Part shown: positions 1-64,000 of the stretch, piece after piece
Layout of the letters: each line of letters begins with the position of its first letter
Numbering within the stretch: position 1 is the stretch's first letter
NCBI RefSeq assembly: GCF_900109575.1
Contig: NZ_FOAF01000001.1
Location: 2,389,662-2,453,661, forward strand
Direction: 5' to 3'
Length of the DNA stretch: 64,000 nucleotides
DNA from: Olivibacter domesticus
Lineage (GTDB): Bacteria > Bacteroidota > Bacteroidia > Sphingobacteriales > Sphingobacteriaceae
Program-made: the position numbers and the translations under genes
The notes under the pieces: model-generated
Database searches by the model: none
The model's input: the letters and a program-made list of their open reading frames with translations, nothing else
Told to the model about the DNA's origin: nothing

Positions 1-32
1 TCCATACTTGCTGCTGCTATCATCTCTTCCAT
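1..32 (-). CDS. Start of an unidentified gene (cut by window edge)
   Basis: An ATG at 32..30 on the minus strand opens a frame reading MEEMIAAAS, which runs out of the window. It begins immediately after the stop codon of the acyl carrier protein gene (positions 33-35), with no spacer, so the two are almost certainly cotranscribed and translationally linked. Ten codons are too few to name the product. An acyl-adenylating ligase or another enzyme that uses the carrier protein would fit the context, but that is inference. Confidence 0.5.
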   Translation of the reverse strand, partial: MEEMIAAASM

Positions 33-272
33 TTATATATGGACATTATATTTCACCAATACCTCACACACTTTTCCGTAAGTTGTCATCTCCAGTATAT
101 CTTCTGTTTCAACAGCTATTTCAAATTTGTTTTCAAGCGCTGTAATCAGGTACATATGCGCCATAGAATCCCATTCGGCAATTCCTTGATACGCTAAACT
201 TTCATTCACTGCTGCTACTGGTATAGATAGTCCTTCTGCAAAGGCATCTTTTAATTTTTCTATATTATTCAT
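33..272 (-). CDS. Acyl carrier protein
   Basis: A 79-residue acidic protein with the four-helix carrier protein pattern. Ser36 sits in the motif EWDSMAHM, the expected phosphopantetheine attachment site (DSL/DSM in the family). Carrier proteins hold an acyl group as a thioester for a partner enzyme. This one sits inside an NIS siderophore locus, 37 bp downstream of the MATE gene and abutting the next gene, which resembles the ligase plus carrier pairing known from petrobactin-type clusters. It is probably a dedicated pathway carrier rather than the fatty-acid AcpP, because no fatty-acid genes are nearby. The cargo cannot be read from the sequence. Confidence 0.85.
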   Translation of the reverse strand: MNNIEKLKDAFAEGLSIPVAAVNESLAYQGIAEWDSMAHMYLITALENKFEIAVETEDILEMTTYGKVCEVLVKYNVHI

Positions 273-309
273 TTATTTCCTATTTTAATTTAACATACGT
301 CTATTTAAT

Positions 310-1707
310 CTACACAACAATCTGTTTCCATTTTCCTTGTCTGAACACATATACACAAGCCGTTGCAAGTACTATTTCGGAAAACATGATAGCTATAAAA
401 ATGCCATTGGCACCCCAGTTGGCGGTGATTGCCAGTAAATATGCCAAAGGCAATTGCGTAACATAAAACATCAATATGTTAAGCAGCGTTACTGTGCCCA
501 CAGCTCCCGAAGCGTTGAGCGCTCTTGATATCACCATCGTGTAGCCGAAGAAGAAGTATGCAATTGCCATATATTGCAAATAGGTAGTCGCGCTGTTTAG
601 CACGGCTACATCATTCGTAAAGATCCCTACAATTGAACGCGCGTAAAAGAGTAGCATAATGGCTGCTAATCCAAGATAACACATATTAAAAACACCCGTT
701 TTCCAAACAGACTCTTCTGCTCGTTCGGGCTGCTTGGCGCCAAGGTTCTGCCCGGTCAATACACCGGCAGCATTGGCAATACCCCAGGCGGGTAGTACCG
801 TAAACATAACTATTCTATTCGCTAAGATATATCCAGCAAGTGTGCTCTCACCTAATTTTGCAACAATAACAATCATAAGAAACCGACTAGACGAAGGAAC
901 TAAGAATTGCAAAGTGCCTGCAGTAGCGAGTTTAATCAACCGGTTCATAAGAACAGGAGCAAAACGCAGCTGCCTTTTTCCAATAATAAGCCGCCTATTA
1001 GTTTTAACAAGATGCCATAATTGATAGGCAACCACCACACCGTTGGCTGCAACCATTGCTATCCCTGCTCCAACTATACCTAACGCAGGGAAAGGGCCTA
1101 TACCATAAATAAGCAAGGCACATAATACGGCGTTGATGAAGTTCGCCATAATCAATGCACGCATCGCTCTAAAGGCATCGCCTGCTCCACGGAAGATACC
1201 ATTTAATATGATGCGCATAATCATTAAACATGCACCGCCAAACATGAACTTCGTATAGACATTTCCGTACCCAATCAGCTGACTATTTGCTCCGGAAAAT
1301 TGTACAATTTCCTTACTGTACGTAAATGCAAGACCGCTGCACAGGATGCCTATGAAGACGCCGATATAAACTACTTGCATAGCGGTGTGTCCAGCCAGTT
1401 TAGGTTTTTGCTCACCTACTCGCCTAGCAATCATGGTAGTGGCAGCAATCCCCAAGCCTGTTGCAACAGATTGCAATAGAATCAGTACCGAATTGCTGAT
1501 ACCTACAATGGTGATTGCGCGTTCACCTAAGCTGCTTACGAACAGTAGGTCAACCACCACAAAAAGCGACTCCATGCTCAGTTCAAGCATCGTTGGAACA
1601 GCGAGTAAGAAGGTAGCTCTATTCACGCTGCCCACGGTAAAATTTCGCTCACTTCCCTGTAAGGCGATCCGGAACAGATTAAATAAGGATCGTATTTTTA
1701 ATAGCAC
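310..1707 (-). CDS. MATE family efflux transporter, probable siderophore exporter
   Basis: A 465-residue polytopic membrane protein of normal MATE length. After a short basic N-terminus come about twelve hydrophobic segments in two similar halves; residues 28-60 (FLLAVPTMLELSMESL then VVDLLFVSSLG) match the MATE first helices. MATE proteins export cationic or amphipathic compounds using Na+ or H+ gradients. The start is a GTG at 1707 since no upstream in-frame ATG fits. It lies 27 bp downstream of the N-monooxygenase gene in the same orientation, so export of the siderophore or an intermediate is the likely role. The family is certain; the substrate is inferred from context. Confidence 0.85.
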   Translation of the reverse strand: MLLKIRSLFNLFRIALQGSERNFTVGSVNRATFLLAVPTMLELSMESLFVVVDLLFVSSLGERAITIVGISNSVLILLQSVATGLGIAATTMIARRVGEQKPKLAGHTAMQVVYIGVFIGILCSGLAFTYSKEIVQFSGANSQLIGYGNVYTKFMFGGACLMIMRIILNGIFRGAGDAFRAMRALIMANFINAVLCALLIYGIGPFPALGIVGAGIAMVAANGVVVAYQLWHLVKTNRRLIIGKRQLRFAPVLMNRLIKLATAGTLQFLVPSSSRFLMIVIVAKLGESTLAGYILANRIVMFTVLPAWGIANAAGVLTGQNLGAKQPERAEESVWKTGVFNMCYLGLAAIMLLFYARSIVGIFTNDVAVLNSATTYLQYMAIAYFFFGYTMVISRALNASGAVGTVTLLNILMFYVTQLPLAYLLAITANWGANGIFIAIMFSEIVLATACVYVFRQGKWKQIVV

Positions 1708-1734
1708 GTAAATTTATTTTAATGACATCAAAAA

Positions 1735-3078
1735 TTATTGATATATTTTTGCTTCATTAGACTGCTTTTCTACCTCTCCTTTTTTCATTTCATCCGCACC
1801 GAAGGTTTGAAAAGCAATTTTTTCTTCCACTTTATAGACTACTCGGCCAAGCAGTTCATTCAATATGTACGAATTTCTATAAGCGCCCATACCCAGATCA
1901 GGTGTTACAAAACCGTGGCTATGCAGTTCGACATTCTGTACATAGACCTCTTGTTGGTTTTTATCAATTGTATAATTTCTTTTTACATCCAAAGCACTTG
2001 TAGCTGTTCGTTCCAAACGATCCTCAATTCCTGCCAGAAAAGCAGGCTCCTTATATTTATACCCGGTAGCCATGATGACAAAATTTGTAGACACGTTATA
2101 CAGTTTGTCTTGCTCATGTTGCAAAAAGTGTAATCCATATATATGTTCGTCATTTAAGGAAATATCCTTCAATTCGCTATTCGCCATCATGGTTACGTTT
2201 ACCTTGCCATCAGCAGTTTCTATCGCATATAGTTCGTTAAAAATTTGATTGATCAGATCATAATTTACGCCCTTATAAAGTATGTTTTGCTTAGACAATA
2301 GTTGGCTGCGTTTAACCGCTGGCAATGCATAGAAATAGTCAACATAGTCGGGAGAAGTAAGCTCAAGCGTTAAACGTGCATGATTTTCCAGCGGAAAAAA
2401 TCGATCGGAACGTGTAATCCAATTCACGTGAAGCCCCGTTCTTGTGTGAGGTAAAAGATCATGAAATATTTCGGCAGCACTTTGACCTGAACCAACAATG
2501 GTAATGGATTTTTCTTTTAGAAGTGCCTCCTTACAATATAAGTAATCTGCCGTGTGTATTACCTTATCTAATTTCTTAGCAAGGATATTGCGGGGAATAT
2601 AGGGTTGGGTACCGGTACCTAAAACTATTTTTTTTGTTGTATACGTAACAATTTCTTTTGTATTAACATGTTGCACGGCGAGCATATACAAATCATTGAT
2701 ATAGCTCACTTCTAACACTTCTTGCGAGAACAAACAATTGGCTAATTGACTTACTACCCATCTACAATAAGCATTGTACTCCCTTCGAAGAATAAAAAAG
2801 TTTTCCCGAATATAAAATTTATAAATCCGGTTGGTACGCTTCATGAAATTCAGAAAAGAATAGGGACTTGTTGGATCGGCCATCGTCACCAAATCGGCCA
2901 TAAAAGGGACTTGCAAAGTGGCCTCATCTAGCATTAAACCCAAATGCCAGTTAAATTCTTCCCGTTTATCCAAGAAGATCGCATTACAATCTTCAATAGG
3001 TTGGCTCAACGCCGCAAGGCCTAAGTTAAATGGCCCAATGCCTATACCAATAAAATCATATACCTTACTATTTTCCAT
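1735..3078 (-). CDS. Lysine/diamine N-hydroxylase (IucD/SidA family FAD monooxygenase)
   Basis: A 447-residue flavin-dependent N-hydroxylating monooxygenase. The FAD-binding glycine motif GIGIGPFNLG lies at residues 11-20, a family-typical DLVTMADPTSPYSF segment follows, and the NADPH motif GSGQSAAE is near the middle, with ATGYKY near the C-terminus. These enzymes convert the terminal amine of lysine, ornithine, putrescine or cadaverine to an N-hydroxylamine, the first step to a hydroxamate. With the decarboxylase two genes upstream, the substrate could be the free diamine (as for AlcA and DesB) or lysine; sequence alone does not settle this. It is encoded 29 bp after the acyltransferase gene. 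Confidence 0.9.
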   Translation of the reverse strand: MENSKVYDFIGIGIGPFNLGLAALSQPIEDCNAIFLDKREEFNWHLGLMLDEATLQVPFMADLVTMADPTSPYSFLNFMKRTNRIYKFYIRENFFILRREYNAYCRWVVSQLANCLFSQEVLEVSYINDLYMLAVQHVNTKEIVTYTTKKIVLGTGTQPYIPRNILAKKLDKVIHTADYLYCKEALLKEKSITIVGSGQSAAEIFHDLLPHTRTGLHVNWITRSDRFFPLENHARLTLELTSPDYVDYFYALPAVKRSQLLSKQNILYKGVNYDLINQIFNELYAIETADGKVNVTMMANSELKDISLNDEHIYGLHFLQHEQDKLYNVSTNFVIMATGYKYKEPAFLAGIEDRLERTATSALDVKRNYTIDKNQQEVYVQNVELHSHGFVTPDLGMGAYRNSYILNELLGRVVYKVEEKIAFQTFGADEMKKGEVEKQSNEAKIYQ

Positions 3079-3107
3079 TTTCTATTTTTTCATTTTTTAT
3101 AATTGTT

Positions 3108-4727
3108 CTATTTATCATAGAGCTGTACATCAGTAGGTATTTGCTCCCTTTCATGAGCAATTAACCTATTCTGCGGAAACTTTTCCCAGTACCATTCACG
3201 GTAGCAAAAATTTAAGTGCGCCTTTTTATGGGGCATCACTATTACTCCTTGTAATCTAAAACCAACATGAATCTTATTCATGAGTGCTGCCATAGATTCC
3301 ACTGCTCCCTCTCCTACCAACCTGCCCACCTTTGATTGCGCAAACAGCCAGTCGACAATACTTTGTGTGGTAATAGAAGGATACTTCTTTTGCTTATCTG
3401 TGGGTGCGATAAAAAGATGTGTACCATAGTCGGTAGGTAATACCTCAAAATAATCACCCACAATGTCCCGGGTAGCCCAATACACTTCGAAGTTGAACGT
3501 AGGTGTACCATTTATTTCGCCAATGTAGGCATGTGCCCATTTTTCCGGTAACAAGGTGCGATAAAAATGCTCCAGCTCCCGCAAAGGCCAATCCATCTTC
3601 CAAATAGTTTTCGCATGCTCGCTATTAAACCATTGATGAACCATTTCAAGATCACGATCAATATCAAAAGGTCTGATAGCTACGGTAACCTGCTCGTTGT
3701 CAAACACTTTAAAATAGACCGGACCAGGCCAGCGAGGGTTAAGCAAAACATCTTCACGAAATACCTCATGTAATACATTGGGTACAGATCTGTAGTATGT
3801 TATTGTATCACCTAATAACTTCCCCTTTATGTTGAACCGCCTACAATGGATAATTCCTTTCGCTAATAGGTTGTTTTCCACTTCGGCTACATTTTTATAA
3901 TGTGAATGAATAAGGGCTATTAGTGTTTTTTCTGCCATTAGTCCGGCTTTTCCAATCTGCGCCACCAGTGGTAATAAATGATTTACCAGTGTCTCCTCCA
4001 TCCATTCGTCAATATACTTTTCTGGTAGATGTTCAGCCTGCCCAGCATCCTTCCTTTCTGATAGTGTACTAGTAGTAAAAGGCTTATAGAAGACATCGAT
4101 GGCCAGCAGCCTGTCAAGGTCATTACAGCCAAGAAGTTCCAGGTATTTACGAAACCATTCAAGGGTTGCCCATCCATCGTTCATGCCTTTGGCAGCAGCA
4201 AAAGATTTAATACAATATACTACCAATGAGGTTGCATGAACGTCATCCACACTGTTCACGATGTGGCGGAAACTGCCAATATTAGCCGATGCTTTAATGG
4301 CGAATAGCCTTTTTGGTACGGCAAAGGCAGGCATTAATTCATCCGATGTAGCCAACAACCGTTTATCAATTGATTCGTTCTCATCTATGAGCGACTGTTT
4401 TGCCAATTGTAAAAAGCGGTCGAACGTTAATGTTTTTATTTCTTGTTTTTGCAAGCATCGTTCAAATGCCGGAAAATGAAACCTATGCTCCCCCGCATCG
4501 GAAAAATAATCAAGTGGAATAAAAATCTCCACGTCATAGTTCGAGAAATCAAATCTTAAATGGCAAGTGCAGGAAGTTTTCGCCAATTGATCGGCCAGTG
4601 GCTGATCATATTTTGGGACCCCCATATACCTACTCCAACTGTAAAATTCGCGACAGTAGGTATTGATCAAGGCCGTAAACGAACGGTTGTTATTGAAGGT
4701 ATCCAGCTCCATATGTTTTAATAGCAT
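3108..4727 (-). CDS. Siderophore GNAT acyltransferase with a large N-terminal extension resembling an NIS synthetase
   Basis: A 539-residue protein. Residues about 345-535 form a GNAT acyltransferase of the IucB/RhbD/DesC type, with VAIRPFDIDRDLEMVHQWF at its start, an HLFIAPT segment, and a C-terminal REWYWEKFPQNR. It should acylate the hydroxylamine made by the adjacent monooxygenase to give the hydroxamate. The first 340 residues are unusual for this family: segments such as LINTYCREFYSW and LDYFSDAGEHRFHF weakly resemble the N-terminus of IucA/IucC synthetases, but the HGEN and KDxGE catalytic motifs are absent. An alternative ATG at 4712 (MELDTF) is possible; the gene overlaps the decarboxylase end either way. 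The GNAT call is firm, the N-terminal call weak. Confidence 0.8.
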   Translation of the reverse strand: MLLKHMELDTFNNNRSFTALINTYCREFYSWSRYMGVPKYDQPLADQLAKTSCTCHLRFDFSNYDVEIFIPLDYFSDAGEHRFHFPAFERCLQKQEIKTLTFDRFLQLAKQSLIDENESIDKRLLATSDELMPAFAVPKRLFAIKASANIGSFRHIVNSVDDVHATSLVVYCIKSFAAAKGMNDGWATLEWFRKYLELLGCNDLDRLLAIDVFYKPFTTSTLSERKDAGQAEHLPEKYIDEWMEETLVNHLLPLVAQIGKAGLMAEKTLIALIHSHYKNVAEVENNLLAKGIIHCRRFNIKGKLLGDTITYYRSVPNVLHEVFREDVLLNPRWPGPVYFKVFDNEQVTVAIRPFDIDRDLEMVHQWFNSEHAKTIWKMDWPLRELEHFYRTLLPEKWAHAYIGEINGTPTFNFEVYWATRDIVGDYFEVLPTDYGTHLFIAPTDKQKKYPSITTQSIVDWLFAQSKVGRLVGEGAVESMAALMNKIHVGFRLQGVIVMPHKKAHLNFCYREWYWEKFPQNRLIAHEREQIPTDVQLYDK

Positions 4728-6216
4728 TAAGCATAAACCGGATATCGTTCATCGTAGTAAGCGGGTTAAAAATGGTAAACTTTAAGTAGAACTTTCCGTT
4801 TACCTTAGTGCTTGCTACCAATACCTCACCCGCATGGAATAGCTGTTTTTTAATATATTGATTCAAGTCACAAAGTGTGTCATGAGAGAAATGCGTTGGC
4901 GCATAGCGGAATACAAGAATACTAATATCCGAATCGCCCAACAGCTCAAAGTCGGGATCACTGTCAATGAGGCCGGCCGTTTGTTTACTCGTTTCAATAA
5001 TAGCGTCCATATAGCCACCCAGCTTATGACGCCCCATCAATCTTAACGTAAACCATAACTTCAAAGCATCGAAGCGCCGTGTACTCTGCGTGATAGATTT
5101 ATTGATCTGTGCAGGATATTCCTCATAATCCTGCTCTTCAGGATTAAGGTAATCGGCGTGATGTTTTATTATCTCCAGTAGGCTTTTATGCCGAACGATA
5201 AAAGCACTGCTACTGATGGGTTGAAAAAAGGATTTATGGTAGTCGATTGTAACAGAGTGTGCTCTTTCCAATCCGTTGAGCAGATGTTTATGTTTATCAG
5301 TCAACAGCAGGCCGCAACCATAAGCGGCATCTATATGCAACCACAAGCCAAACCGCTCTGCAATCTCTGCGATGTTCTCAATAGGGTCAATATTACCGAA
5401 ATCAGTAGTACCAGCTGTAGCAACAATCGCTATAGGTATGTTACCCAGTTCTAACTCTGCCTGAATAGCATCTTTAAGTGCATCCACACTCATCCTAAAT
5501 CGCTCATCAGTAGCTACTTTAATCACTCCTTGCTCGCCCAGCCCCAACAAAGAAGCATTTTTTTGATTACTAAAATGTGCCTTGTCAGACACGAATACCC
5601 TAAATCTGTGGGCTACTAGTGGGTTTCCATCGTATTTGATGTTATGTCCATACTTATGGAGCGCAAAATGATCCCGCGCCAATAGAAGTCCCATTAAATT
5701 ACTTTGCGAACCTCCCCCTGTGAATACACCATCAGCCTCTTCGCTGAAACCAATCTGTTTAGCCGTCCAATTGATTAACTGTCTTTCCATTAATGTGCCA
5801 CCAGCACTTTGATCGTAGGTATCCTGAGAGGAGTTAATAGCGCTTACCAATACTTCAGCGGCCAGCGCAGGAATCACGATCGGACAATTTAAATGGGCTA
5901 TATACTGAGGTAAATGGAAAGCCGTGGCATGCTGTACATACAACTCATCTACCTCCTTAAATAATGCTTCATATTCCTTTAGCGGGTTATCAAAGTCTAT
6001 TTTTTTAAATTGTTCTGCTAACTTGTTCGGTGTGATACCACTGAACGGCTTCTTTTGGCTATTTAAAAACTTCAGGACCATTTGCTTTGCCTGATCCATT
6101 GCAGCATCATAGGTGTGGATACTTCCCTGATTAAAAATGTCGGGGTATAAATGAGCAGGATTGCTCCCTTGCAGTGCGTCTCCCACTTCAGCGGTTTGAA
6201 ACGATATATTTTCCAT
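4690..6216 (-). CDS. PLP-dependent amino-acid decarboxylase (group II; DesA/Ddc-like)
   Basis: A 508-residue type-I-fold PLP decarboxylase. Lys328 in TIDYHKSFF is the Schiff-base lysine, His213 in DKAHFS the ring-stacking residue, and Asp296 in HIDAAYG the residue that contacts the pyridine nitrogen. The family contains L-lysine decarboxylase DesA, L-2,4-diaminobutyrate decarboxylase and PvsE-like enzymes. In a locus with an N-hydroxylase, acyltransferase and NIS synthetases, conversion of lysine to cadaverine (or ornithine/diaminobutyrate to the matching diamine) as siderophore backbone is the natural role. Substrate choice is inferred. The gene starts 15 bp after the nitroreductase and overlaps the acyltransferase start, consistent with tight coupling. 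Confidence 0.9.
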   Translation of the reverse strand: MENISFQTAEVGDALQGSNPAHLYPDIFNQGSIHTYDAAMDQAKQMVLKFLNSQKKPFSGITPNKLAEQFKKIDFDNPLKEYEALFKEVDELYVQHATAFHLPQYIAHLNCPIVIPALAAEVLVSAINSSQDTYDQSAGGTLMERQLINWTAKQIGFSEEADGVFTGGGSQSNLMGLLLARDHFALHKYGHNIKYDGNPLVAHRFRVFVSDKAHFSNQKNASLLGLGEQGVIKVATDERFRMSVDALKDAIQAELELGNIPIAIVATAGTTDFGNIDPIENIAEIAERFGLWLHIDAAYGCGLLLTDKHKHLLNGLERAHSVTIDYHKSFFQPISSSAFIVRHKSLLEIIKHHADYLNPEEQDYEEYPAQINKSITQSTRRFDALKLWFTLRLMGRHKLGGYMDAIIETSKQTAGLIDSDPDFELLGDSDISILVFRYAPTHFSHDTLCDLNQYIKKQLFHAGEVLVASTKVNGKFYLKFTIFNPLTTMNDIRFMLNAIKTYGAGYLQ

Positions 6217-6231
6217 TTATTTTATGATTTG

Positions 6232-6867
6232 TTAGATGTGTTTTAGGCCAATAACCTTTTCGGCGATGGCCGTCCTTCTCTTTGTTACAGGTTTTTGGGA
6301 AAGATCATAATAGCCCATAAAAAAGAGCCCAAACGATTGTTCACGATCCGTTAACCCTAATGTTTTCACATAATCAACGGCTGCTCCACCCGATGCCCAG
6401 TAAGACCCGATATTTAATGCCGTACAAGTCAATGCCATATTTTGCACCGCACAGGAAATGGCGGCAATTTCTTCCCACTCTGGAAGCAGCTGACTATTTT
6501 TTTGAAATACAACAGCCACTATACAGGCTGCATTAAGGGGATAATTCTTTAAATACTCGAATTTGACTGTTCTTTTTACTTCGGGCAGGTCATAATAGCG
6601 ATCTTTGTGATAATTAAACATATAATTACCATAATCTACCTGCTGTTCATCAGATAAAATTATAAATCGCCAAGGTTCCGTCATTTTATGAGTTGGTGCC
6701 CAAGTAGCGTTTGTTAGTATTTCTTCTAACTCATGTGCAGGAATCTCTTTCTTGTAATAACGATCGGCATAAATACTTCTTCTATTACGAATAACGGCTG
6801 TTATCGGGGAATAAAAATGCGGACAGTCCTCTTTTTCTTTTATTAAATTTTCATTAAAAAACTCCAT
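6232..6867 (-). CDS. Nitroreductase family FMN oxidoreductase
   Basis: A 211-residue protein of the nitroreductase fold. IRNRRSIY at residues 26-33 is the family's N-terminal FMN-phosphate motif; NATWAPTHKMTEPWRF follows, and GSYWASGG lies near residue 155. Such enzymes are FMN-dependent NAD(P)H oxidoreductases with broad substrates; some act in thiazoline or peptide oxidation in natural-product clusters. It is the first gene of the minus-strand siderophore operon, directly downstream of a good candidate promoter, so a pathway role (redox tailoring or iron release from the ferric complex) is likely but not shown. Nothing in the sequence indicates the substrate. Confidence 0.8.
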   Translation of the reverse strand: MEFFNENLIKEKEDCPHFYSPITAVIRNRRSIYADRYYKKEIPAHELEEILTNATWAPTHKMTEPWRFIILSDEQQVDYGNYMFNYHKDRYYDLPEVKRTVKFEYLKNYPLNAACIVAVVFQKNSQLLPEWEEIAAISCAVQNMALTCTALNIGSYWASGGAAVDYVKTLGLTDREQSFGLFFMGYYDLSQKPVTKRRTAIAEKVIGLKHI

Positions 6868-6912
6868 TTTGTACGTATTTTTAAATAATAGTCAAAAAAA
6901 ATAAAAAAATCC

Positions 6913-6943
6913 TTGTTATTTATATTCATTACAAATAGATTTG
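6913..6943 (+). promoter_or_regulatory. Candidate promoter for the plus-strand siderophore operon
   Basis: TTG at 6913-6915, a 20-bp spacer, then TAGATTTG at 6936-6943. This is an exact match to the Bacteroidota promoter form TTG-N19-21-TAnnTTTG. It would give a leader of about 225 nt before the oxygenase gene. The -7 element is embedded in the dyad ACAAATAGATTTGT, a plausible repressor site. No test of activity is possible from sequence. Confidence 0.45.
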
Positions 6944-6984
6944 TGACGAGAAATTATTTAGACTTATTAAAAATAGTACAAAAG

Positions 6985-7014
6985 CAAAGATAGAAGCAAG
7001 AAGCAGTAAAACAA
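6985..7014 (-). promoter_or_regulatory. Candidate promoter for the minus-strand siderophore operon
   Basis: On the minus strand, TTG (7014-7012), a 19-bp spacer, then TATCTTTG (6992-6985): an exact fit to the Bacteroidota consensus. The predicted start near 6978 gives a leader of about 110 nt to the nitroreductase gene and would drive the whole minus-strand arm. Its transcript would overlap the predicted plus-strand start by a few tens of bases. Confidence 0.5.
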
Positions 7015-7175
7015 GAAAAAAATTAAAAATTTTTAAAATTAACGAAATTTAATAATTGATTAATTCAGTATGGAATCGGTAAACTCATCGTAAAAATTAT
7101 CGCTATAATTAAATCCAACTAACTACAACTATACAGGTACGTAATAAGCTAATTCATGTTAAAAAATCAAAACTT

Positions 7176-8327
7176 ATGGAGCGCACGTTAGAGCCATTTT
7201 CGTTATTGCCAAATACAGAGCAAAATCATCAAGTTGTAGTAAACACCGCCCCAAAGGCACCACCAATTTTTGAAGTTAAGCCAGAAGAAAGAGCCTCACT
7301 CATGTCAACAGCCAAGCAATTGATGGATGAGTTTGGACACTATGAAAACCCAGATTATATATCGACCTTACATCTGTATGCATATCAGTTATTACCCTCA
7401 CGGATCGCAAAAAAACTGAGTCAGTTCGGAACGGATTTCTCCGCAGCACAGTATGGTGCAATTATTTTTAAAGGGCTAGTGACTGTTAACCAGGAAGCTT
7501 TGGGTCCTACACCTCCCTCTTGGAAGGAGGCAGACAATAACAAACTCATCATATATGGTTTTATTTGTTCTTTATTGCATGGCGCCGTGCCTTCTAAACC
7601 AGTACAATATTATGTACAACGAAAGGGTGGCGGGCTAATGCATGCGATTATTCCAGATGATACGATGTGTTTTTCGCAAACTGGTTCAGGCTCTCGCACG
7701 GATTTATTTGTCCATACAGAAGATGCCTTTCTATTTAATCCGGCAGATTTTCTAAGCTTTTTATACCTACGAAACGAAGAACAAGTAAATTCAACACTCT
7801 ATTCTATTCGATCACATGCAGCAATAACGCCCGATATGGAGCAGTTATTCCAGCCTATATTTAAGTGCCCCAAAGATGCCAATTTCGATCAGGAAGAAGC
7901 AATAGGCGAGCACTTGAGCACTCCTGTTTTATATGGCGATCGAAAAACTCCTTTTATACGCTTTGACGCAGCGGAACAACTATACAATGAAGCGGCGCAT
8001 CAGAGCCCGGAAGCGCTTGCTATCCTGACCAAGTTCTGGACAGCGGCCAAACAATTTGTCTATGAAAAATACATACCGCAATCTGGCGACCTAGTCTTTG
8101 TTAATAATCATTTGTGCGCCCATGGTCGTACTGCATTTCAAGCAGGTTTCAAAATGGTGGACGGCAAATTAATAAAATGTGAAAGAAGACAGATGCTACG
8201 AATGATGAGCAAAACAAGCTTAATTCATATCCGTGAGGTTACACATCCTGATGATCCATATTTTATTATGGAAGACCACTACGGAAAAGTAGCACCATTT
8301 ACAAACCTTTCCCCCAATCATAAATAA
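7176..8327 (+). CDS. TauD/clavaminate-synthase-like Fe(II)/2-oxoglutarate oxygenase
   Basis: A 383-residue non-haem iron oxygenase of the subgroup that hydroxylates free amino acids (VioC/OrfP/AsnO-like). His180 and Glu182 in LFVHTEDAF and His316 in CAHGRTAF form the HxE...H iron triad, and an Arg in the RRQMLR segment (337-342) is a good candidate to bind 2-oxoglutarate. It is the first gene of the plus-strand siderophore arm, 9 bp before an IucA/IucC synthetase. Beta- or gamma-hydroxylation of a lysine-derived or carboxylate building block is the best guess; this activity is not part of the standard hydroxamate NIS pathway. Family assignment is firm, substrate unknown. Confidence 0.85.
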   Translation: MERTLEPFSLLPNTEQNHQVVVNTAPKAPPIFEVKPEERASLMSTAKQLMDEFGHYENPDYISTLHLYAYQLLPSRIAKKLSQFGTDFSAAQYGAIIFKGLVTVNQEALGPTPPSWKEADNNKLIIYGFICSLLHGAVPSKPVQYYVQRKGGGLMHAIIPDDTMCFSQTGSGSRTDLFVHTEDAFLFNPADFLSFLYLRNEEQVNSTLYSIRSHAAITPDMEQLFQPIFKCPKDANFDQEEAIGEHLSTPVLYGDRKTPFIRFDAAEQLYNEAAHQSPEALAILTKFWTAAKQFVYEKYIPQSGDLVFVNNHLCAHGRTAFQAGFKMVDGKLIKCERRQMLRMMSKTSLIHIREVTHPDDPYFIMEDHYGKVAPFTNLSPNHK

Positions 8328-8335
8328 CCATAACC

Positions 8336-10156
8336 ATGCAAGTAAGTACAAGTCTTTATAATCCAACTATTGCGATCGATCATTTATCCAGCTCCGTATG
8401 GCAAAAGGTAAATCGGCTGCAGCTGCAAAAAATGCTTTCTGAATTCTCTCATGAATTGCTTCTCTCACCTATACTTCGTCATCAAACAGATCCTTGGGGG
8501 CACTATGAGGTAATTAGCAGCGACAAACGAATCATTTATAGCTTTTTAGCAAGGGTACTAAGTCTAGATCATTGGGATATTGAACTGAAATCGATTACAA
8601 AAACCGTGGAAGATAGGGTTGTTTCACTGGATGCAACAGCTTTTATCATTGAATTTAGTGATCAATTAGGCCTTGAGCAGGAAAATATCGCAACTTACCT
8701 AGAAGAAGTGATCAGTTGCTTATATGGAAGTGCCTATATGCATAGCCATAACCAGCAAGCAGTTGACGAACTGATCCATGCCGACTATCAAGACATTGAA
8801 CATGCTATGATGGCCGGACATCCCTGTTTCGTAGCAAATAGTGCCCGTATTGGTTACGATGCCATTGACTATCAAAACTATGCACCAGAGGCCGCAGAAC
8901 CATTATCTCTTATATGGCTTGCTGGCCATCACAGCCATACAGAATTCACGAGCATATCGCCACTCTCCTACCGCCAAGTATTGGAACAGGAGCTGGATGC
9001 CGAGACCTATTTCTCGTTTGACAAAATGCTCCACGATAAAAGTTTAGATCCGACGGATTACATTTATTTCCCCGTACACCCTTGGCAATGGTTTAATAAA
9101 TTGACGCATATCTTTGCACCCGACATTGCCAACAACAAGTTAATCTGTTTAGGTTATACCGCTGACAAATATTTACCACAGCAATCCGTGCGCACCCTGT
9201 TTAATATTAGCAAACCGACTCGTTTTTATGTGAAATCGGCCTTATCCATACTAAACATGGGCTTCATGCGTGGTCTATCGCCCTATTTTATGCGCACCAC
9301 CCCTGCCATCAATAAATGGGTGCATGATATCGTGGTTAATGACACGTACTTACAACAGAAAAAATTTACTATTTTAAGAGAAGTTGCCACTGTAGGTTAT
9401 ACACATCAATATTTCGAAGATGCTTTTACAGTAGATACCCCCTACAAAAAGATGCTGTCATCTCTATGGCGGGAAAGTCCTTTTCAGTTTATAGCACCAG
9501 GACAGCAATTGATGACCATGGCTGCGCTTTTACACATAGATACCCATGGAAATGCATTCTTACCGGCACTCGTCAAAGCCTCTGGATTAACCATTAACAC
9601 TTGGCTAAGACATTACTTAGACTGCTATCTAAGTCCTTTGCTGCATTGTTATTACTATCATGATATGCGCTTTATGCCTCATGGCGAGAACCTCATTCTT
9701 GTATTGGAAAATCATATTCCTGTAAAGGCCATTATGAAGGATATTGGCGAAGAAGTCGCAGTAATTTCTCCTCACAAAATATTACCTGACCAGGTGGAGC
9801 GGATTCGTATACCTGTACCTGAGGAGCTGAAAATTCTTTCAATTTTCACACAGGCCTTCGACTGTTTTTTCCGTTTTATCAACCATATTTTAGTGGTACA
9901 TGCTAACTATCCCGAAGAACAATTTTGGGAAGCCGTGGCAGACTGTATATTGACCTATCAACGTGAGCATCCTGAATTGGAAGAGAAATATCAGCAATAT
10001 GACCTCTTCATGTCGGAGATACCGAAAACTTGCTTAAATCGTTTGCAGCTAAAAAATAATAAGAAAATGATCGACGGCAGCAATCCCTTTAAACATCAGC
10101 AGTTCGCAGGCATGTTACGCAATCCGCTAGCAGCCTATAAAGCTACACTCATCTAA
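8336..10156 (+). CDS. IucA/IucC family NIS siderophore synthetase (copy 1)
   Basis: A 606-residue NIS synthetase of full family length. It activates a carboxylate (citrate, succinyl or similar) with ATP and condenses it with an amine or hydroxylamine to an amide. Visible motifs: GHPCFVANSARIGYD at 161-175 (nucleotide-binding loop region), YFPVHPWQW, the RTLFNISKPTRFYVK block, and MPHGENLILVLENHIP followed by IMKDIGEE near 445-470. A C-terminal FhuF-like region completes the fold. It is 9 bp downstream of the oxygenase and 26 bp upstream of a close paralogue, so the pair presumably performs two successive or distinct condensations. Confidence 0.93.
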   Translation: MQVSTSLYNPTIAIDHLSSSVWQKVNRLQLQKMLSEFSHELLLSPILRHQTDPWGHYEVISSDKRIIYSFLARVLSLDHWDIELKSITKTVEDRVVSLDATAFIIEFSDQLGLEQENIATYLEEVISCLYGSAYMHSHNQQAVDELIHADYQDIEHAMMAGHPCFVANSARIGYDAIDYQNYAPEAAEPLSLIWLAGHHSHTEFTSISPLSYRQVLEQELDAETYFSFDKMLHDKSLDPTDYIYFPVHPWQWFNKLTHIFAPDIANNKLICLGYTADKYLPQQSVRTLFNISKPTRFYVKSALSILNMGFMRGLSPYFMRTTPAINKWVHDIVVNDTYLQQKKFTILREVATVGYTHQYFEDAFTVDTPYKKMLSSLWRESPFQFIAPGQQLMTMAALLHIDTHGNAFLPALVKASGLTINTWLRHYLDCYLSPLLHCYYYHDMRFMPHGENLILVLENHIPVKAIMKDIGEEVAVISPHKILPDQVERIRIPVPEELKILSIFTQAFDCFFRFINHILVVHANYPEEQFWEAVADCILTYQREHPELEEKYQQYDLFMSEIPKTCLNRLQLKNNKKMIDGSNPFKHQQFAGMLRNPLAAYKATLI

Positions 10157-10182
10157 TTATTTATCTGTTCAACGCCAAAAAC

Positions 10183-11994
10183 ATGAAAATATCTTATCCA
10201 ATCAGTCCACAGGATGCCGCATCACATCTGTCGCCAACACTATGGGAAAAGGTTAATCGACAGCATCTTCGTAAAATTTTAGCAGAATTTGCACACGAGC
10301 GCATTATAAATCCGACCTTACAGACGGAAACAAATGGTTGGGGCCAATATCAGCTGACGGTGCCCTCCAACAGGCAGCTGACTTACCTTTTCAACGCAAA
10401 AATACTTGCGCTAAATCATTGGTACATAGCAGCTGAGTCCATCCAGAAAGTTGATCAACATGGTCCTCTCCCCCTAGATAGCCTGCGCTTTATTGTGGAA
10501 TTTAACCAGGAAATGGGTATATCGCAGGAAATGCTGCCCGTATACATGGAAGAAGTATGCAGTACCCTAAGCGGCAGTGCTTATACCAATCACTACGGCA
10601 AAGCCTCCTCTCCTGATCTTGTTAATGCAACCTACCAGCAAATTGAGGGGACAATGACAGGTCATCCCCGTTTTATAGCCAATAATGGACGAGTAGGCTT
10701 CGACACAGCCGATTATAAACAATTCGCACCGGAAGCAGCAACCCCTTTTGCTTTATTATGGCTTGCAGGCAGCAAGCAGCATGCAGTTTACACAGGCATT
10801 TCTAATCTGAGCTATCAACAGGTAATGAGCCAAGAACTGGGGAAAGACCTTATAGAACAGTTCAATAAGATCCTGACAGACCGCGATTTGTCGCCTCATA
10901 ACTATTTTTACTTCCCAGTACATCCCTGGCAATGGTTCAATAAACTCGCCAATATTTTTGCACCCGATATTGCCACAGGCAAGCTCGTATGTTTGGGTTA
11001 TAGTAGTGACCAATATTTGCCACAACAATCAATCCGTACCTTTTACAATATAAGCAAACCGGAAAAATTTTATGCAAAAACCGCACTTTCTATTTTGAAC
11101 ATGGGGTATATACGTGGCTTATCCCCTTATTTTATGCGGACCAATCCCGGTATTAATGAATGGATATACGACCTTATAGCTACTGATGAATATTTACAAA
11201 AGACAGGCTTTTGCATACTACGCGAAGTGGCCAGTGTAAGTTATGCGCATCACTATTTTGAAACTGCCCTCACAGTAGATAGTCCATATAAAAAGATGCT
11301 CGCTTGCTTATGGAGAGAGAGTCCTGCCTCCAAGATAAAAGAAGGACAAACGCTTATGACCATGGCCGCCTTACTGCATGTTGATAATAACGGTGAGGCT
11401 TACCTCCCTCAACTCATTAACGCATCCGGTTTAACTGCCCACGAATGGTTGAAGCGCTATTTACACTGTTACTTGAGTCCCTTACTACATTGTTTCTATA
11501 CCTGGGATATGGTATTTATGCCGCACGGTGAAAACCTTATACTTGTACTGGAAAACCATATTCCTGTACGTGCGATCATGAAAGATATAGGCGAAGAAGT
11601 CTCTCTTTTGAATACCGAATTGCCAATACCGGAAGTAGCCCAAAGGCTTAAGGTGCAGGTAACAGAAGAAAACAAGACACTGCCTCTATTCACGCAGTTG
11701 TTCGACTCAATTTTTCGCTTTGTTGCAGCCATTTTAATAGAACATGCTGATTTTCAGGAAGATGATTTTTGGCAAGCGGTAGCACAATGTATTTTGGACT
11801 ATCAGACCGCCCATCCGGCATATGCGACAGCTTATGAAAAGTATGATTTATTTGCCGATTCCTTTCACTCAGATGCCCTAAATCGTATGCAACTTCACAA
11901 TAACAAACAATTGCGTAACCGCAACGATCCCTACAATGGACGCACCAATGTAGGAATTCTTATAAACCCAATTTCAAAATTCAAAAATCGATAA
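10183..11994 (+). CDS. IucA/IucC family NIS siderophore synthetase (copy 2)
   Basis: A 603-residue NIS synthetase that aligns end to end with the preceding gene and shares long identical stretches such as YFPVHPWQWFNKL and the SPLLHC...MPHGEN block, so it arose by tandem duplication. Catalytic motifs are intact: TGHPRFIANNGRVGFD at 159-174, RTFYNISKPEKFYAK, MPHGENLILVLENHIP and IMKDIGEE. Copy 1 has an N-terminus of slightly different sequence and a one-residue difference before the GHP motif. Both copies look functional. It precedes the receptor gene by 33 bp in the same operon. Confidence 0.93.
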   Translation: MKISYPISPQDAASHLSPTLWEKVNRQHLRKILAEFAHERIINPTLQTETNGWGQYQLTVPSNRQLTYLFNAKILALNHWYIAAESIQKVDQHGPLPLDSLRFIVEFNQEMGISQEMLPVYMEEVCSTLSGSAYTNHYGKASSPDLVNATYQQIEGTMTGHPRFIANNGRVGFDTADYKQFAPEAATPFALLWLAGSKQHAVYTGISNLSYQQVMSQELGKDLIEQFNKILTDRDLSPHNYFYFPVHPWQWFNKLANIFAPDIATGKLVCLGYSSDQYLPQQSIRTFYNISKPEKFYAKTALSILNMGYIRGLSPYFMRTNPGINEWIYDLIATDEYLQKTGFCILREVASVSYAHHYFETALTVDSPYKKMLACLWRESPASKIKEGQTLMTMAALLHVDNNGEAYLPQLINASGLTAHEWLKRYLHCYLSPLLHCFYTWDMVFMPHGENLILVLENHIPVRAIMKDIGEEVSLLNTELPIPEVAQRLKVQVTEENKTLPLFTQLFDSIFRFVAAILIEHADFQEDDFWQAVAQCILDYQTAHPAYATAYEKYDLFADSFHSDALNRMQLHNNKQLRNRNDPYNGRTNVGILINPISKFKNR

Positions 11995-12027
11995 AATAAG
12001 CTGTTCAACAATTAATCAACCGTACTA

Positions 12028-14415
12028 ATGTTTACAAATTTAAAAGCCACCCTCAAATTCTATTTGCTAATTATTGTATTATTTTCCATTACTATTAACG
12101 TTTATGGGCAATCAGATCCAGGCGGAACCATTAATGGGGTCGTACAAACAAACGATGGTAAACCGGCCGAATTTAGCACTGTTAATCTCAATGGAAAGGA
12201 AAGTATAAAAGTAGATAAAGAAGGCCGTTATTCCTTTAAAAACCTGGCAAGTGGTCAGTACACCTTAACCGTAAGTTTTGTTGGATTACAACCGCAGACA
12301 AAAACGGTAACCCTCGCTGCAGGTGAAACTTTCACCGTAGATTTCACATTATCTGCTGATGCACAAGCACTCAGCGAAGTGCTCATTGTTGGTGAAAAAT
12401 ATACCATTACTTCTAAAAAGGAAAGTGAAGATGTTGCCCGCTTACCACTTAAAAATCTAGAGAATCCGCAGGTCTACAGCGTGGTAGACAAAGAGCTTAT
12501 AAAAGAGCAAATGGCCCTTACGCTGGAAGAATCTTTCAGGAATGTTCCCGGAGCAGCACCCGCAAAAACAGGTGCAGGTATGCCCTCCTTTTTTTCACGT
12601 GGTTTTCAGACAAGCGAAAACTTTCGCAACGGCATGGCCACCTATCTCCGAACTGGCATCGACTTAGCTTCTGTTGAGCGCGTAGAAACCATTAAAGGCC
12701 CTACATCTACCTTGTTCGGTGCACAGATGACTTCTTTTGGAGGTATCGTAAACTACATCACCAAAAAACCATATGATACCTTTGGCGGTGAAGTAAGTTA
12801 CACCATGGGAAGCTGGGATCTGAACCGTATAACAGCCGATATTAATGCGCCAATAAAAGCGGAAGACGGGCTTCTTTTTAGGGTAAATGTAGCACGCCAA
12901 AACGAAAATACTTTTCAAGATCAAGGCAATAATGCTACTATGCTTGTAGCACCGAGTATATCTTACCAGGTAAATGATCGCCTCAAGTTGTTGTTAGATG
13001 CAGACTTCCTATCTGTTAAGGGCATTACCCCTGCAGGCTGGTTTGTTTCCCCCACCCTACAAAGCAAAAGTTTCGATGAACTTAATTTAGATTACAAAGA
13101 ATCCTTGAACGACAATTCGCTGGTAAGTAAGCAAACGTCCAGCAATGTTTTATTTCAAGCTGAATACAAGCTTTCCGACAAATGGCTATCACAAACGAAA
13201 TATGCCTGGGGAGGAGGAGCCTATGATGACTTATATATCTTTGATTTCATTTGGCAGGAGGAATCGTCCGTAAACCGAATATTACGTGCCTTTACTGACG
13301 AAAAAACAGCAAGAAAAAATTTTCAACAGAACTTTATCGGAGATTTTACTATTGGATCTCTTAGAAACAGGTTGGTTGTTGGCCTGGATTACTTAACAAA
13401 TTATCGAAAAACACGTTACGATGGCCTAGGGTATGGAGGGGCAGTTTTTGCACCGGCCAATTTAAATGATTTGCCCAGTACACCTGTAATACGTATGGAA
13501 GAGGTGCAAACCATTCTCGCCGAGCGCAATACCGGACAGAACATTACCAAGGAAAGCAGCTATAGTGCCTACGCTTCCGATGTATTGAATCTAACAGACC
13601 AGCTAACCGTAATGGCCAGCTTACGTGTAGATCGTTTTATCAGCGATGGAACAACCAATACCTTATCCCGTGTGAAAACAGGTGATTATACGCAAACTGC
13701 TTTCTCTCCTAAATTTGGCCTTGTTTATCAAATAGTGAAAGAGAAGGTATCGCTGTTCGCAAATTATTTAAATGGATTCAAAAATCTAGGCAACCGCATT
13801 CAGCCGAATGGGGATATCTCCGTCTTCAAACCACAACAGGCCGGCCAATGGGAAGGCGGTTTAAAAGTTGACCTATCCGACAAATTTAATGCTACCGTTA
13901 GCTATTACAACATTGATGTGACTAATAGCACGCGTACGGAAGTACGTGATAGCATGAATTTTACCGTGCAAGATGGAACACAAAACAGTAAAGGCATAGA
14001 AGTAGAAATCATAGGGAAGCCATTTGCTGGATTTAACTATGTAGCAAGTTATGGTTATAATGATAATAAGTTCACAAAAGCAAATGACAATGTGGTAGGT
14101 AAAAGAGCTTTAGGAACGCCAGAACATGTATTGAACGTTTGGGTAAGTTATGCATTAATCCATGGAAAAGCACGCGGATTGGGTGTTGGCGTAGGCAATT
14201 CATACGTTTCTGATGCATACCTAGATAACACCAATACGTTTACATTATCTTCCTATAATCTGCTGGATGCTACGCTATTTTATAATCAGCCAAAGTATAG
14301 CATCCGATTAAAAGCGAATAATATCTTGGATGAGCAGTACTGGGTAAGTGATGGGTATTATGCACGACCACAGAAGCCTGCCAATTTTATGGCAAGTATA
14401 GCTTATAAATTCTAG
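12028..14415 (+). CDS. TonB-dependent siderophore receptor
   Basis: A 795-residue outer-membrane receptor. An N-terminal signal peptide ends near residue 27 (VYGQS), followed by a carboxypeptidase-regulatory-like beta-sandwich (about 33-115, GTINGVVQTNDGKPAEFSTV), a plug domain (about 140-245, with SVERVETIKGPTSTLFG) and a 22-strand barrel that ends in the aromatic ASIAYKF. Family members import ferric siderophores with TonB energy. It is the fourth gene of the biosynthetic plus-strand operon, so it very likely takes up the locus's own ferric siderophore. A strong hairpin follows the stop codon. Confidence 0.92.
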   Translation: MFTNLKATLKFYLLIIVLFSITINVYGQSDPGGTINGVVQTNDGKPAEFSTVNLNGKESIKVDKEGRYSFKNLASGQYTLTVSFVGLQPQTKTVTLAAGETFTVDFTLSADAQALSEVLIVGEKYTITSKKESEDVARLPLKNLENPQVYSVVDKELIKEQMALTLEESFRNVPGAAPAKTGAGMPSFFSRGFQTSENFRNGMATYLRTGIDLASVERVETIKGPTSTLFGAQMTSFGGIVNYITKKPYDTFGGEVSYTMGSWDLNRITADINAPIKAEDGLLFRVNVARQNENTFQDQGNNATMLVAPSISYQVNDRLKLLLDADFLSVKGITPAGWFVSPTLQSKSFDELNLDYKESLNDNSLVSKQTSSNVLFQAEYKLSDKWLSQTKYAWGGGAYDDLYIFDFIWQEESSVNRILRAFTDEKTARKNFQQNFIGDFTIGSLRNRLVVGLDYLTNYRKTRYDGLGYGGAVFAPANLNDLPSTPVIRMEEVQTILAERNTGQNITKESSYSAYASDVLNLTDQLTVMASLRVDRFISDGTTNTLSRVKTGDYTQTAFSPKFGLVYQIVKEKVSLFANYLNGFKNLGNRIQPNGDISVFKPQQAGQWEGGLKVDLSDKFNATVSYYNIDVTNSTRTEVRDSMNFTVQDGTQNSKGIEVEIIGKPFAGFNYVASYGYNDNKFTKANDNVVGKRALGTPEHVLNVWVSYALIHGKARGLGVGVGNSYVSDAYLDNTNTFTLSSYNLLDATLFYNQPKYSIRLKANNILDEQYWVSDGYYARPQKPANFMASIAYKF

Positions 14416-14430
14416 TAAATGAGCTTTCAT

Positions 14431-14464
14431 TATATCTTCAGGCTAAAATAGGCCTGAAGATATA
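14431..14464 (+). terminator. Perfect hairpin after the receptor gene
   Basis: Arms of 13 bp (TATATCTTCAGGC and its exact complement) flank an 8-nt loop, starting 16 bp after the receptor stop and ending 18 bp before the next start codon. No clean T-tract follows. It may terminate the operon, or act as a partial terminator or 3' mRNA stabiliser that lowers expression of the next gene. Confidence 0.6.
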
Positions 14465-14482
14465 TTATATAAGAACTTTCCT

Positions 14483-15655
14483 ATGTTGTCGACAGAAATA
14501 TCTGAAAGCAAGTATGTACGCACCTTATTGTTAGGAGTGGTCATGACGTTTGCTATATTAGATCATACCCGTATGTTCTTTCATTATTGGAACACGAATC
14601 CCACAGATCTGGAACACACAACAGCCTTCTTATTTTTCACTCGTTTTATTTCACATTACTTCGCCCCCGCCCTATTTTTTTTAGTCGGCATCCAACTATA
14701 CCTAAGTGGGCTTTCATACACAAAAAAGCAATATGCTTTCCGTTTGCTGCGACAAGGGATTGTATTGTTATTCATTGAACTTTTTATTAATAATTTCCTA
14801 TATACCTTTGACCCTTATTATCGAACGATAGGTCTTTTTATCTTAGGTTTACTGGGTATCAGCTTTATCTGCCTAGCAGGTCTACACTATCTAAAAAGAG
14901 ATATCCTGTTAGTTGTTAGTCTATCCATCATTGGTTTACACAACCTACTAGATACCGTTCTTTTAGAAGATCATTCACTCTTATCCTTTGTATGGTATAT
15001 ACTGCACCAGCAAAAATTTATACCTGTGGATAATCAGGTGTACATTATTAACTATACCCTTCTTCCATGGCTCGCTGTGCTATTATTGGGCTATTTTTTC
15101 GGCCACTATTATGGGCCGAAAAGTGCGCGTATACACCGTAAAAAGATTTTAATCTATGCAGGCTGGTTCAGCCTTTGCTTGTTTTTTGTTGTAAGAAGCA
15201 TAAACATATATGCCGACCCTAAACCATGGACGATACAGGAAAATGATTTATTTACTGTATTATCCTTTTTTGATCTCACCAAGTATCCGGCCTCCCTTGC
15301 TTATTTAGGTGTAACAATGGGACCAATTTTCTTATTTTTAGCCTATGCAGAAGACCTACAGAACAAATACACTTCTTTCTTTTATACCTTCGGAAAAAAA
15401 CCACTGTTTATCTATTTGGTCAGTACGTTTCTAATTCATGCAGTTGCCATGTTGGTTCTTTGGCTCAACGGAACTTCTCCTCTAAGCATGGTTATCACGC
15501 CTACTTCCTATAATAGTAACAGTGAATTGCATAGCTACGGCTATTCACTTCCTATCGTTTATGGAATTTGGTTGGCTTTTATTTTGTTATTTTGGATGAT
15601 ATTGAACATTTATTTAACCATCTGCCGGAGGAGTAGGTTAAAAATCTTTAAATAA
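14483..15655 (+). CDS. DUF1624-type multi-pass membrane acyltransferase-like protein
   Basis: A 390-residue protein with about ten hydrophobic segments. The N-terminal region (FAILDHTRMFFHYW, then FFTRFISHYFAPALFFLVG) fits DUF1624/heparan-alpha-glucosaminide N-acetyltransferase-like proteins, which in bacteria are uncharacterised membrane proteins thought to move acyl groups across the membrane. It is separated from the receptor gene only by a hairpin, so it may be a weakly expressed last member of the siderophore operon. A role in acylating a siderophore or cell-envelope component is possible but unsupported by direct evidence. Confidence 0.65.
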   Translation: MLSTEISESKYVRTLLLGVVMTFAILDHTRMFFHYWNTNPTDLEHTTAFLFFTRFISHYFAPALFFLVGIQLYLSGLSYTKKQYAFRLLRQGIVLLFIELFINNFLYTFDPYYRTIGLFILGLLGISFICLAGLHYLKRDILLVVSLSIIGLHNLLDTVLLEDHSLLSFVWYILHQQKFIPVDNQVYIINYTLLPWLAVLLLGYFFGHYYGPKSARIHRKKILIYAGWFSLCLFFVVRSINIYADPKPWTIQENDLFTVLSFFDLTKYPASLAYLGVTMGPIFLFLAYAEDLQNKYTSFFYTFGKKPLFIYLVSTFLIHAVAMLVLWLNGTSPLSMVITPTSYNSNSELHSYGYSLPIVYGIWLAFILLFWMILNIYLTICRRSRLKIFK

Positions 15656-15759
15656 AACAGTATATTTAAGATATCGATATTGCATATGCGTTGCGCAAGA
15701 CATTGAGTAAAGGTATTGCGATCAGGAAAACAAGTTATTGGAGCAAAAAGGAAGTAGAG

Positions 15760-16404
15760 ATGATTTTAAAAGAAAGTAATACTCCCGTATTGAATGGATT
15801 AGTACTTGCAGGTGGTAAAAGTAAACGCATGGGCACGAATAAGGACCTTATAAAATGGCATGGCAAAGCGCAACGTTACCATGTTGCTGATATGCTGAAA
15901 AAATTTTGCAAAGAAGTTTTTATTTCCTGCCGTCAGGAACAGGTCAAAGAATTTAATCCAGCTTACAAATCCTTACCCGATACCTTTCTAAACATGGGTC
16001 CCTTTGGCGGTATCCTTTCTGCTTTACAAGCAGAAAAAGACAAGGCTTGGCTTGTTATTGCATGCGATTTACCGCTATTAAATGAAGAAACAATCCAATT
16101 TTTAGTTGATAACAGGGATCCACAAAAATCAGCTACTACCTATGAAAGCCCCTTTGACGGATTGCCGGAGCCATTGATGACTATATGGGAGCCACGCTGT
16201 TATTCTACTCTATTGGATTTTCTTGAGAAGGGAATTACCAGTCCAAGAAAAGTCTTATTAAGTAGTGATGAGACCCTTATTTTAAAATCTTCTAATCCAG
16301 AAGCATTAATAAATGTAAATACACCGGAAGACCTAGCGCAAGTAAAAAAAATATTAAGTGCCGGAATTTATGGTTCTTCTTCTATTTCGAATAATCACAG
16401 TTGA
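15760..16404 (+). CDS. mobA: Molybdenum cofactor guanylyltransferase
   Basis: Begins MILKESNTPVLNGLVLAGGKSKRMG; the LAGGKSKRMG signature is the nucleotide-binding loop of MobA, which attaches GMP to molybdopterin to make the bis-MGD cofactor. IACDLPLL supplies the metal-binding Asp. A TTG in frame at 15691 would add 23 residues with no family match, and an AAGGAAGT sequence precedes the ATG at 15760, so I choose the latter. It runs convergently into a molybdenum enzyme gene, overlapping its 3' end by 10 bp. The enzyme encoded there needs this cofactor, which explains the pairing. Confidence 0.88.
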   Translation: MILKESNTPVLNGLVLAGGKSKRMGTNKDLIKWHGKAQRYHVADMLKKFCKEVFISCRQEQVKEFNPAYKSLPDTFLNMGPFGGILSALQAEKDKAWLVIACDLPLLNEETIQFLVDNRDPQKSATTYESPFDGLPEPLMTIWEPRCYSTLLDFLEKGITSPRKVLLSSDETLILKSSNPEALINVNTPEDLAQVKKILSAGIYGSSSISNNHS

Positions 16405-18734
16405 TCCATTCGTTCATATATTTTAGGGTCGTGTTTCTTGATTTTAATTTTAACATATTTTGAAGCAGGCATGTTACTTTCCCGAACAACATTATTTACC
16501 GAAACTAAAACGTTCGTTTCGGGAAAATAGGTAATGGTATTCTTCTCTGGTATTGGATAAGAAACTATAATGAATAAGGGAGCAATGCGCTCGATACCAT
16601 CGTCATAGTTAAATAGATCCACCCTGTCACCAGCTTTAAAGCCGGCTTTATCAATATCTATTTGATTCATAAAAACTACTCTGCGCCCATTCTTTATACC
16701 ACGATATCGATCGTCAAGGCCATAAATAGTCGTATTAAATTGATCATGTGTACGGGTCGTAGCCATCATATATTCGTCAGGGGCAAGTCCATCATCCGGT
16801 ATAGTTGTTAATGTAAATGGTGCGCGGTCGCCAAATCCCTTGGTGATAAATTGCCCATCCCGAGCAGCATTGGGCAGGTAAAATCCTTCCTTTTGCCTCA
16901 CCCTGGCATTGTAGTTTTCAAAACCAGGGATACATTTTTCGATATCATCTCTCACAGCATCATAGCTATCATGGTAACGCTGCCAGTTAATAACCGATCT
17001 GGTACCTAAAGTTGCCATTGCCATACGGCATACAATTTGTGTTTCGTTCATGAGTTTATCAGATACTGGTTTTAGCATACCCTTCGATGATTGTACTACT
17101 CCCATTGAATTTTCCGTGCTGATAAACTGTTGTTCTCCGTTAACCATATCGATGTCACTTCGTGATAAAGTTGGGAGGATGAGTGCTTCTTGCCCGTGCA
17201 CAAGGTGTCCGCGATTAAGCTTAGTAGATACACATACCGTTAGATTAAGTTTTCTTAGTGCCCTAGCGGTATAAGTTGTATCAGGTGTTGCAGATAAAAA
17301 ATTACCTCCCATACAAAAAAGAACTTTAACTTTATCTTCCTGCATGGCCTTGATTGCTCGAACAACATTGTATCCGTGTTTACGAGGGGGCTTGAAGCCA
17401 AAGACCTCCTGTATACGATCAAGCTGCACATCGCTAGGCCGTTCATTAATCATCATTGTTCTGTTTCCCTGAACATTGCTATGTCCTCGAACAGGACAAA
17501 CACCCGCACCGGGCTTGCCTATACTTCCTTTAAGCAACAGTAAATTAACGATCTCTCTGATCATATCCACTCCGTTAGGTTGCTGAGTAAGTCCCATCCC
17601 CCAGCAAACGATGATTCGCTTTTTAAATGCCAGCATTTGAGCTGCATTATAAATGGCAGACAGTGGTACACCGGAAGCTTCCGCAAGATCTTCCAGTTTA
17701 TAATCTTCAAATTGTTTGATAAAGGCATTGTATCCAACTGTCTTTTCTTTAATGAATGCATGATTGAATACTTCGTTTGGTGATTTTTTCTCAAAGTCGA
17801 GTAGCAGGAGCTCAATAGCTTTTAGAAGTGCCATATCACCGTTTATCTTTACGGGCAGATAAAGATCTGCAAGCTTAACACCACTGCCAATAACACCACT
17901 TATTTGCTGTGGGTTGTGAAAGCCCATCAGTCCTGCCTCGGGCAAAGGATTAATAGCAATAATCTTGGCTCCATTTTTTTTCCCTTTTTCCAGCGCGCTC
18001 ATCATCCGGGGAGCATTGGTTCCAGGGTTCTGCCCAATGATTACAATCACATCTGTATCGTAAAAATCATTCAATTTGACTGTCCCCTTTCCAATTCCAA
18101 TTGTTGGCAACAAAGCAGTGCCTGAGGTTTCGTGGCACATATTGGAACAGTCTGGCATATTGTTGGTACCAAATTCCTTTGCAAAGAGTTGGTATAAAAA
18201 GGATGCTTCGTTACTCGTCCTACCTGAGGTATAAAAAGCGGCTTCATCAGGTATTTCCAAGGCGTTCAAACATGCTGCTATTTTTTTAAACGCATCACTC
18301 CAGCTGATTGGTTGATAGTGGGTACCATTTTTAGGCATATACATAGGTTCGGTTAACCTTCCTATTCGTCCAATTTTAAAATCGTCTAATTGAGCAAGGT
18401 CGTAAACTGAATTGTTTTTAAAGAACTCAGCTGTAACTTTTTTGGTAGTTGCCTCTTCTGCAAGAGCCTTCGCCCCATTTTCACAATATTCACCCAAAGG
18501 TGATCGCTCATCATCTGGATCTGGCCAAGCACAGCTTGGACAATCAAATCCCCCGGCCTGGTTCATCTTAAACAGTGCTCTCGTTCCTCGGACAGGCACC
18601 TTCTCTTCCAAGAGATCACTAAATGCTGCCATAACCGCGGGCACCCCTGCCGCCCATTTTTCTACCTTAGTTACCTTTAGGTCTAGCAATTCGTAGGGAT
18701 TTTCTGCAGCCGGTTCTATTTTACCTTTTTTCAT
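16395..18734 (-). CDS. FdhF/YdeP family molybdopterin oxidoreductase
   Basis: A 779-residue molybdoenzyme of the DMSO reductase superfamily. The N-terminus has the YdeP-type motif FDCPSCAWPDPDD (Cys65, Cys68) with Cys84 in GEYCENGAKA; the family's bis-MGD region includes GRTSNEASFLYQLF, MCHETSG and the C-terminal molydopterin-dinucleotide domain TRTHDQFNTTIYG. It is related to the catalytic subunit of formate dehydrogenase H, but YdeP-like proteins have no established substrate (E. coli YdeP is tied to acid resistance). It is in an operon with a small protein and FdhD. Formate dehydrogenase activity should not be assumed. Confidence 0.88.
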   Translation of the reverse strand: MKKGKIEPAAENPYELLDLKVTKVEKWAAGVPAVMAAFSDLLEEKVPVRGTRALFKMNQAGGFDCPSCAWPDPDDERSPLGEYCENGAKALAEEATTKKVTAEFFKNNSVYDLAQLDDFKIGRIGRLTEPMYMPKNGTHYQPISWSDAFKKIAACLNALEIPDEAAFYTSGRTSNEASFLYQLFAKEFGTNNMPDCSNMCHETSGTALLPTIGIGKGTVKLNDFYDTDVIVIIGQNPGTNAPRMMSALEKGKKNGAKIIAINPLPEAGLMGFHNPQQISGVIGSGVKLADLYLPVKINGDMALLKAIELLLLDFEKKSPNEVFNHAFIKEKTVGYNAFIKQFEDYKLEDLAEASGVPLSAIYNAAQMLAFKKRIIVCWGMGLTQQPNGVDMIREIVNLLLLKGSIGKPGAGVCPVRGHSNVQGNRTMMINERPSDVQLDRIQEVFGFKPPRKHGYNVVRAIKAMQEDKVKVLFCMGGNFLSATPDTTYTARALRKLNLTVCVSTKLNRGHLVHGQEALILPTLSRSDIDMVNGEQQFISTENSMGVVQSSKGMLKPVSDKLMNETQIVCRMAMATLGTRSVINWQRYHDSYDAVRDDIEKCIPGFENYNARVRQKEGFYLPNAARDGQFITKGFGDRAPFTLTTIPDDGLAPDEYMMATTRTHDQFNTTIYGLDDRYRGIKNGRRVVFMNQIDIDKAGFKAGDRVDLFNYDDGIERIAPLFIIVSYPIPEKNTITYFPETNVLVSVNNVVRESNMPASKYVKIKIKKHDPKIYERMDQL

Positions 18735-18748
18735 GGTCCCGGTATTTA

Positions 18749-19096
18749 TTAGCCCATTCGTGGATTGGGAAAATTATCACTTTGATCCTCTTCAATATTA
18801 TCAAGGCAAGTAAAGTCTTTTTCTACAAGTAAACTTACGGGACCGGTTCGATCTTCAAAACCTACCCTGTCGGTATCGTTAAGCTCCTTAATCATTACCG
18901 CCGGCATTCTGAGTTCGATACGGTCAATTATATAATCCGCTGAGAGTGTATCACCTTGTGTTGTGACGATTGCATATACTAATGTTTTACCCGCAAACTC
19001 CGAGCGTTCTTCCAAAAAACCCGCAGCCCCCAGTCGCGTCACGTCTGATTTCGTCAATCTATATCGCAAGGAGTTGCCTTTGATTCTAAGTTTCAT
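18749..19096 (-). CDS. Small conserved protein of the fdhD-ydeP operon (DUF7009-like)
   Basis: A 115-residue protein beginning MKLRIKGNSLRYRL, apparently a small beta-rich domain followed by a short acidic tail. It overlaps the end of fdhD by 11 bp and ends 14 bp before the molybdoenzyme gene, so it is translated with them. I recall similar proteins (DUF7009) placed beside FdhD and YdeP homologues, but cannot verify that here. It may be a maturation or partner factor for the molybdoenzyme; no catalytic motif is visible. Confidence 0.7.
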   Translation of the reverse strand: MKLRIKGNSLRYRLTKSDVTRLGAAGFLEERSEFAGKTLVYAIVTTQGDTLSADYIIDRIELRMPAVMIKELNDTDRVGFEDRTGPVSLLVEKDFTCLDNIEEDQSDNFPNPRMG

Positions 19097-19961
19097 ATGC
19101 TGTTTGTATTAAAGTTCGATCACTTAAATTGTAAATATTAAATCTATTTTCTTTGAGAAAACCCAAAAGCGTAATATCAAATTCCATAGCAAGTTCTACT
19201 GCAAGGCTTGACGGTGCGCCTATAGCTGCTACAATGGAAACACCCGCCATTGCGGCTTTTTGAATTAATTCAAAACTTGCCCTTCCGCTGAGGAGTAAAA
19301 TATGCTGATCCAACGGCAATAAATTACTAATCAATGCATTGCCTATTAATTTATCTAATGCATTGTGTCGCCCAACATCTTCTCTTAGATCAATTAAATC
19401 ACCATAAATAGTAAATAGACCAGATGCATGGATACCTCCCGTAGCTTCAAAATCACTTTGAAACTCTTTTAACTTCGCTACTAATTGATATAAAACATCT
19501 ATGCCTACATTTAAGGTAGCTTTATCCAGGTCGCAGAAAGGACTAACCGTTCTTATAGATTGGATAGAGCCTTTTCCACAAACACCGCAACTGGATGTTG
19601 TATAAAAATTTCTGTCAGCCTGCACCAGATAAGGTGTGAAATTCTCCCTGAGTTCTACCTGGATAATGTTCTTTTTATTGGATGAACATTCCATGTCAGT
19701 GTGATAAACGTCGACCACATCTTTATAGGAGGATATGATCCCTTCGGCAAATAAAAAGCCAACGGCAAGCTCTAAATCATTGCCCGGTGTACGCATCGTC
19801 ACCGAAATATTCTTTTGCATGCGCTGTTTTTCTGGGCCATAGCCAATTCTTATTTCAAGTGGCTCTTCTACCGAAAGCATATCCGATAACTGTGAGCTTG
19901 TAAAGCCCTTCACTTTTTTTACAGGCATGTGCTTAACGGAAATCAACTCCAAACGCTCCAT
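19086..19961 (-). CDS. fdhD: FdhD, sulfurtransferase for molybdoenzyme maturation
   Basis: A 291-residue FdhD protein. Cys125 and Cys128 in TTSSCGVCGKG are the conserved cysteines that carry sulfur from IscS to the molybdenum cofactor. The C-terminal half has EDVGRHNALDKLIG and LLLSGRASFE, which bind the cofactor in E. coli FdhD. It is the first gene of the three-gene operon with the small partner and the FdhF/YdeP molybdoenzyme, whose sulfido ligand it presumably installs. Length and motifs are normal; the start at 19961 is the only plausible ATG. Confidence 0.93.
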   Translation of the reverse strand: MERLELISVKHMPVKKVKGFTSSQLSDMLSVEEPLEIRIGYGPEKQRMQKNISVTMRTPGNDLELAVGFLFAEGIISSYKDVVDVYHTDMECSSNKKNIIQVELRENFTPYLVQADRNFYTTSSCGVCGKGSIQSIRTVSPFCDLDKATLNVGIDVLYQLVAKLKEFQSDFEATGGIHASGLFTIYGDLIDLREDVGRHNALDKLIGNALISNLLPLDQHILLLSGRASFELIQKAAMAGVSIVAAIGAPSSLAVELAMEFDITLLGFLKENRFNIYNLSDRTLIQTAYET

Positions 19962-20245
19962 CCTTACAAAATTATATTGAAAATTTCATAAGTAAACTTA
20001 ATAAAAAAATTCGATCAAAGAAGATCTTTACTTTTGGCTTCCTGAAAGAATGATCAATTCTTTTGCCTATCAGTAATTTCTGATAAATTTTTCAGATTTA
20101 TTTTAGCTACTGATTCACTTTTCAGTTCACATGCCAGCCTACTAACATTTACGCATTCGGTCACACATTAATTTATATCTTTTCTATAAGAAGACGCTGA
20201 ATTATTTCTTCAATGAGCTCATAACAGTTAGCCAACAAAACTTTC

Positions 20246-21022
20246 ATGGGCATACGTTGTTATTCCCTCATGTCAGAATGGTTAGAAGCCGGTTTTTGGG
20301 GACTTTTATCAGGCTCGGCGCTTATAGTTGGTGCTCTGATGGGTTATTTTTTCAGCATTCCGCAAAAAACTATTGCTCTCATCATGGGCTTCGGCGCGGG
20401 AGTGCTTATTTCCGCCTTGGCTTTCGATTTAATGGATGAGGCATTTAGCCAAGGTGGCTTTTTGGCTTCTGCATCCGGTTTCCTTGCGGGAGGAGGGATT
20501 TATTCTATCGCCAATTACTTTTTAGATAAAAAAGGTGCAAAGCATCGTAAACGTTCGCTAAATCAGCAACCCTCAGAAAGCGACCAAAAAGGCAGTGGGT
20601 TAGCCATAGCGCTAGGAGCTTTGCTGGATGGTATTCCAGAAGCTATTGCTATTGGTGTTAGTATGATAGAAGGCGGAGCAGTAAGCATTGCAACTGTTTT
20701 AGCAATATTCATTTCAAATATACCGGAAGGACTATCCAGCTCTTCTGGTATGAAAAATGCCGGGAGATCGCGTGTCTTTGTGTTTTCCATTTGGATCGGT
20801 ATTGCGCTTATAACTGGTATTGCCTCCCTAGTTGGTTATACCGTTTTTAGCCACCTAAGCCCAGAAGTTATTGCAGTTACCCTAGGGATAGCAGCTGGCG
20901 CAATATTAGCTATGCTGGCTGATACCATGATGCCCGAAGCATTTGAAAAAGGCCATAATTTAGCAGGTATCATTACAGTACTTGGTTTTCTTACTTCTTT
21001 TCTACTGTCTAAGTTAGGTTAG
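20246..21022 (+). CDS. ZIP family divalent metal transporter
   Basis: A 258-residue membrane protein with about eight hydrophobic segments. Two helices carry the ZIP metal motifs: ALGALLDGIPEAIAIG and FISNIPEGLSSSSG (each with a Pro-Glu pair); a variable polar loop (KKGAKHRKRS...) follows helix three. ZIP proteins move Zn2+, Fe2+ or Mn2+ into the cytoplasm. A second in-frame ATG at 20270 gives an N-terminus (MSEWLEAGFWGLL) closer to the family start and may be the true one. It is not in an operon with neighbours. Substrate metal not determinable. Confidence 0.85.
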   Translation: MGIRCYSLMSEWLEAGFWGLLSGSALIVGALMGYFFSIPQKTIALIMGFGAGVLISALAFDLMDEAFSQGGFLASASGFLAGGGIYSIANYFLDKKGAKHRKRSLNQQPSESDQKGSGLAIALGALLDGIPEAIAIGVSMIEGGAVSIATVLAIFISNIPEGLSSSSGMKNAGRSRVFVFSIWIGIALITGIASLVGYTVFSHLSPEVIAVTLGIAAGAILAMLADTMMPEAFEKGHNLAGIITVLGFLTSFLLSKLG

Positions 21023-21067
21023 ATCGATACTGGCCTACTGTACAATTTATCAGGTCCAGGTTAATAT

Positions 21068-24000
21068 TTACTGAAAATTCCTTCCCTTATGGAAAACACC
21101 ACTAGCATGATCTTCACCATCTGTAAGACCTTTTAACAGGTCAGACATGTCAAAACAGCGTTGGGCGATTACATGGATAACCTCACCTTCGATTTGCACT
21201 TTACCAGCTACCATGAACAATTTTGACCGAAGGATCTCTTTCCTATATTTTTCAAAAACCTTAGCCCAAATCACTAGATTGGCAAAGCCTGTTTCATCTT
21301 CGATGGTGACGAAAAGTATGCCTTTGGCTGTACCGGGACGTTGACGCACCGTAATCAGGCCGCAAACCTTTACGGGCATGTCATTTTTAAGCAAACTTAA
21401 TTTTGCTGTTGGCACCACATGTAGCAAATCTAGCTTTCCACGCAGGAAGGAAACGGGATGCGCTTTGATAGACAGTGATGTGCTTGCATAATCATGGATA
21501 ACGTGTTCCCCTGGAAGTATCAATGGCAACTGGATCTGCCCCTCTTTGGTGGTCTCCGAGGGTTGTCCCTCGAATAGGGCAACAGGCCTATCCGCCAAAG
21601 CGGATATTTCCCAGAGTGCCTGTCTACGGTCGACGCAAAGCGAACGGAAAGCGTCCGCACCAGCGAGTCGCTCTATTGCTGAAAGTGACACGCCTGCATC
21701 GATCAAGGCGGTAATGGACCTATAGCCGTTGCGCCTTCCCGCTGTTAACATTTTGATATCACCTTCATCCAGCCCTTTGATCTGCCGGAAACCGAGCCTG
21801 AGTGCATGCGGTTTGTTCATCTCACCCTCCAGCGTGTTGTCCCACTCCGAATGGTTGATGTCTATCGGTAACACTGTCACGCCATGCTTTCGTGCATCAA
21901 TAATGATTTGTGCAGGTTGATAGAAGCCCATGGGTTGACTATTCAGCAATGCCACAGCAAAAATATCGGGATAAAAGCACTTCAACCAACAGGAGATATA
22001 GACGAGGAGAGCGAAGGAGACGGCGTGACTTTCCGGAAAACCGTAACTACCGAAACCTTCCAACTGTTTGAATACACGGTTGGCAAAATCCTCAGAGTAG
22101 CCTTTGATTACCATACCATCCACCATTTTCTTCCGGAACGCCGAAACCTGTCCCTTCGCCTTAAATGTGGCCATGCTCCGACGGAGTTCATCGGCTTCCG
22201 CAGGTGTGAAACCAGCAGCAACGATGGCGATCTCCATCGCCTGTTCCTGAAACAAAGGTACACCGAGCGTTTTTTCCAGAATACCCTTAATTTCTTCCGA
22301 AGGGTACTCTACGGGATCCTCCTTATTACGTCTACGGAGATAAGGGTGCACCATATCCCCTTGTATCGGCCCCGGCCGTACAATAGCCACTTCGATGACA
22401 AGATCGTAGAATGTTTGGGGCCGTAAACGTGGTAGCATAGACATCTGCGCGCGGCTTTCGATCTGAAATACACCCAAAGTGTCGGCATGGCTTACCATCT
22501 CGTATACCCTCTGGTTATCTTGCGGTACATTCACCAAGGTGAGGTCCCGATCATAGTGCTGCTTGGCCAGGGTAAAGGCTTTACGGATACAAGTCAGCAT
22601 ACCCAACCCCAATACGTCGACTTTTAAAAAACCTAACGCTTCCAAATCATCCTTGTTCCATTCGAGATTTGTGCGGTCTTCCATCCGGGCATTGATGATG
22701 GGACAAAGCTCATACAGTTTACCATGTGTGATGACAAAACCGCCTGTGTGCTGCCCTAGCTGACGTGGAAAACCCCTATACTGGAAGGTTAGTTCGAGTA
22801 CTTTTCTCAAATGCGGGTCCTCAGGATTAAAGCCATGTTCTACCAGCTGTCGATCGTCAAAGGTATCATCCCAGTGGCTACCAATAATACCGGATAGTCG
22901 ACCCACAGCATCCAACGAAAGTCCCATCGCCTTCGCAACGTCGCGTATAGCTCCTTTTGAGCGTACCTGTGTTACCGTAGCCACAATAGCCGCGCGGTCG
23001 CGACCATATTTTTCATAGATGTATTGGATTACTTCCTCTCGTCGCTCATGCTCGAAATCAACATCAATGTCAGGCGGTTCATCGCGCGCATCCGACATGA
23101 AGCGAGCGAACAATAATCGGAATTTTGCAGGGTTTACAGCCGTAATGCCAAGGCAATAGCACACGGTGGAATTGGCTGCAGATCCGCGTCCCTGACAAAG
23201 GATGCCGCGGTCACGCGCAAACCGCACATAGTCGTGTACGGTCAGAAAATAGGACGCATAATTTTTCTGTTTGATAAAATCCAGTTCCATATTAATGGTG
23301 TCATGCACGGCTTGTGAGATATCCTCACCGAACCGCTCTCGTGCACCTTCCCACGTCAACCGCACGAGTTCCTCCTCCGGGCTGCGTCCATCAGTAGTAA
23401 GTTCCTCAGGGTATACATATTCCAGTTGATCGAGCGAAAAGCGACAGGCATCAGCAATTTCCTCTGTGCGCAGAATAGCGTTGGGGTATTGACGGAACAA
23501 TCGCTCCATTTCTTCCATTGGTTTCAAATAGCGCTCCGCATTGGAATGTAGACGGAAACCTGCGGTTTGTATCGTACATTTCTCTCGTATACAGGTGAGG
23601 ATATCCTGCAATTCCCGCCGTTGGGGTACATGGTAATGCACATCACCCAGCACAACCAGTGGCATATCCAACCGTTCGCATAATTGGTTCAGTCGGAAAA
23701 GCATCTTGGCATCATCGCCCCGGTAAAGGCGGGTAGCACCGAGATAGAGTTCCCCACCAAGCATATCGCGGTATTCCCTCATCTGCCGCACATATTCCGC
23801 TTCCAGCTCAAAGGAAGCCGTCAGTTTGTCCGGTGGCACAGCAATAAACTTCAAGCCCTCACTATGTTCGTACACATCCGTCTTGTAGAGATGGCATTGT
23901 CCTTTTTCGGTACGCTGATTACCCTTGGTAAGCAAGGTCGATAGCCGCCCATAGGCTTCCCGATCTGTTGGATAAGCCAATAAACTTGGGCCGTCCAGCA

Positions 24001-24205
24001 AATCTAGTCGACATGCAGGAATAAAGCGTAAATTGTGTTTTTTTGCAGCAATATGTGCACGTACGATACCCGCAAAGCTGTTCCTATCGGTAATGGCAAG
24101 CGCTTCATAGCCTAAAGCGGCTGCTTGCTCCACAAGCTCCTCTGGGTGTGAGGCTCCACGCAGGAAGCTGAAGTTCGTTGTTACCTGTAATTCTGTATAT
24201 CCCAT
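21068..24205 (-). CDS. dnaE2: Error-prone DNA polymerase III alpha subunit DnaE2
   Basis: A 1045-residue C-family polymerase of DnaE2 length. An N-terminal PHP domain (about 1-270, MGYTELQVTTNFSFLRGASHPEEL) is followed by the palm with QGRGSAANSTVCYC and PDIDVDFEHERREEV, which contains catalytic aspartates, then finger and helix-hairpin-helix regions and a C-terminal OB domain. DnaE2 extends damaged or mismatched templates during SOS mutagenesis together with ImuA and ImuB. It is 3 bp downstream of imuB in the classic imuA-imuB-dnaE2 operon. Confidence 0.95.
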   Translation of the reverse strand: MGYTELQVTTNFSFLRGASHPEELVEQAAALGYEALAITDRNSFAGIVRAHIAAKKHNLRFIPACRLDLLDGPSLLAYPTDREAYGRLSTLLTKGNQRTEKGQCHLYKTDVYEHSEGLKFIAVPPDKLTASFELEAEYVRQMREYRDMLGGELYLGATRLYRGDDAKMLFRLNQLCERLDMPLVVLGDVHYHVPQRRELQDILTCIREKCTIQTAGFRLHSNAERYLKPMEEMERLFRQYPNAILRTEEIADACRFSLDQLEYVYPEELTTDGRSPEEELVRLTWEGARERFGEDISQAVHDTINMELDFIKQKNYASYFLTVHDYVRFARDRGILCQGRGSAANSTVCYCLGITAVNPAKFRLLFARFMSDARDEPPDIDVDFEHERREEVIQYIYEKYGRDRAAIVATVTQVRSKGAIRDVAKAMGLSLDAVGRLSGIIGSHWDDTFDDRQLVEHGFNPEDPHLRKVLELTFQYRGFPRQLGQHTGGFVITHGKLYELCPIINARMEDRTNLEWNKDDLEALGFLKVDVLGLGMLTCIRKAFTLAKQHYDRDLTLVNVPQDNQRVYEMVSHADTLGVFQIESRAQMSMLPRLRPQTFYDLVIEVAIVRPGPIQGDMVHPYLRRRNKEDPVEYPSEEIKGILEKTLGVPLFQEQAMEIAIVAAGFTPAEADELRRSMATFKAKGQVSAFRKKMVDGMVIKGYSEDFANRVFKQLEGFGSYGFPESHAVSFALLVYISCWLKCFYPDIFAVALLNSQPMGFYQPAQIIIDARKHGVTVLPIDINHSEWDNTLEGEMNKPHALRLGFRQIKGLDEGDIKMLTAGRRNGYRSITALIDAGVSLSAIERLAGADAFRSLCVDRRQALWEISALADRPVALFEGQPSETTKEGQIQLPLILPGEHVIHDYASTSLSIKAHPVSFLRGKLDLLHVVPTAKLSLLKNDMPVKVCGLITVRQRPGTAKGILFVTIEDETGFANLVIWAKVFEKYRKEILRSKLFMVAGKVQIEGEVIHVIAQRCFDMSDLLKGLTDGEDHASGVFHKGRNFQ

Positions 24206-24208
24206 AAG

Positions 24209-25711
24209 CTAAGCAAAAAAACCATGCAAAAACCATTTATGGGCGTGGTCGTCTCCGTAATACCCTGAACGGTACAGCCAGTAGCGACGACCTTTGTCGT
24301 CCTCCACATAATAATAATCACGGTGTTCTCCTTCATCCATCCACCACTCGCGTTCGATACGCTCAGGGCCATCGGCCTTTTTGACCGGATGCACTTCGCC
24401 TTTATAGCGGAATAACATTGGCGGGTAATCCGGTATTGGTGCGGCCACCGTAATCAGCTCGGGCGTAGCTAGCAAGCGTGTAGGGCGTGGTCTATCTATC
24501 TGCCAATCGATAGCAAGCTTCTCGGTTATCGAGGAAGCAACTGCTATCGACCGTTCTGGCCAATAGTGCTGATCAGGCAGGTAGCGGTAAATCTCGCAGG
24601 AACTATCTTTGCTTTTCAGCCTGTCTAGCAGTTCGGCCAATTCCATAGCTTCCAGACCTGTTTTGTTGCTCCACATCACTTCCTGTATAGAATCAGCATC
24701 TTCTACTTTGGTAGCTTCCAACACAAACAATTCAATGCCCAAAGCGGGCTCAATCTGTGAGATCCTGAGCGCTAACAGTTTGAAGATATGTGGTACGTTA
24801 GCCGTTGCCCTGCTAGTACCAATACTGATCTGTTCTGTTTTGCCGTCGATACGATGGCATCTCAGGGTCGCTTCACGCAATCCTTTTCCTTCGTTTGACA
24901 GCCTTCTGCACAGGGCTTCCAATAATTTCTGAAGAGCAAATTCAATCCCTTTGTCTGTGCATATTGGCTCCAAACAGGGTAACCTTTCCTCGTATGGCGC
25001 TATAGGTTTCAGCGTTGAAATGAATTCTTCCTCATAACCAATAGCCTGTCCCAACCGTAGCAACAGCGTATCGCCAAAGCGCCTCCGAAGTGCTGAACGA
25101 GGCATAGTGGCAAAGCTTCCAATGGTTTTCAGTCCAAGTTTGTGCAACCGTTCCACGGAATCCTCGGTAAGCCGTAAGGCAGCAGATGGCAGGGATAGTA
25201 ATGCATCAAGTTGGCTACCGCTTTCAATAATGGGCGTCACCTTGCTGTAGCGTGCTACTGCCCAGGCCGTACCGATGGTATCGGCGATGGCCATGTGGAT
25301 ATCATACCCTCGCCCTTTCAACCGCTTGACAATATGTTTCAGGTACTCCCTCTCCCCACCCCAAAGGTGGGTGCATCCGCTTATATCCATGATCAGCCCG
25401 TCGGGTTCATCCACCGCCACAACCGGAGTAAAACATATGCACCAGAGACCAATCGCTTTAAGTAATTTTTCGGCAAGCCTTTGGCGTTCATCCATCACCT
25501 CCAGCGAAGGCAAAAATGCTTTGGCATCAGCCACCACCATGCCACGGGTAACTCCCTGCGCTTCCGCTGAGGGGTTAGCGGCACGAATGACCATTCGCCC
25601 ATGAATAGGAGCCGCAAATACAAAAGGAATGTTGCGCAATGCTGGCCGCTGAGCAGACATCCAGTCTGTCGTCAAATATGGAAACCATATGGAAGCAAAG
25701 CGTCTTTTCAT
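24209..25711 (-). CDS. imuB: ImuB, Y-family polymerase homologue of the mutasome
   Basis: A 500-residue Y-family protein. The fold is visible (VVADAKAFLPSL, VDEPDGLIMDISGCTHLWGGE, DSVERLHKLGLKTIGSFA), but the first motif reads RFASIWFPYLTTDWM, without the acidic residues of an active polymerase, as expected for ImuB, which acts as a scaffold that binds the sliding clamp and recruits DnaE2. The C-terminal 100 residues form the extra ImuB domain ending EWWMDEGEHRDYYYVED. It lies 2 bp after imuA and 3 bp before dnaE2. Confidence 0.93.
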   Translation of the reverse strand: MKRRFASIWFPYLTTDWMSAQRPALRNIPFVFAAPIHGRMVIRAANPSAEAQGVTRGMVVADAKAFLPSLEVMDERQRLAEKLLKAIGLWCICFTPVVAVDEPDGLIMDISGCTHLWGGEREYLKHIVKRLKGRGYDIHMAIADTIGTAWAVARYSKVTPIIESGSQLDALLSLPSAALRLTEDSVERLHKLGLKTIGSFATMPRSALRRRFGDTLLLRLGQAIGYEEEFISTLKPIAPYEERLPCLEPICTDKGIEFALQKLLEALCRRLSNEGKGLREATLRCHRIDGKTEQISIGTSRATANVPHIFKLLALRISQIEPALGIELFVLEATKVEDADSIQEVMWSNKTGLEAMELAELLDRLKSKDSSCEIYRYLPDQHYWPERSIAVASSITEKLAIDWQIDRPRPTRLLATPELITVAAPIPDYPPMLFRYKGEVHPVKKADGPERIEREWWMDEGEHRDYYYVEDDKGRRYWLYRSGYYGDDHAHKWFLHGFFA

Positions 25712-25713
25712 AC

Positions 25714-26457
25714 CTATCCTAGTTTACGCTCCTTCGATTGTCGAGTTTTGGATTGTTTGCGCTGTACCTGTAGCACGAAACCTTCAGCCGACCATTCGAT
25801 CTGCCATTTGCCGGGGTTACCATTACGTACTTTTAGCAATTCAACTTCCCAACGCGGAAACCCAACACCCGGCACTCCTTCATCCAAGATACTTTCTATC
25901 GGCCTTATCCGCCAGCGGGCAACACAAGCTGTTGAATCGAGCGTCCGCGGGTTATGGCGCAGCACAAAGCCCGTTACCCGGCTCTTTTCAACCGCTAGTT
26001 GCAAACGACGCGACTGCACAAAGTTCAACCCCTGTAGTTCGGCAATAACCGCCGTGATCCCGCTGCATTTCAGCGCCTCCTCCATCGCCCATAAAACATC
26101 TTTCTCTCGGTCCATATGGACAAAAAGAATATGGTCGGGTTGCTTCACACCAAAAGCCTTGATCGACGGTGGAAACAACACCTGTGCTGTGCTGATCCAC
26201 AGACAGACACCTCCACGCTGCATGAGAGCAGCTAATAAACCCCCAATGAAACCGCTCGATGCGGCGGCATCCTCGCGAGACATACTGACAAATTCATGGA
26301 TACTGCCCACTGGAAACACACCGTTTGGAAACGCTTTTTCTATGGCTCCAAGACCAACCTTTTCCTGCAGATTTTCCGTCAACCTAAATCCCTGCCAAAG
26401 TAGGATATCCTTTTGCAATCTGCTGATTAACTCCTGTTTGCCGTCTATCGCTGCCAT
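25714..26457 (-). CDS. imuA: ImuA, RecA-like mutasome factor
   Basis: A 247-residue RecA/SulA-like protein, first gene of the mutagenesis operon. SIHEFVSMSREDAAASSGFIGGLLAAL corresponds to the region after the Walker A in RecA, and VLFPPSIKAFGV plus ALKCSGITAVIAEL to later RecA elements; a canonical Walker A (GxxxxGKT/S) is absent, as is usual in ImuA. It is thought to interact with RecA and ImuB during translesion synthesis. Directly upstream is a promoter with an embedded palindrome, so induction by DNA damage is likely. Confidence 0.9.
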   Translation of the reverse strand: MAAIDGKQELISRLQKDILLWQGFRLTENLQEKVGLGAIEKAFPNGVFPVGSIHEFVSMSREDAAASSGFIGGLLAALMQRGGVCLWISTAQVLFPPSIKAFGVKQPDHILFVHMDREKDVLWAMEEALKCSGITAVIAELQGLNFVQSRRLQLAVEKSRVTGFVLRHNPRTLDSTACVARWRIRPIESILDEGVPGVGFPRWEVELLKVRNGNPGKWQIEWSAEGFVLQVQRKQSKTRQSKERKLG

Positions 26458-26477
26458 ACTTTACACATTATGGACAA

Positions 26478-26508
26478 CAAATATATTACTAATAATATTA
26501 GTAAACAA
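26478..26508 (-). promoter_or_regulatory. imuA promoter with embedded palindromic operator (SOS-type)
   Basis: On the minus strand, TTG (26508-26506), a 20-bp spacer, then TATATTTG (26485-26478), an exact Bacteroidota promoter about 20 bp upstream of the imuA ATG. Nineteen of the 20 spacer bases (26486-26504) form a perfect palindrome, TTACTAATA-A-TATTAGTAA, with 9-bp arms. A repressor bound there would block RNA polymerase. By context the repressor should be a LexA-like SOS regulator, which is not in this window. Confidence 0.75.
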
Positions 26509-26650
26509 TACAGATTACTATTTTATTCAGTCATACATATCTCTACTATTTGCCCGCAAACGCTCATTCAACTTGTATGCTGATAAAAGACAACACAATG
26601 GAACAATCGAGGTAAAGGCTCAAACAGCCTAACTAAATGAGGAGACTCCC

Positions 26651-28144
26651 CTATTTTCTTGATGTAATTAAATTTAATGTAACCTCGTAAGGTGTTTTTC
26701 TCTCCCACCAGGCCATTATCCATCCAATAAAGCTGAGGTTAAAAATATCATTGTTCTCTTTTACATGTAACATCTTCAAAATAGCGTTTTGGAAGGTTTT
26801 TTCGAAGACAATATCAGGTTTAAAGAGGTATTTTTCAATTAAGAGGACAAAGTTAACGACTCGTTCCTCGTTGGTAGTAAGCAAGTACGTCTTATAGCGG
26901 CGCTTAAAGCTTTTCAATCGCGATGTAGCCAGCTCGATATTTTCAAATTGTGCATGGATCAAAATCTCCATTAGGTTTTTTCGTATGGTCCACAACATGC
27001 CTAGTTTCTTCTCATACCAAGCATCACTATGTGTAAACCTTGCTAACTGTCGGAGACAAGCATTATCATTATGCTGTGCCAGAAACATGGTTAGGCAGAT
27101 CTGTAAATCATCAACATCCTCTTGTTTTGACTTCTTGCTTACCAATGTCAATGCATGACGTAACAAATCGATGGCCTCTTTAGGTTCACCAAGAAAATGA
27201 CTGTTCAGCGCCAATAATAATTGGTGACGCAAGTAAAATACATCACTAAATCGTTTGTGTTCTTGCATAAGGTCCATCATTTGTTCGAGGTACCTTTTAC
27301 TCGCTGAAAAAAATTTGTTCCGAAGGTTGAAATTAGCTAAGTAATAAAGAATATGCAGGTGATAAAAGAGTTGGTAATTGCTTGTTTCCGCTTGATCCTG
27401 AATAAACTGATGACTCTTTCTTATATAAGATTCTATAAGACTGTAATTTTGATGAATGGCTGCATATTCATTGGCAATGAAAAGAATCTGATAAAGCGAT
27501 TTATAGTTCATCAGATCACGTATAGCGATATTATACTTCTTTATGGTTTTGGAAATAAGCTCCGTAAGATTGACCACTTTGCCTTTCAAATGGATATCTT
27601 GAAGCTCCTGCCGTAAGAATGCATAAGCGATGTTAAGCTTTGCTTCTCGTTCGATATTTTTTTGATTGGCCAAAAATCTTTCGGTCAGTTCTTCGAGGTT
27701 TTCTGATGTATTGAGGTAAGTAAACTGTAGCCTTAAAAGCAAAATTTCATTCAACAAACTAAATTGCTCTAATCCTAGAGCAATCTTTTCTGCCTTGGCC
27801 AAACATTTAAAAGCCGTTTTAGCCGAGTTGTTTTCTAATAAAAAACGACTTACCACCAGCAATCTTAAAGCCTCATATGCCTCACTGTTGCTATTTTCAA
27901 ATGTTTTTTGCGACAAGAACAACAATAGGTTATCGTGTAATCTTTTCCGTAAGGCATGATAGGCATCCTTATTTTTTGCTGAACGATATATTTTTTCAAT
28001 ACGTTTTATATCGTCAGTTTCTAGTAAATTAAATAACCGTATATTTTTAACGTCATTACGTTTATTTTTCTTATGCAGAAAGTTTAAAAATTCTTTCTTT
28101 TCAGCTACTCCGAGTTGGCTTATGAGTTCCGAAAGTGTATCCAT
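26651..28144 (-). CDS. Uncharacterised alpha-helical protein
   Basis: A 497-residue soluble protein without signal peptide or transmembrane segment. The sequence is rich in Leu, Lys and Glu with repeating amphipathic helices (for example LLRHALTLVSKKSKQEDVDDL and IELATSRLKSFKRRY), suggesting a TPR-like or helical-repeat scaffold. I do not recognise a catalytic motif. It stands alone: the neighbours are divergent (yiaA) or separated by 190 bp (imuA). Such large helical proteins occur in Bacteroidota without assigned function. Confidence 0.6.
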   Translation of the reverse strand: MDTLSELISQLGVAEKKEFLNFLHKKNKRNDVKNIRLFNLLETDDIKRIEKIYRSAKNKDAYHALRKRLHDNLLLFLSQKTFENSNSEAYEALRLLVVSRFLLENNSAKTAFKCLAKAEKIALGLEQFSLLNEILLLRLQFTYLNTSENLEELTERFLANQKNIEREAKLNIAYAFLRQELQDIHLKGKVVNLTELISKTIKKYNIAIRDLMNYKSLYQILFIANEYAAIHQNYSLIESYIRKSHQFIQDQAETSNYQLFYHLHILYYLANFNLRNKFFSASKRYLEQMMDLMQEHKRFSDVFYLRHQLLLALNSHFLGEPKEAIDLLRHALTLVSKKSKQEDVDDLQICLTMFLAQHNDNACLRQLARFTHSDAWYEKKLGMLWTIRKNLMEILIHAQFENIELATSRLKSFKRRYKTYLLTTNEERVVNFVLLIEKYLFKPDIVFEKTFQNAILKMLHVKENNDIFNLSFIGWIMAWWERKTPYEVTLNLITSRK

Positions 28145-28325
28145 ATTGTAATTCCATATACAGGAACTAAGGTAATTAAATTAATATTATATCGTCAGTT
28201 TCTATAAGAATATAGTTTTGTAAAGTAGATTTTCAGAAAGAAATTTGCTTCAGTATTTATCAAAAAATTTAAAAACCGCATATGGGTTCATGAGTACAAT
28301 GAATCCCTACTAAAAACGAATAAAA

Positions 28326-28793
28326 ATGGAACCGCTAGAAAAAACAAACGAAGAAAACTTGTCGAAAACAAAATACGACGGAAATGGAAGAAGTCCTTTC
28401 AAACCAACTGGTGCATTTATCGGTGCCTCATGGACTGCCCTACTAACAGGTATAGTGGGTTATTGTATAGGTTTATGGAACGCCGGCATGGAGCTAAATG
28501 AAAAGGGGTATTATTTTACCATACTACTCTTTGGGCTGTTCGCTGTTATCTCTGTACAGAAGAGCGTACGAGATAAAGCTGAAGGCCTGGCTGTAACGGA
28601 GATGTATTACGGTTTAAGCTGGTTTGCAACAATAGCTGCTATTGTATTATTGATAGTTGGCCTATGGAACGCTACTCTCACACTGAGTGAAAAAGGATTT
28701 TATGGAATGTCCTTTGCTCTTAGCGTATTTTCAGCCATTGCTGTACAAAAGAATACCCGAGATGCTAAAATGTTCGAAGATAAAAACATATAA
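28326..28793 (+). CDS. yiaA: YiaA/YiaB family inner-membrane protein
   Basis: A 155-residue protein with four hydrophobic segments arranged as two similar halves, each ending in the YiaAB signature: LWNAGMELNEKGYYFTILLFGLF and LWNATLTLSEKGFYGMSFAL, followed by VQKSVRD and VQKNTRD. This matches E. coli YiaA closely in length and motif. Function unknown; expression in other bacteria is linked to envelope or salt stress. It is monocistronic, with a hairpin terminator 11 bp downstream. Confidence 0.88.
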   Translation: MEPLEKTNEENLSKTKYDGNGRSPFKPTGAFIGASWTALLTGIVGYCIGLWNAGMELNEKGYYFTILLFGLFAVISVQKSVRDKAEGLAVTEMYYGLSWFATIAAIVLLIVGLWNATLTLSEKGFYGMSFALSVFSAIAVQKNTRDAKMFEDKNI

Positions 28794-28803
28794 ATAGCGG
28801 TTA

Positions 28804-28839
28804 CCTCGCAGTACCTGTCTGGCAGGGCTGCGGGGTTTT
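28804..28839 (+). terminator. Rho-independent terminator of yiaA
   Basis: CCTCGCAG pairs with CTGCGGGG (one G-U pair), enclosing a second small stem (CCTG/CAGG), and is followed by TTTT. Confidence 0.75.
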
Positions 28840-28915
28840 AATAGACCAAACGACTGTAAAAATGTTATATTTACATAGATCATATTCTTTTATTACTCGA
28901 CCAAATTAAATCTAG

Positions 28916-29857
28916 ATGGAAAAGATACAAAGAGAAGATATTCATCTCATAAGTAAACATAGCAATCTCTCTAAAAATGGTATTGCGAATGCGTTACGGG
29001 AGAAAATATATCCTGATAATGAATCTTGGCAAAAATTCCTTAGGTTGCTTTTTCTTACATTCGGCATAGGATTTACCGTATCTGGGATTGTTTTCTTTTT
29101 TGCCTATAACTGGGCAGACTTGCATAAATTCATCAAACTAGGACTAATAGAGAGCCTGATCATAATAACTACAGTCGTTGTCCTACTCCCTAGCATAACC
29201 AATACTACCAGAAGCATTATTTTAACGGGAAGTTCGGTATTAGTGGGCGTTTTATTTGCCGTTTTTGGGCAAATCTATCAGACAGGGGCCAATGCTTACG
29301 ATTTCTTTTTGGTTTGGACACTGTTTGTTACCCTTTGGGTACTTGTTTCAAACTTCGCACCGCTATGGTTACTTTATCTTCTATTGATCAATACGACATT
29401 GATTCTGTACGATCAACAGGTGGCCAGCGACTGGTCTACCGTATTACTGTTCACACTACTCTTTCTGTTGAACAGCGGCATATTGATCATCGCTATGTTA
29501 ATCTCAAAATATCAGAGCAGTATACGCATTCCAATCTATTTCCTAAATATCATGGCATTAGGGGCTGCAACTTTTGCCACAATCGGAATTATATGCGGCA
29601 TTTTCAAACCTAGCATGCCCGAATTCCCTGTTTTGGCACTTAGTTGCGGACTAGCATTCATAGGAGGTATTTGGCATGGTATAAAAATCAAAAGTGGATT
29701 TTACCTTTCCGTAATTCCTTTTAGCTTAATCATCATCGTATCAGCCTTATTAATTAAAATTTCGGAAGATGAATGGATGTTTTTGCTTATTAGCGTATTC
29801 ATCATTATCAGCGTGACACTTGTCATCCGAAATCTTATCAACATGCATCAGAAATAA
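28916..29857 (+). CDS. DUF2157 domain membrane protein
   Basis: A 313-residue integral membrane protein. A cytoplasmic N-terminus of about 45 residues (ending DNESWQKFLRLLFLTFG) precedes about ten hydrophobic helices. The region FFFAYNWADLHKFIKLGLIE is the DUF2157 signature. It is the first of three adjacent genes (DUF2157, DUF4401, GDYXXLXY) that commonly occur together in Gram-negative bacteria with unknown function, presumably one membrane complex. The spacing to the next gene is 5 bp. Confidence 0.8.
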   Translation: MEKIQREDIHLISKHSNLSKNGIANALREKIYPDNESWQKFLRLLFLTFGIGFTVSGIVFFFAYNWADLHKFIKLGLIESLIIITTVVVLLPSITNTTRSIILTGSSVLVGVLFAVFGQIYQTGANAYDFFLVWTLFVTLWVLVSNFAPLWLLYLLLINTTLILYDQQVASDWSTVLLFTLLFLLNSGILIIAMLISKYQSSIRIPIYFLNIMALGAATFATIGIICGIFKPSMPEFPVLALSCGLAFIGGIWHGIKIKSGFYLSVIPFSLIIIVSALLIKISEDEWMFLLISVFIIISVTLVIRNLINMHQK

Positions 29858-29862
29858 TCAAC

Positions 29863-30924
29863 ATGAGAAGTAAAGAAAATATTACTGATATATTGGACTA
29901 TTTACGATCTATTGAGAAAGAGACGGTAAAGTTCGATGAAGAGCATATCATTGCCGCTTATCAGAAACAGGGTAATGATCAAACCTTACCCATAAAAATT
30001 GTATCCATTTTTGGTGGAATACTGGCAAGTCTTGCCTTCTCCGGCTTTCTCGTAATCACAGGGATATATCGGTCCACTTATGGCCTATTAGGTTTTGGAA
30101 CAGCCTGCATGGTTATGGCTATCTGGATCAGCAAAAGGTACGATAAGGTCATACTAGATACAGTAAGTGTCTCTTCATTTATCATTGGCTTAATTTTACT
30201 GTGGTTCGGCCTGGATCAGTTGGGTATTCATGAAAATATACGCTACTTAACTTATATAATGCTCTCACTTTGCTCCTTAGCTATCGTTCGGGGCTATATA
30301 CTAACTTTTGTCGCCATATTCACCCTGAACGGAAGTATATTAGCACTTATCTTATCTTCCCGTTGCTATGATCTGATACATGTCTATGTATCCTTGCTTG
30401 CGATGTTGGTCTGCTACTTTTTTCTTCAAGAAGCAAACATCGTTAACATGAGAAAAGCACTTTCAGCATTATATAACCCAATCAGAACTGGACTGGTATT
30501 TTCTTTCTTATCCGGATTGGTATGTCTGGGAAAAAAAGGACTGGTTTCAGCGTCACCTGACTATATATGGATTACATCGATTGTTTGCATTGCAGCAGTC
30601 TTATTTTTGACGTCTATTCTTCTTCCTGTTTTGAAGATAACGAAATCAATGCATAAGGTTTTCATATATACTTTCACCATCTTGACTTTGCTACCAACCG
30701 CCCTCTCTCCTGCCATATCGGGCACAATTCTACTTATGCTACTTAGTTTCTTGGTAAACTATAGAACAGGATTTGTTACTAGTATTATTGCACTTGTTTA
30801 TTTTATTTCGCAATATTATTACGATCTCAATTTTACGCTTTTGACCAAATCGATATTGTTATTTTCATCCGGAATCTTCTTTATTATGGTTTACTTACTT
30901 ACCCGCAAAAGCATCAACAAATGA
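29863..30924 (+). CDS. DUF4401 domain membrane protein
   Basis: A 353-residue polytopic membrane protein with about ten hydrophobic segments after a 45-residue soluble start. Placement between the DUF2157 and GDYXXLXY genes, plus the segment VSIFGGILASLAFSGFL, fit the DUF4401 family. It overlaps the next gene by 4 bp (ATGA), so translation is coupled. No enzymatic motif is visible; the role of this conserved triplet is unknown. Confidence 0.75.
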   Translation: MRSKENITDILDYLRSIEKETVKFDEEHIIAAYQKQGNDQTLPIKIVSIFGGILASLAFSGFLVITGIYRSTYGLLGFGTACMVMAIWISKRYDKVILDTVSVSSFIIGLILLWFGLDQLGIHENIRYLTYIMLSLCSLAIVRGYILTFVAIFTLNGSILALILSSRCYDLIHVYVSLLAMLVCYFFLQEANIVNMRKALSALYNPIRTGLVFSFLSGLVCLGKKGLVSASPDYIWITSIVCIAAVLFLTSILLPVLKITKSMHKVFIYTFTILTLLPTALSPAISGTILLMLLSFLVNYRTGFVTSIIALVYFISQYYYDLNFTLLTKSILLFSSGIFFIMVYLLTRKSINK

Positions 30925-31409
30925 AAAAGTACGCTGTGCCTATTATTATACTAAACCTAATCCTCTTGTTGTGCTACTTTAACTATTCGATAGCGAAGAA
31001 AGAGGAGCTATTAAAAGAAGGGCAACTCATTTTGCTGGAACTTGCTCCTGTAGACCCACGTTCGCTAATGCAAGGCGACTATATGGCATTAAGTTATAAG
31101 ATATCGGGCAATATCCATGCGGATAGCATAGCAAGACGTGGCTATTGCATTATAAAAACTGATTCGGACAATATAGCGGAGCGATTGCGATTTCAAACGG
31201 AACTTACACCGTTAAAAACTAATGAATATCCTATCGCCTATACATCGCCCAATAAATGGCGTATCAACATTGGTGCGGAATCATTCTTCTTTCAGGAAGG
31301 AGAAGCAAAAAAATATGAGAACGCTAAATATGGAGGTCTAAAAATCGACAAACACGGAAACAGTTTATTGATTGGGCTTTACGACAAAAACTTACGGAAG
31401 ATAGAGTAA
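30921..31409 (+). CDS. GDYXXLXY domain protein
   Basis: A 162-residue protein with an N-terminal membrane anchor (VPIIILNLILLLCYFNYSI) and an extracytoplasmic domain that contains the family signature GDYMALSY near residue 52, after LLELAPVDPRSLMQ. Its start overlaps the DUF4401 stop by 4 bp. It forms the third component of the conserved membrane triplet; function unknown. Confidence 0.85.
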   Translation: MKKYAVPIIILNLILLLCYFNYSIAKKEELLKEGQLILLELAPVDPRSLMQGDYMALSYKISGNIHADSIARRGYCIIKTDSDNIAERLRFQTELTPLKTNEYPIAYTSPNKWRINIGAESFFFQEGEAKKYENAKYGGLKIDKHGNSLLIGLYDKNLRKIE

Positions 31410-31437
31410 AGCATAGCAGCATCCTAATAGATCGCAT

Positions 31438-32697
31438 TTATACTACCGATTTTGGTTTAGCTATATGGGGTAACAATAAGCCTTGCCCAACGATTGTAAG
31501 AAGCACTACTACCGTTGTGATATAGATAATCGCATTTTTCATAGGGAATGCAGTACCGTCATCCAACACATTCGGGAGACCTATGGCTATAGCAAGCGAT
31601 ATGATTCCGCGCATTCCAGACCAGCTGATAATCATGCTTTCCTGAATACTTAACAGAATAGATTCAGGAATGGCTCTTCTCTTCGGTTGTAACTGCTGTT
31701 TATTAAAAGCCCTCTTCAATCGCTTTCTGTTCATAAAAACGCTCAGCATTCGTAACAACAATGCAGCAATTGTAAGCATGAACCCATAACCCGCATAGGT
31801 CAATAATTCGGGTGTACTGAGCTCCTTTACAACGATGGGAAGTTCCAGTCCGATCAAAATGAATATCAGTCCATTGAGCAAAAAGGTAATCATATCCCAT
31901 ATTGTTTCGGATTGCGTTCTTATTTTTTCCGGAAATTTTATCTTACTCAAACGTGATATACCAAATCCCAACGTAACAACGGCAATCACACCTGAGGTAT
32001 GGACTGTTTCTGCAATCAGATAGGTTACAAATGGAGCCAAGAGAACAAGACTCAGCACTGCGGTACCATTATTCCGAATGAACTTAAGTATAAAAGCCAA
32101 TGCTCTAGCGAGCATAATACCTATCAAGAAACCGCCAACCAGCAATACAATAAAGGTTAAAGAGGCATTCCATAAAACGAAAGCTGTTCCGGTTAATGCG
32201 GCTAAGGCAAATCTATAAGCAACAAGTGCTGATGCATCATTTAATAAACTTTCTCCCTCCAATACAGTAGAGGTCAATGGCGATAGTTTCATACTTTTGG
32301 TGATGCTTAACGCCGCTACTGCATCAGTAGGTGCAAGGATGGCACCAAGAATAAATGAAAGCGGCCATGTCATTCCAGGTATAAGATAATGTGCTATTAC
32401 CGCTATCCCCGCAGTGGTCATAAAAACTAAACTGAAGGCCAGTGATGAAATGATAAAGAGGTTGGCTTTGAAGTCCTTTTGTGGAATTTTAAAAGATGCC
32501 TCATAAAGCAAGGGTGGCAAAAATAGCAGAAATATAATTTCAGAATCTATCTGGATGGTTGGCATAGACGGCAGAAAACCGATAGCTATTCCCGCAATTA
32601 TGAGCACAATGGGAGCAGATACTTTAATTTTTTCTGCCAATGTGCTCACGATTACCATTACACCAAGCAACACTAAAATGATTGCGTAATTTTCCAT
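31438..32697 (-). CDS. CPA1-type Na+/H+ antiporter
   Basis: A 419-residue membrane protein with about twelve helices. GAILAPTDAVAALSI and GESLLNDASALVAYRFAL carry the ion-binding Asp residues of the cation/proton antiporter 1 family (TDAVA and ND), and ISWSGMRGIISLAIAIGLP is the conserved arginine-glycine helix. It exchanges Na+ (or K+) for H+ across the inner membrane to control pH and salt. The short C-terminus lacks a regulatory domain. It converges on the DUF2157 operon with 28 bp between stops. Confidence 0.9.
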   Translation of the reverse strand: MENYAIILVLLGVMVIVSTLAEKIKVSAPIVLIIAGIAIGFLPSMPTIQIDSEIIFLLFLPPLLYEASFKIPQKDFKANLFIISSLAFSLVFMTTAGIAVIAHYLIPGMTWPLSFILGAILAPTDAVAALSITKSMKLSPLTSTVLEGESLLNDASALVAYRFALAALTGTAFVLWNASLTFIVLLVGGFLIGIMLARALAFILKFIRNNGTAVLSLVLLAPFVTYLIAETVHTSGVIAVVTLGFGISRLSKIKFPEKIRTQSETIWDMITFLLNGLIFILIGLELPIVVKELSTPELLTYAGYGFMLTIAALLLRMLSVFMNRKRLKRAFNKQQLQPKRRAIPESILLSIQESMIISWSGMRGIISLAIAIGLPNVLDDGTAFPMKNAIIYITTVVVLLTIVGQGLLLPHIAKPKSVV

Positions 32698-32853
32698 ATG
32701 TCGATTGCTACTATTTTTAACTTACTCATAAGTGCAATTATCATAAACTGCATTTGCAAATATAAAATAATACAAAGCATCGGATAGCAACAGTTGCAAG
32801 AGACTTACAGAAGAACAAGAAAATCTATTGCTTTATTAAAGAAAATCACTTTA

Positions 32854-33750
32854 CTAATTTAAATGTCGGTATTCATTTGGTGTCACTCCCGTCTTTTGTT
32901 TAAACAGTCGTGTAAAATGCTGTTGGTATTTGAACCCTAAATCATTTGCTATTTCGTTAATTGTTTTTGTATTATCAAAGATCTTTGATTTAGCCTCATC
33001 TATCAGTTTACCCTGTATATAATCCAAAGCGGTACTACCCGTTTCCTTCTTAATAAGATCGCCAAAGTAATTAGGTGATAAATATAATTGCTCAGCACAA
33101 TAGGTCACACTTGGCAGCCCTAAGGTGTGGGCCTTATCGGATTTGAAGTAATCATTAAGCAGGTTTTCAAAACGTACTAAAATATCTTTATTTATATTAT
33201 TCCTGGTAATGAACTGTCGATCATAATAGCGCATACAATAGTTTAGGAACAATTCAATATTAGAAACAATCAACGTTTTACTGTGCTTATCAATGTTTTG
33301 ATTTATTTCAATAGCAATTTTCGATAAACAGCCTATAATTGTTTTTCTTTCCTTTGTTGAAAGATGAAGTGCTTCGTTCACCTCATAGGAGAAGAAGGTA
33401 TAGTCCTTGATATTTTTTCCTAATTGTGTTCCTTTAATCAGATCAGGATGGAAAATCAACGCATAACCAGTCGGTTTTGTTGCAACGCCTCCACTATCTA
33501 TACCGTAGACTTGTCCGGGAGAAACAAAGACTAAAGTACCATCCTCATAGTCGTAGGGTTGGCAACCATATATCATATTACCACATTTAATATCCTTCAG
33601 AAAGACAGCATAAAGGCCTAAATATAACCTCATGTTGATTATAGTAGATATCTCATTAAATTTGACAACACTTACCAGCGGGTGAAGTGTCTCTACACCG
33701 ATATAGCGATTATATTGTTTAACTGTATCAATTCTTTCCACTTGCTGCAT
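32854..33750 (-). CDS. AraC family transcriptional regulator
   Basis: A 298-residue regulator with an N-terminal cupin-like sensor half and a C-terminal double helix-turn-helix; TYCAEQLYLSPNYFGDLIKKETG and INEIANDLGFKYQQHFTRLFKQKTG are the two recognition motifs. It is divergent from a YahK-type alcohol dehydrogenase, 211 bp away, and related pairs (YqhC/YqhD-like) respond to reactive aldehydes, so it probably activates its neighbour. An inverted repeat upstream of that gene is a candidate binding site. Confidence 0.88.
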   Translation of the reverse strand: MQQVERIDTVKQYNRYIGVETLHPLVSVVKFNEISTIINMRLYLGLYAVFLKDIKCGNMIYGCQPYDYEDGTLVFVSPGQVYGIDSGGVATKPTGYALIFHPDLIKGTQLGKNIKDYTFFSYEVNEALHLSTKERKTIIGCLSKIAIEINQNIDKHSKTLIVSNIELFLNYCMRYYDRQFITRNNINKDILVRFENLLNDYFKSDKAHTLGLPSVTYCAEQLYLSPNYFGDLIKKETGSTALDYIQGKLIDEAKSKIFDNTKTINEIANDLGFKYQQHFTRLFKQKTGVTPNEYRHLN

Positions 33751-33906
33751 AGCTTAAATCATTAGAGAGCAAATTTAACGAATCCTATTAGGTGTTTTTA
33801 TCCACCATTGCAAATTCTGTAAAACTGGTAAATAAAACAGTATTCTGTATAAAACACATACAAGCTAAGCTTCCGTAATTTGTATTTGTCCGTTCATACG
33901 TAACGG

Positions 33907-33940
33907 TCTAAACAACTATTTAGCATTTAACTTGTTTAGA
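33907..33940. promoter_or_regulatory. Inverted repeat upstream of the alcohol dehydrogenase gene
   Basis: TCTAAACAA (33907-33915) and its exact complement TTGTTTAGA (33932-33940) are separated by 16 bp and lie 22 bp before the dehydrogenase ATG. It is a candidate site for the divergent AraC regulator, though AraC proteins more often use direct repeats. Confidence 0.4.
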
Positions 33941-33961
33941 TTACAATAAAATTTAGAATTT

Positions 33962-35017
33962 ATGGAAGTAACCAATATCAAAGCTTATGGCACAGAAGCT
34001 GCTGAAGCACCCTTAAATCAATTAAGCATCAATCGTAGGAAAGCTACACCACATGATGTTGAAATTGATATTTTATATTGCGGTGTTTGTCATTCTGATC
34101 TGCATACAGCCCGTAATGAATGGCACGGCACCATTTACCCTTGTGTGCCGGGCCATGAGATTGTCGGCAAGATCAAAAGTGTTGGTCACCACGTCACCAA
34201 ATTCAAAGTAGGTGATCTGGTAGGCGTAGGCTGCATCGTTGATTCCTGCCGTGAGTGTGATTATTGTAAAGAAGGTTTGGAACAATATTGTGAGCCGGGT
34301 ATGATCGGCACTTACAATTCGCCAGACAAATATCTCAACACACCAACCTACGGCGGCTATTCAGAAAGTGTTGTGGTAGATGAAAACTATGTATTACGCA
34401 TCCCCGAAAACCTGGATCTGGCGGCGACGTCACCGCTGTTGTGCGCTGGTATCACCACCTATTCACCACTTCGCCACTGGAATGTAGGTCCTGGCAAAAA
34501 AGTAGGTATCGTCGGCATTGGTGGCTTGGGACACATGGGAATCAAGTTAGCGAAAGCGATGGGTGCACATGTCGTCGCTTTCACCACATCCGAATCCAAA
34601 TTCGAAGAAGCTAAACGCCTGGGTGCAGATGAAGTCGTATTATCTAAAGACGCTGAGCAAATGGCCGCCTACCGAGGCAAACTGCATTTTATTTTAGATG
34701 CCGTTTCTGCTGAGCACGATGTTAATGCCTACCTGAACCTACTTCGCGTAGATGGCTCACTGGCACTTGTGGGCGCACCTGAACAACCGCTTCCCATTGC
34801 CGCGTTCAGCGTAATTATAGGACGTAAGAGCTTTGCCGGTTCTGCGATCGGCGGAATTGCCGAAACGCAGGAAATGCTGGACTTCTGTGGGAAACATAAT
34901 ATCACTGCCGACATTGAAATGATTAACATAAAGCAAATCAATGAGGCTTATGAACGTTTGTTGAAAGGTGATGTGAAATACCGCTTTGTCATTGATATGG
35001 CATCGCTAAAAGGTTAA
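33962..35017 (+). CDS. Zinc-dependent NAD(P)H alcohol/aldehyde dehydrogenase (YahK-like)
   Basis: A 351-residue medium-chain dehydrogenase. CGVCHSDLHTARNEWHGT and CVPGHEIVGKI hold the catalytic zinc ligands, CRECDYCKEGLEQYC the structural zinc cysteines, and GIGGLGHMGIKLAKAMGA the nucleotide-binding Rossmann turn. Members such as E. coli YahK and YjgB reduce a wide range of aldehydes with NADPH. Regulation by the divergent AraC gene fits an aldehyde-detoxification role. A perfect hairpin follows the stop codon. Confidence 0.93.
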   Translation: MEVTNIKAYGTEAAEAPLNQLSINRRKATPHDVEIDILYCGVCHSDLHTARNEWHGTIYPCVPGHEIVGKIKSVGHHVTKFKVGDLVGVGCIVDSCRECDYCKEGLEQYCEPGMIGTYNSPDKYLNTPTYGGYSESVVVDENYVLRIPENLDLAATSPLLCAGITTYSPLRHWNVGPGKKVGIVGIGGLGHMGIKLAKAMGAHVVAFTTSESKFEEAKRLGADEVVLSKDAEQMAAYRGKLHFILDAVSAEHDVNAYLNLLRVDGSLALVGAPEQPLPIAAFSVIIGRKSFAGSAIGGIAETQEMLDFCGKHNITADIEMINIKQINEAYERLLKGDVKYRFVIDMASLKG

Positions 35018-35040
35018 TACCCGCTGTTGGCGTAAGAAGC

Positions 35041-35066
35041 GAGGCTTGTGGTAAGTCACAAGCCTC
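35041..35066 (+). terminator. Hairpin terminator after the alcohol dehydrogenase gene
   Basis: GAGGCTTGTG and its exact complement CACAAGCCTC around a 6-nt loop, 24 bp after the stop codon; followed by AAAA, so it could also serve transcripts from the other strand. Confidence 0.7.
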
Positions 35067-35167
35067 AAAACCGTAATAATGAGCATATATGGAAGCAATC
35101 TGACTTTTGCTCTGTTAATTGCTTTCGAAGAGCTTTCATTTTGCTGCGATTTATAAATTATGCACCA

Positions 35168-37630
35168 CTAAAACCTAACCAATAAGCCTCCTCCCCAACG
35201 ATATCTGGAGTCGTAGCCGCCAGAAAGGGATAATTTCTTTGCGAGCATATATTCAAGATCAAGATGATATTCCTTATCAGTATTGATCCGCCAATTGAAG
35301 AACATCTTGGGAAGAAGCCATTGTTCTCCTTCCAGTTCAGCCCGTACTCTTCCCTTCATGTTAACGCTCACATCTGCTTCAATAAAGAATGGTAGTGTAT
35401 ACCGAAAACCGAGCACAGGTAATTCATAATCCTGTTCGAAGGTTTGCCTGTTATTGAAAACATTGTAATACTGCTGTTGTAATCCCCTCAAGCCTACATA
35501 AGGTCTCAACCAGTCATTTAAATATCGCTCGTAGGAAACTTCTGCCTCATACTGCCCATCGTAGTTGGCATTTGCTTCCAAGCGGAAGGCATTACGTGTA
35601 TTGAAGTAATTGGCTTGAAGTTCACTCATATGGCTCTTACCGGCAAGACTCCCGTAAAAGAACCATTGCCGGTCCTCATTCAACAGGTGCTTAATAGGAG
35701 CATCCACAAGAGCTGTATCACGTTCACTTCCTTCGTAGTGCACAATACGCGACATACCACTCATCATATGGTACAGAATATGGCAATGGAAAAACCAATC
35801 TTTCTGTTCGTCTGCAGCGAATTCAATGTTAACAGTAGTCATGGGAGGCACGTCTAAAGTGTGCTTGAAGGGAGAATATTCACCGTTTTCATTGAGCACC
35901 CTAAAGAAATGCCCATGAAGATGCATGGGATGGTTCATCATAGTCGTATTCTCTAAGGTGAACTGAACAATATCTCCCTTTTTTATATTGATTACATCTG
36001 CTTCGGAAAGTACCTTTTTATTGATAGACCAAACGTACCGGTACATATTACCCGTCAATGTTAGATGATATTTTTTCTTCGGTCGTTGTGGATCGAAGCT
36101 TGTTTTTTTAAGCGCGCTTAACATATCATAATTGAACACTACTTCGTCGGTTGAACCTTGCTTCATTTGCTGATTCGGCATTCCACTATGTTTGGAGTCC
36201 GCCATCTTGTTTCCGTCAGCCATAACTTGTTGCATGTCCATTTCTTCCATATTCATTTCATGGTTACTATGATCTGGCTTTTTAGATTTTTTATCCTCTT
36301 TCATTTTATCATCATTCATCTTCCGGTGACTCATATGATCCTCATCTGATTTATTTGGCTTGTCTTTTGGAACCATTTTAGACATTTTGTTCTTTTCGTC
36401 CATCTCGCCCATGTCCATTCCTTCCTTCTCCACGTCCGCTTCCTTCATTGTTCCATGATCCATTCCTTCCATTTTCATTCTACCCGGAAAGTTGACCGTC
36501 ATATCCATCATCATTTTATCCATGTTCCACACATCCGGTTTCTTGATATCTTTCGCCTTTATCTTTTCACCTGTTCCGATGAAAACGGAAGCGGAGCCAG
36601 AAACATCCTGTGACGTTGCACGCAGTTCATGAGCGCCATGATGAGGAACAGTGATCAGAAAATCATAGGTTTCGGCAGTTCCTATCAGTATTTTATTAAT
36701 AGCTATAGGCGTTACATCCAGTCCATCAGATGCTATCAATTGCATTTTCCCTCCGGCGTAATTCAGGTAAAAATAGGTAGAGGCCGAACCGTTGATCACC
36801 CTGACCCTCAACCGTTCGCCGGGTTTATATTGTGATAAATCGAGTAACCGTTTTCCATTGACTAGAAATGCGTCATAAAATACATCCGATAAATCCATTG
36901 CTGGCATCCGTTTCCATGCGCTTTTCACCCTTTGGAAGTAAGAACCATGTGCAATTAGTTTATCAAGGCTCTGTGCATACCCTTTTTTTATGGTATACCA
37001 TTCGCTCGCAGGGTCATTCCGTTTAAGCGTTCTGTGGACTTCAGACGGTTTTTCATTTGTCCAATCTGATAGCAGGAGAACGACTTCGTGATCGACCGAA
37101 TGCGTTTCTTCCTTCGGATGTATCAAGATCGGCCCATATAGGCCATTTTGCTCCTGCAACATCGTATGTGAGTGATACCAATAGGTACCGCTCTGCCTGA
37201 GCGGAAAAACGAACCTTCTTACTCCGCCAGGTTTTATTGGTGGTGTTGTTAGATAAGGAACACCATCTTCTATGTTCGGCAGCAAAAGTCCATGCCAGTG
37301 GGTGGATGTTTCATGATGCAACAGATTATGGACATAGATTACCGCTGTATCTCCTTCGGTAAATTCGAGCACAGGTGCTGGAATCTGACCATTGATAGCG
37401 ATCGCATGGGTCTCTTTATTTTTTGCATAATTTACCACCGTATCTTTTACATAGAGATGGTACTCAACCGTTTTTCCTTTGGCATTCCCTATGGCCATGT
37501 CTATGGCGGAAGAGAAACTCTTTTCTTTGGGCTGAGCGCCATGGTGTTCATGTTGTGCCCTGATTGGGTTTACGCTTATTACCTGGAGGACGATAAAAAA
37601 AATTATTTGTTGAAAATTAATCCTTTTCAT
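35168..37630 (-). CDS. Multicopper oxidase (CopA-like) fused to a C-terminal beta-barrel-like domain
   Basis: An 820-residue exported protein (signal peptide ends near residue 25, VNPIRAQ). Copper ligands of the three cupredoxin domains are present: HWHGLLLPNIEDG, WYHSHTMLQEQNG, HPMHLHGHFF and HCHILYHMMSGMS. A long Met/His/Asp/Lys-rich insertion (about residues 385-500, many MDHG/MxM repeats) should bind Cu(I) like the Met-rich part of CueO and CopA. After about residue 665 an extra 150-residue region of alternating strands ends LVVRF-like (GGGLLVRF) and resembles an outer-membrane barrel protein such as CopB. Last gene of the copper operon. It probably oxidises Cu(I) in the periplasm. Confidence 0.85.
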   Translation of the reverse strand: MKRINFQQIIFFIVLQVISVNPIRAQHEHHGAQPKEKSFSSAIDMAIGNAKGKTVEYHLYVKDTVVNYAKNKETHAIAINGQIPAPVLEFTEGDTAVIYVHNLLHHETSTHWHGLLLPNIEDGVPYLTTPPIKPGGVRRFVFPLRQSGTYWYHSHTMLQEQNGLYGPILIHPKEETHSVDHEVVLLLSDWTNEKPSEVHRTLKRNDPASEWYTIKKGYAQSLDKLIAHGSYFQRVKSAWKRMPAMDLSDVFYDAFLVNGKRLLDLSQYKPGERLRVRVINGSASTYFYLNYAGGKMQLIASDGLDVTPIAINKILIGTAETYDFLITVPHHGAHELRATSQDVSGSASVFIGTGEKIKAKDIKKPDVWNMDKMMMDMTVNFPGRMKMEGMDHGTMKEADVEKEGMDMGEMDEKNKMSKMVPKDKPNKSDEDHMSHRKMNDDKMKEDKKSKKPDHSNHEMNMEEMDMQQVMADGNKMADSKHSGMPNQQMKQGSTDEVVFNYDMLSALKKTSFDPQRPKKKYHLTLTGNMYRYVWSINKKVLSEADVINIKKGDIVQFTLENTTMMNHPMHLHGHFFRVLNENGEYSPFKHTLDVPPMTTVNIEFAADEQKDWFFHCHILYHMMSGMSRIVHYEGSERDTALVDAPIKHLLNEDRQWFFYGSLAGKSHMSELQANYFNTRNAFRLEANANYDGQYEAEVSYERYLNDWLRPYVGLRGLQQQYYNVFNNRQTFEQDYELPVLGFRYTLPFFIEADVSVNMKGRVRAELEGEQWLLPKMFFNWRINTDKEYHLDLEYMLAKKLSLSGGYDSRYRWGGGLLVRF

Positions 37631-37646
37631 TGACGCGATTTTATTT

Positions 37647-39725
37647 TTAGTTGCGAACTTTCAGCAGACTGGCATTGATAGCCACGACCACGGTACTTAC
37701 AGTCATCAGAATGGCTCCAGCAGCAGGGCTTAGCAAAACTCCCTGACTGTATAAAATGCCAGCCGCCAAGGGCAATGCAACGACGTTGTAGCCTGTTGCC
37801 CACATCAGATTTTGGATCATTTTGCGATAGGTTGCCTTTCCAAAGAGGATGAGGTTCACTACGTCTTTCGGATTGCTGTTAACCAATACAATACCTGCGG
37901 TTTCCGCAGCAATGTCCGATCCTGATCCTACTGCAATTCCTACGTCGGCCTGTGCAAGCGCCGGAGCATCATTAACCCCATCGCCCGTCATGGCAACATA
38001 TTCACCCTTTGTTTGCAATTCCTTTATTTTTTCTAATTTCTGATGGGGTAAAACTTCTGCAAAGAAACTATCCATGCCCAGCTTTTTTGCAACCGATGCT
38101 GCGACCTTTTTATTGTCTCCCGTTAATAGAATGGACTTAATATCATGCTTGTGCAGGGTTTGGATAGCTTCAACTGATTCGGGTCTGAGCGTATCGGCTA
38201 ATGCAATATAACCTAGCGGCGATCCGTCGACCACTACAAACACCACAGTAGATGCATCGTCTGCCTCCAGTGTATCGGGTAGTGTAAGGTTATTCTCTTT
38301 TAAATATCCGGGACTAACTACCTTTACCTGTTTTCCTTCCACATCGGCTTCAATCCCTTTTCCTGTAATAGCATTAAAGTTCCGTGCTTGAGGGATCTTA
38401 ATTTCAAGTTCTTTTACTTTTTGAATGATTCCCGTTGCGATGGGATGCTCGGAATTCTGCTCTAAAGCAGCTGCCAGCCTTAAAATTTCTTGTTCATCTG
38501 TTGCTGTATCATAAGCAACAATTTTTGAAACCTCAAACTTGCCGACCGTTAATGTCCCCGTTTTGTCGAACACCAACGTAGTGATTTTCCGTGCATTTTC
38601 AAAGGCTGTTCTATTCTTAATCAGTAAACCATTCTTCGCTGATTGGGCCGTTGATTTGGCAATCACTAACGGAACGGCTAAACCCAGCGCATGGGGACAG
38701 CAGATAACAATAACGGTAACCATTCGCTCAATGGAAAATGCCAAATCTCTGTTCCCTGCAAAATACCAGTAAGAAAAAGTTATCACACCGGCTAAGATGG
38801 CAATCAGGGTGAGCCACCTTGCAGCAGTATTTGCTAGGAGCTGTGTTTTTGATTTAGAATTTTGGGCATCCTGAACCAGTTTAATTACCTGGGAAAGGTA
38901 AGACTCCGCCGACCCATGTGCAACTGTTATTTTGATAGCACCATTTCCATTAATCGCACCCGCAATCACCTCATCTCCTTCCCGCTTTTCAACAGGTTTA
39001 GATTCTCCAGTCAGCATGCTTTCATTCAGGTAACTTTCTCCATCTAGTATGATTCCGTCCGCTGCAACCTTTTCTCCCGGTTTTATCAATATGATATCTC
39101 CCTTCTTTAAATCGACTGTTTTGACAGCGTCCACCCGATCGCCATTTATTATATGGGCTTCATCGGGCATAAGCTGTACCAATAACTCCAGCTCTTTTGA
39201 TGCCCCGGCGATCGATTTCATTTCAATCCAGTGTCCTAGCAGCATAATCAGGATCAAGGTGGCCAGTTCCCAAAAGAAGTCCATCCCCTCCAAACCAAAT
39301 ATGGTGGCCACACTGTATCCATATGCTACCGTTATCGCAAAACCAATCAATGTCATCATTCCCGGATCTTTTTGGCGCATTTCTTCAACCCATCCTTTCA
39401 GGAATGGCCAACCGCCATAAAAGAAGACAATCGACGAAAGTAGGGCTAAAACATACCTGTCGCCTTCAAATGATATCCTGATTCCGAGCCATTCCTGAAT
39501 CATGTGTGATAGAAGCAAGATTGGAAAGGTCAACACGAGCACAACATAGAAACGTTTGCGAAAATCCGCGATCATCATGGCATGGTGATCGTGTCCTGCG
39601 TGCCCCATTGCGGGTTTATGTCCGTTATGTGATCCACTTTTGTGATTTGCGGTATTCATTTTCTGTTGGTCATCATGATTGTTATGATGTTCATGTGTTT
39701 TTCCTTCGTGATGAGCATGTTCCAT
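37647..39725 (-). CDS. copB: Copper-exporting P1B-type ATPase, CopB subgroup
   Basis: A 692-residue P-type ATPase. A His-rich N-terminus (residues 1-48, HHEGKTHEHHNNHDD type) replaces HMA domains, and the membrane motif is CCPHALG (CPH rather than CPC), both typical of CopB-type pumps. Phosphorylation site DKTGTLT, TGES actuator motif and GDGVNDAPALAQADVG hinge are intact. It exports copper from the cytoplasm using ATP. It lies 16 bp upstream of the multicopper oxidase gene in the copper operon, giving a pump plus oxidase pair. Confidence 0.93.
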   Translation of the reverse strand: MEHAHHEGKTHEHHNNHDDQQKMNTANHKSGSHNGHKPAMGHAGHDHHAMMIADFRKRFYVVLVLTFPILLLSHMIQEWLGIRISFEGDRYVLALLSSIVFFYGGWPFLKGWVEEMRQKDPGMMTLIGFAITVAYGYSVATIFGLEGMDFFWELATLILIMLLGHWIEMKSIAGASKELELLVQLMPDEAHIINGDRVDAVKTVDLKKGDIILIKPGEKVAADGIILDGESYLNESMLTGESKPVEKREGDEVIAGAINGNGAIKITVAHGSAESYLSQVIKLVQDAQNSKSKTQLLANTAARWLTLIAILAGVITFSYWYFAGNRDLAFSIERMVTVIVICCPHALGLAVPLVIAKSTAQSAKNGLLIKNRTAFENARKITTLVFDKTGTLTVGKFEVSKIVAYDTATDEQEILRLAAALEQNSEHPIATGIIQKVKELEIKIPQARNFNAITGKGIEADVEGKQVKVVSPGYLKENNLTLPDTLEADDASTVVFVVVDGSPLGYIALADTLRPESVEAIQTLHKHDIKSILLTGDNKKVAASVAKKLGMDSFFAEVLPHQKLEKIKELQTKGEYVAMTGDGVNDAPALAQADVGIAVGSGSDIAAETAGIVLVNSNPKDVVNLILFGKATYRKMIQNLMWATGYNVVALPLAAGILYSQGVLLSPAAGAILMTVSTVVVAINASLLKVRN

Positions 39726-39751
39726 AATTGAGCGTTTATTGGGTTTATATT

Positions 39752-40228
39752 CTACAATTTAATATCCATCTTGTTTCTCAGTGCTTTAGACCAGTTGGTT
39801 AAAAGACTGATTTCTTCATTACTCAACCTGGCATTGTGGTGAATCAGTGTATATGACCTTAGTGGCATTGCTTCATTCTCCAGTTGATTTTCCAGTGAGC
39901 GCAATTTGTTATATTGCTTCTTGATAGCGTAGGAGCCAAATTCATCAAAATTGAGTTCATCCTTCCCCCTTAAGATATGACCTTCCATAAATTTTGCAAA
40001 AGGCTGTATATTGCTGTACCATGGATATTCAGTACGATTACTATGGCAATCAAAACAGGCCTTCTGCAATATGGACTGTACCTTTTCAGGCACATCGTAT
40101 TGCTTAGTTATAGCTTTGGCACCCCTTGCTGAATCATTACGTTCCGCTTTGGGGATAAACTGAACGGCTATTACAAATAATAAGAGAACGATCAATGTGG
40201 TAGTCAACGTCTTTTTTTGTTTTGCCAT
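39752..40228 (-). CDS. Haem-binding domain protein (single CxxCH)
   Basis: A 158-residue protein with an N-terminal membrane anchor (TLIVLLLFVIAVQFI) and one cytochrome-c-type motif, CFDCHSNRTEYPWY, near residue 58. The sequence after it, SNIQPFAKFMEGHILRGKDELNF, is characteristic of the Bacteroidota haem-binding domain (PF14376 type). It probably sits in the periplasm and may pass electrons for copper oxidation. It is third in line between the DUF3347 lipoprotein and the CopB pump genes. Confidence 0.85.
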   Translation of the reverse strand: MAKQKKTLTTTLIVLLLFVIAVQFIPKAERNDSARGAKAITKQYDVPEKVQSILQKACFDCHSNRTEYPWYSNIQPFAKFMEGHILRGKDELNFDEFGSYAIKKQYNKLRSLENQLENEAMPLRSYTLIHHNARLSNEEISLLTNWSKALRNKMDIKL

Positions 40229-40338
40229 AGCAGATTTTATGTATTTAACTATTTCAGCCGTTGGATAATTTTTCGCTGATCGGCTTGTAAGGTTTATATT
40301 AAATTTTATAAGATCGTTCTGCTGAGCCCCAGTTTTAA

Positions 40339-40965
40339 CTAATTAATAATTTCCTTTACTACTCCGCAGGTTAACATTTTGCTTCCGAAGTAAGGGTTCT
40401 TTATTTCCCTTGCTTCACTGAGCCACATGGCGCCCTCATTGTTTTTAGCCATTGGACAGTGTGCATTGTATATAGGTCGGCCTGCACCGAAACCCTTTAC
40501 CAAAGCAGTGACATCTTCACTCATCATTATAAAATGCTCCCGTTGATGGTCTATATTACCCTCATTCTCACCAATATGTTCCGCATGTTCTTTTAAATCT
40601 TCTTCATTTTGGTTGTAAAGGGTCGCCTGTTCAGCAGTTAAAGCAGACTTGCCAAATTGGGCTATCACCGCAGCCATTGCTTTACCACCGTTGGCAGCTT
40701 CCTTACCATCATCATTTGAAAGTGCTGTTTTAATGTGTATATAGTGATTTACGATCTGCTTTATGGATGAAGCCACTTTTGGATCTACATGGATAAAACT
40801 GGCCTTAATTTCTGTTAAACTGGAATCGTCACCGATCGCATGAGGAATAGAACTTTCCATATTTTCCATGTTGTGATCTTGTTTGGCGGTTCTATCCGAT
40901 TTCGAATTGCATGCTGCAAAGGCAAACGCTACTACAACCATGGCCCCGAAAATTATTTTTTTCAT
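40339..40965 (-). CDS. DUF3347 lipoprotein
   Basis: A 208-residue lipoprotein: signal MKKIIFGAMVVVAFAFAAC with the lipobox Cys at residue 19. The domain with KQIVNHYIHIKTALSNDDGKEAANGGKAM followed by HCPMAKNNEGAMWLS is the DUF3347 pattern, which in CusB-like and other metal proteins contributes His/Met-containing copper contacts. In this operon it is probably a periplasmic copper-binding protein. It lies 12 bp downstream of the HMA protein gene. Confidence 0.85.
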   Translation of the reverse strand: MKKIIFGAMVVVAFAFAACNSKSDRTAKQDHNMENMESSIPHAIGDDSSLTEIKASFIHVDPKVASSIKQIVNHYIHIKTALSNDDGKEAANGGKAMAAVIAQFGKSALTAEQATLYNQNEEDLKEHAEHIGENEGNIDHQREHFIMMSEDVTALVKGFGAGRPIYNAHCPMAKNNEGAMWLSEAREIKNPYFGSKMLTCGVVKEIIN

Positions 40966-40977
40966 TTTCTTCCGTTT

Positions 40978-41367
40978 TTAATGTTTGTGTTGATGAGAAT
41001 CTTGTTCCTGGTGTTCCTCGTTTTCAGTATTTGCAGCTATTTTTCGGTCATACTGACAACATTCGGGCAATTTATTATAGGTAACATCTTTTGCAGAAAA
41101 GTTCTGCGTGTCATGTCCAATCTGAGCAATCCTTTTTTGAATATCCTTATCGTTAACTTTCCCCGAATCGAAGGCGACGGTCATCATCTTTGAGTCCACA
41201 TCCCAGGTCGCTTTACTTACACCTTCAATGTTTGCTGCTTTTTCGATACGCTTTTTACACATTTCGCAGTTTCCATAAACTTTAAATGAAGTTGTTTTTT
41301 CCTGACCGTACACAGCGGTACCAATGATAGCCATTATAGCTACTAACATAAATCTGATAGATTTCAT
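40978..41367 (-). CDS. Secreted heavy-metal-associated (HMA) domain protein
   Basis: A 129-residue protein with a signal peptide (ends VYGQE near residue 23) and one HMA domain, metal motif GNCEMCKKRIEKAA (CxxC). The C-terminal tail contains CCQYD and a His/Gln/Glu-rich run (ending DSHQHKH). This is a periplasmic copper chaperone-like protein. It is the second gene of the operon, 99 bp after the HYC_CC_PP gene and 12 bp before DUF3347. Confidence 0.88.
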   Translation of the reverse strand: MKSIRFMLVAIMAIIGTAVYGQEKTTSFKVYGNCEMCKKRIEKAANIEGVSKATWDVDSKMMTVAFDSGKVNDKDIQKRIAQIGHDTQNFSAKDVTYNKLPECCQYDRKIAANTENEEHQEQDSHQHKH

Positions 41368-41466
41368 GATAAAATAAATTAAATGTTAAAGTGAATATGA
41401 TGATTGTGGCATTGGAAATGCCTTATTGTCCGAACCTGATCAGGTCGGAGTATAGACAAGAAGGTA

Positions 41467-41895
41467 TTAAATGCGGAAAACGCGGTTTTTTAGATACAGT
41501 GGATTTGAATCCCCATGTGGAGGAGAATTATTTAAAGGGCTCTCATCTGTTATTGTTGAGAGAACCTGATAATCCAATACAGGATATAAAATTGTTGGCA
41601 GGATTATACTTATCTTCTGGAATTCGAGAAAGGCGATTTCGGAGCCCTTATGTAGTTTATCCAATTTAACCTGCTTATGCTCGTCTTTGCAACAATCTTT
41701 TTTCTTCCCGGCTTCTTTCTTCATGCCGCACTTACCACATACTTCTTCTTTTCCATGCCAGAGGTTAGTTTCTACAAACCGTTCCATACAATAGTGCAAA
41801 TGCATGGTAAATCCGGTAGAAACACCGAGATAAAAGAAGGTCAATATGATAAGTAATAACTTCTTCACTGCTATGCAAAAGAAATAAAGATTCAC
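41467..41895 (-). CDS. HYC_CC_PP family small exported protein
   Basis: A 142-residue protein with a hydrophobic N-terminus and the family's three signatures in order: LHYCME, KKDCCKDE and later paired prolines (SPLNNSPPHG). The middle adds CGKCGMKK. These Cys- and His-rich proteins occur in Bacteroidota next to copper-related genes. The ATG at 41895 gives MNLYFFCIAVKKLL; a GTG at 41868 would give a more typical start for a signal peptide (KKLLLIILTFF). It heads the minus-strand copper operon. Confidence 0.8.
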   Translation of the reverse strand: MNLYFFCIAVKKLLLIILTFFYLGVSTGFTMHLHYCMERFVETNLWHGKEEVCGKCGMKKEAGKKKDCCKDEHKQVKLDKLHKGSEIAFLEFQKISIILPTILYPVLDYQVLSTITDESPLNNSPPHGDSNPLYLKNRVFRI

Positions 41896-42333
41896 TATAA
41901 AAAATTATACAATTCCGTTTTTGTTTTATATAATTTTATTCCAGTAAACCTTACCAGTGTTTTGTCATAATAAAAAAGCTTTGCCATTTCCCTTCTCTAA
42001 ATAAGTCCTAGTACAGAAGTTTCTAAGAATTCAGAAGCTACCTTAAGTTCAAAGGGTCAATCTATTTCATTACGCATTGGTATAGATAAGGAACTTATAA
42101 TGGCATAGACCCACAAATACAAGGCATTAGTAAAACATTTCATAACATTTATTTATCAATTAAATAATATTTAATTTTATTAAAAAAATGATATTATTGC
42201 TTTAAAATAATTTATTTATATTTTTTTATTGATAGGGTTGATGTAAGCATTTCAGGTTAAGACAAGGGTAACAGCAATACATCATAACACAAACCAGGTT
42301 TCCAACAATAAATATTACCTAAATAACAACAAA
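41896..42333. other. Intergenic region between copper operon and endonuclease lipoprotein
   Basis: 438 bp, strongly AT-rich, serving as the divergent promoter region for two transcription units. I see no clear consensus promoter and no further gene or repeat in it. Confidence 0.5.
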
Positions 42334-44202
42334 ATGAAAAAACCAATTTTTAGTCGGAATGGCCTGAAAAGAACAGCTTTGGTCTTTGCTGTAGCATTAT
42401 GCTTCACCGCCTGTAAACAGGCAGAAATGAACCCTCCTAATGATTCAGCTAAAGCTTCCGCCCTGCAAGCGTCTAACGTAGCATTACTGGCCAGTGGAAA
42501 TCCTTTTAAAGTTTTGTCTTTTAATGTCAGGCATCATAATGATGCCGACCCACAAAGCCTCGAGCAACGCAAAGGCAGTATTCGCCAGATCATTGTAGAC
42601 AATGACCCAGATGTATTTGGGTTACAAGAATTTTCTGACAATTTCTTTGAAACTTGGTTTAGGGAACAGATGTCCGCGCTGGGCTACGGCGAATATTACG
42701 ACATAGGCATTACGGGCTCACCTAAGACGATTTTCTATAAAAACACCCGTTTTACGCTTCAAAGAAGTGGTACGGTAAGATTGGGAGCTGCGGGCACAAC
42801 CAACACAGCCACTTGGGTGGTGCTACAAGATAAAATCACCTCCAATAGATACTTTATCAGCAATAGTCACTGGCAGTTTGATTCGCAACCAAAAAGAATC
42901 GAAAATTCAAATGCGCTGGTAGAAATGGTAAAACAGCAGAATACCGACAAGTTACCAGTGATTGTATTTGGCGACTTTAATGCAAAACCAGGAACAACCG
43001 AGATGTCAAGTCTCAAAAACGAACTGGATGTGGTAGATGCCCTGGGAGATAACACAGGCGATTATACTTTTCACGGTTGGGATGCTACCGGGAATTCAAA
43101 AATAGATTGGATTATGAGCGACAGAAGCATGGCCTTTACGTCTTCCAGCGTCATCACCACGAGCTATAACGGTTACTGGCCTTCGGACCATTGGCCAATC
43201 ATGGCAACTTACGTCCCCAGTATATTTAGCGGTCCGCATAATGATGGCAATGGTAAAAGTGGTAGCGCCGGTACAAGCTTTTATTTCGCCGATATAAATG
43301 GAGACGGGAAAAAAGATAAAATATACTGGAACCCCACTTATGACAGTGGTAGGCCACAGGTATTCCTGTCTAATGGGGATGGCACCTTTGCCTCTTCTGC
43401 TATCGTGCATGCTGCAGGAGCGTCTACGCTAACCACCACCCGTTATCATTTTGCGGACGTGAACGGCGATGGTAAAGCCGATGAGATTTTATGGAACCCA
43501 ACATTAAACGCCGGTCATACCCGTGTCTACCTGGCTACAACGGGTGGCAATTTCAGTTCGACGGTAGTGGATAATCCTGAAGGAACCAGTGCAGGGACAA
43601 CTACCGTATACCATTTTGCCGATGTGAACGGCGACGGCAAGGCTGATAAAATTTATTGGAACTCAACCTTTGATGCTGGAAAGACAAGAGTATATCTAGC
43701 AACTTCAGGCGGTAACTTCAGTGGCACCGTGGTTAACGGTGCGGAGGGAGCTAGTACCACCCCCGGCACCACCTTCTATTATGCTGATGTGAACGGTGAC
43801 GGTAAGGTGGATAAAATATTGTGGCATCCAACGTTAAACACCGGAAAAACAATGGTCTACCTCTCCGATGGTGACGGCACCTTTACCGCATCAACCGCAT
43901 TCAGCAATTCGGGGGCAACCAGTGTCTCGGCATCGACCACCTTTTATTTTGCCGATATCAATGGCGACGGCAGGGCCGATAAAATCTATTGGCGGCCAGA
44001 TCTTTACCTAGGCAAAATCAAGGCCTATTATTCAACCACAAGCAATACCTTTGATGGTCCAATATATTCGCTAAGAGGTACATCGCAAAGCGCCAACACT
44101 AATTTTTATTATGCAGACATCACAGGAGATGGAAAAGCAGACCAGGTCCGCTGGAATTACGCCGAAAACAATGGCGAACTGAGGAATTACTTTGCCAATT
44201 AA
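42334..44202 (+). CDS. Endonuclease/exonuclease/phosphatase-fold lipoprotein with FG-GAP-like repeats
   Basis: A 622-residue lipoprotein (Cys27 after FTA in CFTAC). Residues about 55-320 form the EEP fold (LSFNVRHHNDADPQSLEQR, GLQEFSDNF, GDFNAKPGTTEM, WIMSDRSMAF, SDHWPI), with catalytic Glu, Asp, Asn and His visible; substrates are nucleic acids, phosphoesters or sphingomyelin-like lipids. Residues about 325-622 are six repeats of the form FADxNGDGKADKIYWNP, each with a calcium-binding DxNGDG loop, the FG-GAP/VCBS type, which presumably form a beta-propeller. It should be surface-attached. A terminator follows. The fold is sure, the substrate unknown. Confidence 0.87.
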   Translation: MKKPIFSRNGLKRTALVFAVALCFTACKQAEMNPPNDSAKASALQASNVALLASGNPFKVLSFNVRHHNDADPQSLEQRKGSIRQIIVDNDPDVFGLQEFSDNFFETWFREQMSALGYGEYYDIGITGSPKTIFYKNTRFTLQRSGTVRLGAAGTTNTATWVVLQDKITSNRYFISNSHWQFDSQPKRIENSNALVEMVKQQNTDKLPVIVFGDFNAKPGTTEMSSLKNELDVVDALGDNTGDYTFHGWDATGNSKIDWIMSDRSMAFTSSSVITTSYNGYWPSDHWPIMATYVPSIFSGPHNDGNGKSGSAGTSFYFADINGDGKKDKIYWNPTYDSGRPQVFLSNGDGTFASSAIVHAAGASTLTTTRYHFADVNGDGKADEILWNPTLNAGHTRVYLATTGGNFSSTVVDNPEGTSAGTTTVYHFADVNGDGKADKIYWNSTFDAGKTRVYLATSGGNFSGTVVNGAEGASTTPGTTFYYADVNGDGKVDKILWHPTLNTGKTMVYLSDGDGTFTASTAFSNSGATSVSASTTFYFADINGDGRADKIYWRPDLYLGKIKAYYSTTSNTFDGPIYSLRGTSQSANTNFYYADITGDGKADQVRWNYAENNGELRNYFAN

Positions 44203-44231
44203 TAAGGTTGTCTCCTTCTGAATCTAATTTT

Positions 44232-44262
44232 AAAAAGCCTGTATACAATCTACGGGCTTTTT
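44232..44262 (+). terminator. Rho-independent terminator of the endonuclease lipoprotein gene
   Basis: AAAAAGCCTGTA pairs with TACGGGCTTTTT (one G-U) around a 7-nt loop, with the final T-tract part of the stem. Placed 30 bp after the stop codon. Confidence 0.85.
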
Positions 44263-44789
44263 ACTTACTCGATAATTCTTCTATTTATAAGCTTCTACGC
44301 TACAAACAAATATAGGTACTGATAACACAAATAGCGATCTATTTTAGCGTACAAACGGATACACCGTTCTTCCCTTTGTAGTCTATCCAGCAAATGATCT
44401 TCGAATTACCTTTACACAAACTTTTCTAGTCTATTTTTCGGTATTTTTAATCAAAATAGGCCACCCTACCTTGAGCCTGCCTAAGCACTACCTTAGCCCT
44501 TCTTTAGTACTAGGAAAAAAATGCGTACTTATTGGTCTATTTTTCGGTTTTTCAATAAGTTTTCAACTGATCTTTTTTCAGCAAACCTATCCCATTTTAC
44601 AGACAAAGTATAACGGCTAACGATAATAACGCCATTGAAGAAAGCCACCGTTTGCATACAAAGTAAGCAAATAACACGGGATATCCAGCATGGTAAACAT
44701 GAAAGAACATCAAATTGTTTAAACGTAAAGATTACATTAAAGTCCACTTTTTTATTGCATAAATGAGATTGTCATCTTAATTTTGTCGC
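44263..44789. other. Gene-free stretch with dispersed repeat
   Basis: 527 bp between the endonuclease terminator and the small metal-efflux protein. It holds one copy of a repeat shared with 62.3 kb (44423-44487) and a shorter partial copy of its core at 44534-44548 (listed separately). An open frame runs through part of it on the plus strand but lacks a start codon and codes for nothing I recognise. Confidence 0.5.
44423..44487. repeat. Dispersed repeat, copy 1
   Basis: About 65 bp beginning TTCTAGTCTATTTTTCGG and ending CCTTGAGCCTGCCTAAG that closely matches 62299-62363. A third, partial copy of the core GGTCTATTTTTCGGT occurs at 44534-44548. It is noncoding and may be a member of a genome-wide repeat family. 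Confidence 0.65.
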
Positions 44790-45167
44790 GTGAAAAGGCT
44801 TTTTCTCTATATAATGCTCATACTGTTGGTCAGTGAAACTACTTCGCTCTACCAATTGATAAAGATTCCCAAGCTTTATGGGCATTTTATGGAACATAAA
44901 GCCCTTAACCCCGAAGTTGGGTTTGTTGATTACCTTTCAATGCATTATTGGGGAGAAGATCTGAATGACGATGATGATGAAAAGGACATGCAGCTGCCAT
45001 TCAAAAAATATGATATCCATACCCCCAGCTTTCTTTTTGTTCCTGCAAATAAAATATTTGCATCCAAAAATCATTCTTGGCCCATAAGATCCAATTTCGG
45101 TCCCGATAAAGCGCAAGTTTATTTCAATCCCGCCCTGGGATCACTTTTTCGTCCTCCAAGAGCTTAA
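44790..45167 (+). CDS. Small exported protein upstream of the CusA-CusC gene
   Basis: A 125-residue protein starting at a GTG, with a short hydrophobic N-terminus (LFLYIMLILLVSETTSLYQL), an acidic stretch (NDDDDEKD) and a C-terminal FNPALGSLFRPPRA. No enzymatic motif. Similar small proteins sit before cusA-type genes in Bacteroidota, so a metal-binding or transport accessory role is likely. It lies 99 bp upstream of the efflux pump gene and is probably cotranscribed. Confidence 0.65.
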   Translation: MKRLFLYIMLILLVSETTSLYQLIKIPKLYGHFMEHKALNPEVGFVDYLSMHYWGEDLNDDDDEKDMQLPFKKYDIHTPSFLFVPANKIFASKNHSWPIRSNFGPDKAQVYFNPALGSLFRPPRA

Positions 45168-45266
45168 ATACTTTTTTTTGATTTGGGGTCTTCATGATCC
45201 TAATTAGCTAGGTGCCATGTCAGCACTGGTAGCTTCAATTTTTATGTATTTATTTCTTAGATTATT

Positions 45267-48200
45267 ATGCTTAATAAGATCATTCAGTTTTCCGTTAGGA
45301 ACAAACTGGCGATCGGGATATTCATGCTGCTATGGGTTGTCTATGGCACCTATGAAGTGACCCAATTGCCGATAGATGCCGTCCCCGATATCACCAATAA
45401 CCAGGTGCAAGTTATAACAACCGCTCCTTCGCTTGGAGCAGAAGATGTAGAACGTTTAATAACATTCCCCATAGAGCAGGCCATCAGCAATGTTCCGGGA
45501 ATTCAGGAAAGCAGGAGCATGTCGCGTTTTGGTCTGTCACTAATAACCATTGTCTTTGAAGATGGCACCGATGTATACTGGGCCCGGCAACAGGTTACTG
45601 AAAGGCTTTCGCAGGTGGAAATTAACGAAAATGCTAATACACCTACACTCGCACCTGTCACTACCGGCCTGGGAGAGATCTATCAATATGTATTAAAACC
45701 GAAGAAAGGATTCGAAGACAAATACTCGCTTGCAGATCTTCGTACTACGCAAGATTGGATGGTACGCAGGCAGCTCCTGGGAACACCCGGTGTGGCCGAC
45801 GTCGCTACATTCGGTGGCGAACTAAAGCAGTATGAAGTCGCCGTAAATCCCTCCCGCTTGAAAGCGTTGAACTTGACGATCAGTGATATTTTCACTGCGC
45901 TCAGCAGAAACAACCAGAATACCGGAGGCGCCTATATCGAAAAAGGACCTTCTGTACTGTATATCAGAAGTGTTGGCCTTGCCGGTTCCATTCCCGACAT
46001 TAATCAGATTGTGATAAAAAATAACCTTGACGGTTCTCCTGTGCTGATCAGCCATGTGGCCGAAGTACGTTTAGGTGCTGCCATACGCTACGGTGCACTC
46101 ACTATGGCCGGAAAAGGTGAACTTGCAGGTGGTATCGTGATGATGCTAAAAGGGGGCAATTCCTCAGATGTAATAAAGAACGTAAAACAACGCATCAATG
46201 AAATCCAGAAAACCTTGCCTGAAGGATTGGAAATCGAACCGTTCTTGGACCGTACGAAAATGGTGAACAATGCCATCGGCACCGTAGAGCATAACCTGCT
46301 TGAAGGGGCTCTGATCGTTGTGTTGGTACTGGTACTATTTCTGGGTAATTTCAGAGCAGGCTTGATTGTAGCCTCGGTTATTCCACTGTCCATGCTCTTT
46401 GCTATTACCATGATGAACACCTTTGGTGTTAGCGGTAACTTAATGAGTTTGGGTGCGCTCGACTTCGGGCTTATTGTGGACGGGGCAGTGATTATCGTGG
46501 AAGCGATTCTGCATCATATGCATTTTTCAAAAAAATATGTTACTGTTGATCGTATTTCCCAAAAAGAAATGGACATGGAAGTGGCCGGTTCTGCTTCGCG
46601 GATGATGAACGCTGCCGTATTCGGACAAATCATTATCCTCATCGTTTACCTGCCAATACTCTCGCTAACGGGTATTGAGGGCAAGATGTTTAAACCAATG
46701 GCTCAGACAGTGGCATTCGCCATACTTGGTGCTTTTATTCTTTCTCTGACCTATGTGCCGATGATCAGTGCTATGTTTATCAATAAAAAAATCTCACATA
46801 AGCCTAATATTTCTGATCGTATTATGACCAGGATTGAAAATGCTTATCATAAAGCCCTAGAAAAGGCACTGCGTATCCGAAAATCTTTAGTACTGATCGC
46901 TTTTCTATTGTTCGGGGTAGCTATTTTTATGTTTACGCGCATGGGAGGTGAATTTATCCCTCAATTGGAAGAAGGCGACTTTGCTGTCGAAACCCGTTTA
47001 CTGGTGGGTACCAACTTAACCACTACTATAAATGCTATAGACCGTATTTCCGGAACGCTGCAATCCAATTATCCTGAAGTGGAAAAGATCGTTTCCCGGA
47101 TAGGAAGTGCGGAAATACCTACAGACCCCATGCCGATAGAAGGTGGCGATATGATTATTGTTCTCAAAGATAAATCGGAATGGACCAGCGCAAAAACATT
47201 TCCGGAACTTGCGGGCAAGATGGCGACAACTGCCCAGGAGGTTATGCCAGGGGTAACAACCGGATTTCAGTATCCCGTCCAGATGCGCTTCAACGAACTG
47301 ATGACAGGGGCAAAACAGGATGTTGTTTGTAAGATTTTCGGAGAGGATCTAGATAAATTAGCAGCTTATGCCGAGCAACTGGGGGACATTGCTAAAACTG
47401 TTGAGGGTACTGCTGATTGGTATGTCGAAAAGGTAACAGGGATGCCGCAAATTGTGATTGATTTCAACCGGAGTGAAATTGCCAAATACGGCCTGAACAT
47501 CGATGATGTGAACCGTACCATCAACGCTGCCTTTGCAGGAGCTGCAGCCGGCAAGATTTATGAAGGAGAGAAAAGTTTTGACCTAGTAGTAAGAGTGGGC
47601 AATGAGGGTAGAAAAAACATAAATGATGTCCAGAATCTTCCTATATCCACTCCCGGTGGTGTTCAGATTCCTTTGTATCAAGTAGCTGATATTCGGGAAA
47701 TAGAAGGTCCCAACCAAATACAGCGAGAAAACACCCGTCGGAGGATCATTGTGGGATTTAATGTTAGAGGAAGGGATGTGCAATCTATTGTCGAAGAACT
47801 GCAGCAAAAAGTAAATGCAAAAATAAAGTTTGAGCCGGGTTATACGATTACCTATGGCGGTACCTTTGAAAACCTGCAGCAGGCAAAAGGACGGTTGAGT
47901 ATTGCTGTTCCGGTAGCCCTACTGCTTATTTTTGTAATGCTGTATTTTGCTTTTTCATCGGTCCGCGAAGGAGCGCTGATCTATACGGCCATCCCGCTTT
48001 CGGCCATAGGTGGTGTGTTCGCACTAGCCTTAAGAGGTATGCCCTTCAGCATCTCTGCGGGGGTGGGCTTCATTGCCCTCTTCGGTGTTGCTGTACTGAA
48101 CGGCATCGTACTTATTTCAGAATTCAACCGGATCAAAAAGGAAGGGTTAATAAATGATCCCTTGCAATTGGTGATGACGGGTACTAGGAACCGCCTCCGC

Positions 48201-49634
48201 CCCGTACTTATGACAGCCGCAGTGGCCTCCCTGGGTTTCTTACCAATGGCACTCAGTAACGGTGCTGGAGCAGAAGTGCAACGACCACTGGCCACGGTGG
48301 TAATTGGGGGCTTAATAACGGCTACCCTGCTTACCTTGTTTGTATTACCCGCACTTTACCTTTTATTTGATGGCAAAAAGAAAATAAAAATCAATAAAAA
48401 TACAGCCATAACAGTGCTTATGTTGTTTACTGCTACTGTAGGTTTTGCGCAAACACCTGAAAAGCCCATTAACCTGAACAGCGCAATCACGATCGCTTTA
48501 AAGAACAATCAACAGGTACAGGGTACCCGGCTGAATGAACAGGCCAATGAACAGTTGCAGCATAGCGGCTTTGACCTAGCGAAGACACAGTTCAGCGCAG
48601 ACTATGGAAAGGTAAACAGTGCAAGCAACGATACCCGATTCGGCGTAAGCCAGACCTTCAGCTTTCCTACCGTCTATACCAACCAGAGCAAAGCGTTGAA
48701 AGCAAACTTCCTGGCTTCACAGGCGCAGACGCGGCTGACCGAACAGGACCTTCGATTCGGTGTACGCCAAATGTTCTATGAATATGTGTCGCTAACCGAA
48801 CGGAAAAAATTATTACTGTATGCCGATAGTATTTACAGACTGTTTGAAAGTAAATCCAACAAGCGATTTGAAACTGGGGCGGCCAACATTCTGGAAAAAA
48901 CGGCAGCGGAATCGCATCGGCAGCAGATCACCAATCAGCTTAACCTGCTTAATAAGGATATGGATATCGCACTAAAACAGTTTAACGTCCTGCTGCAAGA
49001 TACCTTCCAGTATATACCACAAACAACAGCGCCAAAAATCGCAGGGCCTGCATCCTTTGTGGATACAGCAAACTCGCGAGGAACACTACCAGCAATTGAG
49101 CTTGCCCACCAGCAGCAAGAAGCTGCCCATTACCAATGGAGAACGGAAAAGTCCAAGATGTTACCAGAATTTATGATCGGATATAACAATCAAAGTTTGA
49201 TCGGCTCGCAGCAGGTAAACGGCCGGGAGGTGTATTATGAAGGTAAAAATCGGTTCAGCTATCTAAGTGCTGGGATCAGCGTGCCACTGTTCTTCCGCGC
49301 CCAATCTTCGCGGGCCGCGGCAGCCAAGTTGGAGTGGCAGAGCCGTTCGAAGCAGGCTGATTACCTACAGACGCAGATCCAAACCGAACGCATGAACGCC
49401 GTTAGTCAGGTGTCAAAATTTGGGGAAAGTCTCGCATATTACGAATCTCAGGGACTCAAAAATGCGGAAGTGATCATCCGTACCGCAGACCAACAATTCC
49501 AAGAAGGAGAAATCGATTACCTGCAATGGGTTATTCTGGTAGATCAGGCGATAACGATAAGGAATGAGCATATCAATGTAATGAGCAGTTACAATCAGGC
49601 GGTCATCCAATTACAAAAATTAAACAATCAATAA
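45267..49634 (+). CDS. CusA/CzcA heavy-metal RND pump fused to a TolC/CusC-like outer-membrane factor
   Basis: A 1455-residue fusion. Residues 1-1040 are a heavy-metal RND transporter with twelve helices and the CzcA/CusA proton-relay motif DFGLIVDGAVIIVE; periplasmic porter loops lie between. After the last RND helix (LPALYLLFDGKKKI) comes a hydrophobic segment (TAITVLMLFTATVGFA, residues about 1050-1067) that resembles a signal peptide, then a 390-residue outer-membrane efflux protein domain with coiled-coil helices (SAITIALKNNQQVQG). The pump would span the periplasm to export Cu/Ag or other metal with the adaptor encoded next. The fusion is known in Bacteroidota but unusual in other phyla. 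Confidence 0.93.
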   Translation: MLNKIIQFSVRNKLAIGIFMLLWVVYGTYEVTQLPIDAVPDITNNQVQVITTAPSLGAEDVERLITFPIEQAISNVPGIQESRSMSRFGLSLITIVFEDGTDVYWARQQVTERLSQVEINENANTPTLAPVTTGLGEIYQYVLKPKKGFEDKYSLADLRTTQDWMVRRQLLGTPGVADVATFGGELKQYEVAVNPSRLKALNLTISDIFTALSRNNQNTGGAYIEKGPSVLYIRSVGLAGSIPDINQIVIKNNLDGSPVLISHVAEVRLGAAIRYGALTMAGKGELAGGIVMMLKGGNSSDVIKNVKQRINEIQKTLPEGLEIEPFLDRTKMVNNAIGTVEHNLLEGALIVVLVLVLFLGNFRAGLIVASVIPLSMLFAITMMNTFGVSGNLMSLGALDFGLIVDGAVIIVEAILHHMHFSKKYVTVDRISQKEMDMEVAGSASRMMNAAVFGQIIILIVYLPILSLTGIEGKMFKPMAQTVAFAILGAFILSLTYVPMISAMFINKKISHKPNISDRIMTRIENAYHKALEKALRIRKSLVLIAFLLFGVAIFMFTRMGGEFIPQLEEGDFAVETRLLVGTNLTTTINAIDRISGTLQSNYPEVEKIVSRIGSAEIPTDPMPIEGGDMIIVLKDKSEWTSAKTFPELAGKMATTAQEVMPGVTTGFQYPVQMRFNELMTGAKQDVVCKIFGEDLDKLAAYAEQLGDIAKTVEGTADWYVEKVTGMPQIVIDFNRSEIAKYGLNIDDVNRTINAAFAGAAAGKIYEGEKSFDLVVRVGNEGRKNINDVQNLPISTPGGVQIPLYQVADIREIEGPNQIQRENTRRRIIVGFNVRGRDVQSIVEELQQKVNAKIKFEPGYTITYGGTFENLQQAKGRLSIAVPVALLLIFVMLYFAFSSVREGALIYTAIPLSAIGGVFALALRGMPFSISAGVGFIALFGVAVLNGIVLISEFNRIKKEGLINDPLQLVMTGTRNRLRPVLMTAAVASLGFLPMALSNGAGAEVQRPLATVVIGGLITATLLTLFVLPALYLLFDGKKKIKINKNTAITVLMLFTATVGFAQTPEKPINLNSAITIALKNNQQVQGTRLNEQANEQLQHSGFDLAKTQFSADYGKVNSASNDTRFGVSQTFSFPTVYTNQSKALKANFLASQAQTRLTEQDLRFGVRQMFYEYVSLTERKKLLLYADSIYRLFESKSNKRFETGAANILEKTAAESHRQQITNQLNLLNKDMDIALKQFNVLLQDTFQYIPQTTAPKIAGPASFVDTANSRGTLPAIELAHQQQEAAHYQWRTEKSKMLPEFMIGYNNQSLIGSQQVNGREVYYEGKNRFSYLSAGISVPLFFRAQSSRAAAAKLEWQSRSKQADYLQTQIQTERMNAVSQVSKFGESLAYYESQGLKNAEVIIRTADQQFQEGEIDYLQWVILVDQAITIRNEHINVMSSYNQAVIQLQKLNNQ

Positions 49635-49643
49635 AATACTTAA

Positions 49644-50789
49644 ATGAAACTATTCATATTCAGCTGCATCGGGTTTGTATTCCTAGCATCATGCGGCGGC
49701 AAAGAAACGGCAAAAACAACTGATACTGAAAAAACTGATCCTGTACAGACACCGCAGATGGTGTCGTTCAGTCCTCAGCAGCTAAAAAACGTCGGTATAG
49801 AAACCGGCAGCGCACAACTTGAATCCATAAGCGGCACATTGACCCTTCAGGGGAGCATCGATGTACCGCCCCAAAATACGGTAAGCTTAAGTTTCCCTTT
49901 AGGAGGCTACCTTAAATCGACGGACATGTTGCCCGGCATGAGGGTAAAAAAAGGACAAGTATTAGCGGTATTGGAAGACATGCAGTTCGTACAGCTGCAG
50001 CAAGATTATTTAACTGCAAAAGCAAAATTTACATTAGCCCAAACAGAGTTTGATCGCCAGCGCGAACTGAATGCAAGCAAGGCCAGCAGCGATAAGGTAT
50101 TTCAGCAGGCAAAGGCAGAAATGGAGACCCAACAAATACTGATGAATGCACTGGCCCAAAAGTTGCAGCTAATTGGTATAAATCCGGCACATCTTGATGC
50201 TGCAAACATATCGAAGGCGGTGCGTGTTGTTTCCCCTATTAATGGGTTTATATCAAAGGTAAACGTAAATGTGGGAAAATATACCGCTCCAACAGATATG
50301 TTATTTGAATTAGTTGATCCAACAGACATCCATCTAGCACTTAATGTATTCGAAAAGGATCTTGGTAAGATTTCTATTGGGCAAAAGGTTATAGCTTATA
50401 GCAATAATGAACCTGATAAACGGTTTGAAGGGGAAATCATTTTAATCAATAGAACAATCGATCAGGATCGGATGGCTCAGATCCATTGTCACTTTAAAAA
50501 ATATGACGCTTCCCTGGTTCCCGGTATGTTTATGAACGGTGAGATATCCGTGAATAATGTGCAGGCATTGACTGTACCGGAAGATGCGGTTGTACGCTGG
50601 GAGAACAAGTATTATGTTTTTTCGGATAACGGAAACGGAAAGTTTGAAATGACAGAAGTAAAGCCTGGTGTACTCAGCCATGGAAAGCAGCAGATTGAAG
50701 GAAAAGGGATCGATACGGCAACAAAACTAGTTATCAAAAATGCCTATACCTTACTGATGAAGATAAAAAATACCGAGGAAGAGGGATAG
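49644..50789 (+). CDS. CusB/CzcB-like periplasmic adaptor lipoprotein
   Basis: A 381-residue membrane-fusion protein. The lipobox Cys is at residue 17 (FLASC). Barrel-sandwich halves flank a long helical hairpin (FVQLQQDYLTAKAKFTLAQTEFDRQ and KAEMETQQILMNALAQK), followed by a beta-barrel domain (DPTDIHLALNVFEKDL). It links the RND pump to the outer-membrane factor and passes metal to it. It begins 9 bp after the pump gene. A strong terminator follows. Confidence 0.9.
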   Translation: MKLFIFSCIGFVFLASCGGKETAKTTDTEKTDPVQTPQMVSFSPQQLKNVGIETGSAQLESISGTLTLQGSIDVPPQNTVSLSFPLGGYLKSTDMLPGMRVKKGQVLAVLEDMQFVQLQQDYLTAKAKFTLAQTEFDRQRELNASKASSDKVFQQAKAEMETQQILMNALAQKLQLIGINPAHLDAANISKAVRVVSPINGFISKVNVNVGKYTAPTDMLFELVDPTDIHLALNVFEKDLGKISIGQKVIAYSNNEPDKRFEGEIILINRTIDQDRMAQIHCHFKKYDASLVPGMFMNGEISVNNVQALTVPEDAVVRWENKYYVFSDNGNGKFEMTEVKPGVLSHGKQQIEGKGIDTATKLVIKNAYTLLMKIKNTEEEG

Positions 50790-50865
50790 AACACCTAATC
50801 CAATTAGAAGTTAGACCGCTATTAGCCGGTATAACGGTAGCTGTTTAAATAGTAGAATTAATTAA

Positions 50866-50904
50866 GCCTAAAATTAAGCAAAGTCAAAATGCTTAATTTT
50901 AGGC
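50866..50904 (+). terminator. Strong terminator after the efflux operon
   Basis: GCCTAAAATTAAGC and its exact 14-bp complement around an 11-nt loop, followed by GGATTTTT; 76 bp after the adaptor stop codon. Confidence 0.85.
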
Positions 50905-51037
50905 GGATTTTTGGCAAACACCTTTTTTGCAATGTCAAGATCATAGGATGATTGCTGACGAATCCAAAACTTGGCTGACCCAAATTTCTATTAATCTATA
51001 ATACACCGTTCATTTCAGCTTGCCATAAAATAAGTTT

Positions 51038-51541
51038 TTATTTCTTAAAGGTTGATAGCAATTGGTCCAATTGCTGAAAATCTATGGTCATCCCTTCTTT
51101 AAAGCCCATCTCAATCTCCTTTTCGAGGTCGGCAAACGTATCGTAGGTCAGTAACATATCCACTAGGACTTTATCACCTTCCGGTATAAAGTTGTTCTCC
51201 CACAAATTTTGGGGAAGCGCAGGATTTATCGTGCCGTTTTTATCACTGAATCCACCTTTTGAGGCAAATGATTTTTCTTTTACAATAGAAATGAAATTGG
51301 TTCTGCTATAGTGCTTTTCGCCTTCAGGGCTTACCATTGCGTAGAGCCAAAAGCCACCTTCCCGAAAATCCATTGTCTTGGTTTCGGCTCTCCAGGGTTG
51401 CGGTCCCCACCATTGGTCAAGTAATTCGGGGGTTGTCCACGCTTGCCAAACCAATTCAAGACTGGTATCAAATTCACGCTTTATGTTAATGGTTTTGTTT
51501 TCCTTGTTGACAGTGAAGTCAAATAATAAATTGCTATTCAT
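51038..51541 (-). CDS. SRPBCC (AHSA1-like) protein, copy A
   Basis: A 167-residue START-like/AHSA1 domain protein. It opens MNSNLLFDFTVNKENKTI and carries the family pattern EFDTSLELVWQAWTTPELLDQWWGPQP and FREGGFWLYAMVSPEG. These cup-shaped domains bind hydrophobic ligands, or have no known ligand. Its first 35 residues are nearly identical to those of the SRPBCC-VOC protein and of a decayed copy between them, so this is the downstream survivor of a tandem triplication. No function can be assigned. Confidence 0.85.
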   Translation of the reverse strand: MNSNLLFDFTVNKENKTINIKREFDTSLELVWQAWTTPELLDQWWGPQPWRAETKTMDFREGGFWLYAMVSPEGEKHYSRTNFISIVKEKSFASKGGFSDKNGTINPALPQNLWENNFIPEGDKVLVDMLLTYDTFADLEKEIEMGFKEGMTIDFQQLDQLLSTFKK

Positions 51542-51542
51542 T

Positions 51543-51700
51543 TTAGTTGTTTTTTAGGGTTAGTAATAATTCGTCCAAGTTATTAAGATATGAGGAGAAG
51601 CCAGCCAAACCAATTCAAGGCTGGCATCAAATTCACGCTTTATGTGAATGGTCTTGTTTTCCTTGTTTACGGAAAAATCAAATAAAAGAGTACTGTTCAT
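51543..51700 (-). pseudogene. Decayed third SRPBCC copy with internal deletion
   Basis: On the minus strand an ATG at 51700 opens MNSTLLFDFSVNKENKTI and continues through the family segment EFDASLELVWLA, nearly identical to both neighbours. The middle of the domain (about 110 residues) is missing and the frame then shifts to one reading SSYLNNLDELLLTLKNN and a TAA at 51543, which looks like a SRPBCC C-terminus. A large internal deletion thus joined the two ends out of frame. Confidence 0.75.
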
Positions 51701-51712
51701 GACTTCCATTCT

Positions 51713-52693
51713 TTAATTGTTCAAGTTTTTTTCGTTTTGAAAGTTTATCATCCAATTAATTCCGTATTTGTCTGAAAATTCTCCGAAGTAAGCACCGAAA
51801 AACATATCTGCCATTGGCATTGTGACATTGCCTCCGGCCGAAAGTTCAGTAAACAATCTGTCGGCTTCTTCTCTTGTTTCGGGTTCTATGCAGATGTGCA
51901 TATTGTTCCCTCTCGCAAGCGTAAAGCCCATTTCTTTGGGTGCGTCTGTTCCCATTAAAATGTAATTCCCGGTTATCGGCAACTCAACGTGCAATACCAT
52001 TTTCTTTATTTCATCTGCAACAGGCGGGTGACCTGCTTCAGCTGGAATGTCGCCAAAACGTTCAATGCCCTTTCCTACAAATTCTGTTGCGAAAACTGAT
52101 TTGTAAAACAAAAAGGCTTCCTCTGTTTTTCCGTCAAAATTCAAGTAGGTGCAAACTCTCGCTTTATTGCTTGTCTTGTTTTGTTTACGTAGTTTGAATT
52201 TTGCTTCAATGTATTGGTCAAGATTTTGCATAGCCATTGTAAAGCCTTCTTTGAAGCCAACTTCAATTACTTTTTCAAGTGCTTCCAAACTTTCGTATTG
52301 AATAGTAATGTTTACACTTGTTATTTCTGCGTTCTCGCTAAATACATTTGTCCAAAATGAATTAGGAAATTTTTCGCTTACGTTTCCGTGTTCATCACAA
52401 AAATTATCGGTATATGAATAGCTTTTTTGATGTTCTATTTTTTTATAGTCGGCCTTACACCAATGTATTTCGTCTTTCGGACTAACCATACAATACAACC
52501 ACGTTCCTCCCTCCCGAAAATCCATAGACTTTGTTTTGGTTTTATATGGCTTCGGTGCCCACCATTGGTCAAGAATTTCGGGGTTTATCCACGCTTCCCA
52601 GACCAACTCAAGGGCTGCGGCAAATTCACGCTTTATGTTTACAGTGTTATTTTCTTTGTTTACCGTAAAATCAAATTTTAAGTTGCTATTCAT
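51713..52693 (-). CDS. SRPBCC (AHSA1-like) domain fused to a VOC/PhnB-like domain
   Basis: A 326-residue fusion. Residues 1-165 are an AHSA1-type SRPBCC domain (MNSNLKFDFTVNKENNTV, ALELVWEAWINPEILDQWW). Residues about 180-326 are a PhnB/3-demethylubiquinone-like VOC domain (VCTYLNFDGKTEEAFLFYKSVF and FSDKYGINWMINF). Each fold is commonly separate; here they are joined by a short basic linker. It overlaps the ArsR gene by 4 bp (ATGA), so the regulator likely controls it. Function of such proteins is unknown, possibly ligand binding or glyoxalase-like chemistry. Confidence 0.85.
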   Translation of the reverse strand: MNSNLKFDFTVNKENNTVNIKREFAAALELVWEAWINPEILDQWWAPKPYKTKTKSMDFREGGTWLYCMVSPKDEIHWCKADYKKIEHQKSYSYTDNFCDEHGNVSEKFPNSFWTNVFSENAEITSVNITIQYESLEALEKVIEVGFKEGFTMAMQNLDQYIEAKFKLRKQNKTSNKARVCTYLNFDGKTEEAFLFYKSVFATEFVGKGIERFGDIPAEAGHPPVADEIKKMVLHVELPITGNYILMGTDAPKEMGFTLARGNNMHICIEPETREEADRLFTELSAGGNVTMPMADMFFGAYFGEFSDKYGINWMINFQNEKNLNN

Positions 52694-53010
52694 TTTTTCT
52701 TGTTTTTAATTGTTGCCAATAGCTTATCAAGGTTATCAAAGCGGTCCTCCCAGATTTTTCTAAACTGTTCCAGCCATTTGTCTATTTCTTTCATTTTATC
52801 AATCTCAAGCTGGTAATAGATTTCCCTGCCTCTTTGTTCCTGTTTTATGAGTTCGCATTCAGTCAGGATGCGCAGATGTTTGGAAACCGACTGTCGAGTT
52901 GTGTCGAAATGCTCAGCAATGGCATTGGGTGTCATGGCCTGTATTGCAATTAACGTAATGATTGCCCTTCTTGTCGGGTCGGCTATGGCCTGGAAAATAT
53001 CCCTTCTCAT
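52690..53010 (-). CDS. ArsR family winged-helix regulator
   Basis: Best start is the ATG at 53010 (MRRDIFQAIADPTRRAIITL), giving a 106-residue protein; a longer frame to 53076 adds a poor N-terminus. The motif AEHFDTTRQSVSKHLRILTECELIKQEQRG is the ArsR recognition helix region. No metal-binding CxC pair is visible, and AHSA1-associated ArsR proteins usually lack it. It is the first gene of an ArsR-SRPBCC unit and probably autoregulates it. Confidence 0.85.
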   Translation of the reverse strand: MRRDIFQAIADPTRRAIITLIAIQAMTPNAIAEHFDTTRQSVSKHLRILTECELIKQEQRGREIYYQLEIDKMKEIDKWLEQFRKIWEDRFDNLDKLLATIKNKKK

Positions 53011-53553
53011 TCTTTTGTTCTTTAATTTATGAAACCGATCGGTTGCAAATATATGTGCAACTTTTCGGTTTCGCAAATTTTATTTGACTTTTTTAGTTTG
53101 TATAATGTTCAGATGCAGTGCGGTGACGCGTCTAATCGCCTCTACTGGTACTATGGTTCAATGGCCTCAAAATGCCGGAAGCATCGTATTGATTCTTCCT
53201 ACACAAGAAAGAGTCGTCATAGCTGTGATGGCCAATAGTAAATACTTAAGCTTATATTTTAGCTTTTGTATTACCTTTATTAGTGCTAAACGTTGGAAGA
53301 AAAACAGATCTGACATATAAAATCTATTTTTATGATTGATAGCACAGGCATCTTACCACAAAAGACAGACACCATCATTTCAATGATGATTTTTCAAGAA
53401 TAGCAAAAGAAATGCTAAACTTAATCAAGAATAAATAAGTCTCTTTGGGAAAAGCCTATAATGAAAAGATAATTCAAAAACTCTTCAAAATTGATTCTTT
53501 ATCATTTGTATAATGAATTGTCAATAAAAAGGAAAATTCTGATAATTATTTCA
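53011..53553. other. Gene-poor stretch with a probable gene remnant
   Basis: 543 bp between the ArsR gene and the sulfatase gene. It holds the possible serine-hydrolase remnant on the plus strand (listed separately). The rest looks noncoding; I see no strong repeat or promoter. Confidence 0.5.
53103..53438 (+). pseudogene. Possible remnant of a beta-lactamase-family serine hydrolase
   Basis: The plus strand reads GTMVQWPQNAGSIVLILPTQERVV in one frame, then VMANSKYLSL, which resembles the end of the beta-lactamase domain of serine hydrolases (small-residue loop, LILP, VVAVMAN). Further on, in another frame, SRIAKEMLNLIKNK with a stop at 53438 resembles a C-terminal helix. There is no intact start, and the frame is broken at least once. 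The assignment is tentative. Confidence 0.3.
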
Positions 53554-55503
53554 CTATTGCCTCATCTTTCCAGCTTTGAACAAGTCGTATGCTCCCTGAT
53601 AATAGGTAATGGCAGCCTCCTCTCCTTTTTTATCAACTGGAATTGCTTGCTGCACCCCGTTGTCTTTTAGAAGTCTATAAGAACGGATATTCCGGATCGG
53701 ACTCAAGCTCGTCAATGTATCGCCTTCTAAGAAACCCAAAATCTGGTAAGTACTGATAAAGCTTCTGGGTTTATAGTTGGTATCGAATACATTTTTACCA
53801 AAAAATTTACTCCGATAATTCCAGTGCAATAACCCAAACAGCGTTGGATAAAGGTCTATCTGTGAGCAAAGAGCTGAAACCGGCTGTGGGACAGTACCTG
53901 GCAGATTATAAATTAAAGCAGGGATGTGATATTTATTTACAGTTATTTCTTCCTTACCTGCACTGCTTGCACAATGATCTGCAATAAATATAAAAATAGT
54001 ATTCCTAAACCACGCTTTCTGACGTGCCTTGGCCATAAACTGGCCAATGGCATAGTCGGTATATTTGACAGCCCCTTCTCTTCCCGAACCCGATGGTATA
54101 TCAATTTTATTTTCCGGATAGGTATAGGGCCTATGGTTAGAGGTGCTCATGATAAAATGGTAAAAATGTCGCCCCCATTTATACTCCTGATCTGCCTGTC
54201 TAATGACTGCATCGAAAAGATCTTCGTCACATATACCCCAAGCGTTCTGAAAATGCACGTTATTTTCTGGAATAATGGTCCGTTCGGTAACGACTTCACC
54301 ATCGGGAATAATACTCCTTCCATGGTCTACTATATCAAAACCGTTGTGGCTGAAATAGCTATTCATGTTATCGAAATAGCCATCCCCGCCATAAAAGAAA
54401 GTACAATAATACCCCTTTCGCCTAAATACGGTCCCAACATTGAACAGTCCTTCATTATCTTTTCTCCTCACGATACTATTACCTGGTGTGGGTGGAACTG
54501 ATAACGTCAATGCTTCCATTCCACGTACTGTCCTAGTACCAGTTGCGTACATATCTGTGAACAGCATGCTGCTGTCGGCCAGACGGTCCATCATCGGTGT
54601 CAGGTTCTTCTTACTACCGAAATGCTCCATGAATGCTGCGCTCATACTTTCGATGGTCACCATAATTACATTCGGTTTGTACGCAGTTTCCTCGTTCAAA
54701 ATCTGCCTCTCAATACCGGAGTCATTATCAATAAAAATGCTGTTTGATTCTTTAATATCTGTTCTCAGTGTAGCGAGCACTTCACGAGAATCATGACAGC
54801 TATAAAAGTCCACATATGAAAGCTCATTATTTCTGAAAGCATCCACAAAGGAATAAATTCCGGCTTTCGATAATTCCTGCTGATAGCGGTTCGTTCCTTT
54901 TTCCGCCCAGCGATTCGAAATAAAAAAGATATATACTGCAGTGACAAGTAGAAGACACAAGCTATGGAACAAACGTACTATGAAAGGAGTATCAGCCCGG
55001 AAGCTAATCGCAAAAATTGCAAGCCTAGAGAAGAGAAAAACCAAGAGAACGGTAATAGCTAGCACCCCCCCTATCAGCCAAGGTAACGAATAGGATTCAT
55101 TGATATTATGCAAAACCTCATAGGTGTAGATAAGATAGTCCACCGCAATGAAGTTAAACCGACTTTCGAATTCGTTCCAAAAGGTAAATTCAGCAAAAAA
55201 AGAAAAGATACTGATACATACACAGCATGCAAAAACACTAATGGTAATGATTCTATTGGCGAAGCTGCTGTTCCATGTCTTTGAAATTGACAGTAAGTAG
55301 ATAGTATAAGGCAGAACAAAAAATAAAGCTACCCCGAGATCGAAGACTATACCTTTGCCATAAATAGCAAATATATCGGCAAAAGATAGATCTGCTTCCG
55401 GAAATGACTGTATCAATAAAGCAGTCCTTACCAGAAAAGAAAGAAAAAGGAAAAGGATAATGAAACCGTACAGTATACTGTACCTACTACAGAAATGTTT
55501 CAT
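53554..55503 (-). CDS. LTA-synthase-like alkaline-phosphatase-superfamily (sulfatase-fold) membrane protein
   Basis: Starts best at the ATG at 55503 (MKHFCSRYSILYG), 649 residues; upstream in-frame codons overlap the PAP2 gene. Five N-terminal helices (about 1-215) anchor a periplasmic sulfatase-fold domain with VIMVTIESMSAAFMEHFG, YATGTRTVRGMEAL (nucleophile Thr), GGDGYFDNMNSYF and IFIADHCASS. The group transfers phosphoglycerol or phosphoethanolamine, or hydrolyses such esters, on envelope glycolipids. It is last in the operon, 10 bp after the PAP2 gene, so modification of lipid A or another envelope lipid is likely. Confidence 0.88.
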   Translation of the reverse strand: MKHFCSRYSILYGFIILFLFLSFLVRTALLIQSFPEADLSFADIFAIYGKGIVFDLGVALFFVLPYTIYLLSISKTWNSSFANRIITISVFACCVCISIFSFFAEFTFWNEFESRFNFIAVDYLIYTYEVLHNINESYSLPWLIGGVLAITVLLVFLFSRLAIFAISFRADTPFIVRLFHSLCLLLVTAVYIFFISNRWAEKGTNRYQQELSKAGIYSFVDAFRNNELSYVDFYSCHDSREVLATLRTDIKESNSIFIDNDSGIERQILNEETAYKPNVIMVTIESMSAAFMEHFGSKKNLTPMMDRLADSSMLFTDMYATGTRTVRGMEALTLSVPPTPGNSIVRRKDNEGLFNVGTVFRRKGYYCTFFYGGDGYFDNMNSYFSHNGFDIVDHGRSIIPDGEVVTERTIIPENNVHFQNAWGICDEDLFDAVIRQADQEYKWGRHFYHFIMSTSNHRPYTYPENKIDIPSGSGREGAVKYTDYAIGQFMAKARQKAWFRNTIFIFIADHCASSAGKEEITVNKYHIPALIYNLPGTVPQPVSALCSQIDLYPTLFGLLHWNYRSKFFGKNVFDTNYKPRSFISTYQILGFLEGDTLTSLSPIRNIRSYRLLKDNGVQQAIPVDKKGEEAAITYYQGAYDLFKAGKMRQ

Positions 55504-55513
55504 AAATAATAAA

Positions 55514-56263
55514 TCAATTGTAATCAGCCGAGTGAGATGACCTTTTCTTTCCCCATTTAAAGCGGTGGGTCCAATAGGCAACTTTCATGGTCAAAATTCC
55601 AATCCCCGCTCCAAACAGCACATCACTTATATAATGTCTATTATTGGCCATACGCATGCCACCTACGCAGGTGGCGGCACTGTATGCTACATAAGGCATC
55701 CATTTATAAGTAGATCCGTACTCTTCGGCTAAAAAAGTGGCAGCAGCAAAGGCCTGTGCAGTATGCCCTGAAGGAAATGAGTTATAGGTACTCCCATCAG
55801 GTCGTAAATTATGGAATGATGATTTGGCCGTAAAGACAATAGCAGACATCATCAGCTCACCTTTGAAAAGTATGGCTGAGCGATTGACAAAATCATGTTT
55901 TGCCTTATAACCATAGGCATCCATGGTGTACACAGCAGCTATTGGTGCATATTGCAGGTAATTGTCAATGCCCGTATGGAAGTTGGCAAAATGTTCATTG
56001 CGTTCTTCCACGATTTCCATTTTCAATGATTCAGGTCCGTTCGAATTGGCCAAAAAACCGCTCAGCATAAGACTTATGGGTGCATATAGCTGCCCACCAC
56101 GAAAGTTTAAAGGCTGTTGTTCGTAAAAGGATTTCCCTACCGGAAGCATTTCTATGCGATGTTCCTCCACCGCGTATTGTCTCCATTGTGCCGACGTTTC
56201 AGATACACCAAATACCGACACACATAATATCAATTTTATAAGATTCCACTGTTTCAGAAACAT
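55514..56263 (-). CDS. PAP2 family lipid phosphatase
   Basis: Starts at the ATG at 56263, giving a signal peptide (MFLKQWNLIKLILCVSVFGV). PAP2 motifs are visible: KSSFHNLRPDG, FPSGHTAQAF and NNRHYISDVLFG (the first motif is divergent, with K-x6-RP). PAP2 phosphatases remove phosphate from lipids such as undecaprenyl diphosphate, phosphatidic acid or lipid A. It precedes the sulfatase-fold gene by 10 bp and is preceded by the direct-repeat promoter element. Which lipid it acts on is unknown. Confidence 0.87.
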   Translation of the reverse strand: MFLKQWNLIKLILCVSVFGVSETSAQWRQYAVEEHRIEMLPVGKSFYEQQPLNFRGGQLYAPISLMLSGFLANSNGPESLKMEIVEERNEHFANFHTGIDNYLQYAPIAAVYTMDAYGYKAKHDFVNRSAILFKGELMMSAIVFTAKSSFHNLRPDGSTYNSFPSGHTAQAFAAATFLAEEYGSTYKWMPYVAYSAATCVGGMRMANNRHYISDVLFGAGIGILTMKVAYWTHRFKWGKKRSSHSADYN

Positions 56264-56285
56264 GGCCGCTCCGCTGTTTGTGTCT

Positions 56286-56318
56286 GCAAAGCTCCATACC
56301 AATTCTGTAGAAATTCTG
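56286..56318 (-). promoter_or_regulatory. Putative response-regulator site and promoter before the PAP2 gene
   Basis: On the minus strand CAGAATT-TCTA-CAGAATT (56318-56301) is a direct repeat of a 7-bp half-site at an 11-bp step, as for OmpR-type regulators. After 9 bp comes CTTTGC (56291-56286), which carries the TTTG of a Bacteroidota -7 element. The same arrangement precedes the receptor gene at 60554-60586. The predicted leader is about 15 nt. Confidence 0.7.
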
Positions 56319-56320
56319 GT

Positions 56321-57361
56321 TTAGGTGAAGTGCACGTAAAAATAATGCTTTCTGTTTTCAAAAGCATAACGTACCGACCAGCCCAAGCTGGTGCAGATTT
56401 CCTGAACGATAGCCAGTCCTAGCCCTGTTCCACCTCCGCTTGTAGAAGCAAAGCGTTTAAAGAGTTGCGTTGTATCCAGCTCTTCTTTGCCCGAGTTGGC
56501 AATGATAATTCCTGTAGCATCCAAGTGGATCAATAATTCGCCACCGTTCCAATTGTGCCGATAAGCATTGAAAAGTAGGTTCTGCAATAAAACCTCTACC
56601 AGTACTTTGTTCCCTGTAATCGATATCCCGTCCGTTATATTGGTCTCAAGGATTATACTTTTGTCGTTTATATGCTCCCGGAGTAAGTCAATAATATCCT
56701 TTAACAACATGCTAAGATCAATCATTTCCTGCTGCTCAAACTGCTTATTGTCAATCTTTGCCAGCATCAACAGGTTTTTGTTGACGCGGGAGGTACGTGC
56801 CACAGCAGCACTCAGCTCCCGTATCAGTTGGTATTGATGCGGGGAGAGGTTCTTTTCCTGAAGAAAAAGATCGAGCTTCGATTGCATAATGGCCAGTGGT
56901 GTCTGTAATTCATGGCTGGCATTTTCTGTAAATTTCTTTTGCTGACTGTAGGCCGATATGGAACTCGTTATCAATTTATCGAGGTTCGCATTCAGCTCTG
57001 CAAATTCCGCAATATCAGTAGGCTCAAAATCAACGGTTTGGTGCCGATTCAGATCAAATCCTTTGATTTTGGCAAGACTATCATAAAAAGGCCGCCAGAG
57101 TTTACGCGAGAGCCTACGGTTCAACAATACCAGGCCAACCAGCAGTAAACTGGAAAAAAGCACCGTCAGGATAGTTACCATAGCTATGATCAAATAGCTG
57201 TCTTCACGTCCAGCCTTCTCCGTCAGGATGATGTTATGTTCGTTCAGTTCATATTGTAAGAGCGTGCTGAATATAAAGTAATATACCGGTATGCTGCAGC
57301 AAAGTACAATAGCAGCATACACCAGAAGCTTTTTTAGCGATCTGTTCAATAGTCTGTTCAT
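56321..57361 (-). CDS. Sensor histidine kinase
   Basis: A 346-residue kinase from the ATG at 57361, which overlaps the regulator's stop by 4 bp (ATGA). Two helices (about 12-36 and 55-80) flank a very short periplasmic part of about 20 residues, so it probably senses within or near the membrane. His150 in FTENASHELQTPL is the phosphorylation site; the ATPase has NLLFNAYRHNWNGG, a short G1 (IIIANSGKEELD) and GGGTGLGLAIVQ. It should phosphorylate the regulator encoded immediately upstream. Confidence 0.93.
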   Translation of the reverse strand: MNRLLNRSLKKLLVYAAIVLCCSIPVYYFIFSTLLQYELNEHNIILTEKAGREDSYLIIAMVTILTVLFSSLLLVGLVLLNRRLSRKLWRPFYDSLAKIKGFDLNRHQTVDFEPTDIAEFAELNANLDKLITSSISAYSQQKKFTENASHELQTPLAIMQSKLDLFLQEKNLSPHQYQLIRELSAAVARTSRVNKNLLMLAKIDNKQFEQQEMIDLSMLLKDIIDLLREHINDKSIILETNITDGISITGNKVLVEVLLQNLLFNAYRHNWNGGELLIHLDATGIIIANSGKEELDTTQLFKRFASTSGGGTGLGLAIVQEICTSLGWSVRYAFENRKHYFYVHFT

Positions 57362-58032
57362 ACCTCCCATTTATAACCTGCTCCATAAATCGTTTTCAGG
57401 TAGTTATCTGCGCCAAATTCACTTAACTTCTTTTTAAGATTCTTTATATGCCCATAGATAAAATCATAACTATCAAGCATATCTGCAAAATCGCCCGAAA
57501 GGTGTTCAGCTATCGCATTTTTGGAAACCACTTTATTCTTATTGCTAATAAAATATACCAGCAGATCAAACTCCCTACGTGTCAGTACCACCTCATGTCC
57601 GTTTACGGCAACCGTTCTGGAAGGTACGTCGATTGTTATCTCTCCCTGATGGATAATGTTCTGACTTCCTAATTGACGCCGGCGGATAACTGCATATATC
57701 CTGGCCGCAAGCTCCGAAAGATGAAATGGTTTAGACAAATAATCATCAGCGCCGATGGTAAGTCCTTTCAGACGATCCTCCAATGAATCCTTGGCGGAGA
57801 CAATAATTACACCGTCCTCCTTACCTCTACGTTTTAGCTCCTCTAGGATCTTTAATCCATTACCATCCGGTAGCATCAGGTCCAGAACAATGCAATCGTA
57901 ACTGTATTGGCTCATTTTATCCATTCCTTCGTTATATGATGCAGCTAGCTCACAAAGATATTGTTCACCCGATAGGTATTCAGTTATGGAATTTACCAAT
58001 TCCCGTTCGTCTTCGATAATGAGAATCTTCAT
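57358..58032 (-). CDS. OmpR/PhoB family response regulator
   Basis: From the ATG at 58032 (MKILIIEDERELV) a 224-residue regulator; upstream codons are not needed. Receiver Asp51 in VLDLMLPDG, with Asp8 and Lys101 (YLSKPF); a winged-helix domain follows (LTRREFDLLVYFI, GHIKNLKKKL, YGAGYKWEV). It is cotranscribed with the sensor kinase and, 86 bp upstream, the outer-membrane receptor. The direct-repeat sites before the receptor and PAP2 genes have the spacing this class recognises. Confidence 0.93.
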   Translation of the reverse strand: MKILIIEDERELVNSITEYLSGEQYLCELAASYNEGMDKMSQYSYDCIVLDLMLPDGNGLKILEELKRRGKEDGVIIVSAKDSLEDRLKGLTIGADDYLSKPFHLSELAARIYAVIRRRQLGSQNIIHQGEITIDVPSRTVAVNGHEVVLTRREFDLLVYFISNKNKVVSKNAIAEHLSGDFADMLDSYDFIYGHIKNLKKKLSEFGADNYLKTIYGAGYKWEV

Positions 58033-58118
58033 ATTAGCGATGGGTGAATCTAATTTCCATATATTCAAAGATAGTGATCTGATTTGAGTCTTTCATTCCG
58101 CAAATAGTTGCGCTTTGA

Positions 58119-60527
58119 TTAAAATTTGTAGCTATACCCCACACGAACAACCTGGGTTTCATAATAATCTCGACTTAAATAGTTAAAACCCGCTCCTTTC
58201 ACTTCCCTTTTTATCCGCAATGTATTAGCTATATCCGTCGCATTCAGGAATATTTCACCTTTACCTTGTTGTATCGGTTTTTTAAGTCCTCCATCAATAG
58301 AAAACCGGGCATATATCTTCCCTTGAGGCACAATATCTGGTGCCAAGTAGATCGCCGTAAACTGCAGATCGAATTGACGTGGCAGATGAAACATTGTATT
58401 TAGTTTCACATTACCCGAGAGCATATCCTGACGATCAGCGGTAAATACGTTTTCAACAGGATATTTATTAACCACGGTGAAGGCATTGATAACGTTTCTA
58501 TAACCGTTGAGGTTCAGATTGAAGGTTGCCCATTTAGCGGCGTCCTGACTGAACACCAGCTCAACACCTGTATTGTAGCTTCTTCCCGCATTCTGGAAGA
58601 TATTATAGATCAGGTTGCTTCCCGGTACGGTGCTGGCAATCCTGGTAATGGTTGCATCCATGCTTTTATGATAGACCGCGGAATAAACCGATCCGCTGTT
58701 CCAGCTTCTGTTGTATCCCAGTTCGTAGGAGTCGGTAAACTGGGGGCGCAGGCCGGGGTTACCCACTTTAATGATCTCGGCGTCATCATATTTAGGAAAA
58801 ATACGGATATCTACCTCGTTTGGTCGATCAACACGGCGGTTGTAAAAAACAGACAACTTATTCCGTTGGTTAAACTTATAGCCCAAACGCAGATTAGGAA
58901 AAGGCCGCATGTAATCATATCCGTCGCTCCTATAGGTAGGATGGTAAGGGTTCACATTATATTGCACTCGTACGTATTCCATACGCAGCCCTGCTTCTAT
59001 TTCGAAATATCTATTTTCAAAAATATAATTTCCGTAAAGTGCAGGTATCGTTTCACGGTAATCTGCCCATCCACCGGCAGTGCTATCAAGCGGTGAGTTC
59101 AATCCTGGCAAAAAAGTCATGTCGGTTGGGATATCCCTCCTCCTGAATTTCAGTCCTACCTCAATCCGCCCGGATCGAAGGGGTTGCACATAATCGAGCG
59201 TAAAATCGGTAACATGTTCATCTGAAATTAGTTTAAAGGCATCCTGACCGGTAAAGGAGGGCATGGTGTTAGTAAAGAAATATTTCTCATCTTCCCGGTG
59301 AAACGTATAGTTCAGTCCCACATTCAACAGTCTACCTGGTTGTTTGAACCGATGCTGCCAAGTTGTAAAAACCGTTACCGTAGTTTTCAACTCATCTTCT
59401 AAAAATTGCCAAAGGCGAAGCTGTTCTGATAGATCCCCGTTAAAGAAAGGTTCATCGCCACGGTCGATGATCTTTTCACTGCTGAAAAGCCCTGAAACGG
59501 TCAGCGTATTATTTCTATTTATATACCAATCAAGCCCCCCCTTTCCGGTGACCACATTGGTATTCCGGTTGCGCTTAGTCTGCTGCCTTACCATATCCCC
59601 ATTATCATAAACCCTATCTACAAACTCATTTTTGTTCAAGGTGTGGGTGTACAAGTTATCCCCTTGTAGAAATACATTGATGTTCTTTTTACGGTAATTC
59701 AGCGATAAGGAGGGATTTATTTTGGGCGTATTGGTATATTGCGGTCGGATGCCCGGAAGATTCTCCTTTTTGATCCAAAGTGCTCCCAATCCAGTTGATA
59801 GTCCAACCTTTCCGTTAAGTCCTTCCTGCTTTTCTTTCTTGTAGATGATGTTCACGATCCCTGCATTACCGTTGGCATCAAACTTTGCAGAGGGATTATT
59901 GATCACCTCTATCCGCTCAACGGCAGACGCTGGAATATTATCTAGCCCCGACTGGCCGCCGAAGCCTGTCAGGGCTGTTTGCTTACCGTCAATCAATACC
60001 ACAACCTTATCGCTTCCGCGCAGTTGCACTTTCCCATCATCTCCCATCGTGATACCGGGAAGGTTACGCATCGCCTCCAACAAAGAACCACCTGCCTGCG
60101 TAATGTTATCAGTTACCTTAAATACTTTACGGTCCATCTGCATCGAAATAGCATCCTGCCTATCGGTAACCGTCACTTCCTCCAACTGTCTTGTATCGGG
60201 GATTAAGGTCACAGTTCCCAGATCAAGAAATTCGCTTAATTGACCTACAGCTTCATTTTGAGTTTTTGACTCGTAACCAATTAAACTGATTTCCAATATA
60301 TAATTCCCGCTGGCTACGTCTGATAAAGTAAAAGTACCGTCTTCCTTGGTAATCGTGCCCGTAACAAATCTGCTTTCTTCTTCAGTTTTTAGTGTTATGT
60401 TGGCAAATGCCAGACCTGTTTGGGTAACAGCATCTATAACATTGCCAGAAAGGGTAACTTTTTTTTCTTGACTATATAATTTGATTGCGAATGCTAAATA
60501 GATTCCAAACAGGATAATCGACTTCAT
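58119..60527 (-). CDS. TonB-dependent receptor-like outer-membrane protein (CarboxypepD_reg plus plug plus barrel)
   Basis: An 802-residue outer-membrane protein from the ATG at 60527 (MKSIILFGIYLAFAIKLYSQ, signal peptide). A carboxypeptidase-regulatory-like domain (TLSGNVIDAVTQTGLAFANI) precedes a plug domain (LRNLPGITMGDDGKVQLRGSDKVVVLIDGK) and an OMP_b-brl_3-type barrel ending VRVGYSYKF. This group is often near two-component systems and its ligands are mostly unknown. It starts an operon with the regulator, kinase, PAP2 and sulfatase-fold genes, and the putative regulator site lies 27 bp before its start. Confidence 0.88.
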   Translation of the reverse strand: MKSIILFGIYLAFAIKLYSQEKKVTLSGNVIDAVTQTGLAFANITLKTEEESRFVTGTITKEDGTFTLSDVASGNYILEISLIGYESKTQNEAVGQLSEFLDLGTVTLIPDTRQLEEVTVTDRQDAISMQMDRKVFKVTDNITQAGGSLLEAMRNLPGITMGDDGKVQLRGSDKVVVLIDGKQTALTGFGGQSGLDNIPASAVERIEVINNPSAKFDANGNAGIVNIIYKKEKQEGLNGKVGLSTGLGALWIKKENLPGIRPQYTNTPKINPSLSLNYRKKNINVFLQGDNLYTHTLNKNEFVDRVYDNGDMVRQQTKRNRNTNVVTGKGGLDWYINRNNTLTVSGLFSSEKIIDRGDEPFFNGDLSEQLRLWQFLEDELKTTVTVFTTWQHRFKQPGRLLNVGLNYTFHREDEKYFFTNTMPSFTGQDAFKLISDEHVTDFTLDYVQPLRSGRIEVGLKFRRRDIPTDMTFLPGLNSPLDSTAGGWADYRETIPALYGNYIFENRYFEIEAGLRMEYVRVQYNVNPYHPTYRSDGYDYMRPFPNLRLGYKFNQRNKLSVFYNRRVDRPNEVDIRIFPKYDDAEIIKVGNPGLRPQFTDSYELGYNRSWNSGSVYSAVYHKSMDATITRIASTVPGSNLIYNIFQNAGRSYNTGVELVFSQDAAKWATFNLNLNGYRNVINAFTVVNKYPVENVFTADRQDMLSGNVKLNTMFHLPRQFDLQFTAIYLAPDIVPQGKIYARFSIDGGLKKPIQQGKGEIFLNATDIANTLRIKREVKGAGFNYLSRDYYETQVVRVGYSYKF

Positions 60528-60836
60528 AAAATGGAAGTTTAGTACGTCTCTCAGCAAAGGTGTAGATGGAATCTGTAGAAATTCTGATCTCTAGTTGCGG
60601 CATCTCTTGATATCATTAAAGGCTAGGATTTTTCTCCCGCATTTGGAACAGATACCAGTGTTTTTCTTAATCAATGGGGCCGCGATGAAGGCCTTAGGTT
60701 GATTGTACGGTTAGAAGAAAGCTTGCGCATTACCCGCGTTCAGGTGGCATCAGAGCAGCTCACTTCCACATTGAAAAACTTGAAGTGGCTTTGTTTATAG
60801 TCTACGAGATGAGTAACATGTGTTTTATATTTTATG
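60528..60836. other. Region upstream of the receptor gene
   Basis: 309 bp that hold the receptor promoter element (listed separately). A plus-strand open frame of about 56 codons near 60,630-60,800 has no start codon and matches nothing I recognise. Otherwise no gene is visible. Confidence 0.5.
60554..60586 (-). promoter_or_regulatory. Putative response-regulator site and promoter before the receptor gene
   Basis: On the minus strand CAGAATT-TCTA-CAGATTC (60586-60569), a direct repeat at 11-bp step with two mismatches in the second half-site, then 9 bp, then CTTTGC (60559-60554). Base order and spacing equal those at 56286-56318. The receptor ATG is 27 bp further on. Confidence 0.7.
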
Positions 60837-61238
60837 TTAAACGCTGCTATTAAATAACGATATATCCCATTCGCCCCAACGCCTAACAATCTGGTTATCT
60901 GCCACCTCGATGATTTCGATTCCGGTAATGACCGATCTCTTATTCGTTGGTCCATGCCCTAAAAAAATGGATTTATTGGTCCCTTGAGCCCGCCAGCGAA
61001 CAGCAACCCGAGCTTGCTGTTCGTCAATTACCAAATCCTCAACAGTTGTTATCAAATCGGGAAAGGCATGTATCATCTCCCTGAGACCTGAGGCGAACCC
61101 TGCTTTTGTATTGGACCTCCCTGCTGAGGAACAGTCCTCAAAATGATCGGCATGGAGTTCATCAAATAATGCCCAATTAACTGGGCTACACCATAACGAA
61201 ATCCACTGACGAGCAATATGTTCCAACTGGCTTCTCAT
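60837..61238 (-). CDS. SnoaL/NTF2-like fold protein
   Basis: A 133-residue protein of the ester cyclase/NTF2-like superfamily, with the features WISLWCSPVNWALFDELHADHFEDC, GLREMIHAFPDLITTVEDLV and ARVAVRWRAQGTNKSIFLGHGPTNK (the family's conserved Trp and His). Members bind small hydrophobic molecules or catalyse cyclisation. It stands alone at the edge of the decayed zone with no operon partner. The substrate cannot be inferred. Confidence 0.8.
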   Translation of the reverse strand: MRSQLEHIARQWISLWCSPVNWALFDELHADHFEDCSSAGRSNTKAGFASGLREMIHAFPDLITTVEDLVIDEQQARVAVRWRAQGTNKSIFLGHGPTNKRSVITGIEIIEVADNQIVRRWGEWDISLFNSSV

Positions 61239-61606
61239 TTTCTACTATCACCTGCTTCCCTATAAAAAATGTTTATTCCATCTACTTTTATGGTCTTGTT
61301 ATATAGCTGTCTGTCCATATTTGTGTTTAATTTTGGTAGCTAACCTTTTTGAAGACGGATCAAATATACACACCACTACTCGCTCTCTCAAGTCTGTAGT
61401 TTAATAACTCTCTTTTTGAGCTGATTAGCTATATTCCGTATAACTCGGCCGCGGCAGGATTACCTCGTTTCACTCGGTGATCCTGTGAAAGGGAAATGAC
61501 AGACCAAAAGCTTTTGTCTGTCAGGTTGGCGGAATGACCACCCGCAAACGTCGCAAGGATTTGAAACCCATATTCCGCATACGCGTCACCAATCGATTTA
61601 ATAAAT
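61239..61606. other. Noncoding stretch with small hairpins
   Basis: 368 bp with no supported gene. From about 61460 it is structured: an imperfect stem GGATTACC/GGTGATCC near 61456-61483, and a near-palindrome TGACAGA-c-CAAAAGCTTTTG-TCTGTCA at 61498-61522. A short frame that overlaps the GNAT remnant looks accidental. Confidence 0.5.
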
Positions 61607-61999
61607 CTACCCCAAATTCCCACCAATCCGATTGTATATATTCTTCATCTTTAGTGGAAGGGAGGCTCCGAGTCGCATTCTTTTGGTTGAGGATGTTGCC
61701 GTATGCCCATTGTCGGATAGAAAATTTACCAAATTGATATTGTCTTGAGGAAAAATCAAGCAGTCCTGTTTCCTTAAATGTAATTTGGTTAGGGCCAGTC
61801 TAGCGGCTGGTGTTTTAGCTATAATTAAACCATCGCCTAGACTGGGTAAATAATACCCGATAACAGTTTCGTCTTCTAGGTACATCATACTATCATGAAG
61901 ATATTTATCCAATAGAATGCTTCTATTTTCACTTGAAGTCTCCCTATCTAAAGAAAGAATCTGTTTTAAGGTTATTGCTTTGAGATTTCTCCGCTTCGA
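61607..61999 (-). pseudogene. C-terminal half of a GNAT acetyltransferase, 5' end lost
   Basis: The minus frame ending at 61607 reads LDRETSSENRSILLDKYL, then VIGYYLPSLGDGLIIAKTP, FPQDNINLVNFLSDNGH and a C-terminus KRMRLG...IYNRIGGNLG. This is the later part of a GNAT family acetyltransferase with its characteristic C-terminus. The N-terminal half and start codon are absent; near 61995 the frame runs into the phased TTCGAC array. It is therefore most likely a truncated, nonfunctional gene. Confidence 0.7.
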
Positions 62000-62166
62000 G
62001 CAGGCTTCGACTAAGGTTCGACAGCTTTCCGACACTCGTAGGTACCCGATGGGTACCTGCTCCCAGACTGCTCTATTATTCCTTCGACAACTGTTCGACA
62101 AGTCTTCGACAGCGCTTCGACTGTTCTTCGACAACGACTCGAAGGGTTGTCGAAGAACAGTCGAAG
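61995..62166. repeat. Phased TTCGAC array with hairpins
   Basis: TTCGAC-type hexamers start at 61995, 62006, 62017, 62028 (TCCGAC) and again at 62083, 62094, 62105, 62116 and 62127, all on one 11-bp register. Inverted copies GTCGAA follow at 62149 and 62160. Embedded hairpins: AGGTACCC-GAT-GGGTACCT at 62040-62058 and a perfect 21-bp-arm hairpin with a 10-nt loop at 62115-62166. Noncoding; the 11-bp step is incompatible with codons. Confidence 0.8.
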
Positions 62167-62298
62167 AACAGTGGGAGAACCCTCGAAGGAATATCGGAGC
62201 AGGTATTGCTCAGGTAATCAGCAGATACGGAAGACGGTGGAGCGCCAGTCGAAGCAGTGTGGGAGAGAGTGGGTTAATACTCTGACTGATTCTTCGTG
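62167..62298. other. Noncoding continuation of the repeat region
   Basis: Contains further CGAAGG/TCGAAG words but no clear hairpin, gene or promoter. Confidence 0.4.
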
Positions 62299-62363
62299 CG
62301 TTTCTGGTCTATTTTCGGTATTTTTAGCCAGAACGCTTAGCCCTGCCTTGAGCCTACCTAAGC
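62299..62363. repeat. Dispersed repeat, copy 2
   Basis: Matches 44423-44487 over about 65 bp, starting TTTCTGGTCTATTTTCGG and ending GCCTTGAGCCTACCTAAGC, with a one-base length difference in the T-run and about a dozen substitutions. It abuts the truncated YciI-like fragment. Confidence 0.65.
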
Positions 62364-62464
62364 CCTGTCCTTGCTAACAAATTCATTCGTTCCTCTATTT
62401 GCTCGGGCGATGGCTGGAAATCCGAAATATCCTTTTGTCTGAAAATTAGTGCGAATTCTTTCAT
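62353..62464 (-). pseudogene. N-terminal fragment of a YciI-like protein
   Basis: The minus strand reads MKEFALIFRQKDISDFQPSP then EQIEERMNLLARTG before a stop inside the dispersed repeat. The start matches YciI-related domain proteins of Bacteroidota, which are about 100 residues long, so about two thirds is missing. The repeat begins exactly where the match ends. Confidence 0.55.
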
Positions 62465-62470
62465 TGTTTA

Positions 62471-62680
62471 TTATATTTTGTGCATGGGCGTACCGATAAC
62501 TAGTATATCGGCCTCCTGAACATCATGAAACACGGATTCCGAATAACTTCGTATCGGATTAGCGGCTTTATCAATCTCCAATGGCATTTTATAAAATTCG
62601 TTAATAGATTCCGGATTGAAGAAGGACGGCGTCTCTTTTGTTAAATCTTTTTCCACGACCTTGCTATATCTACCAAAGGG
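62471..62680 (-). pseudogene. Internal fragment of an azoreductase-like flavodoxin-fold gene
   Basis: The minus frame reads VVEKDLTKETPSFFNPES, then SVFHDVQEADILVIGTPM and a stop. This fits the FMN-dependent NADH-azoreductase family (strand with ADILVIGTPMY) but lacks both the N-terminal FMN-phosphate loop and everything after the second strand. A TGA lies just upstream and the TAA at 62471 is 6 bp before the YciI-like start, so deletion of both ends is likely. Confidence 0.5.
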
Positions 62681-62713
62681 TCAAAGCATAAAACGGCTCA
62701 CGGATAGCGCATA

Positions 62714-62769
62714 TCTTAAAGCAGGTACAACCGGGCAAGTTAATCTGCCCGGTTGTACCTGCTTTAAGA
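62714..62769. repeat. Perfect 24-bp-arm hairpin
   Basis: Left arm 62714-62737 and right arm 62746-62769 are exact complements around the 8-nt loop AGTTAATC. The stem core is AAAGCAGGTACAACCGGGCA. Such long perfect palindromes are typical of REP-like elements or transposon-derived repeats; no T-tract follows, so it is not a normal terminator. Confidence 0.85.
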
Positions 62770-62879
62770 CGATAGGTTCTTACTTTTTGAGTGAAAAAGA
62801 AGCAATTTGCAGTATAAATAATTGTCGAACTTATTTTGACACTTGCTGGGTGCAACATTCATTAGAAGCTCAGGCAATT

Positions 62880-63668
62880 TTACAAACCCAAGAACCATTT
62901 GGTAGTTTCAATCCTCGAAGCCTCCGGTCCAATCTCAAGACGCCTAGCATAAATTTGCTGTGCTTTTCCACCTGCAGGATAGCGAAGTGTATCCTTTCCG
63001 TCAGTTGCTGCAATGAAAATAACTTCTGCAATATCAATAGATTCGCCAGATTGCTGTATCCCGCCAATCATCTTCTGAATCACGTTATCGTACAAAGGAT
63101 GTGAAACGACGTCTGCGGATGTAAATAAATTGGTTTTCGTTGCATCAGGAGAAACGGTTTTGACGCCTATGCCAAACATCGACAATTCAATAGACAAACA
63201 TTCGCTTAAACCTTCTAACGCCCATTTGGTAGCATTGTAAACATTGCTTAAGGGAAAACCCGTAAGCCCTGCCATGGAGGTAGTGTTGATAAATAATCCA
63301 CCTTTCTTTTCCCTAAAATAGGGTATGAACGCCTGAATAATCTTTAATGGACCTAAAAAATTTGTGTTAACTTGTTTTAATATTTGTTGCTCGTTAACAG
63401 CTTCCACAGGACCGAATAAGCCATGACCGGCATTATTTAATACAACATCAATATCGCCTAAGGAAATTGCCGATTGGACCGTTGACTGAATTTGATCATC
63501 CTTGGTTACGTCTAAAGGAAGGATAATTACATTATCTAATGCAGTCAACTCGGTTTCCTTTTCTGGTGTTCTCATGGTTGCTACCACCTTCCAGCCTTTA
63601 GCTTGAAATAATTTTGCAGTTGCTTTACCAATACCTGACGAAGCCCCTGTAATAAAGATTGTTTTCAT
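62880..63668 (-). CDS. Short-chain dehydrogenase/reductase
   Basis: A 262-residue SDR enzyme. TGASSGIGKATA (NAD(P)-binding), NNAGHG and the catalytic YNATK are all intact; the Ser of the active site is in INTTSMAG. Members reduce aldehydes, ketones or quinones, or oxidise alcohols. It is divergent from an HxlR regulator, a common pairing in which the regulator senses quinones or aldehydes and controls the reductase. Cofactor and substrate unknown. Confidence 0.9.
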   Translation of the reverse strand: MKTIFITGASSGIGKATAKLFQAKGWKVVATMRTPEKETELTALDNVIILPLDVTKDDQIQSTVQSAISLGDIDVVLNNAGHGLFGPVEAVNEQQILKQVNTNFLGPLKIIQAFIPYFREKKGGLFINTTSMAGLTGFPLSNVYNATKWALEGLSECLSIELSMFGIGVKTVSPDATKTNLFTSADVVSHPLYDNVIQKMIGGIQQSGESIDIAEVIFIAATDGKDTLRYPAGGKAQQIYARRLEIGPEASRIETTKWFLGL

Positions 63669-63724
63669 ATCTCTTATTTTCTAAGCTTCAAAAATATATC
63701 CCAAAAAGTATATATTTGATACTT

Positions 63725-63740
63725 GTATCCTAAAGGATAC
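63725..63740. promoter_or_regulatory. Palindromic operator between SDR and HxlR genes
   Basis: GTATCC-TAAA-GGATAC, a perfect 6-bp-arm palindrome 22 bp before the HxlR start, with a nearby AAGTAT...ATACTT dyad and a plus-strand -7-like TATATTTG at 63711-63718. Probably the HxlR binding site. Confidence 0.6.
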
Positions 63741-63762
63741 TTAATTCATTTTTAATACTGGG

Positions 63763-64000
63763 ATGGCACAAAATAACAAGAAAAGAGATTTTAAAGAAAA
63801 GATAAAAGCCATACAGGATACCATGTTTGTATTGGGTGGCAAATGGAAGTTACCGATTATACTTTCCATTTATAGTGGTAACAAGCGATTCAACGATATT
63901 GCTGGATCTATCCCTGGAATTACCAATCGTGTATTGTCTAAAGAGTTAAAGCACCTGGAGCAAAATTTACTGATTAGCAGAACGGTGATAAACGATTACC
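63763..64000 (+). CDS. HxlR family regulator (cut by window edge)
   Basis: Starts at ATG 63763 (MAQNNKKRDFKEKIKAIQDT) and continues FVLGGKWKLPIILSIYSGNKRFNDIAGSIPGITNRVLSKELKHLEQ, the HxlR winged-helix pattern with the GKW motif. It runs off the window after 79 codons, so the C-terminus is unseen. These regulators respond to electrophiles or aldehydes and usually control a neighbouring oxidoreductase; here the divergent SDR is the likely target. Confidence 0.85.
   Translation, partial: MAQNNKKRDFKEKIKAIQDTMFVLGGKWKLPIILSIYSGNKRFNDIAGSIPGITNRVLSKELKHLEQNLLISRTVINDY

Follow-up and report, generated by a model that had tools for sequence, protein, structure and literature searches.

In a 64,000-nucleotide stretch of the Olivibacter domesticus genome (the window), two putative minus-strand promoters that flank a two-component system each carry a direct repeat with an 11-bp step. 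We consider it quite probable that the OmpR-type response regulator of this system binds both repeats, replaces the −33 contacts and activates its own operon together with a PAP2–sulfatase operon. A dimer of the phosphorylated regulator would bind the repeat TTCARAATT-NN-TTCARAATT between −38 and −19. Site 2 would then drive the receptor, regulator and kinase genes as positive autoregulation, and site 1 would drive the genes for a PAP2 protein and a sulfatase-fold transferase. The likely outcome would be remodelling of phosphates on lipid A or elsewhere in the envelope under envelope stress, with a logic comparable to that of PmrA/BasR. Binding, phosphorylation dependence, activation, signal, substrate and envelope function are what we infer from the sequence. 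An earlier note on this DNA had proposed OmpR-type direct-repeat promoters. Our comparison of repeat and spacing across genomes favours a putative operator of this type, coupled to a Bacteroidota −7 promoter.

Site 1 begins 2 bp past the kinase stop codon, upstream of the PAP2 ATG, and site 2 lies upstream of the receptor ATG, ahead of the receptor–regulator–kinase genes (Table 1). These ATG starts (56263 and 60527) were chosen; the mechanical ORF list opens at TTG codons at 56302 and 60557. As the earlier note had it, site 1 reads directly as CAGAATT-TCTA-CAGAATT, 9 bp and CTTTGC (56286–56318, minus strand). At site 2 (60554–60586, minus strand), the first half-site, the 9-bp spacing and CTTTGC were borne out, whereas the second half-site is CAGATTC, two positions off the claim, and the two sites are thus not identical. 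Only these two places in the window match the composite pattern with up to three mismatches. No separate repeat lies directly ahead of the window regulator gene (best, 8 of 14), so transcription of the regulator and kinase genes probably starts at the receptor promoter.

Table 1. Features of the module, with coordinates in the window
Feature	Coordinates	Strand	Remarks
Putative operator 1	56301..56318	minus	CAGAATT-TCTA-CAGAATT; half-sites 56312-56318 and 56301-56307
Putative operator 2	60569..60586	minus	CAGAATT-TCTA-CAGATTC; half-sites 60580-60586 and 60569-60575
Putative -7 box CACCTTTG	60555..60562	minus	from consensus alignment; predicted transcription start ~60550, 23-nt leader to ATG 60527
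Putative -7 box GAGCTTTG	56287..56294	minus	from consensus alignment; predicted transcription start ~56282, 19-nt leader to ATG 56263
TonB-dependent outer-membrane receptor	58119..60527	minus	CarboxypepD_reg, Plug, OMP_b-brl_3
OmpR/PhoB-type response regulator	57358..58032	minus	recognition-helix region YDFIYGHIKNL
Sensor histidine kinase, NCBIfam PorY family	56321..57370	minus	two membrane segments, short loop between
PAP2-superfamily phosphatase	55514..56263	minus	N-terminal signal-like segment
Sulfatase-fold membrane protein	53554..55503	minus	phosphoglycerol-transferase-like, all named families below cut-off; second gene past operator 1

A consensus-free search for a 9-bp self-repeat (at least 8 of 9) upstream of the regulator returned period 11 in 16 of 49 Bacteroidota loci and other periods from 9 to 23 in 0–4 of them. 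Two copies of CAGAATT (at least 11 of 14) were found at period 11 in 22 of 49 loci, compared with no more than 8 loci at any other period between 8 and 23. For 174 repeats in 51 loci, TTTG started 10 bp on in 26 and 9 bp on in 8, with 0–3 at other gaps; a reversed half-site control gave 69 sites, where TTTG never followed at gap 9 or 10. When 52 sites were picked by the repeat alone, 24 had TTTG at gap 10 and other gaps had 1–2, and the full TAnnTTTG occurred in 8 of these sites from relatives, at one gap only. Two T-rich bases ahead of each CA[GA] emerged in the alignment of the 52 sites although they were absent from the query, and the candidate consensus was refined to TTCARAATT-NN-TTCARAATT with an 11-bp step. 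With TTTG included in a composite score of at least 13, period 18 matched 11 of 47 upstream and 12 of 45 downstream regions and period 11 matched 14 and 19; at a score of at least 14, the counts were 6 and 6 against 11 and 15. As a control this shifted-period composite is permissive, 11 of 18 being reached by a single half-site with TTTG, and we rely instead on the period and gap counts given before it.

Many relatives have no clear site: a score of at least 11 of 14 ahead of the regulator gene is seen in only 22 of 47 nearer loci (with the reversed control, one of the 47 scores 11). Sites in relatives also lie directly past the kinase gene. An upstream repeat of at least 11 of 14 precedes two of eight receptor orthologues (at least 60% identity), three of seven PAP2 genes and five of six sulfatase-fold genes. 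Two further receptor orthologues have repeats scoring 9–10 with TTTG at gap 10, and no such repeat lies ahead of a congener's sulfatase-fold gene (L164). Scans of other genomes for the repeat plus TTTG, in which the regulator gene was not used, gave 17 distinct sites, 12 of them ahead of a regulator, PAP2, sulfatase-fold, TonB-receptor or PepSY-like gene. Comparison across genomes favours the earlier prediction that the receptor, regulator, kinase, PAP2 and sulfatase-fold genes form a small regulon. The site at L137 may not be independent, since its letters match the site of the seeded locus L029. In the family scan, 3 of 10 sites were ahead of no expected gene, with a control count of 3. A gap-9 pattern, scanned as a spacing control, gave four sites spread over 2 of 149 genomes, where the control gave 0; three of the four are near-identical and share one genome, and none lies directly ahead of a module gene. 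About 400 bp behind one of them (L144) is a frame resembling a receptor start.

The motif belongs to a predicted regulator subfamily spread through the phylum. None of 33 more distant regulator loci (L066–L099 without L074) reached 11 of 14, and no DF[IV]Y-kind helix was found among the helices read in them, the read-out being missing for several rows on both sides. The link between helix and motif is confounded with lineage because these negative loci come nearly all from other phyla. On balance we lean towards a Bacteroidota OmpR-type subfamily with a DF[IV]Y-type helix that would use one code, TTCARAATT-NN-TTCARAATT placed 10 bp before TTTG with half-site 1 replacing the −33 element, and would thereby tie PorY-type kinases to envelope genes.

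Across the 6.78-Mb genome, sites 1 and 2 are the sole matches to CAGAATTTCTACAGAATT with up to two mismatches; 17 further places match at exactly three (backward control, 9 in all). The genome search for the full motif suggested in the earlier note yielded 16 further composite matches, at exactly three mismatches, compared with 9 for the backward control. Two of these, neither with a perfect TTTG at gap 10, flank a paralogous two-component system; of the remaining 14, 10 are inside open frames. With regard to random occurrence, which the earlier note had set against its own reading, most further matches in this genome are intragenic and the sites in other genomes mostly precede the predicted gene kinds; the reading is supported. 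We rejected a larger regulon in this genome, as only 2 of the 16 further composite matches precede plausible targets, both at the one paralogous system.

The motif is not private to the window module: another two-component system of this genome, a paralogue, shares its layout. The paralogous regulators L104 and L105 (51% identity) share the helix type and have upstream repeats of 12 of 14, and the L105 system has a second repeat ahead of a PepSY-like gene. Against the operator reading stand the EFMY paralogue L106, whose repeat scores only 10, and L111, an unrelated regulator gene that reaches 11 but has no TTTG at gap 10. The L104 and L105 repeats would fit a shared network, in which paralogous regulators of the same subfamily would also bind the operators and cross-control the module. 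So would the module's patchy occurrence among the genomes searched, given which the module may have entered a host already equipped with such regulators. Against this, nowhere else in the genome is the shared sequence matched as well as at the two window sites, and the paired sites of one locus resemble each other slightly more than permuted pairs do (13.9 versus 13.0 of 20 bp in 14 loci; 184 of 10000 permutations reached this value), a hint of local matching. We therefore view cross-control as a tentative possibility, with the adjacent regulator preferred.

Domain searches agree with the gene content claimed earlier (receptor, regulator, kinase, PAP2 and sulfatase-fold). The regulator has PF00072 (receiver) and PF00486 (Trans_reg_C winged helix) above gathering scores, and receptors of a similar kind adjoin relatives of the two-component system. 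OmpR/PhoB-type regulators are typified by direct repeats with a step of about 10–11 bp close to the promoter, and the sequence pattern and its conservation here agree with this. The kinase passes the PorY family NF052314 (360.6 versus 350), aligned only from model position 127, and the curated cut-off of this family is passed by all four further kinases tested. The loop between its membrane segments spans approximately 26 residues, compared with approximately 100 in most relatives. The PAP2 protein contains K-x6-RP, PSGH and R-x5-H-x3-D, the sequence motifs of the PAP2 superfamily; solved LpxE (E 0.0065) and a PgpB-type enzyme (E 0.0069) match it equally weakly, and assignment as LpxE was rejected (26.7 versus an NCBIfam equivalog cut-off of 177 bits). 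The closest solved relative of the sulfatase-fold protein is the uncharacterised VP1736. By NCBIfam equivalog cut-offs, it was rejected as LtaS (37.3 versus 970 bits), OpgB (33.9 versus 574 bits) and phosphoglycerol transferase I (71.3 versus 572 bits).

Genes for a multicopper oxidase and a P-type ATPase are also present in the window, and heavy-metal kinases are among the matches of the kinase, with a score short of the cut-off (82.5 versus 292.55). These features would suit a switch responding chiefly to metal and not to envelope charge, with the receptor taking up or sensing a metal complex. We judge this unlikely, given that the multicopper oxidase and P-type ATPase genes carry no motif copy in the window and that the genes behind sites elsewhere are mostly PAP2, sulfatase-fold, PepSY-like, receptor and regulator genes.

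The Bacteroidota −7 box, TAnnTTTG, occupies −12 to −5 (PMC9723704). Compared with the TAnnTTTG of a Bacteroidota sigma-A promoter, both window −7 boxes have TTTG and keep the A of TA, with the T absent. On this numbering half-site 1 extends from −38 to −30 and half-site 2 from −27 to −19; −33 thus falls in half-site 1, and not in the second half-site as originally claimed. The consensus of the 52 repeat-chosen sites is without TTG at −33, and the columns upstream of the repeat are all at or below 0.24 bits. Half-site 1 takes the place of a −33 element, so that none can be recognised in the promoter, and the regulator is therefore most likely an activator that substitutes for −33 contacts. A repeat overlapping the promoter core is also a location for a repressor, which when bound would block RNA polymerase over −38 to −19 and upon release would permit expression, and autoregulatory sites alone fit activation and repression equally. 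The promoter looks weak without an activator, since it has no TTG at −33 and no upstream column above 0.24 bits, which makes repression improbable. Alternatively, the two sites may resemble each other by chance, or because both descend from one promoter segment that has no regulatory role. In its favour, the window has just two copies, and the repeat by itself is less rare (two matches with three mismatches allowed in 2 of 100 shuffles). Against it, two composite matches arose in 0 of 100 dinucleotide shuffles (mean, 0.01 matches) and the fixed period and spacing recur in other genera, so we give this explanation almost no weight.

The PmrA/BasR–PmrB/BasS regulon has a direct-repeat box and includes EptA and the PAP2 protein YbjG. 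The window system resembles it in its OmpR-type regulator, its 11-bp-step direct repeat and its predicted targets, a sulfatase-fold transferase and a PAP2 enzyme, and BasR is third among solved relatives of the window regulator. It differs in its half-site, its predicted Bacteroidota −33/−7 promoter and its inclusion of a TonB receptor. Membership in PmrAB was rejected by NCBIfam equivalog cut-offs (regulator, 165.2 versus 330 for PmrA; kinase, 79.8 versus 314 bits for PmrB), and among NCBIfam models the regulator scores highest with CtrA (169.1 versus a cut-off of 350), not PmrA. Unlike the P. gingivalis cascade, given as PorY–PorX–SigP in PMC4800418, the window kinase is partnered with an adjacent OmpR-type regulator that has a promoter repeat. 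PorXY signalling acts through PorX and a type IX secretion regulon; the neighbours of the window kinase are envelope genes. DbfQRS, one of the PepSY–two-component modules in PMC12714742, offers a further parallel: the repeat is carried at PepSY-like genes in other genomes, and a PepSY-like gene adjoins the paralogous system in this genome. In contrast, no PepSY-like gene was seen in the window module, and PepSY_like (PF11396) is a separate Pfam model. The phrase "direct repeat" has no occurrence in the DbfQRS paper (PMC12714742).

Among the titles and abstract openings of the literature matches listed, none describes the motif in Bacteroidota; most subscription journals lie outside this coverage, and the motif may already be published. 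Response regulators acting at the unusual −33/−7 promoters of Bacteroidota are little described in the literature covered, and the system appears to be a variant of OmpR-type direct-repeat regulation. To judge from its predicted targets, it would match the PmrAB envelope response in its logic. The conserved putative operator, with its preferred spacing to the −7 box, provides a direct testable model and a regulon search pattern for a large two-component family of this phylum. If the single code is true, it would bring PAP2, sulfatase-fold transferase, TonB receptor and PepSY-like protein genes under one operator sequence, and the regulons of many uncharacterised two-component systems would become readable from sequence.

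The repeats that accompany the TonB receptor module can be read directly from the window, as can their spacing, position and neighboring genes. Operator 2 lies upstream of the receptor gene, followed by the receptor and then the regulator and kinase; operator 1 sits between the kinase and PAP2 genes, 2 bp past the kinase stop codon. The earlier note described identical repeats at both sites, which is true of operator 1, a perfect CAGAATT-TCTA-CAGAATT, and fails at the second half of operator 2 (CAGATTC). The 9 bp and CTTTGC reported to follow the repeat are present at both operators. Scored as letters matching CAGAATT twice at a given period, the best site directly upstream of the regulator gene reaches 8 of 14, so this gene has none of its own there.

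Features of the window and of a paralogous locus. Each gene start is set at the first fitting ATG; several module frames open at earlier TTG codons in the mechanical ORF list.
Feature	Position	Strand	Remark
TonB receptor	58119-60527	minus	
Response regulator	57358-58032	minus	
Histidine kinase	56321-57370	minus	
PAP2 phosphatase	55514-56263	minus	
Sulfatase-fold membrane protein	53554-55503	minus	
Operator 1	56301-56318	minus	predicted
Operator 2	60569-60586	minus	predicted
Two adjacent proteins with alike N-terminal starts	51038-53076		first known by reading only; second AHSA1 plus 3-demethylubiquinone methyltransferase-like domain; pair adjoins ArsR-type HTH protein
Multicopper oxidase and P-type ATPase genes, then two further frames	35168-50789		adjoins module; 1455-residue and efflux-adaptor-like frames, by reading only
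IucA/IucC siderophore-type synthesis gene	8336-14415		TonB receptor nearby
Paralogous two-component system	L160:3960-6675		same genome, around regulator locus L105

Chance was assessed by shuffling and by genome search. The composite pattern matches the window at the two operators only, and two matches arose in 0 of 100 shuffles; the repeat alone, at up to 3 mismatches, occurred twice in 2 of 100. Within 2 mismatches, the 6.78-Mb genome holds the repeat only at operators 1 and 2, while exactly 3 mismatches adds 17 places (backward control, 9 in all). The genome search for the full motif proposed earlier returned 18 composite matches versus 9 in the control. Sixteen have exactly 3 mismatches, and only 2 of these, both around L105, are upstream of plausible targets. 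That paralogous system has the arrangement seen in the window: a repeat before the regulator and another between the kinase and a PepSY-like gene, the latter named by reading. Neither site has a perfect TTTG at gap 10, i.e., starting 10 bp after the second half-site.

At least 80 loci encode relatives of the regulator; the analysis used the nearest 49 Bacteroidota loci among those listed (L020-L067, L074). A consensus-free test found an exact 11-bp period ahead of the regulator gene in 16 of 49 loci, compared with 0-4 at other periods from 9 to 23. The window half-site occurred twice at period 11 with at least 11 of 14 letters in 22 of 49, under half of the loci; the best other period gave 8. 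Of 174 period-11 repeats in 51 loci, coding regions included, 26 had TTTG 10 bp after the second half-site and 8 had it 9 bp after; every other gap accounted for 0-3. For repeats at periods 9, 10, 12 and 13, no gap was represented more than 5 times, and none of 69 reversed half-site pairs had TTTG at 9 or 10.

For alignment, 52 sites from 47 loci were picked by the repeat alone (at least 10 of 14), 30 upstream of the regulator and 22 after the kinase. The consensus is TTCARAATT-NN-TTCARAATT, then TAnnTTTG; 24 of the 52 sites have TTTG at gap 10 and 8 have the full box, and information content stays at or below 0.24 bits in every column ahead of the repeat. A Flavobacterium psychrophilum study places sigma-A boxes at −12 to −5 (PMC9723704). 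Since half-sites 1 and 2 fall at −38 to −30 and −27 to −19 on that scale, half-site 1 is the one that occupies the place of the −33 element, and the earlier placement of the second half-site there was not borne out.

Within related clusters, several loci carry a site starting 7-15 bp into the stretch that opens where the kinase match ends. With TTTG included, 12 of 47 loci score at least 12 of 18 on both sides and 25 score at least 13 on one; the paired sites of a locus are only weakly alike. In L022, ordered regulator-kinase-receptor, a repeat that scores 12 of 14 and lacks TTTG at gap 10 precedes the regulator; the best score upstream of the receptor is 10. Target genes were mixed: at least 11 of 14 was found upstream of 2/8 receptor orthologues (at least 60% identity), 3/7 PAP2 genes and 5/6 sulfatase-fold genes.

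Genomes were also scanned without reference to the regulator gene. A strict motif that required TTTG at gap 10 picked out 5 sites, spread over 4 of 296 genomes from the phylum (control 0). Looser forms yielded 5 sites across 4 of 149 genomes from the class (control 0) and 10 sites across 8 of 150 genomes from a single family (control 3). Of 17 distinct sites, 12 precede an expected gene kind: a regulator (L140, L149, L151, L152, by translation), PAP2 (L137, L148, Pfam), a sulfatase-fold gene (L138, Pfam), a TonB receptor (L147, Pfam; L157, translation) or a PepSY-like gene (L145, L146, Pfam; L154, translation). The L139 site precedes a P-loop gene, itself behind kinase and PAP2, and four sites (L136, L150, L155, L156) have no expected gene kind downstream. 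The L137 and L029 sites agree letter for letter, so their sources may be the same species. Separately, three near-identical repeat copies in one genome (L142, L143, L144, near 1501) have their TTTG a base closer; they may represent a repeated element and not promoters.

A helix of the window type (DFIY) occurs in 4 of 15 regulators listed in the genome, the others being L104 (DFVY), L105 (DFIY) and L106 (EFMY). Upstream repeats score 12 of 14 at L104 and L105 and only 10 at L106; the top score among the remaining 11 is 11 (L111), without TTTG at gap 10. Helices in the 47 nearer loci are mostly DF[IV]Y (L023 NFVY, L027 DFLY, L055 HFVY; four gave no reading). None of 33 more distant loci reaches 11 of 14; the reversed control does in 2 of these and 1 of the 47. 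Because this split tracks lineage, the link between helix type and motif is a lead.

The window kinase exceeds the NCBIfam PorY-family cut-off, as do 4/4 other kinases; the window kinase aligns from model position 127 only. By hydropathy count, its loop between the two membrane segments is ~26 residues versus ~100 in most relatives; the L022 and L026 kinases also have short loops.

At E ≤ 1e-100 the receptor occurs in 3 of 60 genomes searched, counting its own, and is absent from all 4 congeners; L157, outside that draw, adds a family member with a receptor by reading. Two of 5 genus genomes, its own included, encode the sulfatase-fold protein (47% in the other, L164, with no repeat of at least 11 upstream of the gene). 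Such a patchy spread of the module points to acquisition by transfer or to repeated loss.

In the proposed mechanism, the regulator would bind the direct repeat and, once bound, would activate by standing in for −33 contacts. The analogy with PmrA/BasR is one of logic; the window regulator and kinase miss the curated PmrA and PmrB cut-offs. The PAP2 phosphatase and sulfatase-fold transferase would then tune envelope phosphates.
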